This document shows positions 1 to 64,000 of a stretch of DNA of 64,000 nucleotides, one piece after another. The notes beneath the pieces are model-generated. The model was not told the origin of the DNA. It did no database searches and saw only the letters and a list, made by a program, of their open reading frames with translations. Origin of the DNA: Rhodospirillaceae bacterium (GTDB taxonomy: Bacteria > Pseudomonadota > Alphaproteobacteria > Bin65). The stretch spans positions 1 to 64,000 of the forward strand of contig JAPOST010000161.1 in NCBI GenBank assembly GCA_026709535.1. Direction: 5' to 3'. How positions within the stretch are numbered: position 1 is the first letter of the stretch; each line of letters starts with the position of its first letter. The translations under genes and the position numbers were made by a program.

Positions 1-1
1 T

Positions 2-529
2 CTAGTTTCCTCTCCACCGTATCTGACGGATCGGCGCGTCAAGCGCAACAACGCCAGGACCGCCCTTCATGACCATGGCCGCCAGAACGGCAATGACCAG
101 CGTCTCCTTGGAGAAGAAGTCTGGGTAGATAACCAAGCCGATCACCAGAGCCATGACAAACAAGACGGCTGCTGCAAACCGCGATGCCAGACCGAGCATC
201 AATAGGATAGGAATAAAGCTTTCAGCCCAGATGACCGGATGCATCAAAATGTTGTGAACCCATTCCGGTATCGCGTGGCCGAAGTACTTGTACTCAGCGA
301 AGACAAACTCCTGATTGCTCTTGATCGTCCACGGCAACGGTATGCTCATGAAGCCGATATCTATCTTCTGATCGACACGGGTCAGAGCAGATCGGAAAAA
401 GAATAAGCCGACCGCGAACCGGGCGCCTAATGCAAGTAACGAATAAGGGATAAACTCGAATAGGCGAAAGAAACGCTGAACCAGACCGTCAAATCCCTTT
501 TCCTTCAGCTGTGTCTCTTTCATTCGCAT
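2..529 (-). CDS. DoxX-family membrane protein (start set at MRMKETQ; the ORF track extends to 658)
   Basis: Protein LLALGARFAVGLFFFRSALTRVD...HPVIWAESFIPILLMLGLASRFAAAVLFVMALVIG is DoxX-like; it is the last gene of the bufferin-type locus. Confidence 0.8.
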   Translation of the reverse strand: MRMKETQLKEKGFDGLVQRFFRLFEFIPYSLLALGARFAVGLFFFRSALTRVDQKIDIGFMSIPLPWTIKSNQEFVFAEYKYFGHAIPEWVHNILMHPVIWAESFIPILLMLGLASRFAAAVLFVMALVIGLVIYPDFFSKETLVIAVLAAMVMKGGPGVVALDAPIRQIRWRGN

Positions 530-575
530 AGATGCTCGCTCTATTTTTGCTGAAATGATGCTTTTGCGTGCGGTT

Positions 576-1340
576 TCAGGCCAATTCCGCCGTCCGCGTG
601 AATTCAGCACGGAAAGTACCGCGCCCCAAATGTCCGCCCAAGGCGGTGGCGAGGTCAAAGCATTCCTCCGCCTTGGCGCCCGCAGTAGCTGCCGCGCCCA
701 ATGTCATACCAGCCGCGAGAGCCTGAGCAAATATGAAATCACCAGGCGACAACAAGGTCACACTCACCTCGGCGTCTGGCCGGAGTATCAGCACTTGTTG
801 CGCCCCTTCCGGCGATGGATTGGGCAGAACATCGGCCCCCCACAGATCCCAGACCGGCCAGCCAGACGACATCAAGCGCGCACTAGGATGGAGGGTCAGT
901 TGAAGGTTGCCGCAGTCTTCTGGATCAAGATCGGCCAGATCCTCCGGTTGAAGCGACTCAGCATCCGCCTCGAAATATGCTTCATTCACCGCCCATTCTA
1001 CCCGGGCCAGATCAGGAAGGAACGGCAGTTCGCCGACTGCGAGTTCGAAATCTTCCAGGAACGTAGCGAAGTCGGCGCCATACCTGTAAAGCGGCGGTTC
1101 CTGCGGAGGATGTTCTGCGATAAAACGACTGGCCAAGACGATAAAATTCTCGTCGCCCACTAGTGTGTGTATTGTCGGAAACGCGGCTTCCAGCACTCCC
1201 GTCAGCGATGCGAAAATATTGTTCCGATAAATGCCGAATCGATGCGCGTTCTCCATACGGTCTCCGCCGAGCGCTGCCGAGACGCGCATGTCACTGCCGA
1301 GCAATTCGGCGCCGAAGGCTGCTTGAAGGTCACGCAACAT
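576..1340 (-). CDS. DUF2063-type putative DNA-binding/partner protein (BufC-like)
   Basis: [14 protein letters not shown]...[33 protein letters not shown] is the DUF2063 N-terminal signature. It directly follows a DUF692 gene and overlaps it by a few bases. Confidence 0.85.
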
Positions 1341-2238
1341 TGACAAGCATCTTGTTGGCTGCAACGAGTTGATCAAGAGCGGCTTGGGCTTTCGCCGCTT
1401 CACCCAACAGCACGTCTAAAGCGGGCAGGTTCAGATCCCATTCCATCAACACCGGCTTGGGACCGATCCGCTCAAGGGCTTCGTCCAGCAAGTTCCAGAC
1501 CACGTCCTTCACGGGCGATCCATGATCGTCAATCAAAACGGGATGGCCGTCCCATTCCGAGTCGGAATGGCCGGCAACGTGGATTTCGCCAACCAGCGCA
1601 CCCGGCACGGCATTCAGGAAATCCCTTGGATCGTATCCATGATTCCGACTACTGACGTAGACATTATTGACGTCGAGTAACAAGCCACAACCGCTTCGCC
1701 GCGCCGTCTCCGCGCAGAACTCCCATTCCGGAATCGTTGATTGAGCAAAGGTTACGTAGGATGATGGGTTCTCGATCAGAACCTGCATCCCCAAGGCCTC
1801 CTGAGCTTGGCTTATATTGCGCACCAGTATGTCCAGCGCTTCCTCAGTATAGGGGAGTGGCAGCAGATCGTTAAGATAGACACCGCCGGCAGTGCTCCAT
1901 GACATGTGTTCCGAAACCAGACTCGGCTGGAACCTGTCGACCAGGGAGCGCAGCCGTTTCAGATGTTCGAAGTCCAACCCTTCCGCACTGCCAAGAGACA
2001 GCCCGACGCCGTGGCAGCTCAAGGGATAGTTTCGACGAATTGTTTCGAGAGTCGCGAGCCGAGACCCGCCGGGACAAACATAGTTTTCGGAATGGACTTC
2101 CAGCCAAGCAACTCCTGGCTGGTCTTTCAGGAACTCGCCAAAGTGGATGTGACGCAGACCGATCCCGGCCGCAACTGGAACCGGATAGCTTTCGAATTCA
2201 GTTGTCAGGGGCGTGCCGACGGAGGTCATGGCAATCAA
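1330..2238 (-). CDS. DUF692 multinuclear non-heme iron enzyme (BufB-like)
   Basis: [13 protein letters not shown]...WLEVHSENY...[11 protein letters not shown]...LVSEHMSW...[16 protein letters not shown]...GEIHVAGH matches the metal-ligand motifs of the DUF692/MNIO family. Confidence 0.92.
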
Positions 2239-2338
2239 AGGTCAGCAACGAAACAGTCTCCTAACGAGCAATAGTCAAGGCCCAAACAAACAGTACTATA
2301 GCTGCCCGAACGCTTGATCGACAGTGTCAAGATGGGCT

Positions 2339-2368
2339 GCCCCGGCCGCGCTATCGCGTGGCCGGGGC
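2339..2368 (-). promoter_or_regulatory. Strong intercistronic hairpin between the bufferin precursor gene and the DUF692 gene
   Basis: GCCCCGGCC (2339-2347) and GGCCGGGGC (2360-2368) form a perfect 9-bp GC stem with a 12-nt loop. No T tract follows on the minus strand. Confidence 0.6.
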
Positions 2369-2381
2369 GATAATACGCGCG

Positions 2382-2678
2382 TTAACTGGACTTCTTCTTC
2401 GGATTGACACCCTTGAACGGCTTCAGGCTACCTCCAGCTTCTGTGCATGCAGCGGCCGAGGAAACGCCCTTCCACTCGCCGCCGTCATAGCTGACCTTCG
2501 ACTGACCGGCGCAGCTGTGCGTGCCGGCGGCGTTGCCGCAATCGTTTTCACCTGCTTTCGAGATACCATAGCACTTTACCTTGCCGGCCATCGCCGGAGA
2601 GGCGGTGGTGACGGCGGCAAAGGAAACCGCACCAGCAACGGCAGCAGCAATGGTCAAAGCTTTACTCGTCTTCATCAT
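2382..2678 (-). CDS. DUF2282 bufferin-type RiPP precursor with signal peptide
   Basis: N-terminal signal peptide (MMKTSKALTIAAAVAGAVSFAAVTTASPAMA) followed by CYGISKAGENDCGNAAGTHSCAGQSK...ACTEAGGSL with four Cys, upstream of DUF692/DUF2063 genes. Confidence 0.9.
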   Translation of the reverse strand: MMKTSKALTIAAAVAGAVSFAAVTTASPAMAGKVKCYGISKAGENDCGNAAGTHSCAGQSKVSYDGGEWKGVSSAAACTEAGGSLKPFKGVNPKKKSS

Positions 2679-2924
2679 AACTCCTCAATTCAGGGATGGT
2701 TGTGCGACAGATAGCTTACCTAACGTCTGTCACGATCCTTGCCCACTCAATCGAAATCACAAGAACGTGGCAACAACTTTACCGGTTTAAGGTCATTTCT
2801 CCAACTGTTGAAAAAATGGCCCCATGAGTCAGACCAGCCCCTCCCCTTGACTAAACATGCTTCCAAGTGGATTGATTTGTGTTTGGGCGCAAGCGCCGCG
2901 CGTAGTTTTGGGAAACCGAGTTCA

Positions 2925-3330
2925 TCATGCTCGCACGCGGACGATCTCTCGCAGCCGCTCGCGAACACGCTCATAGAGACTGGTACGGCAACATCCCGGT
3001 CAACTTCGAGGGTAACGACTACGGCATAAGCGATCGGACCATCCAGTCCACCGGCTGCTGATGGGCACGAGACATCAAGAACGCCATTGCCGTCATCAAC
3101 GAATTCTAAGGGGTCTTCGCCTTCCCAGTTCTGGTGATAGACGGTACCTTTGCCGAGTGCATTGTGCGACGGCTGGTGCTTCACGTTGCTGGCGCCTGTA
3201 GAGATTTTCTTGTCGCCGCTGGAGCCAGCCTTGAACGCCACAAGGCGGTACATGCGATGCGAATGCGTGATAGGCGTCAGCCACGCGATTGCGGTTGCCG
3301 AGGTTGTCCATCACGGCCCCATCCCCCGAG
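2925..3330 (-). pseudogene. C-terminal remnant of an S8/subtilisin-type peptidase
   Basis: Frame 1 reads SATAIAWLTPITHSHRMYRLVAFKAG...LGKGTVYHQNWEGEDPLEFVDDGNGVLDVSCPSAAGGLDGPIAYAVVVTLEVDRDVAVPV. A frameshift near 2975-2985 then restores YERVRERLREIVRVRA-stop (stop at 2925-2927). The upstream part is lost. Confidence 0.55.
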
Positions 3331-3673
3331 CGCCAGCGAGGGCCTGCTCGACGGAGGCGCGGCGATGAAGGTCATGCTGCCCGCCTTCCATACCGTGCTG
3401 TCATCTACCCGGAGCCCGCGTAGGGTGAGCGGGGGTCAGATCCGCACCAGAGCCAAGCCTTGTGATCTTGCGCGGGTGCCGACCTTCGCCGGCGCGCAAC
3501 GGCCAGATGCCCCATCGCGTATGCGCGCAAGGGACGATTCACAATAAACCTCTTGCGCTTCAAATTGAGCTATCTTGCTCTAGAGCGGGTCATAAATGGC
3601 GGCATGGACAGCAATCCGCGGCGGACCAGCAATCCGATGATGGGTCAGCGGAGGTCGGCTACGTGGCCCGTCA

Positions 3674-7473
<3,800 letters not shown>

Positions 7474-7513
7474 ACATCCGGCTGTGTGGCCGGAAGTTGG
7501 TATCGAACCGGCA

Positions 7514-8452
7514 TCAGAAAATCCGGTCCATCATGCGTCCGAACCATGATCGGCCAGTGCTCTTCACGATCAATCGATCGGTCTTTGCTGGCGTCTTGGG
7601 CTGTCCACGGCTAAGGGTAGTTGTTATCCCAGTGGTGTTGATTGGACTTGATCGTTTGCCTTGTAACAGTGCGAGGCTGTCAGAATACCACCGGCTTTTC
7701 GGGAAGTTATGTCCCAATACCGCCGCGGTTCGCCGCGCCTCGTTACGAAGCCCCAGTGCAATATAGCTTTCGGTCATTCGATGCAGTGCTTCCGGCATGT
7801 GCCGCGATGTCTGGTATTCCTTGATGACGGTCTTGAACCGGTTGATGGCAGAAAGATACAGATCCTTCGACTGATAGAAGCGGCCAATCTCCATCTCATG
7901 GCCAGCCAGATGATCACTCAAGGCGGTCGCTTTCTGCCTCGAATCGACAGCATATTTTGAGGTCGGGTAACGTTCGGCGACGATCATGAATTCCGTATAG
8001 GCGCGGCGGGTGAAGTTCTGATCTCTCTTTGTGTCACGCACTTCCTCAAAATAGCTCAGCGCTTTCAGATAGTGGGCATAAGCCACGTCCTTGTGCGCCG
8101 GATGCAGACTCAGGAACCGATTCAGCGTCAAACGGGCAGTGTGGTATTCTTTGGCTTTGTAATACGCATAGGCTACCATCAACTGCGACCGTGCGGCCCA
8201 AGTGGAGTAGGGATGTTGCCGGTCCACCTCGCTAAAGTATTTGGCGGCCTGCTTGTAATCCCTTTTGCGCATCAGGTCCTGACCCTGACTGTAGAGCTGT
8301 TGGACCGTTCCCTCGATGTACGTATCGTCCGCTTTCGGACCAAATATATCCAGGTTGCTGCAGCCGCTGACCAAGGAAGCAGCCACAAGCGACGTTACGA
8401 TAGAGAGGCAAAGACGCGAACGGAAAATTTGGCGGGGTTCATTAGCAGTCAT
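7514..8452 (-). CDS. bamD: Outer membrane assembly lipoprotein BamD
   Basis: Lipobox LVSGC; TPR region DYKQAAKYFSEVDRQHPYSTWAARSQLMVAYAYYK. Confidence 0.95.
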   Translation of the reverse strand: MTANEPRQIFRSRLCLSIVTSLVAASLVSGCSNLDIFGPKADDTYIEGTVQQLYSQGQDLMRKRDYKQAAKYFSEVDRQHPYSTWAARSQLMVAYAYYKAKEYHTARLTLNRFLSLHPAHKDVAYAHYLKALSYFEEVRDTKRDQNFTRRAYTEFMIVAERYPTSKYAVDSRQKATALSDHLAGHEMEIGRFYQSKDLYLSAINRFKTVIKEYQTSRHMPEALHRMTESYIALGLRNEARRTAAVLGHNFPKSRWYSDSLALLQGKRSSPINTTGITTTLSRGQPKTPAKTDRLIVKSTGRSWFGRMMDRIF

Positions 8453-8634
8453 GGCAAAACGCTCTCATGCTAGGCACTGCGAAAGACATACTGCAGTTTT
8501 ATGATTGTAACTGTATGCCATACACGCCAGCCAAGACGCTACATGTCTTTCACCACGCAAGTCGAAGGCTCAGGAAGCCCATGGCGTTATAGTGACATGC
8601 TCGAAAGGAGCGGTAGAAGCCCGTCAGAGACGGT

Positions 8635-9624
8635 TCAGGCTTTCGCGGCAACCGCCTGGAGGTGTTCTTCCGTGCTTGCGCTAGCCACCGCTGACAGATC
8701 GCCTATCTCCACAAACCGCCAAGACGATTCGTCGGCAAAGAGGCTACGCAGCAACTGGTTGTTCAAGTCGTGGCCAGGCTTGTAGCCGTGGAAATGACCG
8801 ATAATCCGGGCGCCGGCAAGGCGAAGGTCACCCAGAGAATCAAGTAACTTGTGCCGAACGAATTCATCGTGAAACCGCAGGCCTTCCGGACTCAAGACCA
8901 CGTTGTCGTCAACGATCACCGCATTGCCCAGCGACCCGCCGCGGGCCAGGCCAGCTGCATGCAGCCCTTCAATTTCGCGACGGAAACCGAATGTTCGGGC
9001 AGGCGCCAAGTCGCGCCGGAAGGAACCGTCTGAAAGGTCAAAAGCCCGGAATTGTCGGCCGATCACGTCAGAGGCGAATTCGATTTCGATGCTGAACGTG
9101 CTGCCGCCACCCGGAATCAGCGCGGCTGATTTTTCCTCGTATCGAATGGATACCGGTTTTAGAATCTCTATCGCACGGCGCGGCGCGCTCAACTCTTGTA
9201 CGCCGACGCATTCGATCAAAAACGCGAACGGTTCCGAACTTCCATCCATGATCGGCAATTCTGGTCCATTGACCTCGACCACGATGTTGTCGACATCCAG
9301 ACCGGCCAGCGCCGCCATCAGATGCTCGACCGTGCCAACAGCTATGCCATCAGCGTTACCGATCGTCGTGCAAAAGCGCGTGTCCACCACATGATCCCAT
9401 CGCGCCGCAATCTCGGCGCCACGGGCGGCTACATCCGTCCGACGGAAAACGATTCCGGTATCGGCCTCTGCAGGGATGAGCGCCATACCGACATTCGAGC
9501 CCGAATGCAATCCGACACCAGCGCATGAGATCGTGTCTTTGAGGGTGGTTTGGTTCAACCAACCTCCCTGTGGCGAGTCGTTTAGTCGACGCAACCCTGA
9601 GTTTTCAATCGCTACCATTGGCAA
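8635..9624 (-). CDS. lpxC: UDP-3-O-acyl-N-acetylglucosamine deacetylase LpxC
   Basis: QTTLKDTISCAGVGLHSG; VEHLMAALAGLDVDN; ELPIMDGSSEPF; HKLLDSLGDLRLAG...GHFHGYKPGHDLNNQLL. Confidence 0.97.
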   Translation of the reverse strand: MPMVAIENSGLRRLNDSPQGGWLNQTTLKDTISCAGVGLHSGSNVGMALIPAEADTGIVFRRTDVAARGAEIAARWDHVVDTRFCTTIGNADGIAVGTVEHLMAALAGLDVDNIVVEVNGPELPIMDGSSEPFAFLIECVGVQELSAPRRAIEILKPVSIRYEEKSAALIPGGGSTFSIEIEFASDVIGRQFRAFDLSDGSFRRDLAPARTFGFRREIEGLHAAGLARGGSLGNAVIVDDNVVLSPEGLRFHDEFVRHKLLDSLGDLRLAGARIIGHFHGYKPGHDLNNQLLRSLFADESSWRFVEIGDLSAVASASTEEHLQAVAAKA

Positions 9625-9830
9625 TCATTTTTTCGTACTACTCTTAAAGTTGTTCTTGGATGAGCTTCCAATACCGCTGACGCCGCGGTGATTGAAGGCC
9701 GGGCGCTGGACACGATCTCAATGATAGAACGCTGCTTCCTTTGACTTATTGAGCAATAATTACTCATCGGCAGGTTCGATGTGCAAATCACTCTTTGTTA
9801 CGCCATATTACATCCCCCTACCGCATCGGA

Positions 9831-11567
9831 TCAATTCGCCTGACGGCGTAAAAATGCCGGTATTTCCAGAAGATCATCATCTGTCGTCATATCGACCTTA
9901 CTGGTGACCAAGCGAATTCCGTTGTCAATTTGGGGCTTGGCGGCAGCATCTTCTTCAGAATTGTCCTCCACTTCGTCGCTAACGCGGTCGTTTTGCTGAG
10001 CACCGTTCTGGTCCGCCGATGGTTTCTTGCGGCGGTTGAGCAAGAAGGAAAACATGGAGGCCCGCGTGCCTGCAATCGCTTCCTCCTTCTCGGCTGGTGC
10101 CGGTTCATGCTTGATGCCTTCTTTGGAGCAGGTTTCATAACGCGGCTCTGGACGCAGTGCGAGTTGCGGTCGCGTATCCTGGATAATCTGTCCGGTCTCT
10201 GCCGATGGAAGCATGGTAACAGTTCCCTTGCGTTGGCCGTTCAGCGACTCAACCGCAGCTTCTTCGGTCGATAATCCTTCAGACAGGATGCCGGTCGCCG
10301 CTTCAACCTCATGATGCGAGATGGCATGGATATGATTTTCTTCTTCAGCCGTGTCGGCCGCCGCTTCGGAAAACATGTCGGACTGGGTGGAATCGTCAGG
10401 TTGCTCGCTGGAGTCTGCAATCTCAGACGCCGCGACCTGCGGCGGCGCTTGGGTTTCAATGGTTTCGACCGGGTAATCGGAGACCTGATCCAGCAAGGGG
10501 TCGTGCTCTATTTCGTGCGCGGCCGCCGGTTTGAGAAGCTTGACATCGGTTGGCCACTGCATCGCTGTCGTCGCGCTTTCGATACCAGTCGCGAATACCG
10601 ACACCCTGATTTTACCTTGAAGTTCCCGATCGAAAGCGGACCCGAAGACGATGTTGGCTGTCGGATCAACCTCGTCACGAACACGGTTGGCGGCGTCGTT
10701 GACCTCGTAGAGTGTCAGGTCGGGGCCGCCGGAGATATTGATCAGCAGACCGCGGGCACCTTTGATGGAAATTTCATCAAGCAGGGGATTGGCGATTGCC
10801 GCTTCCGCCGCCTTGATGGCGCGACCTTCGCCGTCTGCTTCGCCGACGCCCATCATGGCCTTGCCCATTTCGGACATGACAGTGCGAACGTCCGCGAAGT
10901 CCAGATTGATGAGCCCGGGCAGGACCATCAAGCCGGTGATGCTGCGGACGCCCGAAACCAATACGTCATCCGCCATCCGGGCTGCATCGGCAAAGGTCGT
11001 GTGCTCGTCGACGACCTCGAACAAGTTCTGGTTGGGGATGATGATCAAGGTATCGACGACATTCTGCAGTTCCTGCAGCCCTTCTTCTGCCAAGCGCATC
11101 CGCCGAGACCCTTCAAAATTAAAGGGCATGGTTACGATGCCGACAGTCAGAATGTTATTGTCGCGCGCCGAACGGGCAACCACCGGCGCTGCGCCTGTTC
11201 CAGTGCCACCGCCGAAACCGGCGGTGATGAAGACAATGTGATTGCCCTGAAGATGCTGTGCAATCTGGTCAATCTCTTCCTCCGCTGAAGCTCGGCCGAT
11301 TTCCGGCCGACAACCTGCACCAAGTCCTTCAGTGGATTTCAGTCCCAACTGAATTTGGCTGTCGCATTTAGATTCGGCAAGTGATTGAGCGTCGGTGTTG
11401 GCCACGACATATTTTACGCCTTCGATATTGGCGTTCAGCATGTTGTTGACGGCATTGCAGCCAGCGCCGCCAATACCGAAGACCAAAACATGAGGACGCA
11501 GATGAGGAAGAGTTTGAGGCATGGATAGGTTGAGAGTCATGATGGCCTCCTGAGTGGGAAACGACAA
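9831..11567 (-). CDS. ftsZ: Cell division protein FtsZ
   Basis: [15 protein letters not shown]; tubulin signature GGGTGTGA; C-terminal peptide [13 protein letters not shown]. Confidence 0.98.
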
Positions 11568-11613
11568 AATCGGGATTGGTTAGGTCTGGAGAAAGAGAGG
11601 TTGAGACAGTTCA

Positions 11614-12903
11614 TCAGAGATGCTCCCTCAGCCAGCCGCCTAAACGGCCAAAGACTCCAGACGTCGCGCTACGTGACTGGGCAGCGGCGAGTGCGCCTAA
11701 GGCGCTGCCCAGTCCGGCCGTATCAGTCCGGGTTTCAGCGGCGAAACAGAGCAAACCTGTGCACGTGGTATAGGCTTGGCTGGTGGCCGTTTCGGCAAGG
11801 CCGTCCAAGGGCAGAGCTCGGCCAATCCAGACCTTGCTGTCGAAAATTGAACCAGCGAGTTCAGGGACACCTCTCAGTTGACAGGCGCCGCCGGTCAATA
11901 CTACGCGGCGACTGTCTTTCGTCAGATATGGTGTGTCTCGTAGCCGGCTGCGCACCAATTCCAGCGTTTCTTCCAGCCGCGGTCGGATAATGCCGGTCAG
12001 CAGGCTTTTGGGCGCTGGTTGTGGCGGGGCATCCGAATGGGCACCAAGACACGGGATGTCGATGATCGCGCTGTCGTCCGCCGACGAGCGCATCGCGTTG
12101 CCGAAACGAATCTTCAGATTTTCTGCCTGTTCGATTGGGGTCGACAAGCCATGGGCCAGGTCATTCGTCACCTGCTGCCCGCCAACCGGGATACAGTCGG
12201 CAAAGACGATCTCGCCATCCTGAAAGACGGCAACGCTCGTGACGCCGGCGCCCATATCGATTACAGTTGCGCCAAGGTTTCGCTCGTCTTCTCCCAAGGT
12301 TGCCAGTCCAGCGGCATAGGGCGCCAATACGAAATGGTCGATTTTCAGGTGACAGCCGCGGATACAGGCTGCCAGGTTACGGATAGGTCCAGATTCGGCG
12401 GTCACAGTATAGATTTCGGCACCCAAGATTTTGCCGAACAGACCATGCGGGTCCCGGATCCCCCGCGCATCGTCAAGCCGGAAGCCCACAGGAATGGCAT
12501 GAATCAGTTCGCGATCAATCACGTTGTCAACGGAGTGCCCGCGGCGCAGGATACGTTTGATGTCAGTCGATCCGACCTCGCCGTTTACCGTCGGCACTTC
12601 AAACGACATGATTTCTGATTTGGGTCGACCGCAGCTGACAGAGGCGATCACCGATTTCACCGTTTCGCCCGTCATGTTTTCGGCGATATGGACAGTGTTG
12701 GCGATCGCGTCACGAGCCGAATCCATATCCACAACAGTGCCTCGCAGCATGCCGCGCATGTCGCATTTTCCGATGCCGACAACACGCAATTGCCCGGCTG
12801 CCTGAGCTTGAGCAATCAGGCACGTCACCTTGCTAGTGCCGATATCCAGCGCCACAATCAACTGGTTTCGGTTTGGTGCAGATGTACCGTTCAGACTGGC
12901 CAT
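11614..12903 (-). CDS. ftsA: Cell division protein FtsA
   Basis: LIVALDIGTSKVTCLIAQ; VIDMGAGVTSVAVFQDGEIVFADCIPVGGQQVTNDLA. Confidence 0.97.
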   Translation of the reverse strand: MASLNGTSAPNRNQLIVALDIGTSKVTCLIAQAQAAGQLRVVGIGKCDMRGMLRGTVVDMDSARDAIANTVHIAENMTGETVKSVIASVSCGRPKSEIMSFEVPTVNGEVGSTDIKRILRRGHSVDNVIDRELIHAIPVGFRLDDARGIRDPHGLFGKILGAEIYTVTAESGPIRNLAACIRGCHLKIDHFVLAPYAAGLATLGEDERNLGATVIDMGAGVTSVAVFQDGEIVFADCIPVGGQQVTNDLAHGLSTPIEQAENLKIRFGNAMRSSADDSAIIDIPCLGAHSDAPPQPAPKSLLTGIIRPRLEETLELVRSRLRDTPYLTKDSRRVVLTGGACQLRGVPELAGSIFDSKVWIGRALPLDGLAETATSQAYTTCTGLLCFAAETRTDTAGLGSALGALAAAQSRSATSGVFGRLGGWLREHL

Positions 12904-12905
12904 GT

Positions 12906-13991
12906 TTAGGTTGTCCTGCCACTCCGGTAACCTGAATGGCCGCCGCCTTCACGGCTACTTTTTTCCATCACCGGGCCGGGTTTGCGGATGACGAAATCGA
13001 ATCTTGTCCGCATATCGAACCCAAGCGCGCCCTTTGCCAAAAGCTCGTGAGTCTTGTTGAGCGCAGCAAACCGGTGCCAAGCGGCGTCTGGGCGGCGTTC
13101 CGGCAATTTCAAGAAGGCACCATTGTCAAATGTCAGATCCCATCGGCGCTGTCCCTTGCGCGTCGCCGAAACGACCCGGTCGGCAAGAACAGGACGGGAA
13201 CGCAGAATTTTCAGCAGCGCCGCGGCCGCAACCGGAGCGCCCTTTCCTTTGATTAGCAGTTTCCCTTGATGATCCGCCGCAGCGTCAACGTCGATGACAT
13301 CACCGGTGCTTGCGACAAGCTGCATGCGACCATCATTTTGGTAGCGCGCAATGGCCGTGTGTTCCCGGATGCGGATGAAGAGAACGTTGGGCCAGCGTCT
13401 CTCAATGGCTGCGTCACTGATCCATGGCAGCGCGCGCAAGCGGCGACGCAGGGCGGCAATGCCAATTCCGGTCAGGGCGGCGCCGCGGTCCAGACCCAAA
13501 ACCGAAGACAGCGCTTTCCGCGACGTCCGATGGCGGCCAACGACATAGACGTGCTCCAGCCTCAGACCCAGCGCCGCTTGGAATGCCTCTCGCGCGTCGC
13601 TGGCGCCCTGATCCACGACGGCAATTGTTGAATCCAGGTGACCACTCTGCCAAAGCCAAACCGGAAAGCCAAACAGAGCAAGCAGGGTAGCAAGGCGAAA
13701 GGCGACTCCGGTGTGCTTGCGAAGCTGATCCCCAGCAATACGCAGCGGTCGCCATCGAGCCCGGCGGATGCGCCGCGGCGGACGCTCGCCAGCTGCAATA
13801 GAACCCGACATCGTGGTTGACGGCGCATCAATGACAGCGGGATCCGACTTGTGATGATTGGCGTCGCAATCGTCATTCTGGCTTGGAACTGTTGCAGCAG
13901 CCTTGGCAATAATGGCGGCCGCGCTGATGTCGGCGCCGCTTTCGCGATCCTGCGCCTTGCGTGAATTCTTGCTGAGGTTCAAGCGTCGCAT
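12906..13991 (-). CDS. ftsQ: Cell division protein FtsQ
   Basis: POTRA-like LEHVYVVGRHRTSRKALSSVLGLDRGAAL...LPWISDAAIERRWPNVLFIRIREHTAIARY, in the ddl-ftsQ-ftsA order. Confidence 0.93.
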   Translation of the reverse strand: MRRLNLSKNSRKAQDRESGADISAAAIIAKAAATVPSQNDDCDANHHKSDPAVIDAPSTTMSGSIAAGERPPRRIRRARWRPLRIAGDQLRKHTGVAFRLATLLALFGFPVWLWQSGHLDSTIAVVDQGASDAREAFQAALGLRLEHVYVVGRHRTSRKALSSVLGLDRGAALTGIGIAALRRRLRALPWISDAAIERRWPNVLFIRIREHTAIARYQNDGRMQLVASTGDVIDVDAAADHQGKLLIKGKGAPVAAAALLKILRSRPVLADRVVSATRKGQRRWDLTFDNGAFLKLPERRPDAAWHRFAALNKTHELLAKGALGFDMRTRFDFVIRKPGPVMEKSSREGGGHSGYRSGRTT

Positions 13992-14899
13992 GCAGCGTGT
14001 TCCACCATCCAGATCAACAGGTTTTCCAAGGTCCAGCCGGCATGCGCGGCGATTTCCGGCACCAGCGACGTCGGCGTCATGCCAGGCTGGGTATTAACTT
14101 CCAGAACGATCAGGTCGCCGGGTTTTCCCTGCGTGTCGTCGTAACGCAAGTCTACGCGGCTGACACCCCGGCAACCCAAGGCGGCATGCGACTTGAGGGA
14201 AAGGTCTAGCGCCAGTTCGTAGACGCTCTCGTGAAGCGGCGCCGGCATAAGATGCTCGGACTCGCCCGCAGTGTACTTGGCGCGATAGTCATAGAATCGG
14301 CGCGGGGTGCGAATCTCAATGGCGCCCAATGCGACATCGCCAACGACTGCTACCTGGATTTCTCTGCCGGGAATGTATCTTTCGATCAGGATCCGATCAT
14401 ATTTTGTATATTCCCGGCGCAGTTCCTCCCAAGGCTTGTTATCGGTTTCGAAGGCGATCTGCACCCCCACTGAACTACCCTCACACAGTGGCTTCATCAC
14501 GTAGGGCCGAGGTGGTTCAATGAAGGCATCAAGCTCAGAAGAGGACACCACCCAACCTTTGGCAATAGGGATGTTCTGCAGTGCGAAAATCGCCCGACTG
14601 ACTGACTTGTCCATTGCCATTGCCGAAGCCAGAGCGCCGGAATGGGTATAAGGAATTTCAAGTATGTCGAGCAGGCCCTGAATCCGACCATCTTCGCCGA
14701 ACGGGCCGTGCAGCGCGTTGAAGATCACGTCTGGCGCTGGGTCTAGCGCCTTGAGCAGCGCCTCCATATTGCGCGTCACGTCAACAGGCGTCACGTCAAA
14801 GCCAGCGCTCTCCAAACCCTCAACGCAGCCCTTGCCTGAGGACAGCGAAATTTCCCTCTCGGATGAAAAGCCGCCCATCAACACAGCAACCCGGGTCAT
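13979..14899 (-). CDS. ddl: D-alanine--D-alanine ligase
   Basis: VAVLMGGFSSEREISLSSG; ALHGPFGEDGRIQGLLDILEIPYTHSG; VLEVNTQPGMT. Confidence 0.97.
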   Translation of the reverse strand: MTRVAVLMGGFSSEREISLSSGKGCVEGLESAGFDVTPVDVTRNMEALLKALDPAPDVIFNALHGPFGEDGRIQGLLDILEIPYTHSGALASAMAMDKSVSRAIFALQNIPIAKGWVVSSSELDAFIEPPRPYVMKPLCEGSSVGVQIAFETDNKPWEELRREYTKYDRILIERYIPGREIQVAVVGDVALGAIEIRTPRRFYDYRAKYTAGESEHLMPAPLHESVYELALDLSLKSHAALGCRGVSRVDLRYDDTQGKPGDLIVLEVNTQPGMTPTSLVPEIAAHAGWTLENLLIWMVEHAACDA

Positions 14900-15843
14900 A
14901 ACGCGCCTCTTGCGGCTGCCACGCTATCATTCGGCTCGCCGATTCGCCCGATTTCCCACTGCAGATCGATGCCGCTCCGAGCCTTTACGCGGGCGCGGAT
15001 ATCCTCGCCCAAGCCTTCCAGTTCCGCAGCGGTGGCATTGCCCGTATTGATCAGAAAATTCGTGTGCTTTTCTGACACCATCGCGCCGCCGCGCTTCAAA
15101 CCTCGGCAGCCGGCGGCGTCAACCAGTTTCCAAGCAAAATGACCGTAGGGGTTACGGAATGTACTACCACCCGTTCGGGTGCGCATGGGCTGACTTTTTT
15201 CCCGGTTTTGCCGAATCTCAGCCATTCGCGCGCCGATAGCGTTTGGATCTCCCGGGACGCCACGCATGACGGCGCTGGTGAAGATCCAGTCCTCGGGGAT
15301 TCTACAGCGGCGATAGCTGAAGCCCATGTCTTTCAAGGAAAGCTTGTGGATGGTCCCTTCCGGATCGACGGCATTGCAGGATATCAAGACGTCCTTCATT
15401 TCGCCGCCATAGGCACCCGCATTCATGCGCAGGGCACCGCCTATCGTGCCGGGAATTCCGGAGAGAAACTCCAACCCGGTCAGGCTGGCGTCCCGAGCAG
15501 CGGCGGCGACGGCAGGGTCGGGGGCGCCGGCGCTGGCGCTGATCTCGTCGTCATCCACTTCGATTCCAGCCATCTCACGGCCCATTCGAATGATCAGACC
15601 GCGCACGCCGCCGTCGCGCACCAGTGTATTGGACCCAAGACCCATCACAGTTAGTGGCGTGCTCTTCGGCATCTCACGAAGCATGTGAACCAAATCGTCT
15701 TGGTCTGCTGGGCGGAACAGGACTTCTGCAGCGCCGCCCACCCGGAACCAAGTTTCATGGTTCAGTAGCGCGCCGGCTACCAGATCACCGCGCACCGGCG
15801 GCAGCCGGTCAATCAAGGCACCGGAATCGATGCTTGTCGTCAT
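14896..15843 (-). CDS. murB: UDP-N-acetylmuramate dehydrogenase MurB
   Basis: [65 protein letters not shown]. Start placed at MTTSID; the ORF track extends to 15921. Confidence 0.95.
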
Positions 15844-17258
15844 CCGCCGCCCCCCTTCAGGGCTCTGATCTGTTCTGGCAACGCGTGGGCCCAAGACGAG
15901 ATGTTGCCAGCGCCGAGGCAAATCACGAAGTCACCATCACCGGCAATGTCGGCGATCAGCCCGGGCAGAGCGTCTTCCGACTCCAGGATGCGTGCATTGC
16001 GATGGCCATGGTTCCGCAGACCAGCGACCAAGCCTTCCTTATCGACGCCGGGAACGTACGTTTCGCCGGCGGCATAGACATCGGCGACGACTACCTTGTC
16101 AGCGTCGTTGAAACAGAGGCAGAAATCTTCAAACAGGTCTTTCAGCCGCGAATAGCGGTGCGGTTGGACCACAGCGATAACCCTGCCGGCGCAGGCAGCC
16201 CGCCCCGCCTTCAGTACATGGGCAATTTCGACCGGGTGGTGGCCGTAATCATCAATGATCGTGACACCGTCGACAACCCCGGTCCGAGTGAATCGACGCT
16301 TGACCCCCTCAAACCCGGCAAAGGCCTTGCGGAAGGTCTTTTCTTCCAGGCCCAGCTCCCAGCTTATGGACAGAGCCGCCAACGCATTGCGGACATTATG
16401 TTCGCCCAGCATCGGCAGTTCGATGTCGAAATACTTGGCGCGGCGGTTCTGACCCCGTTCCTTGATGTCGACATCCAGGACTGTTTTGTCAGCATGGTAG
16501 CGAACGTTGACGGCGCGAATGTCAGCCTGTCGCGAATAACCGTAAGTGATCAAGCGCCGGTCAGACAGTCGCGGGATCATCGCCTGAACTTCAGGATGAT
16601 CAATGCACAGCACGGCGAAACCATAAAATGGTATGTTGCCGACGAACTCGTCGAAAGCGGTACGCAGGGCCTCGAAGTCGCCGTAATAGTCAAGGTGCTC
16701 CGGATCAATACTAGTGACAACTGCGATGGTGGCTGGCAGCTTCAGGAACGAACCGTCGGATTCATCAGCTTCAACGACCATCCAATCACCGTTACCCAGG
16801 CGGGCATTGGTGCCGTATGCATTGATGATGCCGCCATTGATAACGGTCGGATCCATCCCGGCCGCGTCCAGCACGCAGGACACAAGCGAAGCTGTTGTTG
16901 TTTTGCCGTGGGTGCCGCCGACGGCGATGCCCCACTTCAAGCGCATGAGTTCGCCCAGCATTTCCGCGCGACGGACAACGGGGGTCAGGCGCGACCGGGC
17001 AGCGGCGACTTCCGGATTGTCGGATTTGACGGCTGTCGAAACGACGACGACCGAAGCATCGCCGATATTCTCCTCAGCGTGGCCGACGGCAACATCAATA
17101 CCCAATTCCTGCAACCGCCTGACGTTGGTGTTGGCGGCGATGTCCGATCCGTGCACCTTGTAGCCCAGATTATGCAGGATTTCGGCGATCCCGCTCATTC
17201 CAATGCCGCCGATGCCGACGAAATGAATGCTCCCTAGATCAATAGGAAGTTTAGACAT
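15840..17258 (-). CDS. murC: UDP-N-acetylmuramate--L-alanine ligase MurC
   Basis: [42 protein letters not shown]. Start placed at MSKLPIDL; the ORF track extends to 17378. Confidence 0.97.
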
Positions 17259-18360
17259 CTTGATGCGCCATCCCGTTGATGACGGACACGGTGACGTCGG
17301 CAAGACGCTCCGCCGCATCGGGCCGACCAATGTTGGCCGCAGATGCGGCGACCGAGGCCAAAGGTGCCGGATTTTCAAGAAGACAAATCAGTTTGGTCCT
17401 GAGGCGTTCTGCCGTGAAGTCTTTTTGGCTCAGCAACCAGCCGGCGCCAGCCTTCTCAATGTATCGGCCGTTGGCGGTCTGGTGATCGTTGGCTGCATAT
17501 GGATAGGGCACGTAGATCGCCGGTACGCCAGCCACCAAGGCTTCTGCACAGGTGGATGCGCCGGCCCGACAGACCATGAGGTGCGTTGCAGCCAGCCGAT
17601 CTGGGACATTATCAAAGAAGCTCTGGAGATGGGCGTCGATGCCGGCAGCGTCATAAGCGCTGCGTACGCGCTTGATGTCTTCAGGGCGACACTGCTGCGT
17701 AACCTGCAGTCGTTGTCGCTTGGCTTCATCCAGGCCGGCAACTGCCTCGGGGACAACATCGCTGAATACGCGCGCGCCTTGGCTGCCACCCATTATGAAC
17801 AGGTAGAACGGCCCGCCTGATTTGGGCGCGATATAGGTGCGTTTATGCAGCCTGTTGATCTCCGGTCGGACCGGATTGCCGGTCTCCACCCGCCTGGCGC
17901 TAGTTTGTGGGACACCTTCCACAGTCGGGAAAGAGAGGGCAATCGCGCTAGCCATTTTCGCGATTTTACGGTTGGCAAGGCTCAGATAGCCGTTCTGCTC
18001 GTGCAGAATCACGGGTCTGTTCTGTCGGGCGGCCATGAACGTGGTCGGGAACGAAGCGTAGCCGCCAAATCCGACAACGCCCGCCGCCCCGTGCCGCCTC
18101 AACAGGCGGCTAGCGACAAGCGCGCCACGCAGGAGCGTAAAGACGAAGCCGATTTTGCCCCGGATACCGCCTCGGAATGGCGATGCCGCCGGTACAATAT
18201 GCGCTTCCAGACACGATTTCAGCTTGGCATATTCCGCGCCGCGATCATCCGTATAGAGTTTCACTGGATACCCTCGCTTCAGCAACGCAAGACCCAGAGC
18301 TATGGCAGGAAACAGATGTCCGCCGGAACCACCGGCTGTCAGGACAATCGTCTTGCTCAT
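17251..18360 (-). CDS. murG: UDP-GlcNAc:undecaprenyl-PP-MurNAc-pentapeptide GlcNAc transferase MurG
   Basis: [61 protein letters not shown]. Confidence 0.97.
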
Positions 18361-19478
18361 AGCGTCCCGCCCGCTCTGTTTCGGGTCAGCGCGAGAATCA
18401 TGCCAGTACCAACTGCAAGCGCCATGATCGACGACCCGCCGTATGAGATAAACGGCAAGGTCAGACCTTTTGTCGGCATAAGATGCAGTGTCGAGGCCAT
18501 GTTGATAATCGCTTGCAAGCCGAATGCCGAAAGAAGACCCACTGCAGCAAACAGGACGAACAGGTTGTTTGTCTCGATCACCCGAGCGAAGCCGCGCAAC
18601 ACGATGAAGGCATAGGTGCCGACGATCAGGAAGCAGGCCAGCAGGCCGAACTCTTCACCGGCAACCGCGAAGATAAAGTCGCTATGAGCGTCCGGAAGCT
18701 GATGCTTGATCGTACCCTCACCCGGCCCCTTACCGAAGATGCCGCCGTTGATGAAGGCGCCGAGGGAACGATCTACTTGATAATTGTCACCACTCGCAGG
18801 ATCCAGGAACAGGTTTACACGCTGGGTGACATGAGGGAAGGTAAAGTAGGCGGCCACAGCAGCGCTTGCCACGGTGCCAATCCCGGCGGCGATCAGCCAT
18901 AAGGACAGTCCAGCCAAGAATATCAGGCAGATCCAGATGGAAAAGACGACTGCCGCCATGCCTATATCGGGCTGCGCTGCCAACACCCCCAGAACAGCGG
19001 CGCATAGAACAGTAGCAAGAATACGCCCGGGGAAGCCCTTCTCGACCCTCGCAGTCGCACACAGCCAAGCGCAGATGACAGCGAAGGCCGGCTTGATAAA
19101 TTCTGAAGGTTGCACGACAAGACCACCAATGGGCAGCCAACGGCGAGCGCCATTGATCTCCGCCCCAAGCAAGCTGGCCAAGACCGAAAAAATGAGTGCG
19201 CCGGCCAGCATGATAAGTGCCGACCGACGCACCCAGGGCGGGGTAAGAAGGGAAGTCAGCAGCATGAGTGCTAGAGCTGGCGGCATGAACAGCAGCTGCT
19301 GACGGACGAAATGAAAACTGTCGATATTGAGCCGCGCCGCCGCCGCGGGGCTGGCAGCCAGCGTCAGGACCATGCCGTAAGCCAGAAGCAGGCTTACGGC
19401 GGCCAGAAGCCAGCGGTCGACTGTCCACCACCAACGGCCAATGATGCTCGTGTCCGTGCGGGCGGGCGCGTACCTCAT
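18357..19478 (-). CDS. ftsW: SEDS peptidoglycan glycosyltransferase FtsW
   Basis: GINGARRWLPIGGLVVQPSEFIKPAFAV (as ALGAEINGARRWLPIGG); GKGPGEGTIKHQLPDAHSDFIFAVAGEEFG; LPFISYGGSSIMALAVGTGMIL. Confidence 0.96.
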   Translation of the reverse strand: MRYAPARTDTSIIGRWWWTVDRWLLAAVSLLLAYGMVLTLAASPAAAARLNIDSFHFVRQQLLFMPPALALMLLTSLLTPPWVRRSALIMLAGALIFSVLASLLGAEINGARRWLPIGGLVVQPSEFIKPAFAVICAWLCATARVEKGFPGRILATVLCAAVLGVLAAQPDIGMAAVVFSIWICLIFLAGLSLWLIAAGIGTVASAAVAAYFTFPHVTQRVNLFLDPASGDNYQVDRSLGAFINGGIFGKGPGEGTIKHQLPDAHSDFIFAVAGEEFGLLACFLIVGTYAFIVLRGFARVIETNNLFVLFAAVGLLSAFGLQAIINMASTLHLMPTKGLTLPFISYGGSSIMALAVGTGMILALTRNRAGGTL

Positions 19479-20890
19479 TACGCGCCCTCTGCAACGGCAA
19501 GGGTGGCTTGGCTCATCGCTCGAAAGACATCGCCGCGCGCGCCAAAATTCTTGAATTGGTCAAAGGAAGCACAGGCTGGCGACAGCAAGATGACGCTTTC
19601 AGCAGGCGCCTCCGGAGCCAGCGCCGCCACAGCGGCCATTTCAATCGCCATGTCCAGGGTTTCGGCGCATGTGACGGGTAGGGCGGGTACGGTTCGGTTC
19701 AGATAGGCGGCGATCGTCGACGCATCTTCGCCGATCAGGAAGGCCGCTTTCAGATTGTCCAGACCTGGAGCAAGAGCGTCGTAGCCATCGTCTTTGCCTC
19801 GACCGCCGGCGATCCAGAAGATATTGTCATACGATGACAGCGCGCGCCCTGCAGAGGCGGCATTGGTAGCCTTGCTGTCGTTGATGAACGCAACGGCCTT
19901 GCCGTGCCTGATTGCATGGGCCACCAACTCCTGCCGATGAGGCAGACCCGGGAAAGAAACTAAGCCGTCTGTGATGGCGGCAGGGTCGACACCTAGAATC
20001 CTGCAGGCCGCCCATGCCGCAGCAGCATTCTGATGGTTATGACTGCCTCGTAATGCTGTCGCGCCGCCTAGATCAATCGCGTCGTCCTTGCTTTCGCCGG
20101 TATCGTCCCGGAGCAAGCCGTGCCGGATACCGACTCCGCCATCGACCGGGACTTCCCCGGATATGCGAATCACGGTCCGCCCTGCGTCTTCGGCGTCCGT
20201 CGCCAATTCCTCTGCCAAGGGCTCGTCGATGCCGATGATCAGAATCGCGTCAGGCGTTGTAAGTTCGAACAGGCGGCGCTTCGCGTCGACATAGCCGCCA
20301 AGGCCACCATGTCGATCAAGGTGATCATCGGTAACGTTGAGAAGAATCGCGACGCTTGATCTGAGACTGAAGATTCTTTCCAGCTGATACGACGACAACT
20401 CCAGTACATAGACGCCGTCAGCTTCAAGAGCCTTTAGGTCTAGCACGGGCGGCCCGAGATTGCCGCCGACCTGCACCTTCCATCCGGCTGATGCGAGGAC
20501 ATGGCCGATCAGAGCGGTTGTGGTGGACTTGCCGTTCGTGCCGGTAATCGACACGTAGGTGGCGGCGCGGATCGATCGAGCCAATAATTCGACATCACAC
20601 CAGATGTCCGCGTGCGCGGCCCGTGCGGCAGCCGCAACAGGATGCGCGACGGGAAGTTTGTGTGGAATACCAGGAGTCAGGATGAGCGGCAGATCGGCCG
20701 TCCATTCCAAAACGCTGAGATCGGCGATCGTGATTCCGGCATCTTGTGCCTGCTTCCGGCCGACAGGATTGTCATCCCAAGCCAGCACATCTGCCCCACT
20801 TCTTGTCAACGCTCGCGCGGTCGACAAGCCAGCCAGACCGAGGCCCATGACGGCGACTCGTTTGTTGGCGAAATCAGGGAGAGGGATCAT
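19478..20890 (-). CDS. murD: UDP-N-acetylmuramoyl-L-alanine--D-glutamate ligase MurD
   Basis: RVAVMGLGLAGLSTARAL; ITGTNGKSTTTALIGHVL; VAFINDSKATNAASAGRAL; ILLSPACASFDQF. Confidence 0.96.
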   Translation of the reverse strand: MIPLPDFANKRVAVMGLGLAGLSTARALTRSGADVLAWDDNPVGRKQAQDAGITIADLSVLEWTADLPLILTPGIPHKLPVAHPVAAAARAAHADIWCDVELLARSIRAATYVSITGTNGKSTTTALIGHVLASAGWKVQVGGNLGPPVLDLKALEADGVYVLELSSYQLERIFSLRSSVAILLNVTDDHLDRHGGLGGYVDAKRRLFELTTPDAILIIGIDEPLAEELATDAEDAGRTVIRISGEVPVDGGVGIRHGLLRDDTGESKDDAIDLGGATALRGSHNHQNAAAAWAACRILGVDPAAITDGLVSFPGLPHRQELVAHAIRHGKAVAFINDSKATNAASAGRALSSYDNIFWIAGGRGKDDGYDALAPGLDNLKAAFLIGEDASTIAAYLNRTVPALPVTCAETLDMAIEMAAVAALAPEAPAESVILLSPACASFDQFKNFGARGDVFRAMSQATLAVAEGA

Positions 20891-20897
20891 CAGTCGC

Positions 20898-22019
20898 CTA
20901 CCGTAGTTTCAAGGTCGACAGGCCGAGGATCGCGAGGATCGCGGCGATGATCCAGAATCGAACGACGATCGTTGCCTCCTGCCATCCCTTCTGCTCGAAG
21001 TGATGGTGGATCGGAGCCATCCGAAACACGCGCTTTCCAGTCAGTTTGAATGACAGTACTTGGACGATGACCGATACGGTCTCCAAGACGAACAGACCGC
21101 CGACAATCGCCAGCACGATTTCATGCTTGACCGCCACGGCGATTGCGCCGAGTGCGCCACCCATGGAGAGCGACCCGGTATCGCCCATGAAGACCATTGC
21201 CGGGGGCGCGTTGAACCAGAGGAAACCGAGCGCTGCGCCTACGAGTGCGCCGCAGAAAACACTAAGTTCGCCGGAGCCGGGAACGAAGGTCAATTGGAGA
21301 TAATTTGCAAATACCGCATTGCCAACCAGATATGCAATCAGACCGAAGACGCTGGCCGCGATCATGACTGGAACGATGGCAAGACCGTCAAGTCCATCGG
21401 TCAGGTTGACGGCATTCGAAGCGCCAACCATGACGCAAACTGCAAACATGACAAAGGCCCAACAACCCAAGTCGATCATGTACGACTTCAGGAACGGGAT
21501 CGCGAGTCCGGTCGCCAGCGGCACTTGGGGGTCTATCTGATACTTGGACGGGGCGCTCCACCCCAACTGCATGATCCAATATGTCGCCGCCAAAGATATC
21601 ATGATCTGCCCGGCCAGCTTGAGGTGACTTGGCAGCCCTTCCGACGATCTCTTGATCAGCTTCTGATAGTCATCGAAGAAGCCTAGCACACCGAAGCCGA
21701 ACGTGACGATCAGCACACTCCAGACGTAGCCGCTCCCCAGATCCATCCAGAACATGGTGGCAATCGCCACTGAAAGCAGGATCAGCACCCCGCCCATGGT
21801 GGGGGTGCCGCGTTTCCTGAGGTGTGATTCGGGACCATCGTCACGAATCGGCTGACCTTGATCCTGACGCCGCTTTAGCCATCGGATTGTCGGCGGCCCC
21901 ATGACCAGACCGATCAACAGGGCGGTAATCAGTGCACCTCCGGAACGGAATGTCAGATACTGAAACAACCTAAAGGCGCCGAAATTTTCGGACGGCGGGT
22001 AAAACAGCTCAAGCAGCAT
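20898..22019 (-). CDS. mraY: Phospho-N-acetylmuramoyl-pentapeptide-transferase MraY
   Basis: [66 protein letters not shown]. Start placed at MLLELF. Confidence 0.97.
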
Positions 22020-23421
22020 TCTGATTTTCCCGCGCTTCGTTGGGCCCCAAGGCTGCCAAAGCGTCAACGATTGGCTTCATCTGGCTCCCCAGTGAGCCTT
22101 TTACGCAAACGACATCACCTGGCTGCACCGCTTCGACGACGAAGGGCAACAACGCCGCGGAATCTGCCGTATGGGCCCCCCGGATCGTGTTCGGCACCGC
22201 ATCGTACAAGTGGCGCATGAGTGGTCCGGCGGTGAATAGCCAGTCGATATCCGCATCCACCAAGTCCTTGGCCAGCGCGGCGTGCAGAGCAGGGCCGTCG
22301 TTTCCGAGTTCGCGCATGTCGCCCAAGACCGCAATACGTCGACCGCCATCACACGGATTGGCCAGCATCAATGTCTCGAAGACCGCGCGCATGGCCGCTG
22401 GACTGGCATTGTAGCTTTCGTCAATCAGGTCGAAAGAGCCGCCAGCCATCTCGATTCTCCGGCGCTCCCCACGACCGGCCAGCGGTGTCAGCGTCGCCAT
22501 CGCAGTGGTATCAGGGGCAGCGCCCGCTTCTTGGATGACGGCCAGAAGGCCTAGTGCATTGACGACCCAGTGATGGCCCGGCGCGCCGATCCGGAAGGAG
22601 GTTCGGCGTCCGAAGACCGAGGCGGTCACATCGCTGCCGTCCGAATCCATCACGGATGTCAGCAATTGCACATCACTGTCTGGATGGACGCCAAATGTCA
22701 CGCGTCGGTCGACGCCTGCGTCTCGAGCCCTAGCATCCAGCAAAGCATAGTGATCATTGTCTCGGGGCAAGACCACACTGCCGCCCCGTTCGACACCCAC
22801 GAATATTTCGGCTTTCGCCTCTGCAATCGCTTCGATGCTGTCAAAAAACTCCACATGGGTCGGCGCCACGGTTGTAATCAGCGCGACGTGCGGCCGCACC
22901 ATGCGGGACAGTGGATCAAGTTCGCCAGCATGGCTCATGGCCAGTTCGAAGACGCCGAAATCAGCGCTTTCCGGCAGGCGTGCCAGAGACAGTGGAACGC
23001 CCCAGTGATTGTTCAGATTACCGACGGTTGCATGGGTCGTTCCTTGCCGCGCAAAGATCGTGCTGAGGCCATCCTTCGCGCTCGTCTTGCCGACGCTGCC
23101 GGTTACCGCGATCATCTTGCCGTCGCAACGCGCCCGAGCGGCTCGGCCAAGAGCTTCCAGACCGGCCATCGTGTCATCAACCGTCAGCAATGCGCCACTG
23201 GTATCGAGCGGTCGATGGACCATTGCGGCCGCCGCGCCGGCCTCAAACGCCTTCGCCACGAAATCGTGCCCGTCGAATACCGGCCCCTTCAAGGCGACGA
23301 ACAGGTCACCGGCTGCTACGGTTCGGCTATCAATCGATACGCCATTGGCAAACCAGTCGCTGCCCGTCTGGCCGTTGGTTGCCACGGCGGCGGCGGCGGC
23401 GCTCCACAACGAAGCAGTCAT
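22009..23421 (-). CDS. murF: UDP-N-acetylmuramoyl-tripeptide--D-alanyl-D-alanine ligase MurF
   Basis: [20 protein letters not shown]...[51 protein letters not shown]. Confidence 0.96.
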
Positions 23422-24908
23422 GATACGCCGTCTGCTGTTGCAATGGCCTGACGCGCTATCACACCGTCATCGAAGGGCAGGATGGCATCGCCGACAATCT
23501 GGCCTTGTTCGTGGCCTTTGCCGGCGACCACCAGCACGTCTCCGGTTTTAAGACTCGCTACCGTTTGACGTATGGCAGTGCGTCGGTCTCCTATCTCAGT
23601 GGCGCGAGGACTCGCGGCGAGTACGGCTGCACGGATTGCTGCCGGTTCTTCGCTGCGGGGATTGTCGTCTGTCACCACCACGATGTCGGCGAGTGCTGTC
23701 GCGGTTTGGCCCATCATGGAGCGTTTGCCGGGATCACGGTCGCCGCCGCACCCGAAGATCACCATCAGACGCCCCCGGGTATGGGGACGCATAGCCTTCA
23801 GCACGGCCTTCAGCGCATCCGGCGTATGAGCATAGTCGACATAGACGGTAGCGCCGTTCTGTCGCGAACCCACATGTTCGAGCCGGCCTGGAACGCCTTT
23901 CAGGGTTTTAAGCGCCAGCGCAGCTTCCTTGAAAGTGGTACCGCCGGTCGCCAACACCAGTCCCAGCGCGCACAATGCGTTCCAGGCTTGAAAATCACCC
24001 ACCAAGGGCAGATCGACAGTGACCAATTCCCTCGCGAACGCGACTACAAGGCGCTGACCATTTGTTCTTGCCGTCAGACTTTTCAGCTGAATATCGGCAG
24101 TTGTGCAGCCATAGGAAAGGATCGATAAACCGGCCTTGACCGCGGCGTTGCGGACGACAGCATAGACATCGCTGTCGGCATTAAGGACGGCTGCGCCGCC
24201 GGGCTGCACCAACTCTGCGAAGAGTCGCAGCTTGCAGGACAGATACGCCTCATTTGTACCGTGATAGTCGATATGATCATGGCCCAGATTCGTGAACCCC
24301 GCCGCGTTCAGACGTAGACCATCCAGACGGAACTGATCCAGACCATGGCTGGAAGCTTCGATTGCCAGATGGCTAATTCCGACGTCGCATAGCGACGCCA
24401 GATCCCTATGCAGGGAGACCGGGTCTGGTGTGGTGAGGGAAACATTCCGGTCGACGCCCGGGCCACGGATGCCGAGTGTGCCCAAGCTGACAGCGTTGAA
24501 GCCCAGTGCTGTCCATATCTGCTGGACGAAAGTGACAATTGAGGTTTTTCCGTTGGTTCCTGTGACGGCGACCTGCGTTTCGGGCTGCGCATCAAAGAAG
24601 CGGTCGGCCATCCAAGCGAATTGGCGCCGTGGTTCCGGATCGGTGATCAGGATCGCGGAGGCGCCAGCGACAACTTCGGCCTGGACATCAATCGTCGACA
24701 GGATGGCTGCAGCGCCAAAGTCCAGTGCATGAGGGATAAACCGACGCCCATCGATCTCCGACCCAGGGATGGCGGCAAACAGAAAATCCCGCTCGACCTG
24801 CCGCGAGTCGGCGGTCAGGCCGGCTATGTCTGTTTTCCCGGCCCTTGCGTCCCAGACGGCAGTCGCGGCCTGATTTGGCCGTTCGGCCATCAGCGCCGCC
24901 AGCTTCAT
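23418..24908 (-). CDS. murE: UDP-N-acetylmuramoyl-L-alanyl-D-glutamate--2,6-diaminopimelate ligase MurE
   Basis: GLTADSRQVERDFLFAAIPG; VTGTNGKTSIVTFVQQI; VYVDYAHTPDALKAVL; DNPRSEEPAAIRAAV (mDAP-type DNPR motif). Confidence 0.97.
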   Translation of the reverse strand: MKLAALMAERPNQAATAVWDARAGKTDIAGLTADSRQVERDFLFAAIPGSEIDGRRFIPHALDFGAAAILSTIDVQAEVVAGASAILITDPEPRRQFAWMADRFFDAQPETQVAVTGTNGKTSIVTFVQQIWTALGFNAVSLGTLGIRGPGVDRNVSLTTPDPVSLHRDLASLCDVGISHLAIEASSHGLDQFRLDGLRLNAAGFTNLGHDHIDYHGTNEAYLSCKLRLFAELVQPGGAAVLNADSDVYAVVRNAAVKAGLSILSYGCTTADIQLKSLTARTNGQRLVVAFARELVTVDLPLVGDFQAWNALCALGLVLATGGTTFKEAALALKTLKGVPGRLEHVGSRQNGATVYVDYAHTPDALKAVLKAMRPHTRGRLMVIFGCGGDRDPGKRSMMGQTATALADIVVVTDDNPRSEEPAAIRAAVLAASPRATEIGDRRTAIRQTVASLKTGDVLVVAGKGHEQGQIVGDAILPFDDGVIARQAIATADGVS

Positions 24909-26755
24909 CGGTTGTCTCCAGGAGTGGCGAGGGTGTTGCGTGGGAGACGATACCGACTTTGCCCCGAACGGGAGGGGCCAGTATCTTGGGCAACGCGGAT
25001 GGATTGCTGGTTTCCCCGGAAGCGGTTACTGCGGTCTGCGCCGGTCCAGACACCGGTATCAGCATCTGACTCTGGTTTTGTTCGTGGGCGCAAGCCAAGC
25101 ATAGGAGCAACGCGTTCGATGATTTCGCGCGCAGTTGGGGCCGCCACCACACCCGCTGTAGCGTATCCATTGCTTGCCTTGTTACCCTTGGGCTCATCCA
25201 GCGATACCAGCAACACGTACCGCGGCCGGTTCATTGGAAAGGCGGCAATGAATGAGGACAAGAGGGCATTGCGTTGATAGCCGCCGCGCGCGGCCTTTTC
25301 CGCTGTCCCGGTCTTGCCGCCGACGAGATAGCCTTTGGCATCCGCGCTCTTGCCAGTGCCTTCCAGGACCGCGCGTCTCATCAAGTGCCGCAATACTCGG
25401 CTAGTTGTACGCGAAACCAGCTGACGGCGCCATAGGGGGAGCCCATTCGCTCGCTGCAGAAGCGTTGGCGCTACCATGTGACCGTCGTTCACGATACCCG
25501 CTACCGCTGCCACAAGGTGAACGGGCGTCACGGCTATACCGTAGCCGAAAGAGATGTTCAGGGTATTGGTTGGCCGCCAGTTTCGAGGATACAGCGGCGT
25601 GCCGGCTTCCGGCAGTTCCAGCCGAAGTTTCGACAGCATATCGGCCCGGCGGAGAAAGCTCTTTTGGCGCACGCCGCCGATTCGCTGCGCGATCATCGCC
25701 GATCCGATGTTGGACGACTTGATCAGGATCATCCCGGTATCAATGGGTTTCAGGATGGGGTGAGTATCCCGTATGCGAAACCGGCCAATCTCCAGCGGCT
25801 CATCGACGCGGAACATTTCATGCGGATGAGTGACGCCATATTCAAGCGCCATGGCTGTGTTGAGGATCTTGAAAACAGATCCGAACTCGTAAACGCCCAG
25901 TGTATTGCGGTTAAACTGCAGATCTTGCGATGCAGCATTCGACGTGTCAGGAACATAGTCCGGCAAAGAGACCATGACGCGGATTTCGCCAGTCCGAACG
26001 TCCATGATCATCGCCGCGCCGCCCAATGCCCGCCAGTACTTGATCGACTGAAGCAAAATACGTCGACTCGCTGTTTGGGCACGCAAGTCGATCGCCAGTT
26101 GCAGGAGGTGAGTATCGGTGCGCAGGCGCGTATCCATCGCAGCTTCGATGCCAGCGGTGCCCTTGTTGTCGACATCAATGCTACCAACAATACTGGCCAC
26201 CAGCGTGCGCTGAGGATAGATACGCCGCAATTCCGGCCGCGCGCGCACTCCAGCCAGACCAAACCGGAGCACCTGCTGATAGGCGGCGGGCGACGCTTGG
26301 CGACGAACCCACACGAAGCGGGTATTCTGGGACAACTTGACCGTCAGAGCCCGTTCGTTCAGGCTTGGAAAGATGTGCTTAAGAATACGGGCGGTTCGCG
26401 CCGGATCTCCGACGATCGTCGGATCTGCATAGATAGACCAGGAACGGATGCTGGTCGCCAGAACCGTTCCGTTGCGATCGACAATATCTGCTCGATGACC
26501 GGTCGGCAGTGGTTGTGCCGTCGTCGTCTTGGCGCGCGCTGCGTCGGCGCTGGGGTCCCTAAGGACGCCCAGATCGATCAGGCGGTAGCTGATGATGCCG
26601 AAAGCCACAACAAAAACGGTGCCAGTGACCATCACCCGCTTCCGTGCGATTTCAATCGCATCACACGCCTGACCCTCCGAACGCCATCCGCCCGGGCGGC
26701 GTCGGCCAGACGGCAACAGTCCACGGAAAATCTGGCGAAGCCGTCGGGTCATCAC
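24905..26755 (-). CDS. ftsI: Division-specific transpeptidase FtsI (PBP3)
   Basis: ATSIRSWSIYADPTIV; YEFGSVFKILNTAMAL (SxxK); SSNIGSAMIA (SxN); VGGKTGTAEKA (KTG). Confidence 0.95.
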   Translation of the reverse strand: MMTRRLRQIFRGLLPSGRRRPGGWRSEGQACDAIEIARKRVMVTGTVFVVAFGIISYRLIDLGVLRDPSADAARAKTTTAQPLPTGHRADIVDRNGTVLATSIRSWSIYADPTIVGDPARTARILKHIFPSLNERALTVKLSQNTRFVWVRRQASPAAYQQVLRFGLAGVRARPELRRIYPQRTLVASIVGSIDVDNKGTAGIEAAMDTRLRTDTHLLQLAIDLRAQTASRRILLQSIKYWRALGGAAMIMDVRTGEIRVMVSLPDYVPDTSNAASQDLQFNRNTLGVYEFGSVFKILNTAMALEYGVTHPHEMFRVDEPLEIGRFRIRDTHPILKPIDTGMILIKSSNIGSAMIAQRIGGVRQKSFLRRADMLSKLRLELPEAGTPLYPRNWRPTNTLNISFGYGIAVTPVHLVAAVAGIVNDGHMVAPTLLQRANGLPLWRRQLVSRTTSRVLRHLMRRAVLEGTGKSADAKGYLVGGKTGTAEKAARGGYQRNALLSSFIAAFPMNRPRYVLLVSLDEPKGNKASNGYATAGVVAAPTAREIIERVAPMLGLRPRTKPESDADTGVWTGADRSNRFRGNQQSIRVAQDTGPSRSGQSRYRLPRNTLATPGDNR

Positions 26756-27108
26756 CGATTCCGGAACAGGGCGCCTGCCGCGCCGGCGCTTTGCTCGGGC
26801 GCGCGGCCCTCCTCTTTGACGGCAAACTGCGCGGCGAAGGTTTCAGGCAATTCAGCGAAGCGACGAAATTGATCGCCCGTCAGAGGGGCCAGTTGATCGG
26901 GCATGGGGTGTCGCAGCAGGAACTGGGGTGAAGTCAGCAGGCTCCACTCCGCCTGAAGAACACGAATGCCTCTTCGGTAGTTCTTGATTGCTTCTTCAGT
27001 TTGCATCACCTGCCGTTCGAGGTCTCGAACCTCGTGTTTTACAACGAACAACGCGCCGGTCACGCTCCCTAGCAACACCAGCCAGATGATGGTCGTTAGG
27101 CGGATCAT
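26752..27108 (-). CDS. ftsL: Cell division protein FtsL
   Basis: Small single-TM bitopic protein with a coiled coil (VKHEVRDLERQVMQTEEAIKNYRRGIRVLQAEWSLLTSPQFL) between rsmH and ftsI. Confidence 0.9.
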   Translation of the reverse strand: MIRLTTIIWLVLLGSVTGALFVVKHEVRDLERQVMQTEEAIKNYRRGIRVLQAEWSLLTSPQFLLRHPMPDQLAPLTGDQFRRFAELPETFAAQFAVKEEGRAPEQSAGAAGALFRNR

Positions 27109-28085
27109 GTTGCGCCTCCTGCAGCTTCGTCGCTCAGGTCGTGGGTCCAGACAGAGGCTGCGGTCCGCTCGGCAGCGCGCAACCGCGCCGATCTTGCGCG
27201 GGGATTGGTCTCAATCTCTGCCAACGAGGGCCTAATCGCCCGCCGATGCAGCAAGCGGAATGTCGGCGCGCGACGGTCGCCAGCGACCGGCCAATGACGC
27301 GACATGCGCGGTGCGCCTTCGCTACGCGTTCGGATGAATCGTTTCACGCGGCGGTCCTCCAGGGAGTGGAAGCAGACCACCGCCAACCGGCCGCCCGGTT
27401 GCAACAGACGTTCGGCGCTGCGCAGGCCATCATCCAATTCTTCCAGTTCGTGATTGACGTGGATGCGTAAGGCCTGAAAGGTGCGCGTTGCAGGGTCAAT
27501 TCTGCTGGTGTGCGCCTCGGGCTGCGCGCTGCGAATGATATCGGCAAGTTGAACTGTCCGCGTAATTGCCCCTTGTGCTCGCGAGGCCACAATCGCCTTT
27601 GCAATGCGCCGGGCCGCCCGATCTTGGCCGAGCTGGAAAATGATGGACGACAGGGCTGACTCGGATGCAGTGTTCACGACATCGGCGGCGGTTTGACCGG
27701 TGGCACCCATGCGCATATCCAGTGGCCCGTCACGATGGAACGAGAACCCCCGCTCCGGGGAATCGAGTTGTGGAGATGAGACGCCGATATCCAGCGCCAC
27801 GCCGTCGACAGACGCATCGGTGATGCGTCGAATCAAGCGGTCCATCCCGCCAAAGCGTCCTTCGATAAGGGTCAGCCTACCCTTGAAACGAAGCTGGAGG
27901 CTTTTGCCAAATGCGATGGCTGCCGGATCCTGGTCGATCGCTGTGACGACACAATCGGCGGCCGTCAGGATTGCCTGGGTGTAGCCGCCTCGTCCGAATG
28001 TGGCGTCGACATAATGACCGCCATCCTTGACCGCCAGAGCGCTCATCGTCTCTCGCAACAGGACGGGGGTATGACCGTCGATCAT
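27105..28085 (-). CDS. rsmH: 16S rRNA (cytosine1402-N4)-methyltransferase RsmH
   Basis: HTPVLLRETMSAL; YVDATFGRGGYTQAIL; DIGVSSPQLDSPERGFSFHRDGPLDMRM; VCFHSLEDRRVKRFI. Start placed at MIDGHTPVLL. Confidence 0.97.
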   Translation of the reverse strand: MIDGHTPVLLRETMSALAVKDGGHYVDATFGRGGYTQAILTAADCVVTAIDQDPAAIAFGKSLQLRFKGRLTLIEGRFGGMDRLIRRITDASVDGVALDIGVSSPQLDSPERGFSFHRDGPLDMRMGATGQTAADVVNTASESALSSIIFQLGQDRAARRIAKAIVASRAQGAITRTVQLADIIRSAQPEAHTSRIDPATRTFQALRIHVNHELEELDDGLRSAERLLQPGGRLAVVCFHSLEDRRVKRFIRTRSEGAPRMSRHWPVAGDRRAPTFRLLHRRAIRPSLAEIETNPRARSARLRAAERTAASVWTHDLSDEAAGGAT

Positions 28086-28564
28086 ACCGCATCTCCGGCG
28101 CCGAACGACCACAGATCTCTCAGGCCGATTTGGCCATGCTCGCTTGGTGCCGCGCTTTCCAGCCATGCTTCACGCCGTTTCGGCGACCACAACTGGAAGG
28201 TGCTTCCAATGCCCACAAAGACAGCCTGATCGTGGATTTCAGCCAAGTCGATCAAACTTTCCGGCAGGATGATCCGGCCTTCGCGATCAAACGGCAGTTC
28301 TTCCGACCGGGACAGGACGAGTTCGATGGCCTGCTGTTGCTCCGGGGTCAGCCCCCCGCGCGCATCCAGTCGGCTGACAGTGTCTTCGATGCGTTGGTGG
28401 TCGCAGGCGTCGATAGCGCCGACGCCGACATTGGGCGAGACCACAACACCGTTGAACGCACCGTCAGACGAACGGGCGGCCAAGGCGGCGCGGAAGCGCG
28501 CCGGCACTGACACCCGCCCCTTCTTGTCCATTTTATTCGTAAACGTCCCGATAAACGACGCCAT
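28082..28564 (-). CDS. mraZ: Transcriptional regulator MraZ
   Basis: FIGTFTNKMDKKGRVSVPARFRAAL and second AbrB-like half FDREGRIILPESLIDLA; first gene of the dcw cluster. Confidence 0.96.
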   Translation of the reverse strand: MASFIGTFTNKMDKKGRVSVPARFRAALAARSSDGAFNGVVVSPNVGVGAIDACDHQRIEDTVSRLDARGGLTPEQQQAIELVLSRSEELPFDREGRIILPESLIDLAEIHDQAVFVGIGSTFQLWSPKRREAWLESAAPSEHGQIGLRDLWSFGAGDAV

Positions 28565-28676
28565 ACGAACCTTACCCCCACTAACGGCAGCGCGTTCTTA
28601 ATCTTGTGTCTGCCGGGTTCATTTCTTCCGCGCCTGACCGTCAAGTCACACCGAGCCGATCATTGCTGGAAAAAAA

Positions 28677-28710
28677 TGGGATATTATGGGATTAAATGGA
28701 TGTCAATGGT
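28677..28710 (-). promoter_or_regulatory. Putative mraZ promoter with MraZ-type box: four direct repeats at exact 10-bp period overlapping a TTGACA element
   Basis: + strand TGGGATATTA TGGGATTAAA TGGATGTCAA TGGT (TGG at 28677, 28687, 28697, 28707). The minus strand reads TTGACA at 28706-28701. Confidence 0.7.
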
Positions 28711-28849
28711 AAAACTCATCAATCTTGGAACCTGGGTGTCTGATCACGTGGCTTGGCATTCGCCTCGCGCCGCTGTCAGAACGCATCACTGGATTACCGA
28801 CCAACGGCAAACGCGAACGGGATCCAGTCCTTGAAGGAGTTTAACGATC

Positions 28850-29281
<432 letters not shown>

Positions 29282-29541
29282 TGTACATCGATGTTTGTGC
29301 GCTTTTGGTCAAGCCGGTGCACGAAGAAATTCGCGACATCCGGGGCGACGGCTACGGAATGAGGACATTTTCGGAGCCGTAACGGAATATTGGCATGAAC
29401 AGAGCTCAAAGCCGTCAGGAAACAGGCATCGCCTGCGTCATGAACGAGCTTCCAGTAAGTACCGACGCCAGACCAACGATGGCGCTAACGGAAAATATCT
29501 TGGAATGAACTATTCCCGGGAAAGTGTTTCACGTCCTTCCA

Positions 29542-30282
29542 TCAGTCCCGCGCTGCGGCGACAACAGCCGCCAAGGCCGCCGTTTCCGCGTCGAGCGTGC
29601 CTGTGAGCCTGCCGCTTCGATAGTGTCGCTGGAACGCGCCTATGATGGCAACCAGCGCCGACCGATACGCGGCGCGTGTCTTTTCGGTTATCGGTTCCAC
29701 CGGCCAGTGATAGCCGATTCGGCAAAGGTTTCGACCCACGGTGTCTAGTTTTTGGGTGAAAGGATCGTAAAGATGCAGTTCAACCGACTCGGGCTCTGGC
29801 CAGAACCCTACACCGGCGGCCGCCAGCGCCTGCCAATCGAACAGTTCGCCAGGATCCGTCTTGCGTTCGGGCGCGATATCGCTGTGGCCGACGACCCGCA
29901 GGGGTAGAATTCGGTATTGCAGGACGATTCGTTTTGCCAGCGCCGTGACAACCGCCATCTGGGCGGCCGGGAAAGGGCGATAGCCGAATTCATGCCCTGG
30001 ATTGACGATCTCAATCCCAATGGAGGCCCCGTTGACATCGGTTTCGCCTTGCCAATAGCTCGCACCGGCATGCCACGCTCGACGATGTTCCGGCACGTGG
30101 ACGTAAACCGTGCCGTCCTCATCCACTGTGTAGTGCGCGCTGACCCTGGCCTCGGGATTGCAAAGTCTTTCAATCGCGCCCCGCGCCGTTTCCATGCCCG
30201 TGTAGTGCAGAACCAGGATGGTCGGCGGCCGGCTTTCTGGTCGTTCATCATGATTGGGTGAGGGACAGTCGACAAAATTCAT
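29542..30282 (-). CDS. N-acetylmuramoyl-L-alanine amidase (AmpD/AmiD-like, amidase_2 plus C-terminal peptidoglycan-binding region)
   Basis: ILVLHYTGMETARGAIERL...VSAHYTVDEDGTVYVHVPEHRRAWHAGASYW...GASIGIEIVNPGHEFGY...VVGHSDIAPERKTDPGELFDW. Start placed at MNFVDCP. Confidence 0.93.
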   Translation of the reverse strand: MNFVDCPSPNHDERPESRPPTILVLHYTGMETARGAIERLCNPEARVSAHYTVDEDGTVYVHVPEHRRAWHAGASYWQGETDVNGASIGIEIVNPGHEFGYRPFPAAQMAVVTALAKRIVLQYRILPLRVVGHSDIAPERKTDPGELFDWQALAAAGVGFWPEPESVELHLYDPFTQKLDTVGRNLCRIGYHWPVEPITEKTRAAYRSALVAIIGAFQRHYRSGRLTGTLDAETAALAAVVAAARD

Positions 30283-31148
30283 GACTTCAGGTGCGCGTCT
30301 GCGGTTTTTGGAGGCCGTGTGATGGTCACGACTCCCGCCATCGTCAGGATCGATCCGATCACCATCTGCCAAGTCATTTGTTCTTCCAAGATCCAGACGC
30401 CGCCCAATACCCCGAAAACCGGGACCAGCAACGTAAACGGCATAATGTAGTTCACGGAATAGCGGTGCATGAGCGAATACCAGATGCCATATCCGATCAG
30501 GCCGACGCAGACCGTCATGTATGCAATCGCGCCCCAACCATGGGCGCCGGCAGCCGCAAAATCTCGCCAGTGGTTCTCTTCGAAGATCATGGAAAGCAGG
30601 AACAACTGCGGCGCAGCAAACAGGCTGCTCCAGCCCAAGACGCCCAGAGGCGGCGCGTCACCCATGGCCTTGACCTGAATGGTTGAGGTCGCAAAAACTA
30701 GGGATGCGGCGATGATCAGGCCAAGATGAAACAGGTTGGATTCCATCCGTGGTTCACCAGCGATTAGGGCAATCCCGATGAAGGCTCCGACCATGCCAAG
30801 AATGCGTTGCCAACCAAGGTAATCCTTGAATAGAATTGCCGCCAAGATGGCCGCAAACGGTACTTGGAGTTGAATTGCGACAGCAGCAACGGCAGCATCG
30901 ACTCCTGTCATCCCGGTGAACATCAGCCCAAAATGCAGAGATCCGAGGGTGAAGGAAAGGCCGAACACGTGCAGCATCTTTCCTCGCGGCAAGGTAACGA
31001 ACGGTACCAGAACGATCCCCATGATCAGGAAGCGGATCGATAGCATGAACATCGGCTCAAAATCGCGATAACCGAATTTTGCCGCTACGAAATTCAGACC
31101 CCAAAACACCATCACGCCGGTCAGGAGCGTGGCATGATCTAGGCGCAT
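30279..31148 (-). CDS. EamA-family (DMT) transporter
   Basis: Ten-TM type protein with LLTGVMVFWGLNFVAAKFG and a second EamA repeat, LVPVFGVLGGVWILEEQMTWQMVIGSILTMAGVVT. Confidence 0.9.
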   Translation of the reverse strand: MRLDHATLLTGVMVFWGLNFVAAKFGYRDFEPMFMLSIRFLIMGIVLVPFVTLPRGKMLHVFGLSFTLGSLHFGLMFTGMTGVDAAVAAVAIQLQVPFAAILAAILFKDYLGWQRILGMVGAFIGIALIAGEPRMESNLFHLGLIIAASLVFATSTIQVKAMGDAPPLGVLGWSSLFAAPQLFLLSMIFEENHWRDFAAAGAHGWGAIAYMTVCVGLIGYGIWYSLMHRYSVNYIMPFTLLVPVFGVLGGVWILEEQMTWQMVIGSILTMAGVVTITRPPKTADAHLKS

Positions 31149-31158
31149 GGCGTGCAAC

Positions 31159-33021
31159 TCACGCCGCCGACCCAATCCGGCTGCGTGCAGCCTTTACTTC
31201 CTCGCGTTGCATTTCGAGAATCAGCCAGCGGTCCTCTGACTCGGCCAGTTCTGCCCGCGCAGTTTCCAGGCGCCCAGCGGACTCTGAAAATTGACCCGGG
31301 TCTCTGGTAAACAGCGCCTGATCCGAGAGTTCTGCTTCCAGTTCAGCGATCTCGCGTTCAAGCACCGTCATTCGTTCCGACAACTGATCCAATTCACGCT
31401 GTTCCTTATAACTCAATCGTGTTGTTGCCTTGGGCGGCTCTGGCGACGAAGATGACTTCAACCTTTTGGCTGGCGTCGCCTGCAGCATGCGGGCTCTGGA
31501 TGGCGCTTCCTTCCGCTGGGAAAGGTGGTCGGTATAACCACCGGCATATTCCCGGATATGTCCGTCACCCTCCAGGACAATCGTGCTGCTGACAGTTTTG
31601 TCCAAGAAGTCGCGATCATGGCTGACCAAGAGTACGGTTCCCGGATATTCCGAAAGCAGGTCCTGCAATAAATCCAGCGTGTCCATGTCCAAGTCATTGG
31701 TGGGTTCGTCCAAGACCAGCAGATCGCTTGGTGTTGCAAGAATCTTGGCCAGCATCAGGCGATTGCGCTGACCACCCGACAAGGTCGCCACGCGCGCTTC
31801 CGCTTCCCGGGGATCGAAGAGCCAGTCTTTCAGATACCCCCGGACATGCCTGACTTGATCGCCGACCTGCACCAGATCGCCGCCACTTTCGCACAAGGTG
31901 CTTTTGAGCGTTTCCTTGGGGTTGAGTAGGCTGCGTTGCTGGTCGAAATAGGCAGTGGTCAGAGCCTTACCGACCCTAACGTGACCAGAGTCAGGCCGAA
32001 TCTCGCCAATCAGCAGCTTCAGAAGCGTCGTCTTGCCCGTACCGTTGGCACCAATAATGCCGATGCGGTCGCCGCGGCGGATGCGCGTTGAAAACTTGCT
32101 GACAACGGGCCGCTTCTTCGTTTCGCCCTGGAAGCTCTTTGAGATTTCCCGGGCCTCGACAACAAGCTTGCTGCGCGCTTGTCCATCGTCGATCTTCGCT
32201 CGGATCCGACCGGTCTCGCTCAACAAGGCTGCGCGGGAAGCTCGCAAGACCTCGAGTTTTCGCAGACGACCCTGGTTCCGCCGCCGCCGGGCTGTTACGC
32301 CGCGCAGAAGCCAGCGCGCCTCCTCCCGCAGCCTCGCGTCGAGTTTCCGCGCTTCCCGTGCCTCGTTTTCGAGCACCTGCTCACACCAGTCATCGAATGC
32401 CCCAAAGCCGTGGTTCGCGCCCCGCAGGTGACCGTTTTGCAACCACAGGATCCTATTCGTAACGTTGGCGAGAAATGTCCGGTCGTGACTGATCACCAGC
32501 GCAGCGCCCTTGAACTGCCGCATGGCGTTTTCGAGCCATTGGACTGTGCTGATGTCCAGATGGTTAGTTGGTTCGTCCAGCAACATCAGGTCCGGCCGTG
32601 CGACAAAGACCTGAGCCAGCGCCGCTCGTCGTTGTTCGCCGCCAGACAAGGTCGTGACGTCCCGCGCGCCGTCCAAGTCGAGCGCCGAGAGCATTGCCTC
32701 CACTGCATGGCCCTGGTTGTCTTGGGCCGCGCCGCGCGCCATGCTGACGGAAACCCAATCAAAAACGGATGTGGCCGCTTTCATTTTGGGCTGCTGGGCC
32801 AGGTAGGCGATTGACAGGCTCGGCTCTTCATAGCGCTCGCCGGCATCGAGATCCAGTTCGCCGGCGACCAACTTCATCAAAGTGGATTTGCCACAGCCGT
32901 TTCGACCGACCAGACTCACCATGTCACCGCGCGCAAGATGCAGTGTCAATCTTTCAAATAGCGGAGTGCCGCCGAATCCGATTGACGCGTTGCGGAGAGA
33001 CAAAAAGGGGGGTCGGGCCAT
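31159..33021 (-). CDS. ABC-F family ATP-binding protein (Uup-like)
   Basis: Two ABC domains (LVGRNGCGKSTLMKL, IIGANGTGKTTLLKL), LSGGEQRRAALAQ, LSGGQRNRLMLAK, two DEPTNHLD/DEPTNDLD motifs, C-terminal coiled coil; no TM. Confidence 0.95.
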   Translation of the reverse strand: MARPPFLSLRNASIGFGGTPLFERLTLHLARGDMVSLVGRNGCGKSTLMKLVAGELDLDAGERYEEPSLSIAYLAQQPKMKAATSVFDWVSVSMARGAAQDNQGHAVEAMLSALDLDGARDVTTLSGGEQRRAALAQVFVARPDLMLLDEPTNHLDISTVQWLENAMRQFKGAALVISHDRTFLANVTNRILWLQNGHLRGANHGFGAFDDWCEQVLENEAREARKLDARLREEARWLLRGVTARRRRNQGRLRKLEVLRASRAALLSETGRIRAKIDDGQARSKLVVEAREISKSFQGETKKRPVVSKFSTRIRRGDRIGIIGANGTGKTTLLKLLIGEIRPDSGHVRVGKALTTAYFDQQRSLLNPKETLKSTLCESGGDLVQVGDQVRHVRGYLKDWLFDPREAEARVATLSGGQRNRLMLAKILATPSDLLVLDEPTNDLDMDTLDLLQDLLSEYPGTVLLVSHDRDFLDKTVSSTIVLEGDGHIREYAGGYTDHLSQRKEAPSRARMLQATPAKRLKSSSSPEPPKATTRLSYKEQRELDQLSERMTVLEREIAELEAELSDQALFTRDPGQFSESAGRLETARAELAESEDRWLILEMQREEVKAARSRIGSAA

Positions 33022-33024
33022 AGC

Positions 33025-33762
33025 CTAGGTAAGGCCTCGCTCCTTGGCTATCGCGTCCCAAGCAGCATTGATGTTGGCGAGATGGCGTGTGGCGGTATCC
33101 ACAAATTCCTGGGGCAAGCCTTCGGCAATCAGCTTGTCCGGGTGATGTTCACGCACCTGCGCGCGCCACGCAGATCGCGCCTCCTCATCAGTCGCCGTTG
33201 GCTCGATTCCCAGCACTGCATAGGGATCATCCTGCGGTCGGACCGTATGTTTTGCCTCGATCCTGCGGAAATCATCGGAATCGAAACCGAACAGATCGGA
33301 AACCTTCTTCAGCCACATCCTTTCGCCGGGATGGTACGTTCCGTCCGCCTTGGCAATATGGAAGAGCGCATCCAGCAGCGCTTCCAGCATCGCCGGCTGG
33401 TCCATGAACATGTCTTTCAGTTGACGAGCATAAGGCTCGTAACCGGCGGCGTCTTTCTTGGCAATGTCGAACAAACGCCCAACATTTTTCGCGTCGCCAG
33501 GCGGGACATGGAAGACTTCCTTGAAAGCGGCGACCTCATCGCGGGTGACCACGCCATCGGCCTTGGCCATCTTGGCGCCCAGTACGATGACGGCGGTGGT
33601 GAACGCAATTTGTCGAGCCATGCGCCCGTTTGGCGCCCGACCAGAGAAGGTTTCGATGGTCCGATCGGCAACATGGCCAGCGGCGACCCCCAGAATGGCG
33701 CCGATCGGCCCTCCGATGGCGAGTCCGGCCGTTCCACCGAGGATTTTGCCCCAGATGCTCAT
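33025..33762 (-). CDS. DjlA-like protein: TerB domain plus C-terminal J domain
   Basis: VTRDEVAAFKEVFHV...GERMWLKKVSDLFGF and DPYAVLGIEPTATDEEARSAWRAQVREHHPDKLIAEGLPQEF (HPD motif). Confidence 0.9.
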   Translation of the reverse strand: MSIWGKILGGTAGLAIGGPIGAILGVAAGHVADRTIETFSGRAPNGRMARQIAFTTAVIVLGAKMAKADGVVTRDEVAAFKEVFHVPPGDAKNVGRLFDIAKKDAAGYEPYARQLKDMFMDQPAMLEALLDALFHIAKADGTYHPGERMWLKKVSDLFGFDSDDFRRIEAKHTVRPQDDPYAVLGIEPTATDEEARSAWRAQVREHHPDKLIAEGLPQEFVDTATRHLANINAAWDAIAKERGLT

Positions 33763-34234
33763 TTCTGCGATGTATGAGGTTACGGAATGGTAGGCAAGCA
33801 GTTGCGCCGCCGCAAGATCAAGTGTCCTGCATTAAGACAGGCAAAAGAATCGACAATGCCGCGCGCGACGATCCCCGATATCGCCGTGTCGCCGCCAGCG
33901 AGCAATTCGGTGTCGTGCGTTGTGTCTGACGGCGCGCGGGACGCGCATCTCCATACGATCATCCGGCGACAAAACTTGTATTCGACATGAACCATACGCC
34001 CAATCACGCACGCCTTGATCCGGCCCCCATCGGTTGCATGCCATTCTGGGCAGTCACCAGAGCACTTTCATTCAGGCAATACACCACATGGGGAACAACG
34101 AAGTGCTGACCGCCGTCGCTGGGGATACCGCCTGCTCCCCCAAGGCCCAGCGGTCGCGACATCCAGCAACTGACGTCGCGGCATGACGCCACCAAAAACA
34201 ATGACCAGGACATTTTGGAAGTCTGGGCGCAGTT

Positions 34235-35599
34235 CTAATAGGCGCAATCCTTCCATATTCGGTCGATCTCGCCGTTCCACTTGGTCTGGAAGTCATTGAG
34301 CAGGTGATCAGCAGGGCTCATGCCAGCCTCGGCCCGATCTTGCAGGGCCGAAAGAAAGCCGGTCTCGTCGTTACCCGCCTTGTCCAGCACGTTGCGGGAC
34401 GACAGGCCACATCTGGCAATCTTGATGGCACGTAATGCGATGTCCCTTACCGTGCCCTGCCGAAACGGAGTCGCGAATCCAAATTGTGGAACACTGTTCC
34501 GCAGCGCGTCCCGCTCTTCCATCGTCCAGTCCCTGACCAGATCCCAAGCCGCATCAAGTGCGGTTTGATCATAGAGCAGGCCGACCCAGAAGGCCGGCAG
34601 GCCGCAGAGGCTATTCCATGTGCCGCCGTCGGCGCCACGCATTTCCAGAAATGTCTTGAGGCGCACTTCCGGGAAGGCCGTCGTCATGTGATCGGCCCAA
34701 TCGCTCATGGTCGGCGTTTCACCGGGCAGCCCAGCCAAGTTGCCGTCCATGAAGTCCCGGAAGGATTGCCCGCTGGCGTCAAGATAGACGCCTTCACGAT
34801 AGACGAAGTACATCGGAACATCAAGAATATAGTCGACCCAACGCTCAAAGCCGAAACCTTCCTCAAAAACGAAAGGCAGCATGCCGGTGCGGTCCGGGTC
34901 GGTATCCCTCCAGACATTCGCGCGCCAGCTCTTGAAGCCGTTGGGCAAGCCTTCCGTGAATGGTGAGTTTGCAAACAGTGCTGTGGCAATGGGCTGGAGC
35001 GCCAGCGCAACCCGGAACTTCTTGACCATGTCATCTTCAGAAGAGAAGTCCAGATTGACCTGAACCGTACATGTCCGAAGCATCATGTCCAAGCCGAGAT
35101 TACCCATTTTGGGCATGTACTCGCGCATGATCTTATAACGGCCCTTGGGCATCCACGGCACGTCTGCCCGCCGCCACTTGGGATCAAACCCCAGGCCGAT
35201 CAATCCGGCACCCATTTCCTTGGTAACAGCTTCGGCTTCCGCCAGATGCGCATGCACCTCGTCACAGGTCTGGTGGATGTTTTCCAGAGGTGCGCCGGAA
35301 AGCTCGAGCTGCCCCCCCGGCTCCAGGCTGACCACGGCTCGGTTCTTCTTGAGCCCGATCAGAGTTTCCTTCTCACGCACCGGCTCCCAATCGAACCGTT
35401 GCAGGCCTTCCAGCAACGCCCTGATCCCGGTTTCGCCTTCGTAGGGCAGGCGCGTGTAGTCCTTCCAAGCGAAAGCGAATTTTTCGTGCTCAGTGCCAAT
35501 CCGCCAATCGGCGGCTGATTTGTTGCCTTTTTCGATGCATGCGATGAGCTGTGCCTTAGATCGCACGGGCTCGGCATTGACGGCGGCAGAGATCGACAT
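34235..35599 (-). CDS. gshA: Glutamate--cysteine ligase (GCS2/plant-type)
   Basis: DWRIGTEHEKFAF; YEGETGIRALLEGLQ; VSLEPGGQLELSGAPLENIHQTCDEVHAHL; KMGNLGLDMMLRTCTVQVNLDFSSE. Confidence 0.94.
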   Translation of the reverse strand: MSISAAVNAEPVRSKAQLIACIEKGNKSAADWRIGTEHEKFAFAWKDYTRLPYEGETGIRALLEGLQRFDWEPVREKETLIGLKKNRAVVSLEPGGQLELSGAPLENIHQTCDEVHAHLAEAEAVTKEMGAGLIGLGFDPKWRRADVPWMPKGRYKIMREYMPKMGNLGLDMMLRTCTVQVNLDFSSEDDMVKKFRVALALQPIATALFANSPFTEGLPNGFKSWRANVWRDTDPDRTGMLPFVFEEGFGFERWVDYILDVPMYFVYREGVYLDASGQSFRDFMDGNLAGLPGETPTMSDWADHMTTAFPEVRLKTFLEMRGADGGTWNSLCGLPAFWVGLLYDQTALDAAWDLVRDWTMEERDALRNSVPQFGFATPFRQGTVRDIALRAIKIARCGLSSRNVLDKAGNDETGFLSALQDRAEAGMSPADHLLNDFQTKWNGEIDRIWKDCAY

Positions 35600-35642
35600 A
35601 CGCGCGGGAGTCCGGAACTGTTCGGAGGAGGCAATTGGTCCA

Positions 35643-36437
35643 TCAGCCGTCACGATTCCAAGTCGCGGCGGAAGGCCAATCGCCAAGAACTGCTTGCCAG
35701 CATGCCAGCGCGGCCACGGCGGCCGTATCCGCACGAAGCAGGCGGGTGCCCAGCCCAACCGACATGACATTGGGAAGCCGGTGGAGAAGGTCAAGCTCCT
35801 CCGGCGCATAACCGCCCTCCGGGCCGACGAAAACCGCCCACGGTTGACCGCGGGTATCGCCGCGACGCTGCAGCGATTCGATAATCGGGATCGTGGTGCG
35901 GGTCTCGTCGAGGAGCAGAATGTGCCGGTCCGACGGCCAGTGTCCGATCAGGGTATCCAGCTTCACCGTTGTGCGAACCGCCGGGACGGTAAGCCGCGCA
36001 CACTGTTCGGCAGCTTCAACAGCGTTGGCGCGGAGACGATCCTCGTTCACGCGGGTAACGTTGGTGAAACGAGTCATCACAGGCTGCAGGGCCGAGACGC
36101 CCATTTCCGATGCCTTTTGCGCGACAAAGTCAATCCGCATCTTCTTGATCGGCGCAAAGCAGAGCCAGATATCCGGTTCGACCTGCTGCCGGCGAATTTG
36201 GGCGGTCACGGTTACGCGAGCGCCGGGCTTCGCGAGATCCACCAGCGACCCTTGCCATTCACCATCCTGACCATTGAACAATGTCATGACATCTCCGACT
36301 TCAAGACGCATGACGTTTCTAAGGTAGTGGCTCTGGCCCCTTGAAAGCTGGATGGCGACAGAGGCGTCCAAGCGAGCCTTGACATAGAGGCGAATGCCGG
36401 GATCGCAAGGATTCCCGGTTATTCTCGTGCCACTCAC
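35643..36437 (-). CDS. rsmE: 16S rRNA (uracil1498-N3)-methyltransferase RsmE
   Basis: SHYLRNVMRLEVGD; RIDFVAQKASEMGVSALQPVMTRFT; FVGPEGGYAPEELDLL; VGLGTRLLRADTAAVAAL. Confidence 0.96.
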   Translation of the reverse strand: MSGTRITGNPCDPGIRLYVKARLDASVAIQLSRGQSHYLRNVMRLEVGDVMTLFNGQDGEWQGSLVDLAKPGARVTVTAQIRRQQVEPDIWLCFAPIKKMRIDFVAQKASEMGVSALQPVMTRFTNVTRVNEDRLRANAVEAAEQCARLTVPAVRTTVKLDTLIGHWPSDRHILLLDETRTTIPIIESLQRRGDTRGQPWAVFVGPEGGYAPEELDLLHRLPNVMSVGLGTRLLRADTAAVAALACWQAVLGDWPSAATWNRDG

Positions 36438-37450
36438 GCTGCGGCCTCCCGCCGCATGTCTGCAACTGCGAGATGATCAGCAAAGCTGGCATGGTCGATG
36501 TTGGCGCCGCAAACGACAAGACCAACGGTCTTCCCGGCGAGCGCCTGCCGCAAAGGTCCAGCCAGTGCAGCAAGGGCTGCTGCTGCGGCCGGTTCGACGG
36601 CCAGTTTCATTCGCTCGAAGATCACAAGCATGGTATCCTGCAGATCCACATCGGACACCACCACTATCTCCCGCACAAGGTCTCGGACGAGGGCGAAGGA
36701 GTAGGGTAGATGCAGCGGCGCACCCAAGCTGTCAGCGATCGTGTTGACTGCGACCGACGTCAATGGCGCGCCCTCAGCCAGACTCTGGCACATGCCCGCA
36801 GCGCCTTCGGGCTCCACACCATGGACCGTAGCGGTCGATCCGACCTGATTGAAGCCTGTGGCGACACCAGCGATCAGCCCACCGCCTCCTACCGGTACGA
36901 TCACCGCGTCCAGCGGCGTTCCAAGCTCTGTTGCCTGCCGGGCGAATTCGACGCCCAACGTGGCGGTCCCGGTCACCGTCGCAAGCCCATCAAAGGGATG
37001 GATAACGGCACGGCCTTCCTCGTCACGGATGCGGGCTGTTTCAGCAAAGGCTTCCTGGATGTTATTGGCCAGGACAATTGTCGCTCCAAGTTCCCGACAC
37101 TGGCCAATCCGGTATGGATTGGCGGCCTTGTGCATCACCACCTTGGCGTCGACGCCCAATGCCTGGGCGGCGTAGGCCACCGCAATGGCGTGATTTCCGG
37201 CGCTGACCGCTGTGACTCCTGCCCGGCGCTGGATGTGATCAAGGGCCAACATGTTACACAGTGCGCCGCGCGCCTTGAAACTGCCGGTTTTCTGGAACAG
37301 TTCGAGTTTCAGAACAACACGGGTTTTACCTCCCACCAACGCGTCTTTGGCATTCCCGGTCCATTCGAGAATCGGGGTTTTAAGCACCCAGGGCGCGATG
37401 GCCGCATGCGCCCGGTCAATATCGTCGAGGATGAGAGCCCCGGTAGTCAC
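36434..37450 (-). CDS. PLP-dependent threonine/serine dehydratase family
   Basis: LELFQKTGSFKARGA (PLP Lys), TAVSAGNHAIAVAYAAQALG, VPVGGGGLIAGVA. Confidence 0.92.
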   Translation of the reverse strand: MTTGALILDDIDRAHAAIAPWVLKTPILEWTGNAKDALVGGKTRVVLKLELFQKTGSFKARGALCNMLALDHIQRRAGVTAVSAGNHAIAVAYAAQALGVDAKVVMHKAANPYRIGQCRELGATIVLANNIQEAFAETARIRDEEGRAVIHPFDGLATVTGTATLGVEFARQATELGTPLDAVIVPVGGGGLIAGVATGFNQVGSTATVHGVEPEGAAGMCQSLAEGAPLTSVAVNTIADSLGAPLHLPYSFALVRDLVREIVVVSDVDLQDTMLVIFERMKLAVEPAAAAALAALAGPLRQALAGKTVGLVVCGANIDHASFADHLAVADMRREAAA

Positions 37451-37695
37451 AAGTCAAAGACCTCTGCATGACGGGCGTGTGTCCCGGCCAGTCCGAAGGA
37501 TCGGGCGCGGTGCAGCCCGGAGAGGCGCTTGATCGTGCCGAAGCATGGCGCGATCCGGAACCGGCGTCTCGCGATCAGTCTGTCGAAGCGCTTCTCCGAG
37601 GTCCGCAGCGGGCGAAAGCGATTGTTTGCAGGTCTTGTGGCCGATAGCGTCACATCGCACGGAAGCCTTGCAGAACCAGTGCACAACCTTGGCAA
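37447..37695 (-). mobile_element. IS5-type transposase C-terminal remnant
   Basis: RPLRTSEKRFDRLIARRRFRIAPCFGTIKRLSGLHRARSFGLAGTHARHAEVFDL resembles the conserved IS5-type C-terminal region (xxRFNRLISKRRFRVEQCFGTLKR); no full-length transposase around it. Confidence 0.55.
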
Positions 37696-37801
37696 GGTCT
37701 TTCAGAAACGACTGTGCCGCCCGGGTTGGAACCCAAACTGTCAGCGCACAAACCATATCATCCGCGATCCGCTATGTCCCCCATTCCCGGACAGGTGAGC
37801 T

Positions 37802-39274
37802 TCATCCTTCTATCCTGACTCCCCATTCGCGATTCGTCTCCTCTGGCCACTTGTTCGTGGCATCCAAGCCAGCCTTTGAACCCAAGCCGCTCACTGGGCT
37901 GGCGAAGTCGAGATAGTCGATGGGGGTGTTCTCAATCATCGTCGTGTCGCGGGCCGGGTCCATGCGGGTAGAGATGGCCCAGATGACGTCTTTCCAATCG
38001 CGGCAATCTATATCGTCATCCACGACAATGACCCATTTCGTATACATGAATTGGCGAAGGTAACTCCATACGCCCATCATTACTCGCTTGGCGTGGCCGG
38101 CGTAGGCTTTCCTGATGGAGACGATGGCGACGCGATAGCTACAGCCCTCCGGCGGCAACCAGAAGTCCACGATTTCAGGAAACTGCTGCTGCAGCAGCGG
38201 GATGAAGACCTCATTCAGCGCCTCGCCCAAGACACTCGGTTCGTCGGGCGGGCGACCGGTGAACGTAGAGAGATAGATCGGGTTTTGCCGCATCGTGATG
38301 GCGGTGACGCGGAACACCGGAAACTTCTCCACGCTGTTGTAGTAACCGGTGTGATCGCCATAGGGGCCTTCGTCCTCCACATCCTCCGCCATCACCCGGC
38401 CTTCGATAACGATCTCTGCCTGGGCCGGGACTTTCAGCGGCACCGTTCGACAGTCGACCAGTTCCACATTCTTTTCCCGCAGGAGGCCAGCGAACTGATA
38501 CTCGGAAAGCGTATCCGGGACGGGCGTGACAGCCGCGACAATAGTGGCCGGGTCTGCTCCAATGACTGCAGCGGCGGGGAAGCCGTCTTTCAGTTCATCC
38601 GACCTGGCGGATTTCTTCCAGCGCTCAAACTGTTGCGCGCCGCCCCTGTGGCGCAGCCAGCGCATCAGCGACGTGTTCTTGCCCGTCACCTGCATACGAT
38701 AGATGCCAAGATTGAAACCGTCGGTGCGATCGGTATCCGGCGCCGGGCCGCGGGTGACGACCAGTGGCCAGGTGATCAGTGGCGCGGGCTCCCCCGGCCA
38801 GCACCTTTGAACGGGCAGGCGGCCGAGATCAATATCGTCACCTTCAAAAACGACTTCCTGGCACGGTGCTGCCCGAACTGTTTTCGGCTTCATGGCAAGT
38901 ACCTTGCGCGCCAACGGGATCATCTCGAGCGCTTCACGGAAACCGCCTGGTGGTTCCGGCTGGCGCAGGAAGGCGAGCATCTCACCTACTTCGCGCAGTT
39001 GCTCAGGAGTGCGGCCGATCGCCATGGCAATACGTTCCACGGTGCCGAACAGGTTGACAAGTACGGGCATATCCCAAGTCTGATCTCCGTTTTTGGGCTG
39101 ATCGAAGCGGATGACTGGCCCGCCTTCCAGGATGGCAGCGCGATGGATTTTCGTCATCTCCAAGTCAGGCGAGACCGGTCCGGTCTCGCGGCGCATATGG
39201 CCTGCCCGCTCCAGATATTCCAAGAAATCCCTAAGCGACAAGAACACAGGCAGGGTGCGTACCGACTTGTTCAT
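37802..39274 (-). CDS. UbiD-family (4-hydroxy-3-polyprenylbenzoate-type) decarboxylase
   Basis: [103 protein letters not shown]. Confidence 0.95.
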
Positions 39275-39623
39275 TGGGAGGAGATGGAGCAGCGCACCTG
39301 ACCGGACAACCCGGCGGATGCTCACAGGATCTGCGACACCGAATTAAAGGCGGCTCCAGCTTATCGTCCTGATCAAGGCGTCATCAGGAAACATCGTTCC
39401 ATCCTGTCAGTTTTGATTCTTTTCACAGCGATCGGTCAGGCGGCTGCGCAGCAACCAGTTGAGCGTTCCTGGCTCTCCCGACGGAACAAAGTCACTGAAC
39501 TGCCGTTTCGGCTGTTATGACGCCAGCAAATGACTGGTGGCAGTGTCGCCGCGCCGGTCTATATGAGGTCGGTGCTGCACACCTCGCAGGTCGTGCAGCC
39601 ACCCTCATGCAGGACTGGCTCGA

Positions 39624-40631
39624 GTGATGGCTTCCTCTTCCCCCAAACACGCTTTCGTCACAGGTGCCACAGGCTTCCTGGGTCGCAATCTGATTGAGCA
39701 ATTAGCCAAGCGCGGCTGGAAGATCACTGCCCTTTATCGCACCGCCGAGCGCTTCGAACTTCTGAAACGTTGGGACGTCAACGGAGTTAAGGGTAGTTTG
39801 CAGGCTCTTGACGATCTGACCGATGCCGTTCCGGAGGATGTGGACGCCGTTTTCCACATGGCGGCGGATACGACCATATGGCTGCGCCACGGCTCGCGCC
39901 AACTTCAAACCAATGTGGATGGTACCCGAAACGTCGTCGCCGCTGCCGAACGCAAGGGTGCTAAACGTTTTGTATTCACATCCAGCTGGAGGGCCTGGGG
40001 CTTTCAGCGGCGGAACCCGCCGCTGAACGAGGAAATGCCGCAGAAAGGCAACGCATCGCCCTTACTGTACGACCGTACCAAATTTGCGGCAGAATTGATT
40101 GTAAAACAGGCTGCCACAGAGGGGCTGCGCGCTGTAATCATGAATCCCTGTAACGTCATGGGGCGGTACGACACCCGCAACTGGGGTCGGATAATCCAGA
40201 TGGCGTATCGAGGAAAACTGCCTGGCATTCCGCCCGGTTCAGGAGTTTTCTGCCATGCCGAGGCCGTCGTAGCAGCCCACATCGCCGCCGCCGATGCCCG
40301 CAACGCCAGCGGCAATTATCTTCTGCCGGGGCCTACAGCCACCTTTTTCGAGGTGATCCAGACGGTCGGTCGGATCACCAATCTCAAGGTTCCGCAGCGC
40401 GCGCTGCCGGAATGGCTTTTCAGGATAGTCGCCCACATCCAGAACACGGTTGGTGGCTTGCGCAACCAGGAACCCGACGTAACGCCCCAGGTCGCCCATG
40501 TTATCCTTAACAGTGGCCGCGTGGACACTGACAAGGCCGAGCGTGAACTGGGCTACGCATCGCCGGACTTGGAAACGATGATCCGGGACATCTACGATTG
40601 GATGAAAAGGTCAGGCCTCTTGGACGCCTGA
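39624..40631 (+). CDS. NAD-dependent epimerase/dehydratase (extended SDR)
   Basis: HAFVTGATGFLGRNLIEQLAKRGW; VFHMAADTTIW; YDRTKFAAE (variant YxxxK). Confidence 0.92.
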   Translation: MMASSSPKHAFVTGATGFLGRNLIEQLAKRGWKITALYRTAERFELLKRWDVNGVKGSLQALDDLTDAVPEDVDAVFHMAADTTIWLRHGSRQLQTNVDGTRNVVAAAERKGAKRFVFTSSWRAWGFQRRNPPLNEEMPQKGNASPLLYDRTKFAAELIVKQAATEGLRAVIMNPCNVMGRYDTRNWGRIIQMAYRGKLPGIPPGSGVFCHAEAVVAAHIAAADARNASGNYLLPGPTATFFEVIQTVGRITNLKVPQRALPEWLFRIVAHIQNTVGGLRNQEPDVTPQVAHVILNSGRVDTDKAERELGYASPDLETMIRDIYDWMKRSGLLDA

Positions 40632-40671
40632 CCAGCAGACAATGAACGATAAAGAGGAGCCAGTCAGTCTC

Positions 40672-42015
40672 ATGAGCGATTCCCTGTCCCAACTCGGCGA
40701 CCTTTTGAAGGCGGCAATATCTGTTGGCGCCGATGCAGCCGATGCTGTCTATGTCGAAGGGGAGGCGATCTCGCACACCCAGCGCCTGGGGAATTTGGAA
40801 ATGATTGAGCGGTCGGAAGGCCAGGACCTTGGCCTGCGGGTGTTCGTCGGCAGGCGCCAGGCCAGCGTCTCGGCGCAAAAAGTCGATTTCAGGGATTTCG
40901 GCGCCTTGGCCTCCAGGGCGGTAGCGATGGCGCGCGCGGTGCCGGAAGATTTGTATTGCGGGATTGCCGATCCCGACCAGATCGCGATGACCCCGCCTGT
41001 TTTCGAAATGGCTGACGAAACCGAGCCTCCGGAAAAGTTGCTGATCGAACGTGCCCGAGCGGCAGAGGACGCAGCCCGTACCGTCAAAGGCGTCACTAAC
41101 TCCGAAGGGGCAGAGGCGTCGTGGAGCCGGACCGCTGTTACCCTCGCGACAACTAACGGGTTTGAAGGCAAATACTGGCGCACAGCGCACAGTGTGAGCG
41201 TTTCTGTTGTGGCGGGTAGCGGTGCCGATATGCAAACCGATTACGACCATCACACGACGGTCTTTTCGGATGACCTCATGGATCCGGCCGAAATTGGCCA
41301 GAGCGCTGGCGAACGGGCAGTGGCCCGATTGGGCGCCCGGTCAATAAAAACGATCAAGGCGCCGGTCGTGTTCAGCAAGAGAGTCGCCGGCAGCCTTTTG
41401 GGGCATCTTCTGAACGCCATCAACGGGTCGTCCATCGCGCGGGGCACCAGCTTCCTGAAGGATGCGCTGGAGAAACCGGTGATGGCAAGTGACCTGAATG
41501 TTACCGACGACCCGCACAAGCCGCGTGGCTTGAGATCAAAGCCGTTTGACGGTGAGGGAGTACCAACCGCACGGCGAAAGCTCATCGACAATGGCGTTCT
41601 GACGACTTGGCTGCTGGACCTGAGATCTGCTCGTCAACTTGGTCTCACGCCCACTGGTCACGCCAGCCGCGGAACTTCAGGACCACCTTTCCCATCTGCG
41701 GCAAATGTCTTCCTTGAGCCCGGATCGGTGTCGCGCAACGCTCTCATTGGCGGTATCAAGGAAGGTCTTTACGTGACCGAGATCATTGGTATGGGAGTGA
41801 ACGGAGTAACGGGTGACTATAGCCGCGGCGCAGGTGGATACTGGATCCGCAATGGCGAACTGGCATTCCCTGTAACTGAATTGACCATCGCCGGCAATTT
41901 GAAGGACATGTTTCGCACCATCACGCCAGCGAGCGATCTGGAATTTCGTCATGGCGTTGACGCGCCAACCTTGCGGGTGGACAGCATGACGATCGCAGGC
42001 ACGCAGGGTGGCTGA
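40672..42015 (+). CDS. pmbA: TldD/PmbA family metalloprotease subunit (PmbA)
   Basis: DLGLRVFVGRRQASVSAQ; RGLRSKPFDGEGVPTARRKLIDNGVLTTWLLDLRSARQLG; GVNGVTGDYSRGAGGYWIRNGELAFPV. Confidence 0.94.
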   Translation: MSDSLSQLGDLLKAAISVGADAADAVYVEGEAISHTQRLGNLEMIERSEGQDLGLRVFVGRRQASVSAQKVDFRDFGALASRAVAMARAVPEDLYCGIADPDQIAMTPPVFEMADETEPPEKLLIERARAAEDAARTVKGVTNSEGAEASWSRTAVTLATTNGFEGKYWRTAHSVSVSVVAGSGADMQTDYDHHTTVFSDDLMDPAEIGQSAGERAVARLGARSIKTIKAPVVFSKRVAGSLLGHLLNAINGSSIARGTSFLKDALEKPVMASDLNVTDDPHKPRGLRSKPFDGEGVPTARRKLIDNGVLTTWLLDLRSARQLGLTPTGHASRGTSGPPFPSAANVFLEPGSVSRNALIGGIKEGLYVTEIIGMGVNGVTGDYSRGAGGYWIRNGELAFPVTELTIAGNLKDMFRTITPASDLEFRHGVDAPTLRVDSMTIAGTQGG

Positions 42016-42172
42016 TGCGTTACCATCAGTACAGTGGTGTCGAATGGCTGGCGCTGTACCGCGACCGTCGTTGGTTTACCGATGGCGCAAAGCTTTGTAA
42101 TATTCGGAGCAGATAGTGGCTCGAACCACCTGCTCGAGACCGCTCAACAAAGATACCCGGGAGGTTTTATCC

Positions 42173-43195
42173 ATGAAATACAAACTCGCCGCGATGGGTG
42201 TTGCCGTGGCGATGACGGCGCTGACGCCGGCATCACAGGCTGCTACGGAGTTCAGTTTCTCGAATTGGATTCCCTGGACACACAATCTCGCAACCCGACT
42301 GTACATTCCCTGGATGGAAGAGATCGAGCAGAAGACCAACGGGCGGGTAAAGTTCAAGCGCCTGCCCAAGCCCGTCGCCCATCCGCGTGCGCACATGGAT
42401 GCGGTGCGGACAGGCCAGGCGGATGCAGCGTTCGGCGTCCATGGTTATTCACCGCGCCGACTGCGCGCCTATCTGTTCACCGACTTCCCGCAGCTAGGCG
42501 AAAGTGCGGTGGCCACGTCTGTCGCCTTCCAGCGCACCTATGAGAAGTTCTTCAAGAACAAGGGACACTACAAGGGCGTGCACCTGATCGGCATGAACAC
42601 CCATGGCCCAGGCGTGATCCACCATGCCAGCAAAATCATCAAGTCGATCGCCGACATGAAAGGCCAGAAAATCAGGACCGGGGGGCCAGTGCCGCGGCTG
42701 ATTGTTCAGACTTGGGGCGGTGTCTCGATCCGCCAGCCAGCGCCAAAATCATACGAACTGCTGTCCACCGGTGTTGTCGACGGAGTCACCTTTCCGTACG
42801 AAGCCCTGGTCGGCTTCAGGATTGTCAACCTGGTAAAGTTCCACACGGAAATCCCGGGTGGCCTGTACAGTTCCGGCTTCTACACCTTCATCAGCAAAAA
42901 GAAGTATGACGCGCTGAGCGCTGCAGACAAAAATACGATCGACGCCACCTCCGGCGAAGCCTTTGCCTTGCGGGCGGGCAAGGTCTGGGATCAGAACGAC
43001 GCCGATGGCCTGGCGGCCGCAAAGAAAGCCGGTCATACCTTTGCAAAGGCTTCGGACGAAATCATGGCATCTGTCAGGCAGATCAAGGCCAAGTTGGAAG
43101 CGCAGTACGTTGCCGACATGAAGAAGGACGGCATAGACGGCGCCGAGGTCCTGAAATACTTCCACGGCGAACTGGGCAAGGTTCAGAAGAAATAG
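42173..43195 (+). CDS. TRAP transporter substrate-binding protein (DctP family)
   Basis: Signal peptide MKYKLAAMGVAVAMTALTPASQA; FSNWIPWTHNLATRLYIPWMEEIEQKTNGRVKFKRLPKPV; KIRTGGPVPRLIVQTWGG. Confidence 0.94.
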   Translation: MKYKLAAMGVAVAMTALTPASQAATEFSFSNWIPWTHNLATRLYIPWMEEIEQKTNGRVKFKRLPKPVAHPRAHMDAVRTGQADAAFGVHGYSPRRLRAYLFTDFPQLGESAVATSVAFQRTYEKFFKNKGHYKGVHLIGMNTHGPGVIHHASKIIKSIADMKGQKIRTGGPVPRLIVQTWGGVSIRQPAPKSYELLSTGVVDGVTFPYEALVGFRIVNLVKFHTEIPGGLYSSGFYTFISKKKYDALSAADKNTIDATSGEAFALRAGKVWDQNDADGLAAAKKAGHTFAKASDEIMASVRQIKAKLEAQYVADMKKDGIDGAEVLKYFHGELGKVQKK

Positions 43196-43198
43196 CTG

Positions 43199-43753
43199 AT
43201 GGCCCGGGACGCGCAGCCGGACAAGGCGCGCGACAGAAGTCTGCTGGTATCCGTGCTGGGCCGGTGGCCTAGCCGGGTACTGGCGGTTCTTTCGTGTTTG
43301 TTTCTTTTTGCCATGATGGCTGGAACATTCATCGACGTCGCCGGCCGCTATCTGTTCAACAGCCCGTTGCCAGCATCGGCGGAACTGATTTCCTTCACCA
43401 TGCCGGCGCTGATTTTCTGCGCCCTGCCACTGGTATGTTTCCGTGAAGATAACGTAACGATCGACCTTCTGGATACTTTCGTAAACGGATGGTGGCGCTC
43501 GGCACAGGGGATCTTCGTCAACCTGCTCAGCGCGGCAACGATGCTGTTCATGGCTTGGCGGCTATGGGCCAGACACCTGGATCATGTGGAATATGAGGAT
43601 GTGACAGACGAGTTGTTCATTCCGTTGGCGCCGTTCAGCCTGATGATGGCTGTGTTGTCCGTGGTGGCAGCCGTCGCGCTGATCGCCAATGTTGTGGCGT
43701 ATTCGATCGGCGAGCGGAAACATGCCTCTGATGCAGGACCGGGTGCCTCGTGA
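43199..43753 (+). CDS. TRAP transporter small permease (DctQ family)
   Basis: Four-TM protein with GTFIDVAGRYLFNSPLPASAELISFTMPALIFCALPLV, between DctP and DctM genes. Confidence 0.93.
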   Translation: MARDAQPDKARDRSLLVSVLGRWPSRVLAVLSCLFLFAMMAGTFIDVAGRYLFNSPLPASAELISFTMPALIFCALPLVCFREDNVTIDLLDTFVNGWWRSAQGIFVNLLSAATMLFMAWRLWARHLDHVEYEDVTDELFIPLAPFSLMMAVLSVVAAVALIANVVAYSIGERKHASDAGPGAS

Positions 43754-45066
43754 CGACGGCGCTGATTGGGTTTGCCGTTCTTCTGACATTATCGTTCCTT
43801 CGGGTGCCGATCGCGATCTCGATGTTGCTCGTCGGTTTCGTCGGGATGTCACTGGTGCAAGGCTGGTACGCAGCGCTGGCCAATGTCGGGGAGACCGCTT
43901 TCACTTCTGCCATCAATTATGAGTTGTCGGTGGTACCGCTTTTCATCTTGATGGGCAATTTCGTGACGCGGGCTCGATTGTCCGAGGAACTCTACACCGC
44001 GTCGAACGCGTTCCTGGGCCATCGCAAGGGCGGGCTTGCAATGGCAACGATCGTGGCTTGCGGCGGGTTCAGCGCCGTGTGCGGCAGTTCTCTGGCGACG
44101 GCGGCGACAATGGCCAAAGTCGCGATGCCTTCGATGCGGCGCTACGGCTATGACGACGGCTTGGCGGCAGGCGCCATCGCCGCTGGCGGCACGCTGGGCA
44201 TTCTTATCCCGCCCAGCGTTCTACTGGTCATCTATGGGATCCTGACCCAGACGAGCATTGGCAAGCTGTTCGCAGCCGGTGTCATTCCTGGCGTCATCGG
44301 CATACTCGGTTATTTGATTGCGGTTCGTGTAGTCATCACCATCTGGCCACATTTGGGACCACCGGGTGAACGAACCGCCTGGCCGGACCGGATGCGCGCC
44401 CTGCGGGGCGTATGGGGTGTGATCTTGCTCTTCGTCTTCGTGATGGGTGGCATTTACGGCGGCGTCTTCAGCCCTACCGAGGCGGCCGGCATCGGCGCCT
44501 TCGGCGCCTTCCTTTTCGCGCTGGCCCGGCGTTCAATGAATTTGCGGGTCTTCTACGAAGTGCTGCTGGAGAGCGCTCTGACGACGGCGATGTTGTTCAT
44601 GATCCTGATCGGTGCGCTCATATTTGCCAACTTCATCAATTACACCGATTTCCCGCCTGCGCTGCTGGGCATGGCCAACAATTTCAAGGATTCACCCTGG
44701 CTGGTTGTGATCGCGATCCTGATCATTTACGTGCTGCTGGGCTGCGTTTTCGAAAGCCTGTCGATGATCTTGCTGACAGTACCGATATTCTTCCCGCTGA
44801 TCAAAAGCCTCGCGCCGGGTTTCGAGATGACGGAAGTAGAAGTCGCGGTATGGTATGGGATCGTGGTGGTGATCATCACGGAGATCAGTCTGATTACGCC
44901 TCCGGTGGGTCTGAATGTGTTCGTACTTCGCGGAGTTCTTCAGGATGTGCGGACTACAACGATCTTCCGGGGCGTGACCGCTTACTGGATTGCCGATTTG
45001 TTTCGCCTTGCCCTTATCGTAGGGCTGCCGGCGCTCTCGCTCTGGCTTCCCAGTTTCGTGAAATAG
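43750..45066 (+). CDS. TRAP transporter large permease (DctM family)
   Basis: FLRVPIAISMLLVGFVGM; CGGFSAVCGSSLATAATMAKVAMPSMRRYGYDDGLAAGAIAAGGTLGILIPPSVLLVIYG. GTG start overlaps the DctQ stop. Confidence 0.96.
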   Translation: MTTALIGFAVLLTLSFLRVPIAISMLLVGFVGMSLVQGWYAALANVGETAFTSAINYELSVVPLFILMGNFVTRARLSEELYTASNAFLGHRKGGLAMATIVACGGFSAVCGSSLATAATMAKVAMPSMRRYGYDDGLAAGAIAAGGTLGILIPPSVLLVIYGILTQTSIGKLFAAGVIPGVIGILGYLIAVRVVITIWPHLGPPGERTAWPDRMRALRGVWGVILLFVFVMGGIYGGVFSPTEAAGIGAFGAFLFALARRSMNLRVFYEVLLESALTTAMLFMILIGALIFANFINYTDFPPALLGMANNFKDSPWLVVIAILIIYVLLGCVFESLSMILLTVPIFFPLIKSLAPGFEMTEVEVAVWYGIVVVIITEISLITPPVGLNVFVLRGVLQDVRTTTIFRGVTAYWIADLFRLALIVGLPALSLWLPSFVK

Positions 45067-45158
45067 GGACGTTGGTATCGACGGCTGATGTACGGACGAT
45101 CGACGAGCGACTGCGCCGTGCAGAGGTTTCCGGCTCTCGAATTTCCGGCGGCGCCTTG

Positions 45159-45184
45159 TGATCCAGATCGGGCCAGCCTGCGTA
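45159..45184 (+). promoter_or_regulatory. Putative ECF/RpoE-ChrR type promoter, autoregulatory
   Basis: TGATCC (45159-45164), 18 nt, then TA (45183-45184) in context GCGTACC, upstream of the ATG at 45218. Confidence 0.75.
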
Positions 45185-45217
45185 CCATTGCAGACGCATA
45201 CAAGAATCGGCGACATC

Positions 45218-45892
45218 ATGGCGACCCTGCAAACGCTAAATTGTTCCGCAAAGCTGTTCTACCGCAGGTCATCCGTTCGACCACTGCCATTGCGCGGGGA
45301 TGCGGCGCGCCAGGGATGGCGACGAAGCGTGACCAGCCCTGACGCCGAACGCTTGCTGATCGCGGTCGCACAACATCGCGACGATCAGGCGTTCGCGAAT
45401 TTGTTCAGCGAATTTGCGCCGCGGATCAAGGCCTTTATGCTCAAGGGCGGGGCGGATGGCGCGGTTGCCGAAGAACTTGCGCAAGAGACCATGGTTCAGG
45501 TCTGGCGTCGCGCATCAAGCTACGATCCCGTGAAGGCGTCGGCGTCGACATGGATCTTCACGATTGCCCGGAACAAGCGGATCGATCGACTTCGCAGAGA
45601 GAGCCGTCCGACCCTTGATCCTGAACTGTATGTATCCAGTCAACCGCAACCCACGAGCCCTTTCGACACGGTCGAAGCGCACCAAAAAAAAGCACTGCTG
45701 CATCAATTTGTGGCGCACCTTTCCACCGAGCAGATCGAGGTTGTGGAGAAGGCCTTCTACCAAGACAAACCCCACTCGGCGATTGCGGAAGATCTCGATT
45801 TGCCGCTGGGTACCGTCAAATCTCGCATTCGGCTGGCACTTGGCCGCCTGAGGATGTTGATAGAGAAACAAGGCATGGAGGAGAACAGCTAA
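45218..45892 (+). CDS. rpoE: ECF sigma factor, RpoE/ChrR-associated (ECF11-like)
   Basis: FANLFSEFAPRIKAFMLKGGADGAVAEELAQETMVQVWRRASSYDPVKASASTWIFTIARNKRIDRLRRE; sigma4 HSAIAEDLDLPLGTVKSRIRLALGRLR. The ORF-track start at 45158 sits on the promoter, so ATG 45218 is preferred. Confidence 0.92.
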   Translation: MATLQTLNCSAKLFYRRSSVRPLPLRGDAARQGWRRSVTSPDAERLLIAVAQHRDDQAFANLFSEFAPRIKAFMLKGGADGAVAEELAQETMVQVWRRASSYDPVKASASTWIFTIARNKRIDRLRRESRPTLDPELYVSSQPQPTSPFDTVEAHQKKALLHQFVAHLSTEQIEVVEKAFYQDKPHSAIAEDLDLPLGTVKSRIRLALGRLRMLIEKQGMEENS

Positions 45893-46569
45893 TGATCCAC
45901 CACCGCCCGCCTCACGATATCTTGGTGGATTATGCTACCGGCGCCCTTGCACAGCCGCTTGCCATCGCGGTAGCAACGCATGCTGAGCTTTGTCCCGAAA
46001 GCCTGGCCGAGATCGCTGATATCGAAGCTGTCGGCGGTGTGATGCTGGCCTCGCTGGAACCAGTCAAAATGTCTGAAAACGCGCTCGACCGGGTCATGGC
46101 TCTGGTTGGCGAAATGGACAACCGCATCCCGGATACCGAGATCGATGCTGGTCCAGACATCTCAATGCGAGATGAAATCCGGAAGTCTGCATTGCCGCCG
46201 GCGATTCGGGCAACGCTGGACGGCAAGACAGATACCATCGCGTGGCAGCGCAGGGGTCCGGTCATCGAGTCAACCGTGCTGGACTGCGATCTGGACAATT
46301 ACGAAGTCCGGCTGTTCCGTATCAAGGCCGGCAAAACGGTGCCACAGCATACCCATGAAGGGCTGGAAATCACCGTTTGTCTGACTGGCGGATATACTGA
46401 TGGCCGGGATCGATATGCGCGTGGCGATTTTCAGGTCGCCGATCCAATGGTGAATCACCAACCAGTTGCAGACAATGACGAGCATTGCATTGTCCTGACG
46501 GTCTTCGAGAAAGACATCCGACTGACCAGCCCGCTGGGCCGGCTGATTAATCCCTTCGTCCGACTCTGA
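45892..46569 (+). CDS. chrR: ChrR-type zinc anti-sigma factor with C-terminal cupin
   Basis: ZAS-type Hx3C (THAELCPES) and cupin motif GKTVPQHTHEGLEITVCLTGGYTD...YARGDFQVADPMVNHQPVADNDEHCIVLTV. Confidence 0.92.
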   Translation: MIHHRPPHDILVDYATGALAQPLAIAVATHAELCPESLAEIADIEAVGGVMLASLEPVKMSENALDRVMALVGEMDNRIPDTEIDAGPDISMRDEIRKSALPPAIRATLDGKTDTIAWQRRGPVIESTVLDCDLDNYEVRLFRIKAGKTVPQHTHEGLEITVCLTGGYTDGRDRYARGDFQVADPMVNHQPVADNDEHCIVLTVFEKDIRLTSPLGRLINPFVRL

Positions 46570-46571
46570 TC

Positions 46572-47357
46572 TTGCTCGCACTCGGGTTCCAAACGGCTTG
46601 GATTGTCGGGGCCAGTACCGGCATCGGCGCCGAACTGGCGCGGCGCCTGGCCGCGAACGGTTGCCGTGTTGTCGTCTCGGCTCGGCAAACTGGAAAACTT
46701 GAAGATCTTGCCGCCGAGGCGTCATCAGATCGCATGACAGCCGTGACAGCCGATGTGACAGACGAAGCATCAATCACTGAAGCATGGGCAGCGGCGCGCC
46801 AGACCCTGCAGGGTCCTCCCGACCTGTTGGTGTTCAATGCCGGCCTGTTCTCACCTGTGGATGTGCGGAAGTTTTCTGCTGCCCTGTTCCGGCAGCACAT
46901 TGAGGTCAACCTGATGGGCGCCGCGCGGGTCCTTGAACACGTGTTGCCAGACATGATTGCGCGGGGTGACGGCCGCATTGTACTCGTAGGCTCTGTCTCT
47001 GGCTATCGGGGTCTGCCCAAGGCTGCGGCCTACGGAGCTTCCAAGGCCGCCCTGATTCATCTGGCGGAAACGCTGCGACTCGAAATGGCCCCGGCGGGAA
47101 TCATGGTGCAGATTGTCAATCCGGGGTTTATCGACACGCCGATGACGGCGCAAAACGACTTTCCCATGCCGCATCTGATGACAATCGAACGCGCCGTAGA
47201 TGCCTTTATTGCCGGTCTGAGAAGCAGTTCTTTCGAGATTACTTTTCCCAAGCGCTTCACGTGGCAACTCAAGCTGCTTCGTCTGCTGCCGTATTGGCTG
47301 TATTTTCGGATCATCCGCCGCATCACGCGACCGGACCGAGGAGCTAAGTCGGTCTGA
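46572..47357 (+). CDS. Short-chain dehydrogenase/reductase
   Basis: TAWIVGASTGIGAELARRLAANG; VLVGSVSGYRGLPKAAAYGASKAAL (S...YxxxK). Apparent TTG start 2 bp after chrR. Confidence 0.93.
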   Translation: MLALGFQTAWIVGASTGIGAELARRLAANGCRVVVSARQTGKLEDLAAEASSDRMTAVTADVTDEASITEAWAAARQTLQGPPDLLVFNAGLFSPVDVRKFSAALFRQHIEVNLMGAARVLEHVLPDMIARGDGRIVLVGSVSGYRGLPKAAAYGASKAALIHLAETLRLEMAPAGIMVQIVNPGFIDTPMTAQNDFPMPHLMTIERAVDAFIAGLRSSSFEITFPKRFTWQLKLLRLLPYWLYFRIIRRITRPDRGAKSV

Positions 47358-47862
47358 ACACTGCCGTCACGCGGCCCACCAGAATGCCGAACTTGCGGGC
47401 CTGAGAAACGTTCAGCAATTCGCCGCTCGGTCGCAGATACAAGCGGTCATCAAACGACAATACGATTTTTCTGGGTCCGATAGCCACAGCTATGCGATAG
47501 CGCCACCGAACTTCATTCTGCAGCGTTTCTGCTTTCGCAGTGCCGATGACATCTTTAGCGGTTGCAACCATCCGATCATGAGATTGTCGTCGAATGCGCC
47601 ATTCCCGTTCTTCAACCCGTCCGTCGTCATATCGGAAATCTTCTGCAAGGCAGAATACGTCGCCCTCCCAGCGACCGTGCATCGTCATGTTAAAGCCGAG
47701 ACGCTTACGGCCGAATCGGTCGTGGAAGAGACCCGAGCCTTCTATCCGCCGGTTGAAATATTTGAACGTGTCCAGCCCCCCGGACAAACTGGTATTGGCG
47801 CCCGCTCCGTCAGCGTCGGGTGCACGGGTCAGAAGCGTGGTTGTGGAGTGTGTCAGGGTCAA
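47344..47862 (-). CDS. DUF3833 family protein
   Basis: LDTFKYFNRRIEGSGLFHDRFGRKRLGFNMTMHGRWEGDVFCLAEDFRYDDGRVEEREWRI; member of the ChrR-linked cluster. Confidence 0.8.
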   Translation of the reverse strand: MTLTHSTTTLLTRAPDADGAGANTSLSGGLDTFKYFNRRIEGSGLFHDRFGRKRLGFNMTMHGRWEGDVFCLAEDFRYDDGRVEEREWRIRRQSHDRMVATAKDVIGTAKAETLQNEVRWRYRIAVAIGPRKIVLSFDDRLYLRPSGELLNVSQARKFGILVGRVTAVFRPT

Positions 47863-47944
47863 GATCTTGATCGCGTGCTGGTTTCAGAACTGTCTAGATT
47901 TTACGTTCGCTCGGCCGATTCGGATCACCCCGACCTGATGCTGC

Positions 47945-49162
47945 TCAAACCCGCAGCAACCCGATTTGTCGGACGTCGATATTGCCCGCTCGGAATCCAC
48001 CTTCGCAGTAAGCGAGATAAAGTGTCCACAGGCGCTTGAACCGTTCGTCGAAACCTTGGCTGGTCAGTTTCGGCCATGCTGTCAAGAACCGCTGGCGCCA
48101 TTCTGAAAGCGTGCGGGCGTAGTGCTGGCCAAAGCCGTCATCGCCAGTAACCTTTAGGCCGGCCTTGCGGAACTGCTCTGCCAATGCCGTGCGGCTCGGC
48201 AGCATGCCGCCTGGAAACACGTGGCGTTGAATGAAATCCACCGATTGCCGATAGCGCGGGAACAGCATGTCATCAATCGTGATGATCTGAAGGGCGGCTC
48301 GACCGCCTGGCGCCAAGACATCACGTATCTTGTCAAAATAGGGCGACCAGTATTTCTCACCGACCGCTTCGAACATTTCGATCGAGGTGACGTGGTCGTA
48401 CTTCTCCGCCACATCGCGATAGTCCCGGAACTGGACATCGACCTTGTCGCCAAGGCTTTCCTTCTGGACGCGCGCGGCCGCATAGTCATGTTGCTCCTTC
48501 GAAATGGTCAACGCCGTGACGTTCACGCCGCGCTCTCGGGCGGCGACGGCTGCAAACCCGCCCCAACCGCAGCCGATTTCAAGGACGCGGTCACCCTCCT
48601 GGGCGCCAGTGATGTCCAGCAGGCGGCGGTACTTGTTTTCTTGACCAGCCTCCAACGGCTCATCTGCACCTTCAAAAACGGCGGATGAATAGGTCATCGT
48701 AGGATCCAGCCACGCCTCGTAGAATGCGTTACCCAAATCGTAATGAGCCGCGATGTTTCGTCTGCTGCCTGTCGGCGTGTTCTGTCTCCGCCGATGCTGC
48801 AGCTTTGCTGTGAATCGGGACCAAGTCTGGAGCAACGTCCAGTCTTTCGAGGGCTCTTGGTGGAGAGCACCCAATTCAATGGCAGCCGCCAGGTCGGGGC
48901 TGTCCCAATCACCATCCAAATAGGCTTCGGCGAGGCCCAATGCGCCACCGAACAGCAGTCGGCGCACCGATCGCCAGCGGTGGACTTTCAGATAAGCGTC
49001 CGGGCCGGGCTCGGTCCCGATCAGGCGACTCAGGCGTCCGTCAGGCCATTCTACCGCAAAGGTGCCGTAGCGGATCTTGCCGCGCAACCATGCCGTGAAG
49101 GCGCGCCGTGCGCCGAAAGGAATGGATTCAGAACTTGCGTGTGTCATGGTCCTGTCTACCAA
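47945..49162 (-). CDS. Cyclopropane-fatty-acyl-phospholipid synthase family methyltransferase
   Basis: NIAAHYDLGNAFYEAWLDPTMTYSSAVFEG; VLEIGCGWGGFAAVAARERGVNVTALTISKEQHDYAA; IQRHVFPGGMLPS. Confidence 0.95.
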   Translation of the reverse strand: MVDRTMTHASSESIPFGARRAFTAWLRGKIRYGTFAVEWPDGRLSRLIGTEPGPDAYLKVHRWRSVRRLLFGGALGLAEAYLDGDWDSPDLAAAIELGALHQEPSKDWTLLQTWSRFTAKLQHRRRQNTPTGSRRNIAAHYDLGNAFYEAWLDPTMTYSSAVFEGADEPLEAGQENKYRRLLDITGAQEGDRVLEIGCGWGGFAAVAARERGVNVTALTISKEQHDYAAARVQKESLGDKVDVQFRDYRDVAEKYDHVTSIEMFEAVGEKYWSPYFDKIRDVLAPGGRAALQIITIDDMLFPRYRQSVDFIQRHVFPGGMLPSRTALAEQFRKAGLKVTGDDGFGQHYARTLSEWRQRFLTAWPKLTSQGFDERFKRLWTLYLAYCEGGFRAGNIDVRQIGLLRV

Positions 49163-49931
49163 ACCGGCCAGCGCGTTCGCGAAGGGACAAGCGCTTGCGC
49201 GAGCGAAACGGTGCGCCCTTGATCCAAAGTTTGAGGGCCTCCCAGTAGATCCCCAAGGTTACCTTCAATGTCATCAACGGCTGGCGCAAGAACATGCCTA
49301 GCAGGGCACGGTCGTTCAAATCCGCACGCTTGCCCGAAAGGGTCGCGACCATCAGGTTGGCACCGTCCGGGCCGGTTTCGCGAATAGTCACGGCAATCCG
49401 GTCTGCCGGAGCCGACAATCGGAACTCGTAGCGCGCCGCCATTCCGATAAACGGTGACACGTAAAACTCCTTGTCGGCGTGGTGCGGTGCAAACCTGTCC
49501 TGCCCGCCTGACACTTCAACGGGGATCACATAGGCGTGCCGCCCGCCGAAGGTATTATGCACTTCATAAATGATTGCCCCAATCCGCCCGTCTGCATCGG
49601 CGCAATACCATACCGAAAGCGGATTGAACGCATAACCCAACATCCTGGGAAGGCATAACAGGTAGAGACGCGCGCCGAATTCCGCAAGGCCGGCTTGGTC
49701 AAGCCGGTCTTCCGCCCACTGGCGCAAGGGAGTCTCATCTCGATGGCCGTGGTCGCGGCGACGTACTGAAAAGGGGCGTGATCGATCGACGCCGAACAAG
49801 CGCAAGCGGCGGTCGAGAATTGGCAACTCATCAATGTCGAGCAGGCAATAGGTAACCCGATAGGCCAACTTGTGGGCGGGACCGTGCTTGCGTCTGTGCG
49901 TGACACGGCAGTGATACAATGCCGAAATCAT
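49128..49931 (-). CDS. DUF1365 family protein
   Basis: ALYHCRVTHRRKHGPAHKLAYRVTYCLLDIDELP; LCLPRMLGYAFNPLSVWYCADADG; KEFYVSPFIGMAARYEF. Confidence 0.92.
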   Translation of the reverse strand: MISALYHCRVTHRRKHGPAHKLAYRVTYCLLDIDELPILDRRLRLFGVDRSRPFSVRRRDHGHRDETPLRQWAEDRLDQAGLAEFGARLYLLCLPRMLGYAFNPLSVWYCADADGRIGAIIYEVHNTFGGRHAYVIPVEVSGGQDRFAPHHADKEFYVSPFIGMAARYEFRLSAPADRIAVTIRETGPDGANLMVATLSGKRADLNDRALLGMFLRQPLMTLKVTLGIYWEALKLWIKGAPFRSRKRLSLRERAGRFGRQDHDTRKF

Positions 49932-51310
49932 GCGGTCGATGCCGAGTCGACTGGTCGGGTCCGATCGCCGTCAAAAGGCGCCCGAAATCCCATGCTCTTG
50001 ACAACAGCAAGACCCGCGTTCAGGCCGTCTTCATGAAAGCCATAGCCGCACCATGCGCCAGCGAACCACACATGCCGGCGGCCTTGGATCAAGGGAAGCC
50101 GCTCCTGAGCAGCGACGGCTGCCTGATCGAACTGTGGATGGCGAAAGTCGATTTCATCAACGGTGCATTCCTCGCGCGGTGGTGAGGGCGGGTTGAGGGA
50201 CACAAAGATATCCTGTGACTTCTCGATACCCTGGAGACGGTTCAGCCAGTAGGTCACCGACGTTGGCTGATCCTGCCGATCCGTCTCTGCCCAACTGCGA
50301 CGATCAACGACGTTCCAACTAGACCAGACGGCCTTGCGTCGGGGCATCAGCGACGAGTCGGTATGCAAGAAGGTCCGGTTTGTCTCGAAGGGGAAAGCAC
50401 CCAGAATTGCTGTTTCATCCGCATCCGCATCGCTAAGCAGTTGCAGCGCAACATCCGCGTGAACCGCCAGAATCGCGTCGTCAAAGACCTGCGCGTCGCC
50501 CGCTGCCGGAAGAACCGTGACGCCCTCGGCATCGCGGCGCAACGACCGGATGGGCGTTTGAAGACGTACAGTGCCCGAGAACTGGTTGAGAATGGCTTCG
50601 ACATAGCACCGGCTCTTGCCTGCAACAGTGAGCCATTGAGGTCGACCTTTGAGGTCGAGCAGACCGTGATTCCGGAAAAAATTGCCAAGCGTTTTTGCTG
50701 GAAAACCCAGGATAGACCGGGGCGAACTGGACCAAATTGCCGCCGCCATAGGCAGGATATGCCAGTCGATGACGGGCCGACCGTAGCTGCCGGCCACCAG
50801 ATACGCGCCCAGGGTCACCTCGCCCAGTCGTCGGGCGGCGGTATCCTCCCGGAGGCTACGATAGAACCGAAGCAGGTCGCGAAGCATGCCGAGATAGGAC
50901 GGTCGGATCAAATTCCTGTGCTGGGCGAACAACTGTCGCCAATGGCGCGAGCATGCGTATTCGACGTCGGCCCATTCCAGCGACACGCTAAACGACATGT
51001 CGCTCGGCTGGACAGCGACATCCAGGATATCGAAGAGGCGAGTAAGGTTTGGATAGGTACGACGGTTAAAGACCATGAAGCCTGTGTCGACCGCCAGAGG
51101 TGCGCCGCCTGAACCAACGTCTGGCACGGTGACGGTTCGGGCGTGTCCGCCCACGGTCGCGCCGGCCTCGAACAAGGTTACATCGGCTTGGTGATCCGCC
51201 ATCCAGGCTGCGGACAACCCTGCGATGCCTCCGCCTATGACGGCTATCCGTCTCCGCCCGCGTCGGATAGCTGGCTGGCGATGGGGAATAGCTGCGATGC
51301 CGTCGAACAT
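49928..51310 (-). CDS. FAD/NAD(P)-dependent amine-oxidase-like oxidoreductase
   Basis: RRRIAVIGGGIAGLSAAWMADHQADVTLFEAGATVGGHARTV; VDTGFMVFNRRTYPNLTRLFD. ATG start at 51310; the ORF-track TTG at 51334 overlaps the promoter. Confidence 0.93.
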   Translation of the reverse strand: MFDGIAAIPHRQPAIRRGRRRIAVIGGGIAGLSAAWMADHQADVTLFEAGATVGGHARTVTVPDVGSGGAPLAVDTGFMVFNRRTYPNLTRLFDILDVAVQPSDMSFSVSLEWADVEYACSRHWRQLFAQHRNLIRPSYLGMLRDLLRFYRSLREDTAARRLGEVTLGAYLVAGSYGRPVIDWHILPMAAAIWSSSPRSILGFPAKTLGNFFRNHGLLDLKGRPQWLTVAGKSRCYVEAILNQFSGTVRLQTPIRSLRRDAEGVTVLPAAGDAQVFDDAILAVHADVALQLLSDADADETAILGAFPFETNRTFLHTDSSLMPRRKAVWSSWNVVDRRSWAETDRQDQPTSVTYWLNRLQGIEKSQDIFVSLNPPSPPREECTVDEIDFRHPQFDQAAVAAQERLPLIQGRRHVWFAGAWCGYGFHEDGLNAGLAVVKSMGFRAPFDGDRTRPVDSASTA

Positions 51311-51338
51311 GAAATTCTTTCTGCGGTCTTCCAAGAGA

Positions 51339-51364
51339 TACGCCAGTGCCGCGTTTTTGGATTG
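51339..51364 (-). promoter_or_regulatory. Putative ECF-type promoter for the FAD-oxidoreductase-led operon
   Basis: Minus strand CAATCC (51364-51359), 18 nt, TA (51340-51339) in context GCGTATC; ATG at 51310. Spacing matches the rpoE and rpoH-type promoters exactly. Confidence 0.5.
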
Positions 51365-51574
51365 CCCATTTTTAAAGTGCGAATCTCATACGAAAAAGAT
51401 CCGAACGTTGCGGCTGTGCTACCTTCGGCGGAGCATCGTGATTTGAGACCTTGTTGCGTTCGAGAAGATCCAGGGACGTTTCTTCATGGAGCGCAGCGCG
51501 GAGACCGTCAGCTCTTTTCGGTAATTGATGGCGCAGAGGGCGGCCGCCGGCTGTGTTGAAGGCGGGGGCAACAG

Positions 51575-51600
51575 TGATCCGTTCGGCGTCGGCCAGCGTA
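51575..51600 (+). promoter_or_regulatory. Putative ECF-type promoter for the RpoH-type sigma gene
   Basis: TGATCC (51575-51580), 18 nt, TA (51599-51600) in context GCGTAATAC; ATG at 51653. Confidence 0.75.
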
Positions 51601-51652
51601 ATACTTTTGCAGTTACCCCAGCGCGGCAAGCCAAGGCCGATCGGAGCGTCAT

Positions 51653-52540
51653 ATGTCTGTGGTTTCACGAAGCCCGGTTCGTTTTCTGTCCGAAGAAGAA
51701 GAACGCAACATCCTGAAACGCTGGACCCGACATCGAGACAGCACTGCATTGGACCGGCTGATCGACTCGCACCGTCCCTTGGTGTTGAAACTCGCGACCC
51801 GCTACCGTACGGGCGCACTATCCCTTGCCGATCTGGTGCAGGAAGGCTTCGTTGGTCTGATGGAGGCAGCCAACCGTTTCGATACGGATCGTGAAGTCCG
51901 GTTTGCGACTTACGCTCAATGGTGGATCCGCAGCACCATGCAGGAATTCGTCCTGCGTAACATGTCGGCGGTCCGCTCCGTCACCTCATCACGTCAGAAG
52001 TCGCTCATGTTCACGCTACGCAAGATGGCGGATGACCCGGAAACCCCTCCGCCCGATGCAGAGACCAAGGCCGAACTTGCTCAGCGATTCGGCGTATCTT
52101 TGGCGGCGGTAGACCGAATGTCGATGCGCATGAACGCCTTTGACCAGTCTCTGGATGCCGTGATCGGTCCGTCCGGCGATCTGGTCCTGAAGGACCTGAT
52201 CGCCGATGAGGGACCTACGCCGGAAGATACGCTCATGGAAACAGATGAGCGACTGCAGAAACGGGCCTGGCTGAAATCCGCACTAGCGAACCTTCCAGAC
52301 CGAGAGCGGCGCATCATCGAAGGGCGCCACCTGGGCGACGGGAAATTGTTGTTGCGAGAACTGGGCGACGAGATGGGCGTCAGCAAGGAGCGGGTGCGTC
52401 AGCTCGAAGCGCGCGCCATGGAGACGTTGCAAAAGACCGCTAAATGCGACCTCGCCGCTGGCGGCCTGTTGCGATCGACTGCCTCCACGAAGCGAATTGT
52501 GCCGGTGAACCGGACGGGCTGCCCGGGGCAACTGGTTTGA
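51653..52540 (+). CDS. RpoH/sigma-32 family sigma factor (RpoHII-like by context)
   Basis: LIDSHRPLVLKLATRYRTGALSLADLVQEGFVGLMEAANRFDTDREVRFATYAQWWIRSTMQEFVLRN; ERRIIEGRHLGDGKLLLRELGDEMGVSKERVRQLEARAMETL. Confidence 0.93.
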   Translation: MSVVSRSPVRFLSEEEERNILKRWTRHRDSTALDRLIDSHRPLVLKLATRYRTGALSLADLVQEGFVGLMEAANRFDTDREVRFATYAQWWIRSTMQEFVLRNMSAVRSVTSSRQKSLMFTLRKMADDPETPPPDAETKAELAQRFGVSLAAVDRMSMRMNAFDQSLDAVIGPSGDLVLKDLIADEGPTPEDTLMETDERLQKRAWLKSALANLPDRERRIIEGRHLGDGKLLLRELGDEMGVSKERVRQLEARAMETLQKTAKCDLAAGGLLRSTASTKRIVPVNRTGCPGQLV

Positions 52541-52547
52541 GAGACGC

Positions 52548-53141
52548 TTGATCGATTGTTTTGCCCCACGTGCTGGTCTGTTCCTCGACAGGGACGGGGT
52601 TGTGAATGTCGATACCGGCTATGTTCACCACCCAGACCAGATCGATTTCATCCCTGGGATTTTTGACCTGTGCCGGACGGCTGTCCAGCTTAATTTGCCG
52701 ATCATTATCGTGACCAACCAGTCCGGCGTGGCGCTTGGCCTCTACTCCCAAGCGGATTTTCATGGCCTGATGTGTTGGATCCATGACCAATTTGCCAACG
52801 AAGGCGTGGGGATTGCCCATGTCGAGCATTCGCCCTGGTATCCGCCGGCACTGGCCGAAATTGCGGCGACAGACCTGAACTGGACCTGGGTTCGGGATTC
52901 ATGGTGGCGCAAGCCAGGCGCCGGGATGGTCCGGCGCGCGGCAATGATCACGGGTGTTGATCCGGCTCTGTCAACGATGATCGGTGACCGTGCAGGCGAT
53001 GTGGCCGCTGCACGAGAAGCCGGAATCGGCACCGTCATCCAGTTTGAGCATGAGGCACCACGAGCTACACGGCACAACGCTGATCAGTTCTGCACTCAAC
53101 ACGAACAGGTGATCGAAATCCTGCGCCAGATCTACGGCTGA
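52548..53141 (+). CDS. HAD-IIIA phosphatase, GmhB-like (heptose bisphosphate/histidinol-P phosphatase family)
   Basis: AGLFLDRDGVVNVDTGYVHHPDQIDFIPGIFDLCR; IIIVTNQSGVALG; RKPGAGM; STMIGDRAGDVAAAREAG. Confidence 0.88.
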   Translation: MIDCFAPRAGLFLDRDGVVNVDTGYVHHPDQIDFIPGIFDLCRTAVQLNLPIIIVTNQSGVALGLYSQADFHGLMCWIHDQFANEGVGIAHVEHSPWYPPALAEIAATDLNWTWVRDSWWRKPGAGMVRRAAMITGVDPALSTMIGDRAGDVAAAREAGIGTVIQFEHEAPRATRHNADQFCTQHEQVIEILRQIYG

Positions 53142-53166
53142 TGAACTCCCGCTTTATATTCGGCGC

Positions 53167-54744
53167 ATGATTGACGGGACGCCATTCCTCCGGCTATGGG
53201 CCCGCCGACGTCGCCAACAACTAGCCGCCATGTCGCCTGTCGAGACGCAACGGAACCAGTTGCTGAAGCTGGTGCACGCGGCGCGACGAACCGTCTTCGG
53301 CAAGACGCACCGTTTTGACATCATTCGATCGGTTGGGGATTTCCAGTCCGCCGTGCCGATCCGAGATTACGATGCGTATCAGGATGATATATGGAAAGAC
53401 CGCTTTCCAGATCTGACAGACACTGGCTGGCCCGGTCCGGTTGTCTGGTATGCCGTGACCAGCGGCACCACCCGCGACGTGACCAAGTACATTCCCGTGA
53501 CTCAAGCAATGATCCAGTCGAACAAGCAAGCGGTACTGGACATGTATGCCCATCATCTGGCTGCAAAGCCGGACAGCAGGGTTTTTGGCGGCTTGAACTT
53601 CATGCTGGGTGGCAGCACAGATTTGACAACCTTGGCGCCGGGCATTCGCGCCGGCGACCTCTCCGGCATTGCCGCTGCGACCATGCCTGCATGGGTGCGC
53701 CCGCGCATCTATCCACCGCAGGAACTAGCGCTGGAAGCGGATTGGGAACGCAAGATCAACCTGATGGCCAGAGGAAGTGTGAACAAGGACATCAGGTCGA
53801 TTGCCGGCACACCAAGTTGGTTGTTGTTGTTGTTTGACAAATTGGCGGACTTTCGCCCGGAGGTTGATCGCGACGTGACCCGTATATGGCCCAATCTCGA
53901 CCTCGTCGTCCATGGTGGTGTGCGCTTCGACCCCTACAAGCCGCAATTCGATACTTGGGTCCGTGGCCGGGACGTTGATTACCGCGAGGCTTACGCGGCC
54001 AGCGAAGGGTTCATCGCGAGCAGCGACCGAGGCTTTGGTCAAGGCATGCGGCTCAATCTGGATACAGGCCTTTTTTTTGAGTTTATTCCATTGGATGACT
54101 TGGGCAGTGCAACGCCGACGCGCCACTGGATTGGCAATGTGGAACCGGGGATCGACTACGCAATCGTATTGTCGACCTGCGCCGGATTGTGGGGCTGGTT
54201 GATCGGTGATACAGTACGGATTGTCGAACGGGATCCGCCGCGGTTGCTCGTCTCCGGTCGGACCAGTTACATGATGTCGGCTTTCGGGGAACACCTGATC
54301 GGTGACGAAATCGACAGGGCTGTTATCCACGCCGCGGAGACGGCCGGCCTCCGGGTGACAGACTATGCCATGGGCGCAGTATTTCCGACGGCCGACCGAC
54401 CGCTGGGCGGGCATCGCTACTTGATTGAATTTGCTTCCGGCATTCCGGCAGAAACCGTCGTCGAGGCGATTGGGAGAGCGATCGATGGCAATCTGGCGGA
54501 AGGTAACGCGGATTATGCCGCGCACCGATCTGGCGGCTACGGAATGCTGGCACCAGTGGTGTTCGCCAAGCCGCCCGGTTTCTTTGCCGCCTGGATGAAA
54601 AGTCGAGGCAAGTTGGGAGGTCAGAACAAGGTACCCCGCGTGATAAACGACACAGTCGTTTTTGACGAATTGGCGGCATTCGCGTTCGGGGAGCCGGAAT
54701 GCAGGTCAGTTGCGGGAGAGGATGACACGAAGGGTCCTGGTTGA
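53167..54744 (+). CDS. GH3-family (acyl-adenylate/amide-synthetase-like) protein
   Basis: QLLKLVHAARRTVFGKTHRFD...FQSAVPIRDYDAYQDDI...WYAVTSGTTRDVTKYIPVTQAMI; YREAYAASEGFIA. GH3 auxin-responsive-promoter fold. Confidence 0.88.
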   Translation: MIDGTPFLRLWARRRRQQLAAMSPVETQRNQLLKLVHAARRTVFGKTHRFDIIRSVGDFQSAVPIRDYDAYQDDIWKDRFPDLTDTGWPGPVVWYAVTSGTTRDVTKYIPVTQAMIQSNKQAVLDMYAHHLAAKPDSRVFGGLNFMLGGSTDLTTLAPGIRAGDLSGIAAATMPAWVRPRIYPPQELALEADWERKINLMARGSVNKDIRSIAGTPSWLLLLFDKLADFRPEVDRDVTRIWPNLDLVVHGGVRFDPYKPQFDTWVRGRDVDYREAYAASEGFIASSDRGFGQGMRLNLDTGLFFEFIPLDDLGSATPTRHWIGNVEPGIDYAIVLSTCAGLWGWLIGDTVRIVERDPPRLLVSGRTSYMMSAFGEHLIGDEIDRAVIHAAETAGLRVTDYAMGAVFPTADRPLGGHRYLIEFASGIPAETVVEAIGRAIDGNLAEGNADYAAHRSGGYGMLAPVVFAKPPGFFAAWMKSRGKLGGQNKVPRVINDTVVFDELAAFAFGEPECRSVAGEDDTKGPG

Positions 54745-55127
54745 AGAGACACTGCCTGAGCGTCAGAGTCTCTCAGCTATCAGCGCAAGCCGGGAGGTAG
54801 TCGCGGTCGACAACGCCGAGAATGGCTGCGCGTCGGAGCGACCCGATGGAATCGTTTGTTCCTGTCAAGCAGCTTTCGTGGTCGGGAGGCGCTGGCGGAG
54901 CGCAGCAGTCTTTGGCAGGAGTGTTGAAACCGGGACCGCCGAGACCGGGTCCACCGGCCGACCACGTCGTGATGCGCTCGCCATTGCGCAATCAATTACT
55001 GCTATCAGCCGGGTGTCCATCCCGCACCAACCTTGTATACCTCGACAGCGCAGAGACGTTGACCACCTTCTTCATCGGCGCAGCGTCCTTGCGTCAATCA
55101 ATCGATGCAACTGAGAGTGATTTGTCA

Positions 55128-56765
55128 GTGACCACCATCTACTCCGCCCGGAAGATCATCACCATGAACCCGGCGCGCCCCTACGCTACCCATGTCGCCG
55201 TGCGTGACGGACGGATCCTGAGCGCCGGCGCGCTGGAGGAAATGCAGGGTTGGGGCGACTACATGCTGGACGATCGCTTCGCCGACAAGGTCTTGATGCC
55301 GGGGTTGGTCGAAGGCCATAGCCACACGATGGAGGGCTCCCTGTGGGAGTATGTCTATTGTGGTTACTTCGACCGCATGGATCCAGACGGAAAGGTGTGG
55401 CCGGGCCTGAAGTCAGTTGACGAGATCATAGAGCGCTTGACTCAGGCGGCCGCCAGGCTTGACGAGCCGACCACGCCATTGGCCGGCTGGTCGCTGGACG
55501 CCATCTATTATGGCGGTCGGCGGATCAATCGTAACGATCTGGACCGAGTTTCAACGGAACGGGCCATCGGGATCCTGAATGCCTCCGGTCACATTCTGAA
55601 CGTCAATACCAAGGCGCTGCAACTGGCTGGCCTTCTGAAACCTGGCATCAACCATCCGGGGATTCCGCTGGACGATGAAGGTCTGCCAACTGGCGAAATG
55701 AAGGGCCCTGACGCCATGGCGCCACTGGGCATCCATACCGGCTTCGATCGCGACCTGCTGGCCTGTGATGAACCGGGATTGCGCCGGTTCGCGCGTTTGT
55801 GCGTGCGGACCGGGGTGACGACAGCGGCGGACTTGGCCAACATGCTGCCTGATGGCGCCGTTGACATGATGGTTCGGGTGACGGCTGAGCCGGATTATCC
55901 GGCCCGAATCGTCTCGCTACGCCGGTTCTATGGCCTGACACCAGCCGAATTGATCGACAGAGTGCTGGAATTGGAAAAACGCAGTCAGCAGAACCTCCGT
56001 CTCGGTATCATCAAGGTTGTGCTGGATGGATCGATTCAGGGTTTTTCGGCGCGCCTCCGCTGGCCGGGCTACTACAACGGTGCCGCAGAAGGGCTATGGT
56101 ACGTCCCACCCGAGCATCTGCAGGAAATTTACGAACGGGCCTTGGCTGCGGGCATTCAGGTGCATACTCATACAAATGGCGACGAAGCTACCGAACTGGC
56201 ACTGGATTGTATGGAAACCTCGTTGCGCAAGCATCCTGGTCCTGATCACCGGTTCACACTGCAGCACTGTCAGCTGGCAGATGCCGCACAGTATCGGCGC
56301 ATCAAGACGGTCGGCATGTGCGTGAACCTGTTTCCAAACCACCACTTCTATTGGGGCGATCAGCACTACAGCATCACGGTAGGCCCCGACCGCGCCGAGC
56401 GCATGAATGCTTGCGCCACAGCGCTACGGATGGGTGTGCCGCTTGCGATCCATTCGGATGCACCAGTGACGCCGCTCGGGCCGCTGTTCACCGCCTGGTG
56501 CGCCGTGAATCGGCGAACGGCGTCGGGTCGGGTCTTAGGAGAACATGAAAGAATCAGCGTGAAAGACGCCTTGCGGACCATTACCATCGGCGCGGCCTAT
56601 ACGCTGAAGCTGGATGCGGAAATCGGCTCCGTCGAGACCGGCAAACGAGCCGATCTGGCAGTGCTGGAAGACGATCCGGAAGCAGTTGGCGGCGAGAACC
56701 TGAAAGATGTCAGGGTCTGGGGGACAGTCCAGGGCGGCCGCATCTTCGAGGCTGCCGCCATCTAG
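55128..56765 (+). CDS. YtcJ-like amidohydrolase (amidohydrolase_3)
   Basis: TIYSARKIITMNPARPYATHVAVRDGRILSAG; VLMPGLVEGHSHTMEG; HTHTNGDEATELALDCME; IHSDAPVTPLGPLFTAWCAVNRRT; IGSVETGKRADLAVLEDDP. GTG start inferred; the ORF track extends to 54822. Confidence 0.92.
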   Translation: MTTIYSARKIITMNPARPYATHVAVRDGRILSAGALEEMQGWGDYMLDDRFADKVLMPGLVEGHSHTMEGSLWEYVYCGYFDRMDPDGKVWPGLKSVDEIIERLTQAAARLDEPTTPLAGWSLDAIYYGGRRINRNDLDRVSTERAIGILNASGHILNVNTKALQLAGLLKPGINHPGIPLDDEGLPTGEMKGPDAMAPLGIHTGFDRDLLACDEPGLRRFARLCVRTGVTTAADLANMLPDGAVDMMVRVTAEPDYPARIVSLRRFYGLTPAELIDRVLELEKRSQQNLRLGIIKVVLDGSIQGFSARLRWPGYYNGAAEGLWYVPPEHLQEIYERALAAGIQVHTHTNGDEATELALDCMETSLRKHPGPDHRFTLQHCQLADAAQYRRIKTVGMCVNLFPNHHFYWGDQHYSITVGPDRAERMNACATALRMGVPLAIHSDAPVTPLGPLFTAWCAVNRRTASGRVLGEHERISVKDALRTITIGAAYTLKLDAEIGSVETGKRADLAVLEDDPEAVGGENLKDVRVWGTVQGGRIFEAAAI

Positions 56766-56779
56766 CATTGAGAGATACG

Positions 56780-57700
56780 ATGCCTCTACCGATCACGATC
56801 ATCGGCGGTTATCTGGGCGCCGGCAAGACGACATTGGTCAATCATCTGTTGCGCCACGCCAATGGGCGGCGCCTGGCGGTCATGGTAAACGAATTTGGTG
56901 CGCTACCGATTGACGAAGATCTGATCGAGGCCGAAGACGATCAGATCATCAGTCTCGCCGGAGGCTGCGTTTGCTGCAGCTACGGTGAAGACCTTGTTTC
57001 CTCCATGGCCATGCTTGCCACTCTGCGGCCGCGGCCAGATATGGTTCTTCTCGAAGCCAGCGGCGTGTCTTTTCCTGGCGCGATCGCTGGTACTGTCGGT
57101 CTGGTGCCGACATACAAGCTGGACGGCGTTGTGGTTCTTGCCGACGGTGAAACAATACGGGCACAAGCGGCAGACAAGTATATCGGCGGCACCATCCGCG
57201 GACAGTTGGCTCAAGCCGACATGGTCTTGCTGAATAAAACAGACCTGATCGAGGACGATGACATTGTCCGGAGGTGGCTCAACGGAACGTCGGGCGAGGC
57301 GAGAATCGTGCGCTCGATGTACGCCAGGGTGCCCTTCGATGTGGTGTTTGGTACGATATGGAGAGACGGGAAGCACGGCGTTGAGGTGGCTGATCGGTAC
57401 CACGCTGACGGTTATGAAACGCTTGCGTTTGTTACAGCGCCCGGGGTGAGACCCGATCAGGCAGTTACAGTGTGCGCCGATGCGACAACCGGTCTGCTGA
57501 GAGCGAAAGGGTTTGTGCCTCGTCCAGAAGGGGGGTTGGCGCAGATTCAGGTCGTGGGCCGGCGCGGAGAAATCGCTGACGCGCCAGCTGGCGCAGAACC
57601 CGGCGTCGTCTGCATCGGGTTGGCCGACCAGATAAACCGGGCGGCTCTGGCCGTTCTTGCGGATGACCGGAATTCGATCACAGAACGACAGGCTTCATGA
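56780..57700 (+). CDS. CobW/P47K-family G3E GTPase, putative metallochaperone
   Basis: ITIIGGYLGAGKTTLVNHLLRHANGRRLAVMVNEFGALPIDEDLI; GGCVCCSYGEDLVSSM (GCxCC); VLLNKTDLI. Confidence 0.95.
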   Translation: MPLPITIIGGYLGAGKTTLVNHLLRHANGRRLAVMVNEFGALPIDEDLIEAEDDQIISLAGGCVCCSYGEDLVSSMAMLATLRPRPDMVLLEASGVSFPGAIAGTVGLVPTYKLDGVVVLADGETIRAQAADKYIGGTIRGQLAQADMVLLNKTDLIEDDDIVRRWLNGTSGEARIVRSMYARVPFDVVFGTIWRDGKHGVEVADRYHADGYETLAFVTAPGVRPDQAVTVCADATTGLLRAKGFVPRPEGGLAQIQVVGRRGEIADAPAGAEPGVVCIGLADQINRAALAVLADDRNSITERQAS

Positions 57701-58440
57701 CGGCGGAGGCGCTAACTGATCACCCTGTGAGTGCACACGGCTGATGTTCAGGATCTGGATAGAGATCAGGAGGCTGACTGTTTTTACCGTCAACGCACTC
57801 ATCGCCTTGAGCCCGAACCAAGTACCGCCGGTCAGCTCGGTTCGCAGCACGAACAATTCCCTCTGGTCTTGGTAAGCGATGCCGGGCACCAGACAGATCG
57901 CCTTTCCTCGATCAGAAGCGGCCTGCCGAAATGGCCGTTGCAGTTGATGCCTGGGCCGCGACCCGACGTATCACCCTTCTAGGAGCCCGGATACTCGCTC
58001 AATGTTGTATCCATGCCTATCCGGTCAGCGCACACAGCTACCAGATGTTGGGTGCCAACCCGATGATTGATGCCGTTCATGAACTATCCCTGGTGGGTGT
58101 ATGTGACAACCGGATAGGCACAGTTGTATCAAGCATTCGTTCCTGAGACGCGACTTTGAAAAGCCCATTACCCCAAAAAGGCCTACCGCCAGTTTGCAGC
58201 CTACTAGCAAGGCTGCCTGGCAGATCGGGTTGTGGGCCCTCAGCACTCGCTTGCGCAAGCCATATGACAGTCTCAATCGAGCGCGTGATTATTGGGGTAT
58301 TTTCCGGAGCAATGGGCTGCCGCTTCCTGGCAGCGACTGCGACAGATAATATTGCAGATGCTGAAACTGTCTTCGCGGAAAGCGTCGCCACAGTTGATGT
58401 CCGTGCAGTGGGTGTTGGCAGCAAGGACACCTAACAGCCA

Positions 58441-59487
58441 TTAACCCGCACAATCCAGGCAGGCGCCGATAGCCACCGTCACAGCTTGGCTCTTTGCGCC
58501 CAGCCAAGGAGGAATGACGGCGCCGAAACCGCCTGCAGGCCCGCCAGCAGCGATAACCAGCAGATCGTCAGGATTGCGTAATGCCGTATACACCCGATCA
58601 CCGCGATCGCCGACAACGCTGCCTTTGCCGACGTCGGACCATTCGGCGCGACGCACTCGCGCCCGTCTGAACACTTGGTTGCGGATGTCGGTTTTGCTCC
58701 AGCCAGCTGTGTTGAAATGATTACGCAGCTGTGGCGGCACGACGATGGCGTAGTTGCCCGGCCAGATCGAATAGTGACGCATATTTGCGCGCATTTCGGC
58801 CGCGAAGGTTTCACAAATATCTTCCGGGTTCGTTGTCCACTCGTTCATGAATTGCCGAGGTGCACCGGCGGCGAAGACCGTGACAGCAGAGAATCCATCC
58901 GGTACGCCTCGTTCTGCAGCCAAGGAGCGCCAACAAGAGTTTTGTTCGTCTTCCGCGATGCAGTAGCTGATTTTCCCGGGATGGCCGAGGGTAGAGCGAT
59001 CGACATCGCCGGGCCGGACATCCAACAGGTTGATCAGAATGAGACGCAGCGCGCGCCCGATGACGGTCGAAGCTCGGTCGCTGGAGCTCAAAGCGTTGAA
59101 CGAGCCGGACATGCCGATTTCCTGCCTGATTGGGCCATTGACGACGAGCAAGATGGCTGAACCGCCGGTGCTGGCCGTTGTGCCATGCAGCAGAAAATCC
59201 TCGCGCAGCATGGCCGTGACGGCAGCGACAACAACCGGAAAATGCATTGGCAGACATCCGGCCATAACGGCGTTGACCGCCAGTTTCTCCACCGTGATTG
59301 GGCGTTCCCGAACCGGTTCGACGCCAACCAACTGGTCCGGCGGCATCATCACCCATTTCAAGCATGCTTGAACTGCTTCTTCGGAAGCAGGGATAACCGG
59401 CAGGCCATCGGTCCAGCCTCGGCTGTGGAAAAATTCCTGAGCCGCCTGGATGTCTTCAGTCTCGTGTCGTTGGGAAGCAAGATACAT
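58441..59487 (-). CDS. Conserved protein of unknown function
   Basis: Full-length ORF of 348 aa: QEFFHSRGWTDGLPVIPASEEAVQACL...ERPITVEKLAVNAVMAGCLPMHFPVVVAAVTAML...GNYAIVVPPQLRNHFNTAGWSKTDIRNQVF...LLVIAAGGPAGGFGAVIPPWL. The composition and motifs look like a real, conserved protein. Confidence 0.75.
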   Translation of the reverse strand: MYLASQRHETEDIQAAQEFFHSRGWTDGLPVIPASEEAVQACLKWVMMPPDQLVGVEPVRERPITVEKLAVNAVMAGCLPMHFPVVVAAVTAMLREDFLLHGTTASTGGSAILLVVNGPIRQEIGMSGSFNALSSSDRASTVIGRALRLILINLLDVRPGDVDRSTLGHPGKISYCIAEDEQNSCWRSLAAERGVPDGFSAVTVFAAGAPRQFMNEWTTNPEDICETFAAEMRANMRHYSIWPGNYAIVVPPQLRNHFNTAGWSKTDIRNQVFRRARVRRAEWSDVGKGSVVGDRGDRVYTALRNPDDLLVIAAGGPAGGFGAVIPPWLGAKSQAVTVAIGACLDCAG

Positions 59488-59739
59488 GGCGAGAATTTCC
59501 GGTGTGATAGATGTCGGTTGGACATAGCATCACTCACGCCGGTCCTGCGATGTGACAGAGCCATACGAAATCGCCCGAGCAGGATGCCGAACCAGCCTAT
59601 CAGGCTTCGGAAGAACGGAGTGAGGGGTAGATTTTGCAGGCGCCTTTTGGTGTGATCGTGCTGGTCAGCCTGATTTGTTCGAAGGAAACAAGTCGTTGGA
59701 TGCAGTGCCGCGGTTCGGTCCTGCGGTACCGACGTGAGG

Positions 59740-60032
59740 GAGCATCCGACAGTCGCTCTGCGCCGGGTTTCGGCAGCCTTGAGGAGCTTCGGCAGGCAGA
59801 TCAGGTCAGCGTCAGGGTGAACTGTCAGTCCACTCGGGCCAGGCCGTGATACCGGGTCTTCGAGAAGCCCGCCACTGTCTTCACCCAGCCGAAGCCTTCC
59901 CGCGCGGACGGTCGAACCCACGCCAGAAGCGTCGCGCCGCCATCCCCGGCAACGCTGCGGCGTCTCGAGGCGTTCCGGCACATCCTCGAACGTCTTCATC
60001 CTGCGCTCCCGAAGCCACGGTGTCCAGTTCAT
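59740..60032 (-). mobile_element. Chimeric, decayed transposase remnant (ISNCY-like N terminus joined to an IS5/IS1182-like C terminus)
   Basis: N-term MNWTPWLRERRMKTFEDVPERLET (60032 down). Another frame reads EGFGWVKTVAGFSKTRYHGLARVD-stop-QFTLTLT, then a frameshift to LICLPKLLKAAETRR. Confidence 0.55.
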
Positions 60033-60183
60033 CTCGGCACCTCCTCAGGGAGACACCAGATCGGACACGTCATGGGCTGGCGTCACCGCCCGACGCTGTT
60101 GCTTGACTGTTATGTGTCTTGGGTTCAGGCTTGATGACAATCTCTCAAGGGGGCCTCTCAATGAAGTGCAGGAGGCCCCGCCC

Positions 60184-60854
60184 ATGTCCTTTTCGTTCCT
60201 TCCCGCCGTTCGCCGGTTACCGGTCTTCCTTCCCTCCGCGAAACTGGCCGCCGCCGCGCTGGTGGCAACGGTGATGGCTACGCCAGCCATGGCGGCGGCG
60301 GCTTCTGGCGCGGGCACAGCCGGAGATATCCGCACGACGCGCTGGACAGAGCAAAAGATCGGTTGTAGCTTCCCCTGCCTCTTGCAGACCAGCAGTATCA
60401 CGCATAACAGCGTAACGTTCGGCTAGACATAGCCCATGATTACGACTTCAGCGGACAATACACGGTTTCTCCCGACACCCCGAAACTGGTCCATGTCGCC
60501 GTAATGGGCAATGATGCGAAGGCGGGAACCGTCGTCTGGGGCCATTGGATTGGCGAGTTGAATGGAACCTAGGCAGTTCTGGAAGGGAACTGGACTTTCA
60601 GTGGCCTGAAGCCCAACGCCCATTATGTCGTGGTGATATATGCACCCTACCTTGGTTATGGCAGCCTTAATCCGTTTCACCTGCGCTGCTTCCGGACCGC
60701 CAAGGATCCGAACACTCCGTTTCCGAACGGAGGCTACGGAACGGGATGCTTCGCGAACGGCATCGCCGGCTACGCGCAGTGCGTGCAGGACCGGCAGAAC
60801 TGCACCGATGGCGGGGGAAACTGGAACAACAGTAATCTCAGCTGTACCAACTGA
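60184..60854 (+). pseudogene. Disrupted secreted Cys-rich protein gene (one -1 frameshift and one in-frame TAG)
   Basis: Signal peptide MSFSFLPAVRRLPVFLPSAKLAAAALVATVMATPAMAAA...SVTFG, then in the -1 frame LDIAHDYDFSGQYTVSPDTPKLVHVAVMGNDAKAGTVVWGHWIGELNGT-TAG-AVLEGNWTFSGLKPNAHYVVVIYAPYLGYGSLNPFHLRCFRTAKDPNTPFPNGGYGTGCFANGIAGYAQCVQDRQNCTDGGGNWNNSNLSCTN-stop. Confidence 0.7.
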
Positions 60855-61378
60855 CCTGACTGGACGAACGCACCGGGGCGGTCTTCGGGCCATTGCGTCC
60901 GGCAATCACTCGCGCCTTACGGACAGGGCACAGTATTGGAAAGCCTGCGGGCCAGCGGATCGGAATGGGGGTGCGGAGCCCACGCCATATCCTGTCCGCA
61001 GTTGGCGGTTCTGCACCAAGCTCCGACGTAAATCTTTCCACCGCGAAAATACGCGGGGTACCTAAGTGTCTGTTCCTGAAGTCGCGGGTGACCTGAGCGA
61101 CCTGCGCTCATATCCGCAATTGTTTCACCGGTTCCGGACCGCTGCGTGGGCATCCGTCATGTGATAGAGCCATATCATGGCTTGAGAGACATGCGCACCG
61201 CCTCCGCAACCCGGCGCCCTGATAGACTGGAAGAAAGACGTCCAAGGGTACAATCCATCATCGCCGCGCTCCCGCGTCAGATTCGCCTTGGCCAACTGAA
61301 TCATCACACAAAACCGAACGCGACCGAGGGGGCCTGACTCAGGAAATATCCGGGCTGATGCTGCCATCCGTCACCGGA

Positions 61379-62365
61379 TCAGTCCATCAGTTCCGAGGCC
61401 ATGGCCCATAGCAGGATACCTTTTTGTGCATGCAGGCGGTTTTCGGCTTCGTCCCAGACGACCGACTGAGGTCCGTCGATCACCTTGCTGCTCACTTCCT
61501 CGCCACGATGGGCAGGCAGGCAATGCATAAAGACTGCGTCACCCTTGGCCATGCTCATCAAATCGCTATCGACGCGATACGGCGCCAGCAAATTGTGGTT
61601 GTTGGTCAACTCGGTGTCGCCCATGGAGATCCAGACATCGGTGACGACGCAATCGGCCCCTCTGACAGCCTCGGCCGGATCCGGCGTTACGTGCACGCGT
61701 GCACCACGCTCGTTTGCCCATCGAATGACATCGGCTGGCGGCGGCAACTCGCTGGGCACGGCCAGACGCAGTTCGAAATCGAACTCTGCGGCAGCATGAA
61801 CCCACGACGTCGCCATATTGTTGCCGTCTCCGCTCCAAGCGATGATCTTGTCCTTGATCGGACCGCGATGCTCTTCGAAGGTCATCACGTCGGCCATCAA
61901 CTGGCAGGGATGGGTGCGGTCGGTCAGGCCGTTAATCACCGGCACTTCCGCATGGGCGGCCAATTCCAGCAGTTTCTCTTCCTTTGTGCAACGCAACATG
62001 ATGGCGTCCACGTAGCGGCTGAGTACGCGTGCGGTATCCGCCACCGTTTCACCGCGGCCGAGTTGGCTGCTTTCCCGCTCCAGCACGATGGCGTCGCCGC
62101 CCAGTTGCTTTACCGCGCGCTCAAACGACACCCTGGTGCGTGTCGATGGCTTTTCAAAAATCATGGCAAGCGCTCGACCGTTCAGCAGCCGGCCCGGCCA
62201 GGTTGTCGACTCCTCTGCCTGCCAAGCGGCTTTCATGCGTCGACCAGCATCCAGAATCCGCCGCAATTCCACTTGGCCAACCAAGTCCAGGTCAAGGAAA
62301 TGTCTGACGTCGGAACTGGCCAATTTCTCCCGATCCAATGGCGGAGCTATCTCGATGTCAGGCAC
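61379..62365 (-). CDS. argF: Ornithine carbamoyltransferase
   Basis: [65 protein letters not shown]. Confidence 0.97.
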
Positions 62366-63560
62366 TGTTCCGGCCTTTTGACTTCATCTCCTCCGCAGCG
62401 TCTTGCAGGAAAATCAAAGCCTCGTCGACTTCTGCACGAGTGATGATCAGCGGCGGCACCATGCGAACCACATTCTCGCCAGCGGCAACGGTCAGCAGAC
62501 CGCGCTCGCGCACGAAATCGACAACTTGACGAGTCTCCAGATGATCAGCCAGCCTGATACCCGCCATGAGGCCGACGCCGCGGGATTCGACGTACACCTC
62601 AGGATAGGCCTTCACCAGTCGCTCGAGTCCCTCGTGAAAGGCCTGACCCTGAAAGCGAACATTCTCCAGAAAACCGAGTTTGGTTAGTTCGTCCCACACA
62701 GCGCTGGCGACGGCCATGGCAAGCGGATTGCCGCCATAGGTGGAACCATGCGTCCCGGCTACCATCCCCTTGGATGCTTCTGCAGTTGCAAGGCAGGCGC
62801 CGACTGGGAAACCTCCACCCATGCCCTTGGCGGTTGCCATGATGTCCGGCGTCATGTTCGAGAATTCGTGTGCAAACAACTTGCCAGTCCGGCCGTTACC
62901 GCACTGGACCTCGTCGAGCATGACCAGCAAGCCGTATTCGTCAGCCAGTTTGCGCACGTCATCCAGGAACTCCGGCGGCGCCGAACGATATCCGCCTTCA
63001 CCCTGGATTGGCTCAAACAATATCCCGCCAACTGTGGAGTCGCCGACCACGGCATCGCGAAGTTCGTTCATGTTGGCATAAGAGACATGCTTGAATCCCG
63101 GCAACGCCGGGCCGAACCCGTCAATCAGTTTCTTCTGACCGGCGGCGAAGATGGTGGCGATAGTTCGGCCGTGAAACGCTCCGTTCATGCAAACGATTGT
63201 CGTCTTCTCCGGGCTGCCGCTGACATGTTGGTACTTGCGGATCATCTTGATCCCAAGTTCGACAGCCTCGGAGCCCGAGTTTCCGAAAAACACCGTATCT
63301 GCAAAGGTATCGCGCACCAGCCTCTCCGCCATCGCCTGTTGGCCGGGTATGGTGAATATGTTCGAGCAGTGCCAGAGCTTGTTTGCCTGTTCGTTAAGCG
63401 CTTTGATCAGCGCCGGATGGCTGTGGCCCAGGCTGGTCACAGCGATACCGCTGGCGAAATCCAGGAATCGTCGGCCGTCGGTGCTGTAAAGATAAGGGCC
63501 TTCACCGCGCTCGAAAGCGATATCCGTCCTTTGATAGGTCGGCATAATGGCCGGGATCAC
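62358..63560 (-). CDS. argD: Acetylornithine aminotransferase
   Basis: [106 protein letters not shown]; adjacent to argF. Confidence 0.95.
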
Positions 63561-63620
63561 TGATCTGTCTCCTTTTGTCAGACCTGCCACTCTGGAAGCG
63601 CTCGACAAGTTTGCGAAAGC

Positions 63621-63648
63621 AAAAACGCTTCTCCGGCTTGGAGAAGCG
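63621..63648 (-). terminator. Intrinsic terminator for the upstream minus-strand gene at the window edge
   Basis: Minus strand CGCTTCTCC-AAGCC-GGAGAAGCG-TTTTTG: perfect 9-bp stem, 5-nt loop, T5 tract. Confidence 0.8.
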
Positions 63649-63744
63649 CGGCGCGCGTCCTATACGGCAAGCATTTGCAAGACACAGTATGTAAGCTGAG
63701 TGACGAAAAAAGCCAGCCGACGGGTCAGCTCGGGATATCAGTGT

Positions 63745-64000
63745 TCAAGATGCGAAGGCATCTGCCTCTATATCCGCTGTCAACGGGTTGTAGCTGTACA
63801 GCCAATCGGCGCGTTCCTTGTCGATATTGCGCTTGGCGAACTCGCGGCGAAGGGAGGTTTCGTCGGGCAAGTGAAACAAGTTGCGGTTGGCGAAGGAGCC
63901 GTCGACGATCTTGCGAGTTCGCGGGATGCGGTGGGTTTCGTAAAGGCGCAGTGCGTCCGGGATCGAACCCGCGCGCGCAATGGCCCGGGCAAGCACCGCA
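63745..64000 (-). CDS. FAD-dependent aromatic monooxygenase, C-terminal part (truncated by the window edge)
   Basis: LARAIARAGSIPDALRLYETHRIPRTRKIVDGSFANRNLFHLPDE...DWLYSYNPLT resembles the C-terminus of salicylate/3-hydroxybenzoate hydroxylase-type monooxygenases. The 5' end is outside the window. Confidence 0.75.
   Translation of the reverse strand, partial: AVLARAIARAGSIPDALRLYETHRIPRTRKIVDGSFANRNLFHLPDETSLRREFAKRNIDKERADWLYSYNPLTADIEADAFAS

What the first reader, a model, noticed from the sequence alone, without database searches (positions are those of the whole stretch)
45159..51653. Three promoters with identical xxATCC-N18-(GCG)TA architecture define a compact ECF/ChrR regulon spanning 6.5 kb
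Seen directly: TGATCC-N18-TA before the ECF sigma gene (45159), TGATCC-N18-TA before the RpoH-type sigma gene (51575), and CAATCC-N18-TA on the minus strand before the FAD-oxidoreductase-led operon (51364-51339). All three have GCG immediately before the TA and exactly 18 nt of spacing. Established: in Rhodobacter sphaeroides, RpoE/ChrR recognises a TGATCC-type -35, controls the singlet-oxygen response and activates rpoHII. Inference: all genes between the two sigma factors form one inducible regulon in this organism, with the sigma cascade hard-wired at one locus.
Basis: partly seen in the sequence, partly recalled or inferred. Interest (0 to 1): 0.75.

Follow-up and report, generated by a model that had tools for sequence, protein, structure and literature searches.

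The report
Singlet-oxygen sigma regulon, zinc-less ChrR
This is a compact copy of the known bacterial alarm circuit against light-generated singlet oxygen, in a photosynthetic bacterium; the promoters and most genes match the known system, but its brake protein ChrR has lost half of the zinc site thought essential in the model species.

Summary
Observation confirmed. All three sites are at the stated positions, and a fourth exact one (TGATCC-N16-CGTA) lies at 47927-47902 (minus), before the DUF3833 gene. The motif is the published ECF11 consensus. It occurs 10 times in the 3.67-Mb genome, 3 of them in this 6.5 kb, and stands before most of 89 chrR-linked ECF genes with the same spacing. The genes are the known core regulon: ECF sigma, ChrR, SDR, DUF3833 and the furan fatty acid trio UfaM/O/D, plus an RpoHII-type sigma gene whose linkage recurs in several relatives. 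The genome carries bchCXYZ-pufLM, so a singlet-oxygen role fits. The regulon is therefore ordinary, although induction remains unshown. Among 100 alphaproteobacterial ChrRs examined, 81 have all four, 18 lack both of these and one lacks Cys38 only; the cupin zinc ligands are invariant. Parsimony gives about 12 changes, five with strong support. The zinc site of ChrR is debated as a singlet-oxygen sensor; natural ChrRs without it, still beside the same promoters and furan genes, make that testable.

The parts
45159..45184 (+). P1: TGATCC-N16-CGTA promoter of the ecf-chrR-SDR operon (autoregulation)
   Evidence: the same motif upstream of the ECF gene in 59 of 89 chrR-linked loci exactly, 67 with a relaxed pattern
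45218..45892 (+). ECF sigma factor, closest solved relative R. sphaeroides RpoE/SigE (start ATG 45218 assumed)
   Evidence: PF04542/PF04545; 2q1z_A 152.8 bits, E 1e-43, next best 70.7 bits
45892..46569 (+). ChrR-family anti-sigma factor; cupin zinc ligands H153 H155 E159 H189 present; anti-sigma-domain ligands reduced to H30 and C34 (R5 and S37 in place of His6 and Cys38 of R. sphaeroides)
   Evidence: TIGR02451 180.8 bits, cut-off 124.5; AlphaFold model pLDDT 90.7, best PDB match 2q1z ChrR, TMt 0.87
46572..47357 (+). short-chain dehydrogenase/reductase, third gene of the ecf operon (RSP1087-type core regulon member; start uncertain)
   Evidence: PF00106; same position in L096, L097, L098, L119, L133
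47344..47862 (-). DUF3833 protein (start uncertain, TTG 47862), convergent with the SDR gene
   Evidence: PF12915 136 bits
47902..47927 (-).
   Evidence: exact site before DUF3833 also in L127, one mismatch in L099
47945..49162 (-). UfaM-type CMAS-family fatty acyl methyltransferase (start uncertain)
   Evidence: PF02353 286.5 bits; adjacent to UfaO/UfaD as in relatives
49128..49931 (-). UfaO (DUF1365)-type enzyme
   Evidence: PF07103 259 bits; PMC7380195 for the function of relatives
49928..51310 (-). UfaD-type FAD-dependent fatty acyl desaturase (ATG 51310 preferred; ORF open to TTG 51334)
   Evidence: PF01593/PF13450; PMC7380195 for the function of relatives
51339..51364 (-). P3: CAATCC-N16-CGTA promoter of ufaD-ufaO-ufaM, degenerate -35
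   Evidence: TGATCC/CGATCC at the same place in L096, L097, L099
51575..51600 (+). P2: TGATCC-N16-CGTA promoter of the rpoHII-type gene
   Evidence: exact site before the linked rpoH in L099, L119, L130
51653..52540 (+). RpoHII-type sigma-32 family factor
   Evidence: NF005693 254 bits, cut-off 315; groups with the ufa-linked RpoH of L053/L054, apart from the genus-wide RpoH
52548..54744 (+). HAD hydrolase and OlsH-like lyso-ornithine lipid synthetase, possibly co-transcribed with the rpoHII gene
   Evidence: gaps of 7 and 25 nt; not conserved in relatives

Best explanation
A self-contained ECF11 regulon for singlet oxygen and lipid peroxide stress in an anoxygenic phototroph. ChrR holds the ECF sigma factor until singlet oxygen or organic peroxides inactivate it. 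The freed sigma factor transcribes its own operon (P1), the furan fatty acid operon ufaD-ufaO-ufaM (P3), DUF3833 (P4) and the RpoHII-type gene (P2), which would then run a wider oxidative stress response. Furan lipids would feed back on ChrR turnover as in R. sphaeroides. In this organism and several other alphaproteobacterial lineages the anti-sigma domain of ChrR has lost the His6 and Cys38 zinc ligands and probably folds without zinc, while the cupin metal site is retained, so the signal most likely enters through the cupin domain or lipid products and not through zinc-site oxidation. Shown by sequence: promoters, genes, conservation, ligand loss. Inferred: transcription, induction, absence of zinc.
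For: Sites and genomic rarity. Published consensus: TGATCC(N15)GCGTA in R. sphaeroides (PMC5036791), TGATCC-N16-CGTA by ChIP-Seq in P. syringae (PMC5507510), mapped start sites in Shewanella (PMC4336711). Conservation of motif and spacing before the ECF gene: spacer 15 found once and spacer 17 never, reversed control 0. Gene identities. Conserved cluster. Core regulon and cascade: PMC6852236, PMC3441632, PMC7380195. Phototrophy genes. Zinc ligand pattern. Fold.
Against: No expression data. P3 is degenerate. Photolyase, a core member elsewhere, has no site here. The relatives in this family with the cluster lack reaction-centre genes, so the cluster is not tied to phototrophy in the family. With His30 and Cys34 left, weak metal binding with other donors cannot be excluded. 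The ChrR sample is the best 100 or so hits to this ChrR, not an even sample.
Confidence: 0.82

Rival explanations
1. Same regulon, but ChrR here has been retuned to another signal (organic hydroperoxides or a cupin ligand), so singlet oxygen is not the trigger.
For: The zinc site proposed as a singlet-oxygen sensor is broken; in R. sphaeroides t-BOOH and singlet oxygen act on ChrR by separable routes (PMC6852236); non-phototrophic relatives keep the cluster.
Against: Cupin ligands, two of them required for the singlet-oxygen response, are intact in 101 of 101 aligned ChrRs; furan fatty acid genes needed for singlet-oxygen-driven ChrR turnover in R. sphaeroides are present; the host has pufLM.
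Confidence: 0.3
2. ChrR here is a poor or non-functional brake, so the regulon is largely constitutive.
For: In R. sphaeroides zinc binding is required for ChrR to inhibit its sigma factor (PMC6852236 citing Newman 2001).
Against: Repeated joint loss of His6 and Cys38 with the rest of the protein conserved; other anti-sigma domains work without zinc (RseA, RskA; PMC7406223); high-confidence model of the domain.
Confidence: 0.12
3. The promoter matches are chance in GC-rich DNA.
For: TGATCC-N18-TA alone occurs 79 times in the genome.
Against: Full motif clustering, P about 3e-7; position and spacing conserved across families.
Confidence: 0.01

Closest known systems
R. sphaeroides RpoE-ChrR (ECF11) core regulon
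   Same: Promoter consensus, ECF and ChrR families, SDR, UfaD, UfaO, CFA/UfaM-type enzyme, RpoHII under the ECF sigma (PMC6852236, PMC5507510, PMC3441632, PMC7380195)
   Different: RpoHII-type gene physically joined to the cluster; UfaM inside the ufa operon (R. sphaeroides ufaM is RSP2144, apart from RSP1087-1091); no promoter seen at the photolyase; ChrR lacks His6 and Cys38
R. palustris ufaM-ufaO-ufaD (RPA2569-2571)
   Same: Three adjacent genes sufficient for furan fatty acid synthesis (PMC7380195)
   Different: The passages read do not describe the ecf-chrR and rpoHII linkage seen here
Zinc-independent class I anti-sigma domains (RseA, RskA; mixed groups AS27, AS19-1)
   Same: Anti-sigma helical bundle without the Hx3Cx2C motif; mixtures within a group have been reported (PMC7406223)
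   Different: Those are not ChrR-cupin proteins of an ECF11 singlet-oxygen regulon; loss inside the ChrR family with an invariant cupin site was not found described in the papers searched

Membership tests
ECF11 sigma factor / RpoE(Rsp) promoter class | -35 TGATCC and -10 CGTA with 16 nt between, upstream of the own gene | tested here: met
   consensus in PMC5507510 and PMC5036791
ECF11 sigma factor / RpoE(Rsp) promoter class | sigma-2/sigma-4 protein closest to R. sphaeroides RpoE, encoded directly before chrR | tested here: met
ChrR anti-sigma factor | anti-sigma domain plus cupin-like domain, TIGR02451 above cut-off | tested here: met
   (180.8 against 124.5 bits); fold
ChrR anti-sigma factor | cupin zinc ligands H141, H143, E147, H177 | tested here: met
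Zinc-binding anti-sigma (ZAS) subfamily | His6 ... His31-x3-Cys35-x2-Cys38 | tested here: not met
   R-H-C-S in the window ChrR; so it is a ChrR but not a ZAS protein by motif
Furan fatty acid pathway | UfaM, UfaD and UfaO homologues together | tested here: met
   Pfam family and linkage only, no direct comparison with the R. sphaeroides enzymes
Furan fatty acid pathway | production of 9M5-FuFA | not testable with these tools
   needs fatty acid analysis
RpoHII sigma factor | second RpoH paralogue, distinct from the housekeeping RpoH, under ECF11 control | tested here: inconclusive
   separate clade and promoter P2 fit, but below the NCBIfam equivalog cut-off and not compared directly with R. 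sphaeroides RpoHII
Singlet-oxygen-inducible regulon | induction by singlet oxygen, loss of control without chrR | not testable with these tools
   experiment needed

The most novel reading that the evidence does not exclude
ChrR in this phototroph, and independently in several other alphaproteobacterial lineages, senses singlet oxygen without the anti-sigma-domain zinc site, through the cupin metal site and/or furan-lipid products alone. That would mean the HHCC zinc site is structural and dispensable in evolution and not the sensor.
Probability: 0.4. Interest if true: 0.62.

Novelty: new variant of a known kind. Interest (0 to 1): 0.42.

Why it matters
The regulon itself confirms and extends a known circuit. 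The zinc-less ChrRs matter because a review states that the role of the anti-sigma-domain zinc in the singlet-oxygen response is unknown (PMC6852236), and a peptide study argues that this zinc site is the sensor while calling its role debated (PMC6432622). Natural variants that lost it while keeping the cupin site, the promoters and the furan lipid genes give a direct genetic test, using laboratory R. sphaeroides as host.

Tried and rejected
The genome-contig scan with UfaO found only 12 distant loci, which were not used further. Of the seven other exact motif copies in the genome, most lie inside or antisense to ORFs and none is clearly before a regulon-like gene; C132:4048-4073 is the most promoter-like but has no convincing gene behind it. 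The null distribution was sampled from the same loci and so contains true sites; its p-values are conservative. Antisense counts for ECF and UfaD reflect divergent promoters, not noise. Photolyase as a regulon member: no site. Rfam: nothing in 40000-58000. MAG mis-binning as the reason for absence from the genus: made unlikely because the neighbouring PmbA gene is 71-74% identical to genus mates.

Full report
1. Observation. A fourth site, perfect in TGATCC-N16-CGTA, lies at 47927-47902 on the minus strand, 40 nt before the DUF3833 ORF. The site before ufaD has a degenerate -35 (CAATCC).

2. Chance. In the window RATCC-N15-GCGTA is seen 3 times against 0.17 expected. In the whole 3.67-Mb genome TGATCC-N18-TA occurs 79 times, TGATCC-N16-CGTA 10 times and ATCC-N15-GCGTA 20 times. 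Three of the 10 and three of the 20 fall in this 6.5 kb; Poisson P is 3e-7 and 4e-6, post hoc. Of the other seven exact copies most lie inside or antisense to ORFs, so the detectable high-match regulon is this locus. Degenerate members elsewhere would be missed by this search.

3. Conservation. Neighbourhoods of 99 further ChrR genes from the family and class were read. Upstream of the ECF gene the exact motif is present in 59 of 89 and a slightly relaxed one in 67 of 89. Spacers of 15 or 17 between TGATCC and CGTA give 1 and 0 hits, and the reversed motif gives 0. Before ufaD the exact or nearly exact motif (TGATCC or CGATCC) stands at the orthologous place in L096, L097, L099, L105, L108, L114, L117 and L131. 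Before the linked rpoH the exact motif stands in L099, L119 and L130, and a broken one in L097. This supports P3 and P2 by position.

4. Genes. ECF sigma (best solved relative R. sphaeroides RpoE), ChrR (TIGR02451), SDR, DUF3833, CMAS methyltransferase, DUF1365 and a FAD amine-oxidase-like enzyme, then a sigma-32 protein that groups with the ufa-linked RpoH of relatives and apart from the genus-wide RpoH. DUF1365/FAD/CMAS correspond to UfaO/UfaD/UfaM of the furan fatty acid pathway (PMC7380195). The order ecf-chrR-SDR > < DUF3833-ufaM-ufaO-ufaD, rpoH > recurs in L097 and L119 and, as far as the contigs reach, in L098 plus L099 (one genome); L096 has it without the rpoH.

5. What is known. TGATCC-N15-GCGTA is the published RpoE promoter in R. 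sphaeroides (PMC5036791), TGATCC-N16-CGTA the ChIP-Seq consensus in P. syringae (PMC5507510), with mapped start sites in Shewanella (PMC4336711). The core regulon (rpoE, chrR, SDR, a lipoprotein, UfaO, UfaD, CFA-type enzyme, photolyase) and the RpoE-to-RpoHII cascade are published (PMC5507510, PMC6852236, PMC3441632). So the regulon is a new instance of a known one. Differences here are the linked rpoHII-type gene, ufaM inside the operon, and no site at the photolyase. That DUF3833 equals the RSP1088 lipoprotein is a guess from position; the window protein shows no clear lipobox.

6. Host. The genome carries bchCXYZ and pufLM and is the only one of the 11 genomes of its family with a reaction centre. 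The ECF11 cluster is found in this genome and in three family members of other genera, and not in six genus mates. The contig belongs to the genus by its neighbouring gene. A singlet-oxygen role is plausible, but in the family the cluster does not follow phototrophy.

7. The departure. R. sphaeroides ChrR binds zinc in its anti-sigma domain through His6, His31, Cys35 and Cys38, and in its cupin domain through H141, H143, E147 and H177 (PMC6852236). The window ChrR has Arg, His, Cys, Ser at the first set and all four of the second. Over 100 ChrRs (R. sphaeroides excluded) 81 have both His6 and Cys38, 18 lack both (absent or unaligned for His6), 1 lacks Cys38 only and none lacks His6 only (Fisher 6e-19, not corrected for relatedness). 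The cupin set is intact in 101 of 101. On a tree of ECF plus ChrR without the ligand columns the trait changes at least 12 times by parsimony; five losses sit beside intact sisters on branches with SH-aLRT of 95 or more (L191, L183, L134, L189, L198, a quick tree). Two of three other family members that could be read share the loss (L096, L098) and one does not (L097). Zinc-less ChrRs keep the TGATCC promoter in many cases (8 of 17 exact, 11 of 17 relaxed within 300 nt; more at larger distance), and several sit beside ufa genes (window, L096, L119, L133, L188, L203). AlphaFold gives a confident fold for the domain (pLDDT 96-98 over the first 50 residues) and the R. sphaeroides ChrR structure as best match; the predictor does not model zinc, so this does not show that the domain folds without it.

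8. Meaning. One paper argues that the HHCC site reacts fast with singlet oxygen and may be the sensor, and calls its role debated (PMC6432622); a review says its role is unknown (PMC6852236). Zinc-free anti-sigma domains are known, also mixed within groups (PMC7406223), but I found no description of this loss within the ChrR family in the papers searched (the library lacks most subscription papers). If such a ChrR still represses and still answers singlet oxygen, the sensor is elsewhere, most likely the cupin domain and lipid products. That step is inference.

9. Verdict. Observation confirmed; interpretation right in outline and largely known; induction untested. The zinc-less ChrR is the part worth following.

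Noticed in passing
G000 contig C141, L243:533-8050: bchC-bchX-bchY-bchZ and pufL-pufM: the host is an anoxygenic phototroph, alone among the 11 genomes held for its family.
   Followed up: partly
window 52548-54744: A GmhB-like HAD hydrolase and an OlsH-like (GH3) lyso-ornithine lipid synthetase follow the rpoHII-type gene within 7 and 25 nt; a possible membrane-lipid branch of the same regulon, absent from the relatives read.
   Followed up: partly
L193:2124-2786, L225:2171-2827: ChrR genes with a TGATCC/TAATCC-N16-CGTA site 109-161 nt upstream and no ECF sigma gene detected just before them: possibly orphan, separately controlled ChrRs.
   Followed up: no
L102, L103 upstream of the ECF gene: The autoregulatory -35 reads TAATCC with a 17-nt gap to CGTA instead of TGATCC with 16, so spacing may vary in that lineage.
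   Followed up: no
G000:C132:4048-4073: An exact TGATCC-N16-CGTA site in AT-rich, apparently intergenic DNA near a contig end with no convincing gene downstream; a candidate for a small RNA such as Pos19.
   Followed up: no
window 42116-45066: A TRAP transporter operon (periplasmic, small and large subunits) ends about 90 nt before promoter P1 on the same strand, so readthrough into the ecf operon is possible.
   Followed up: no
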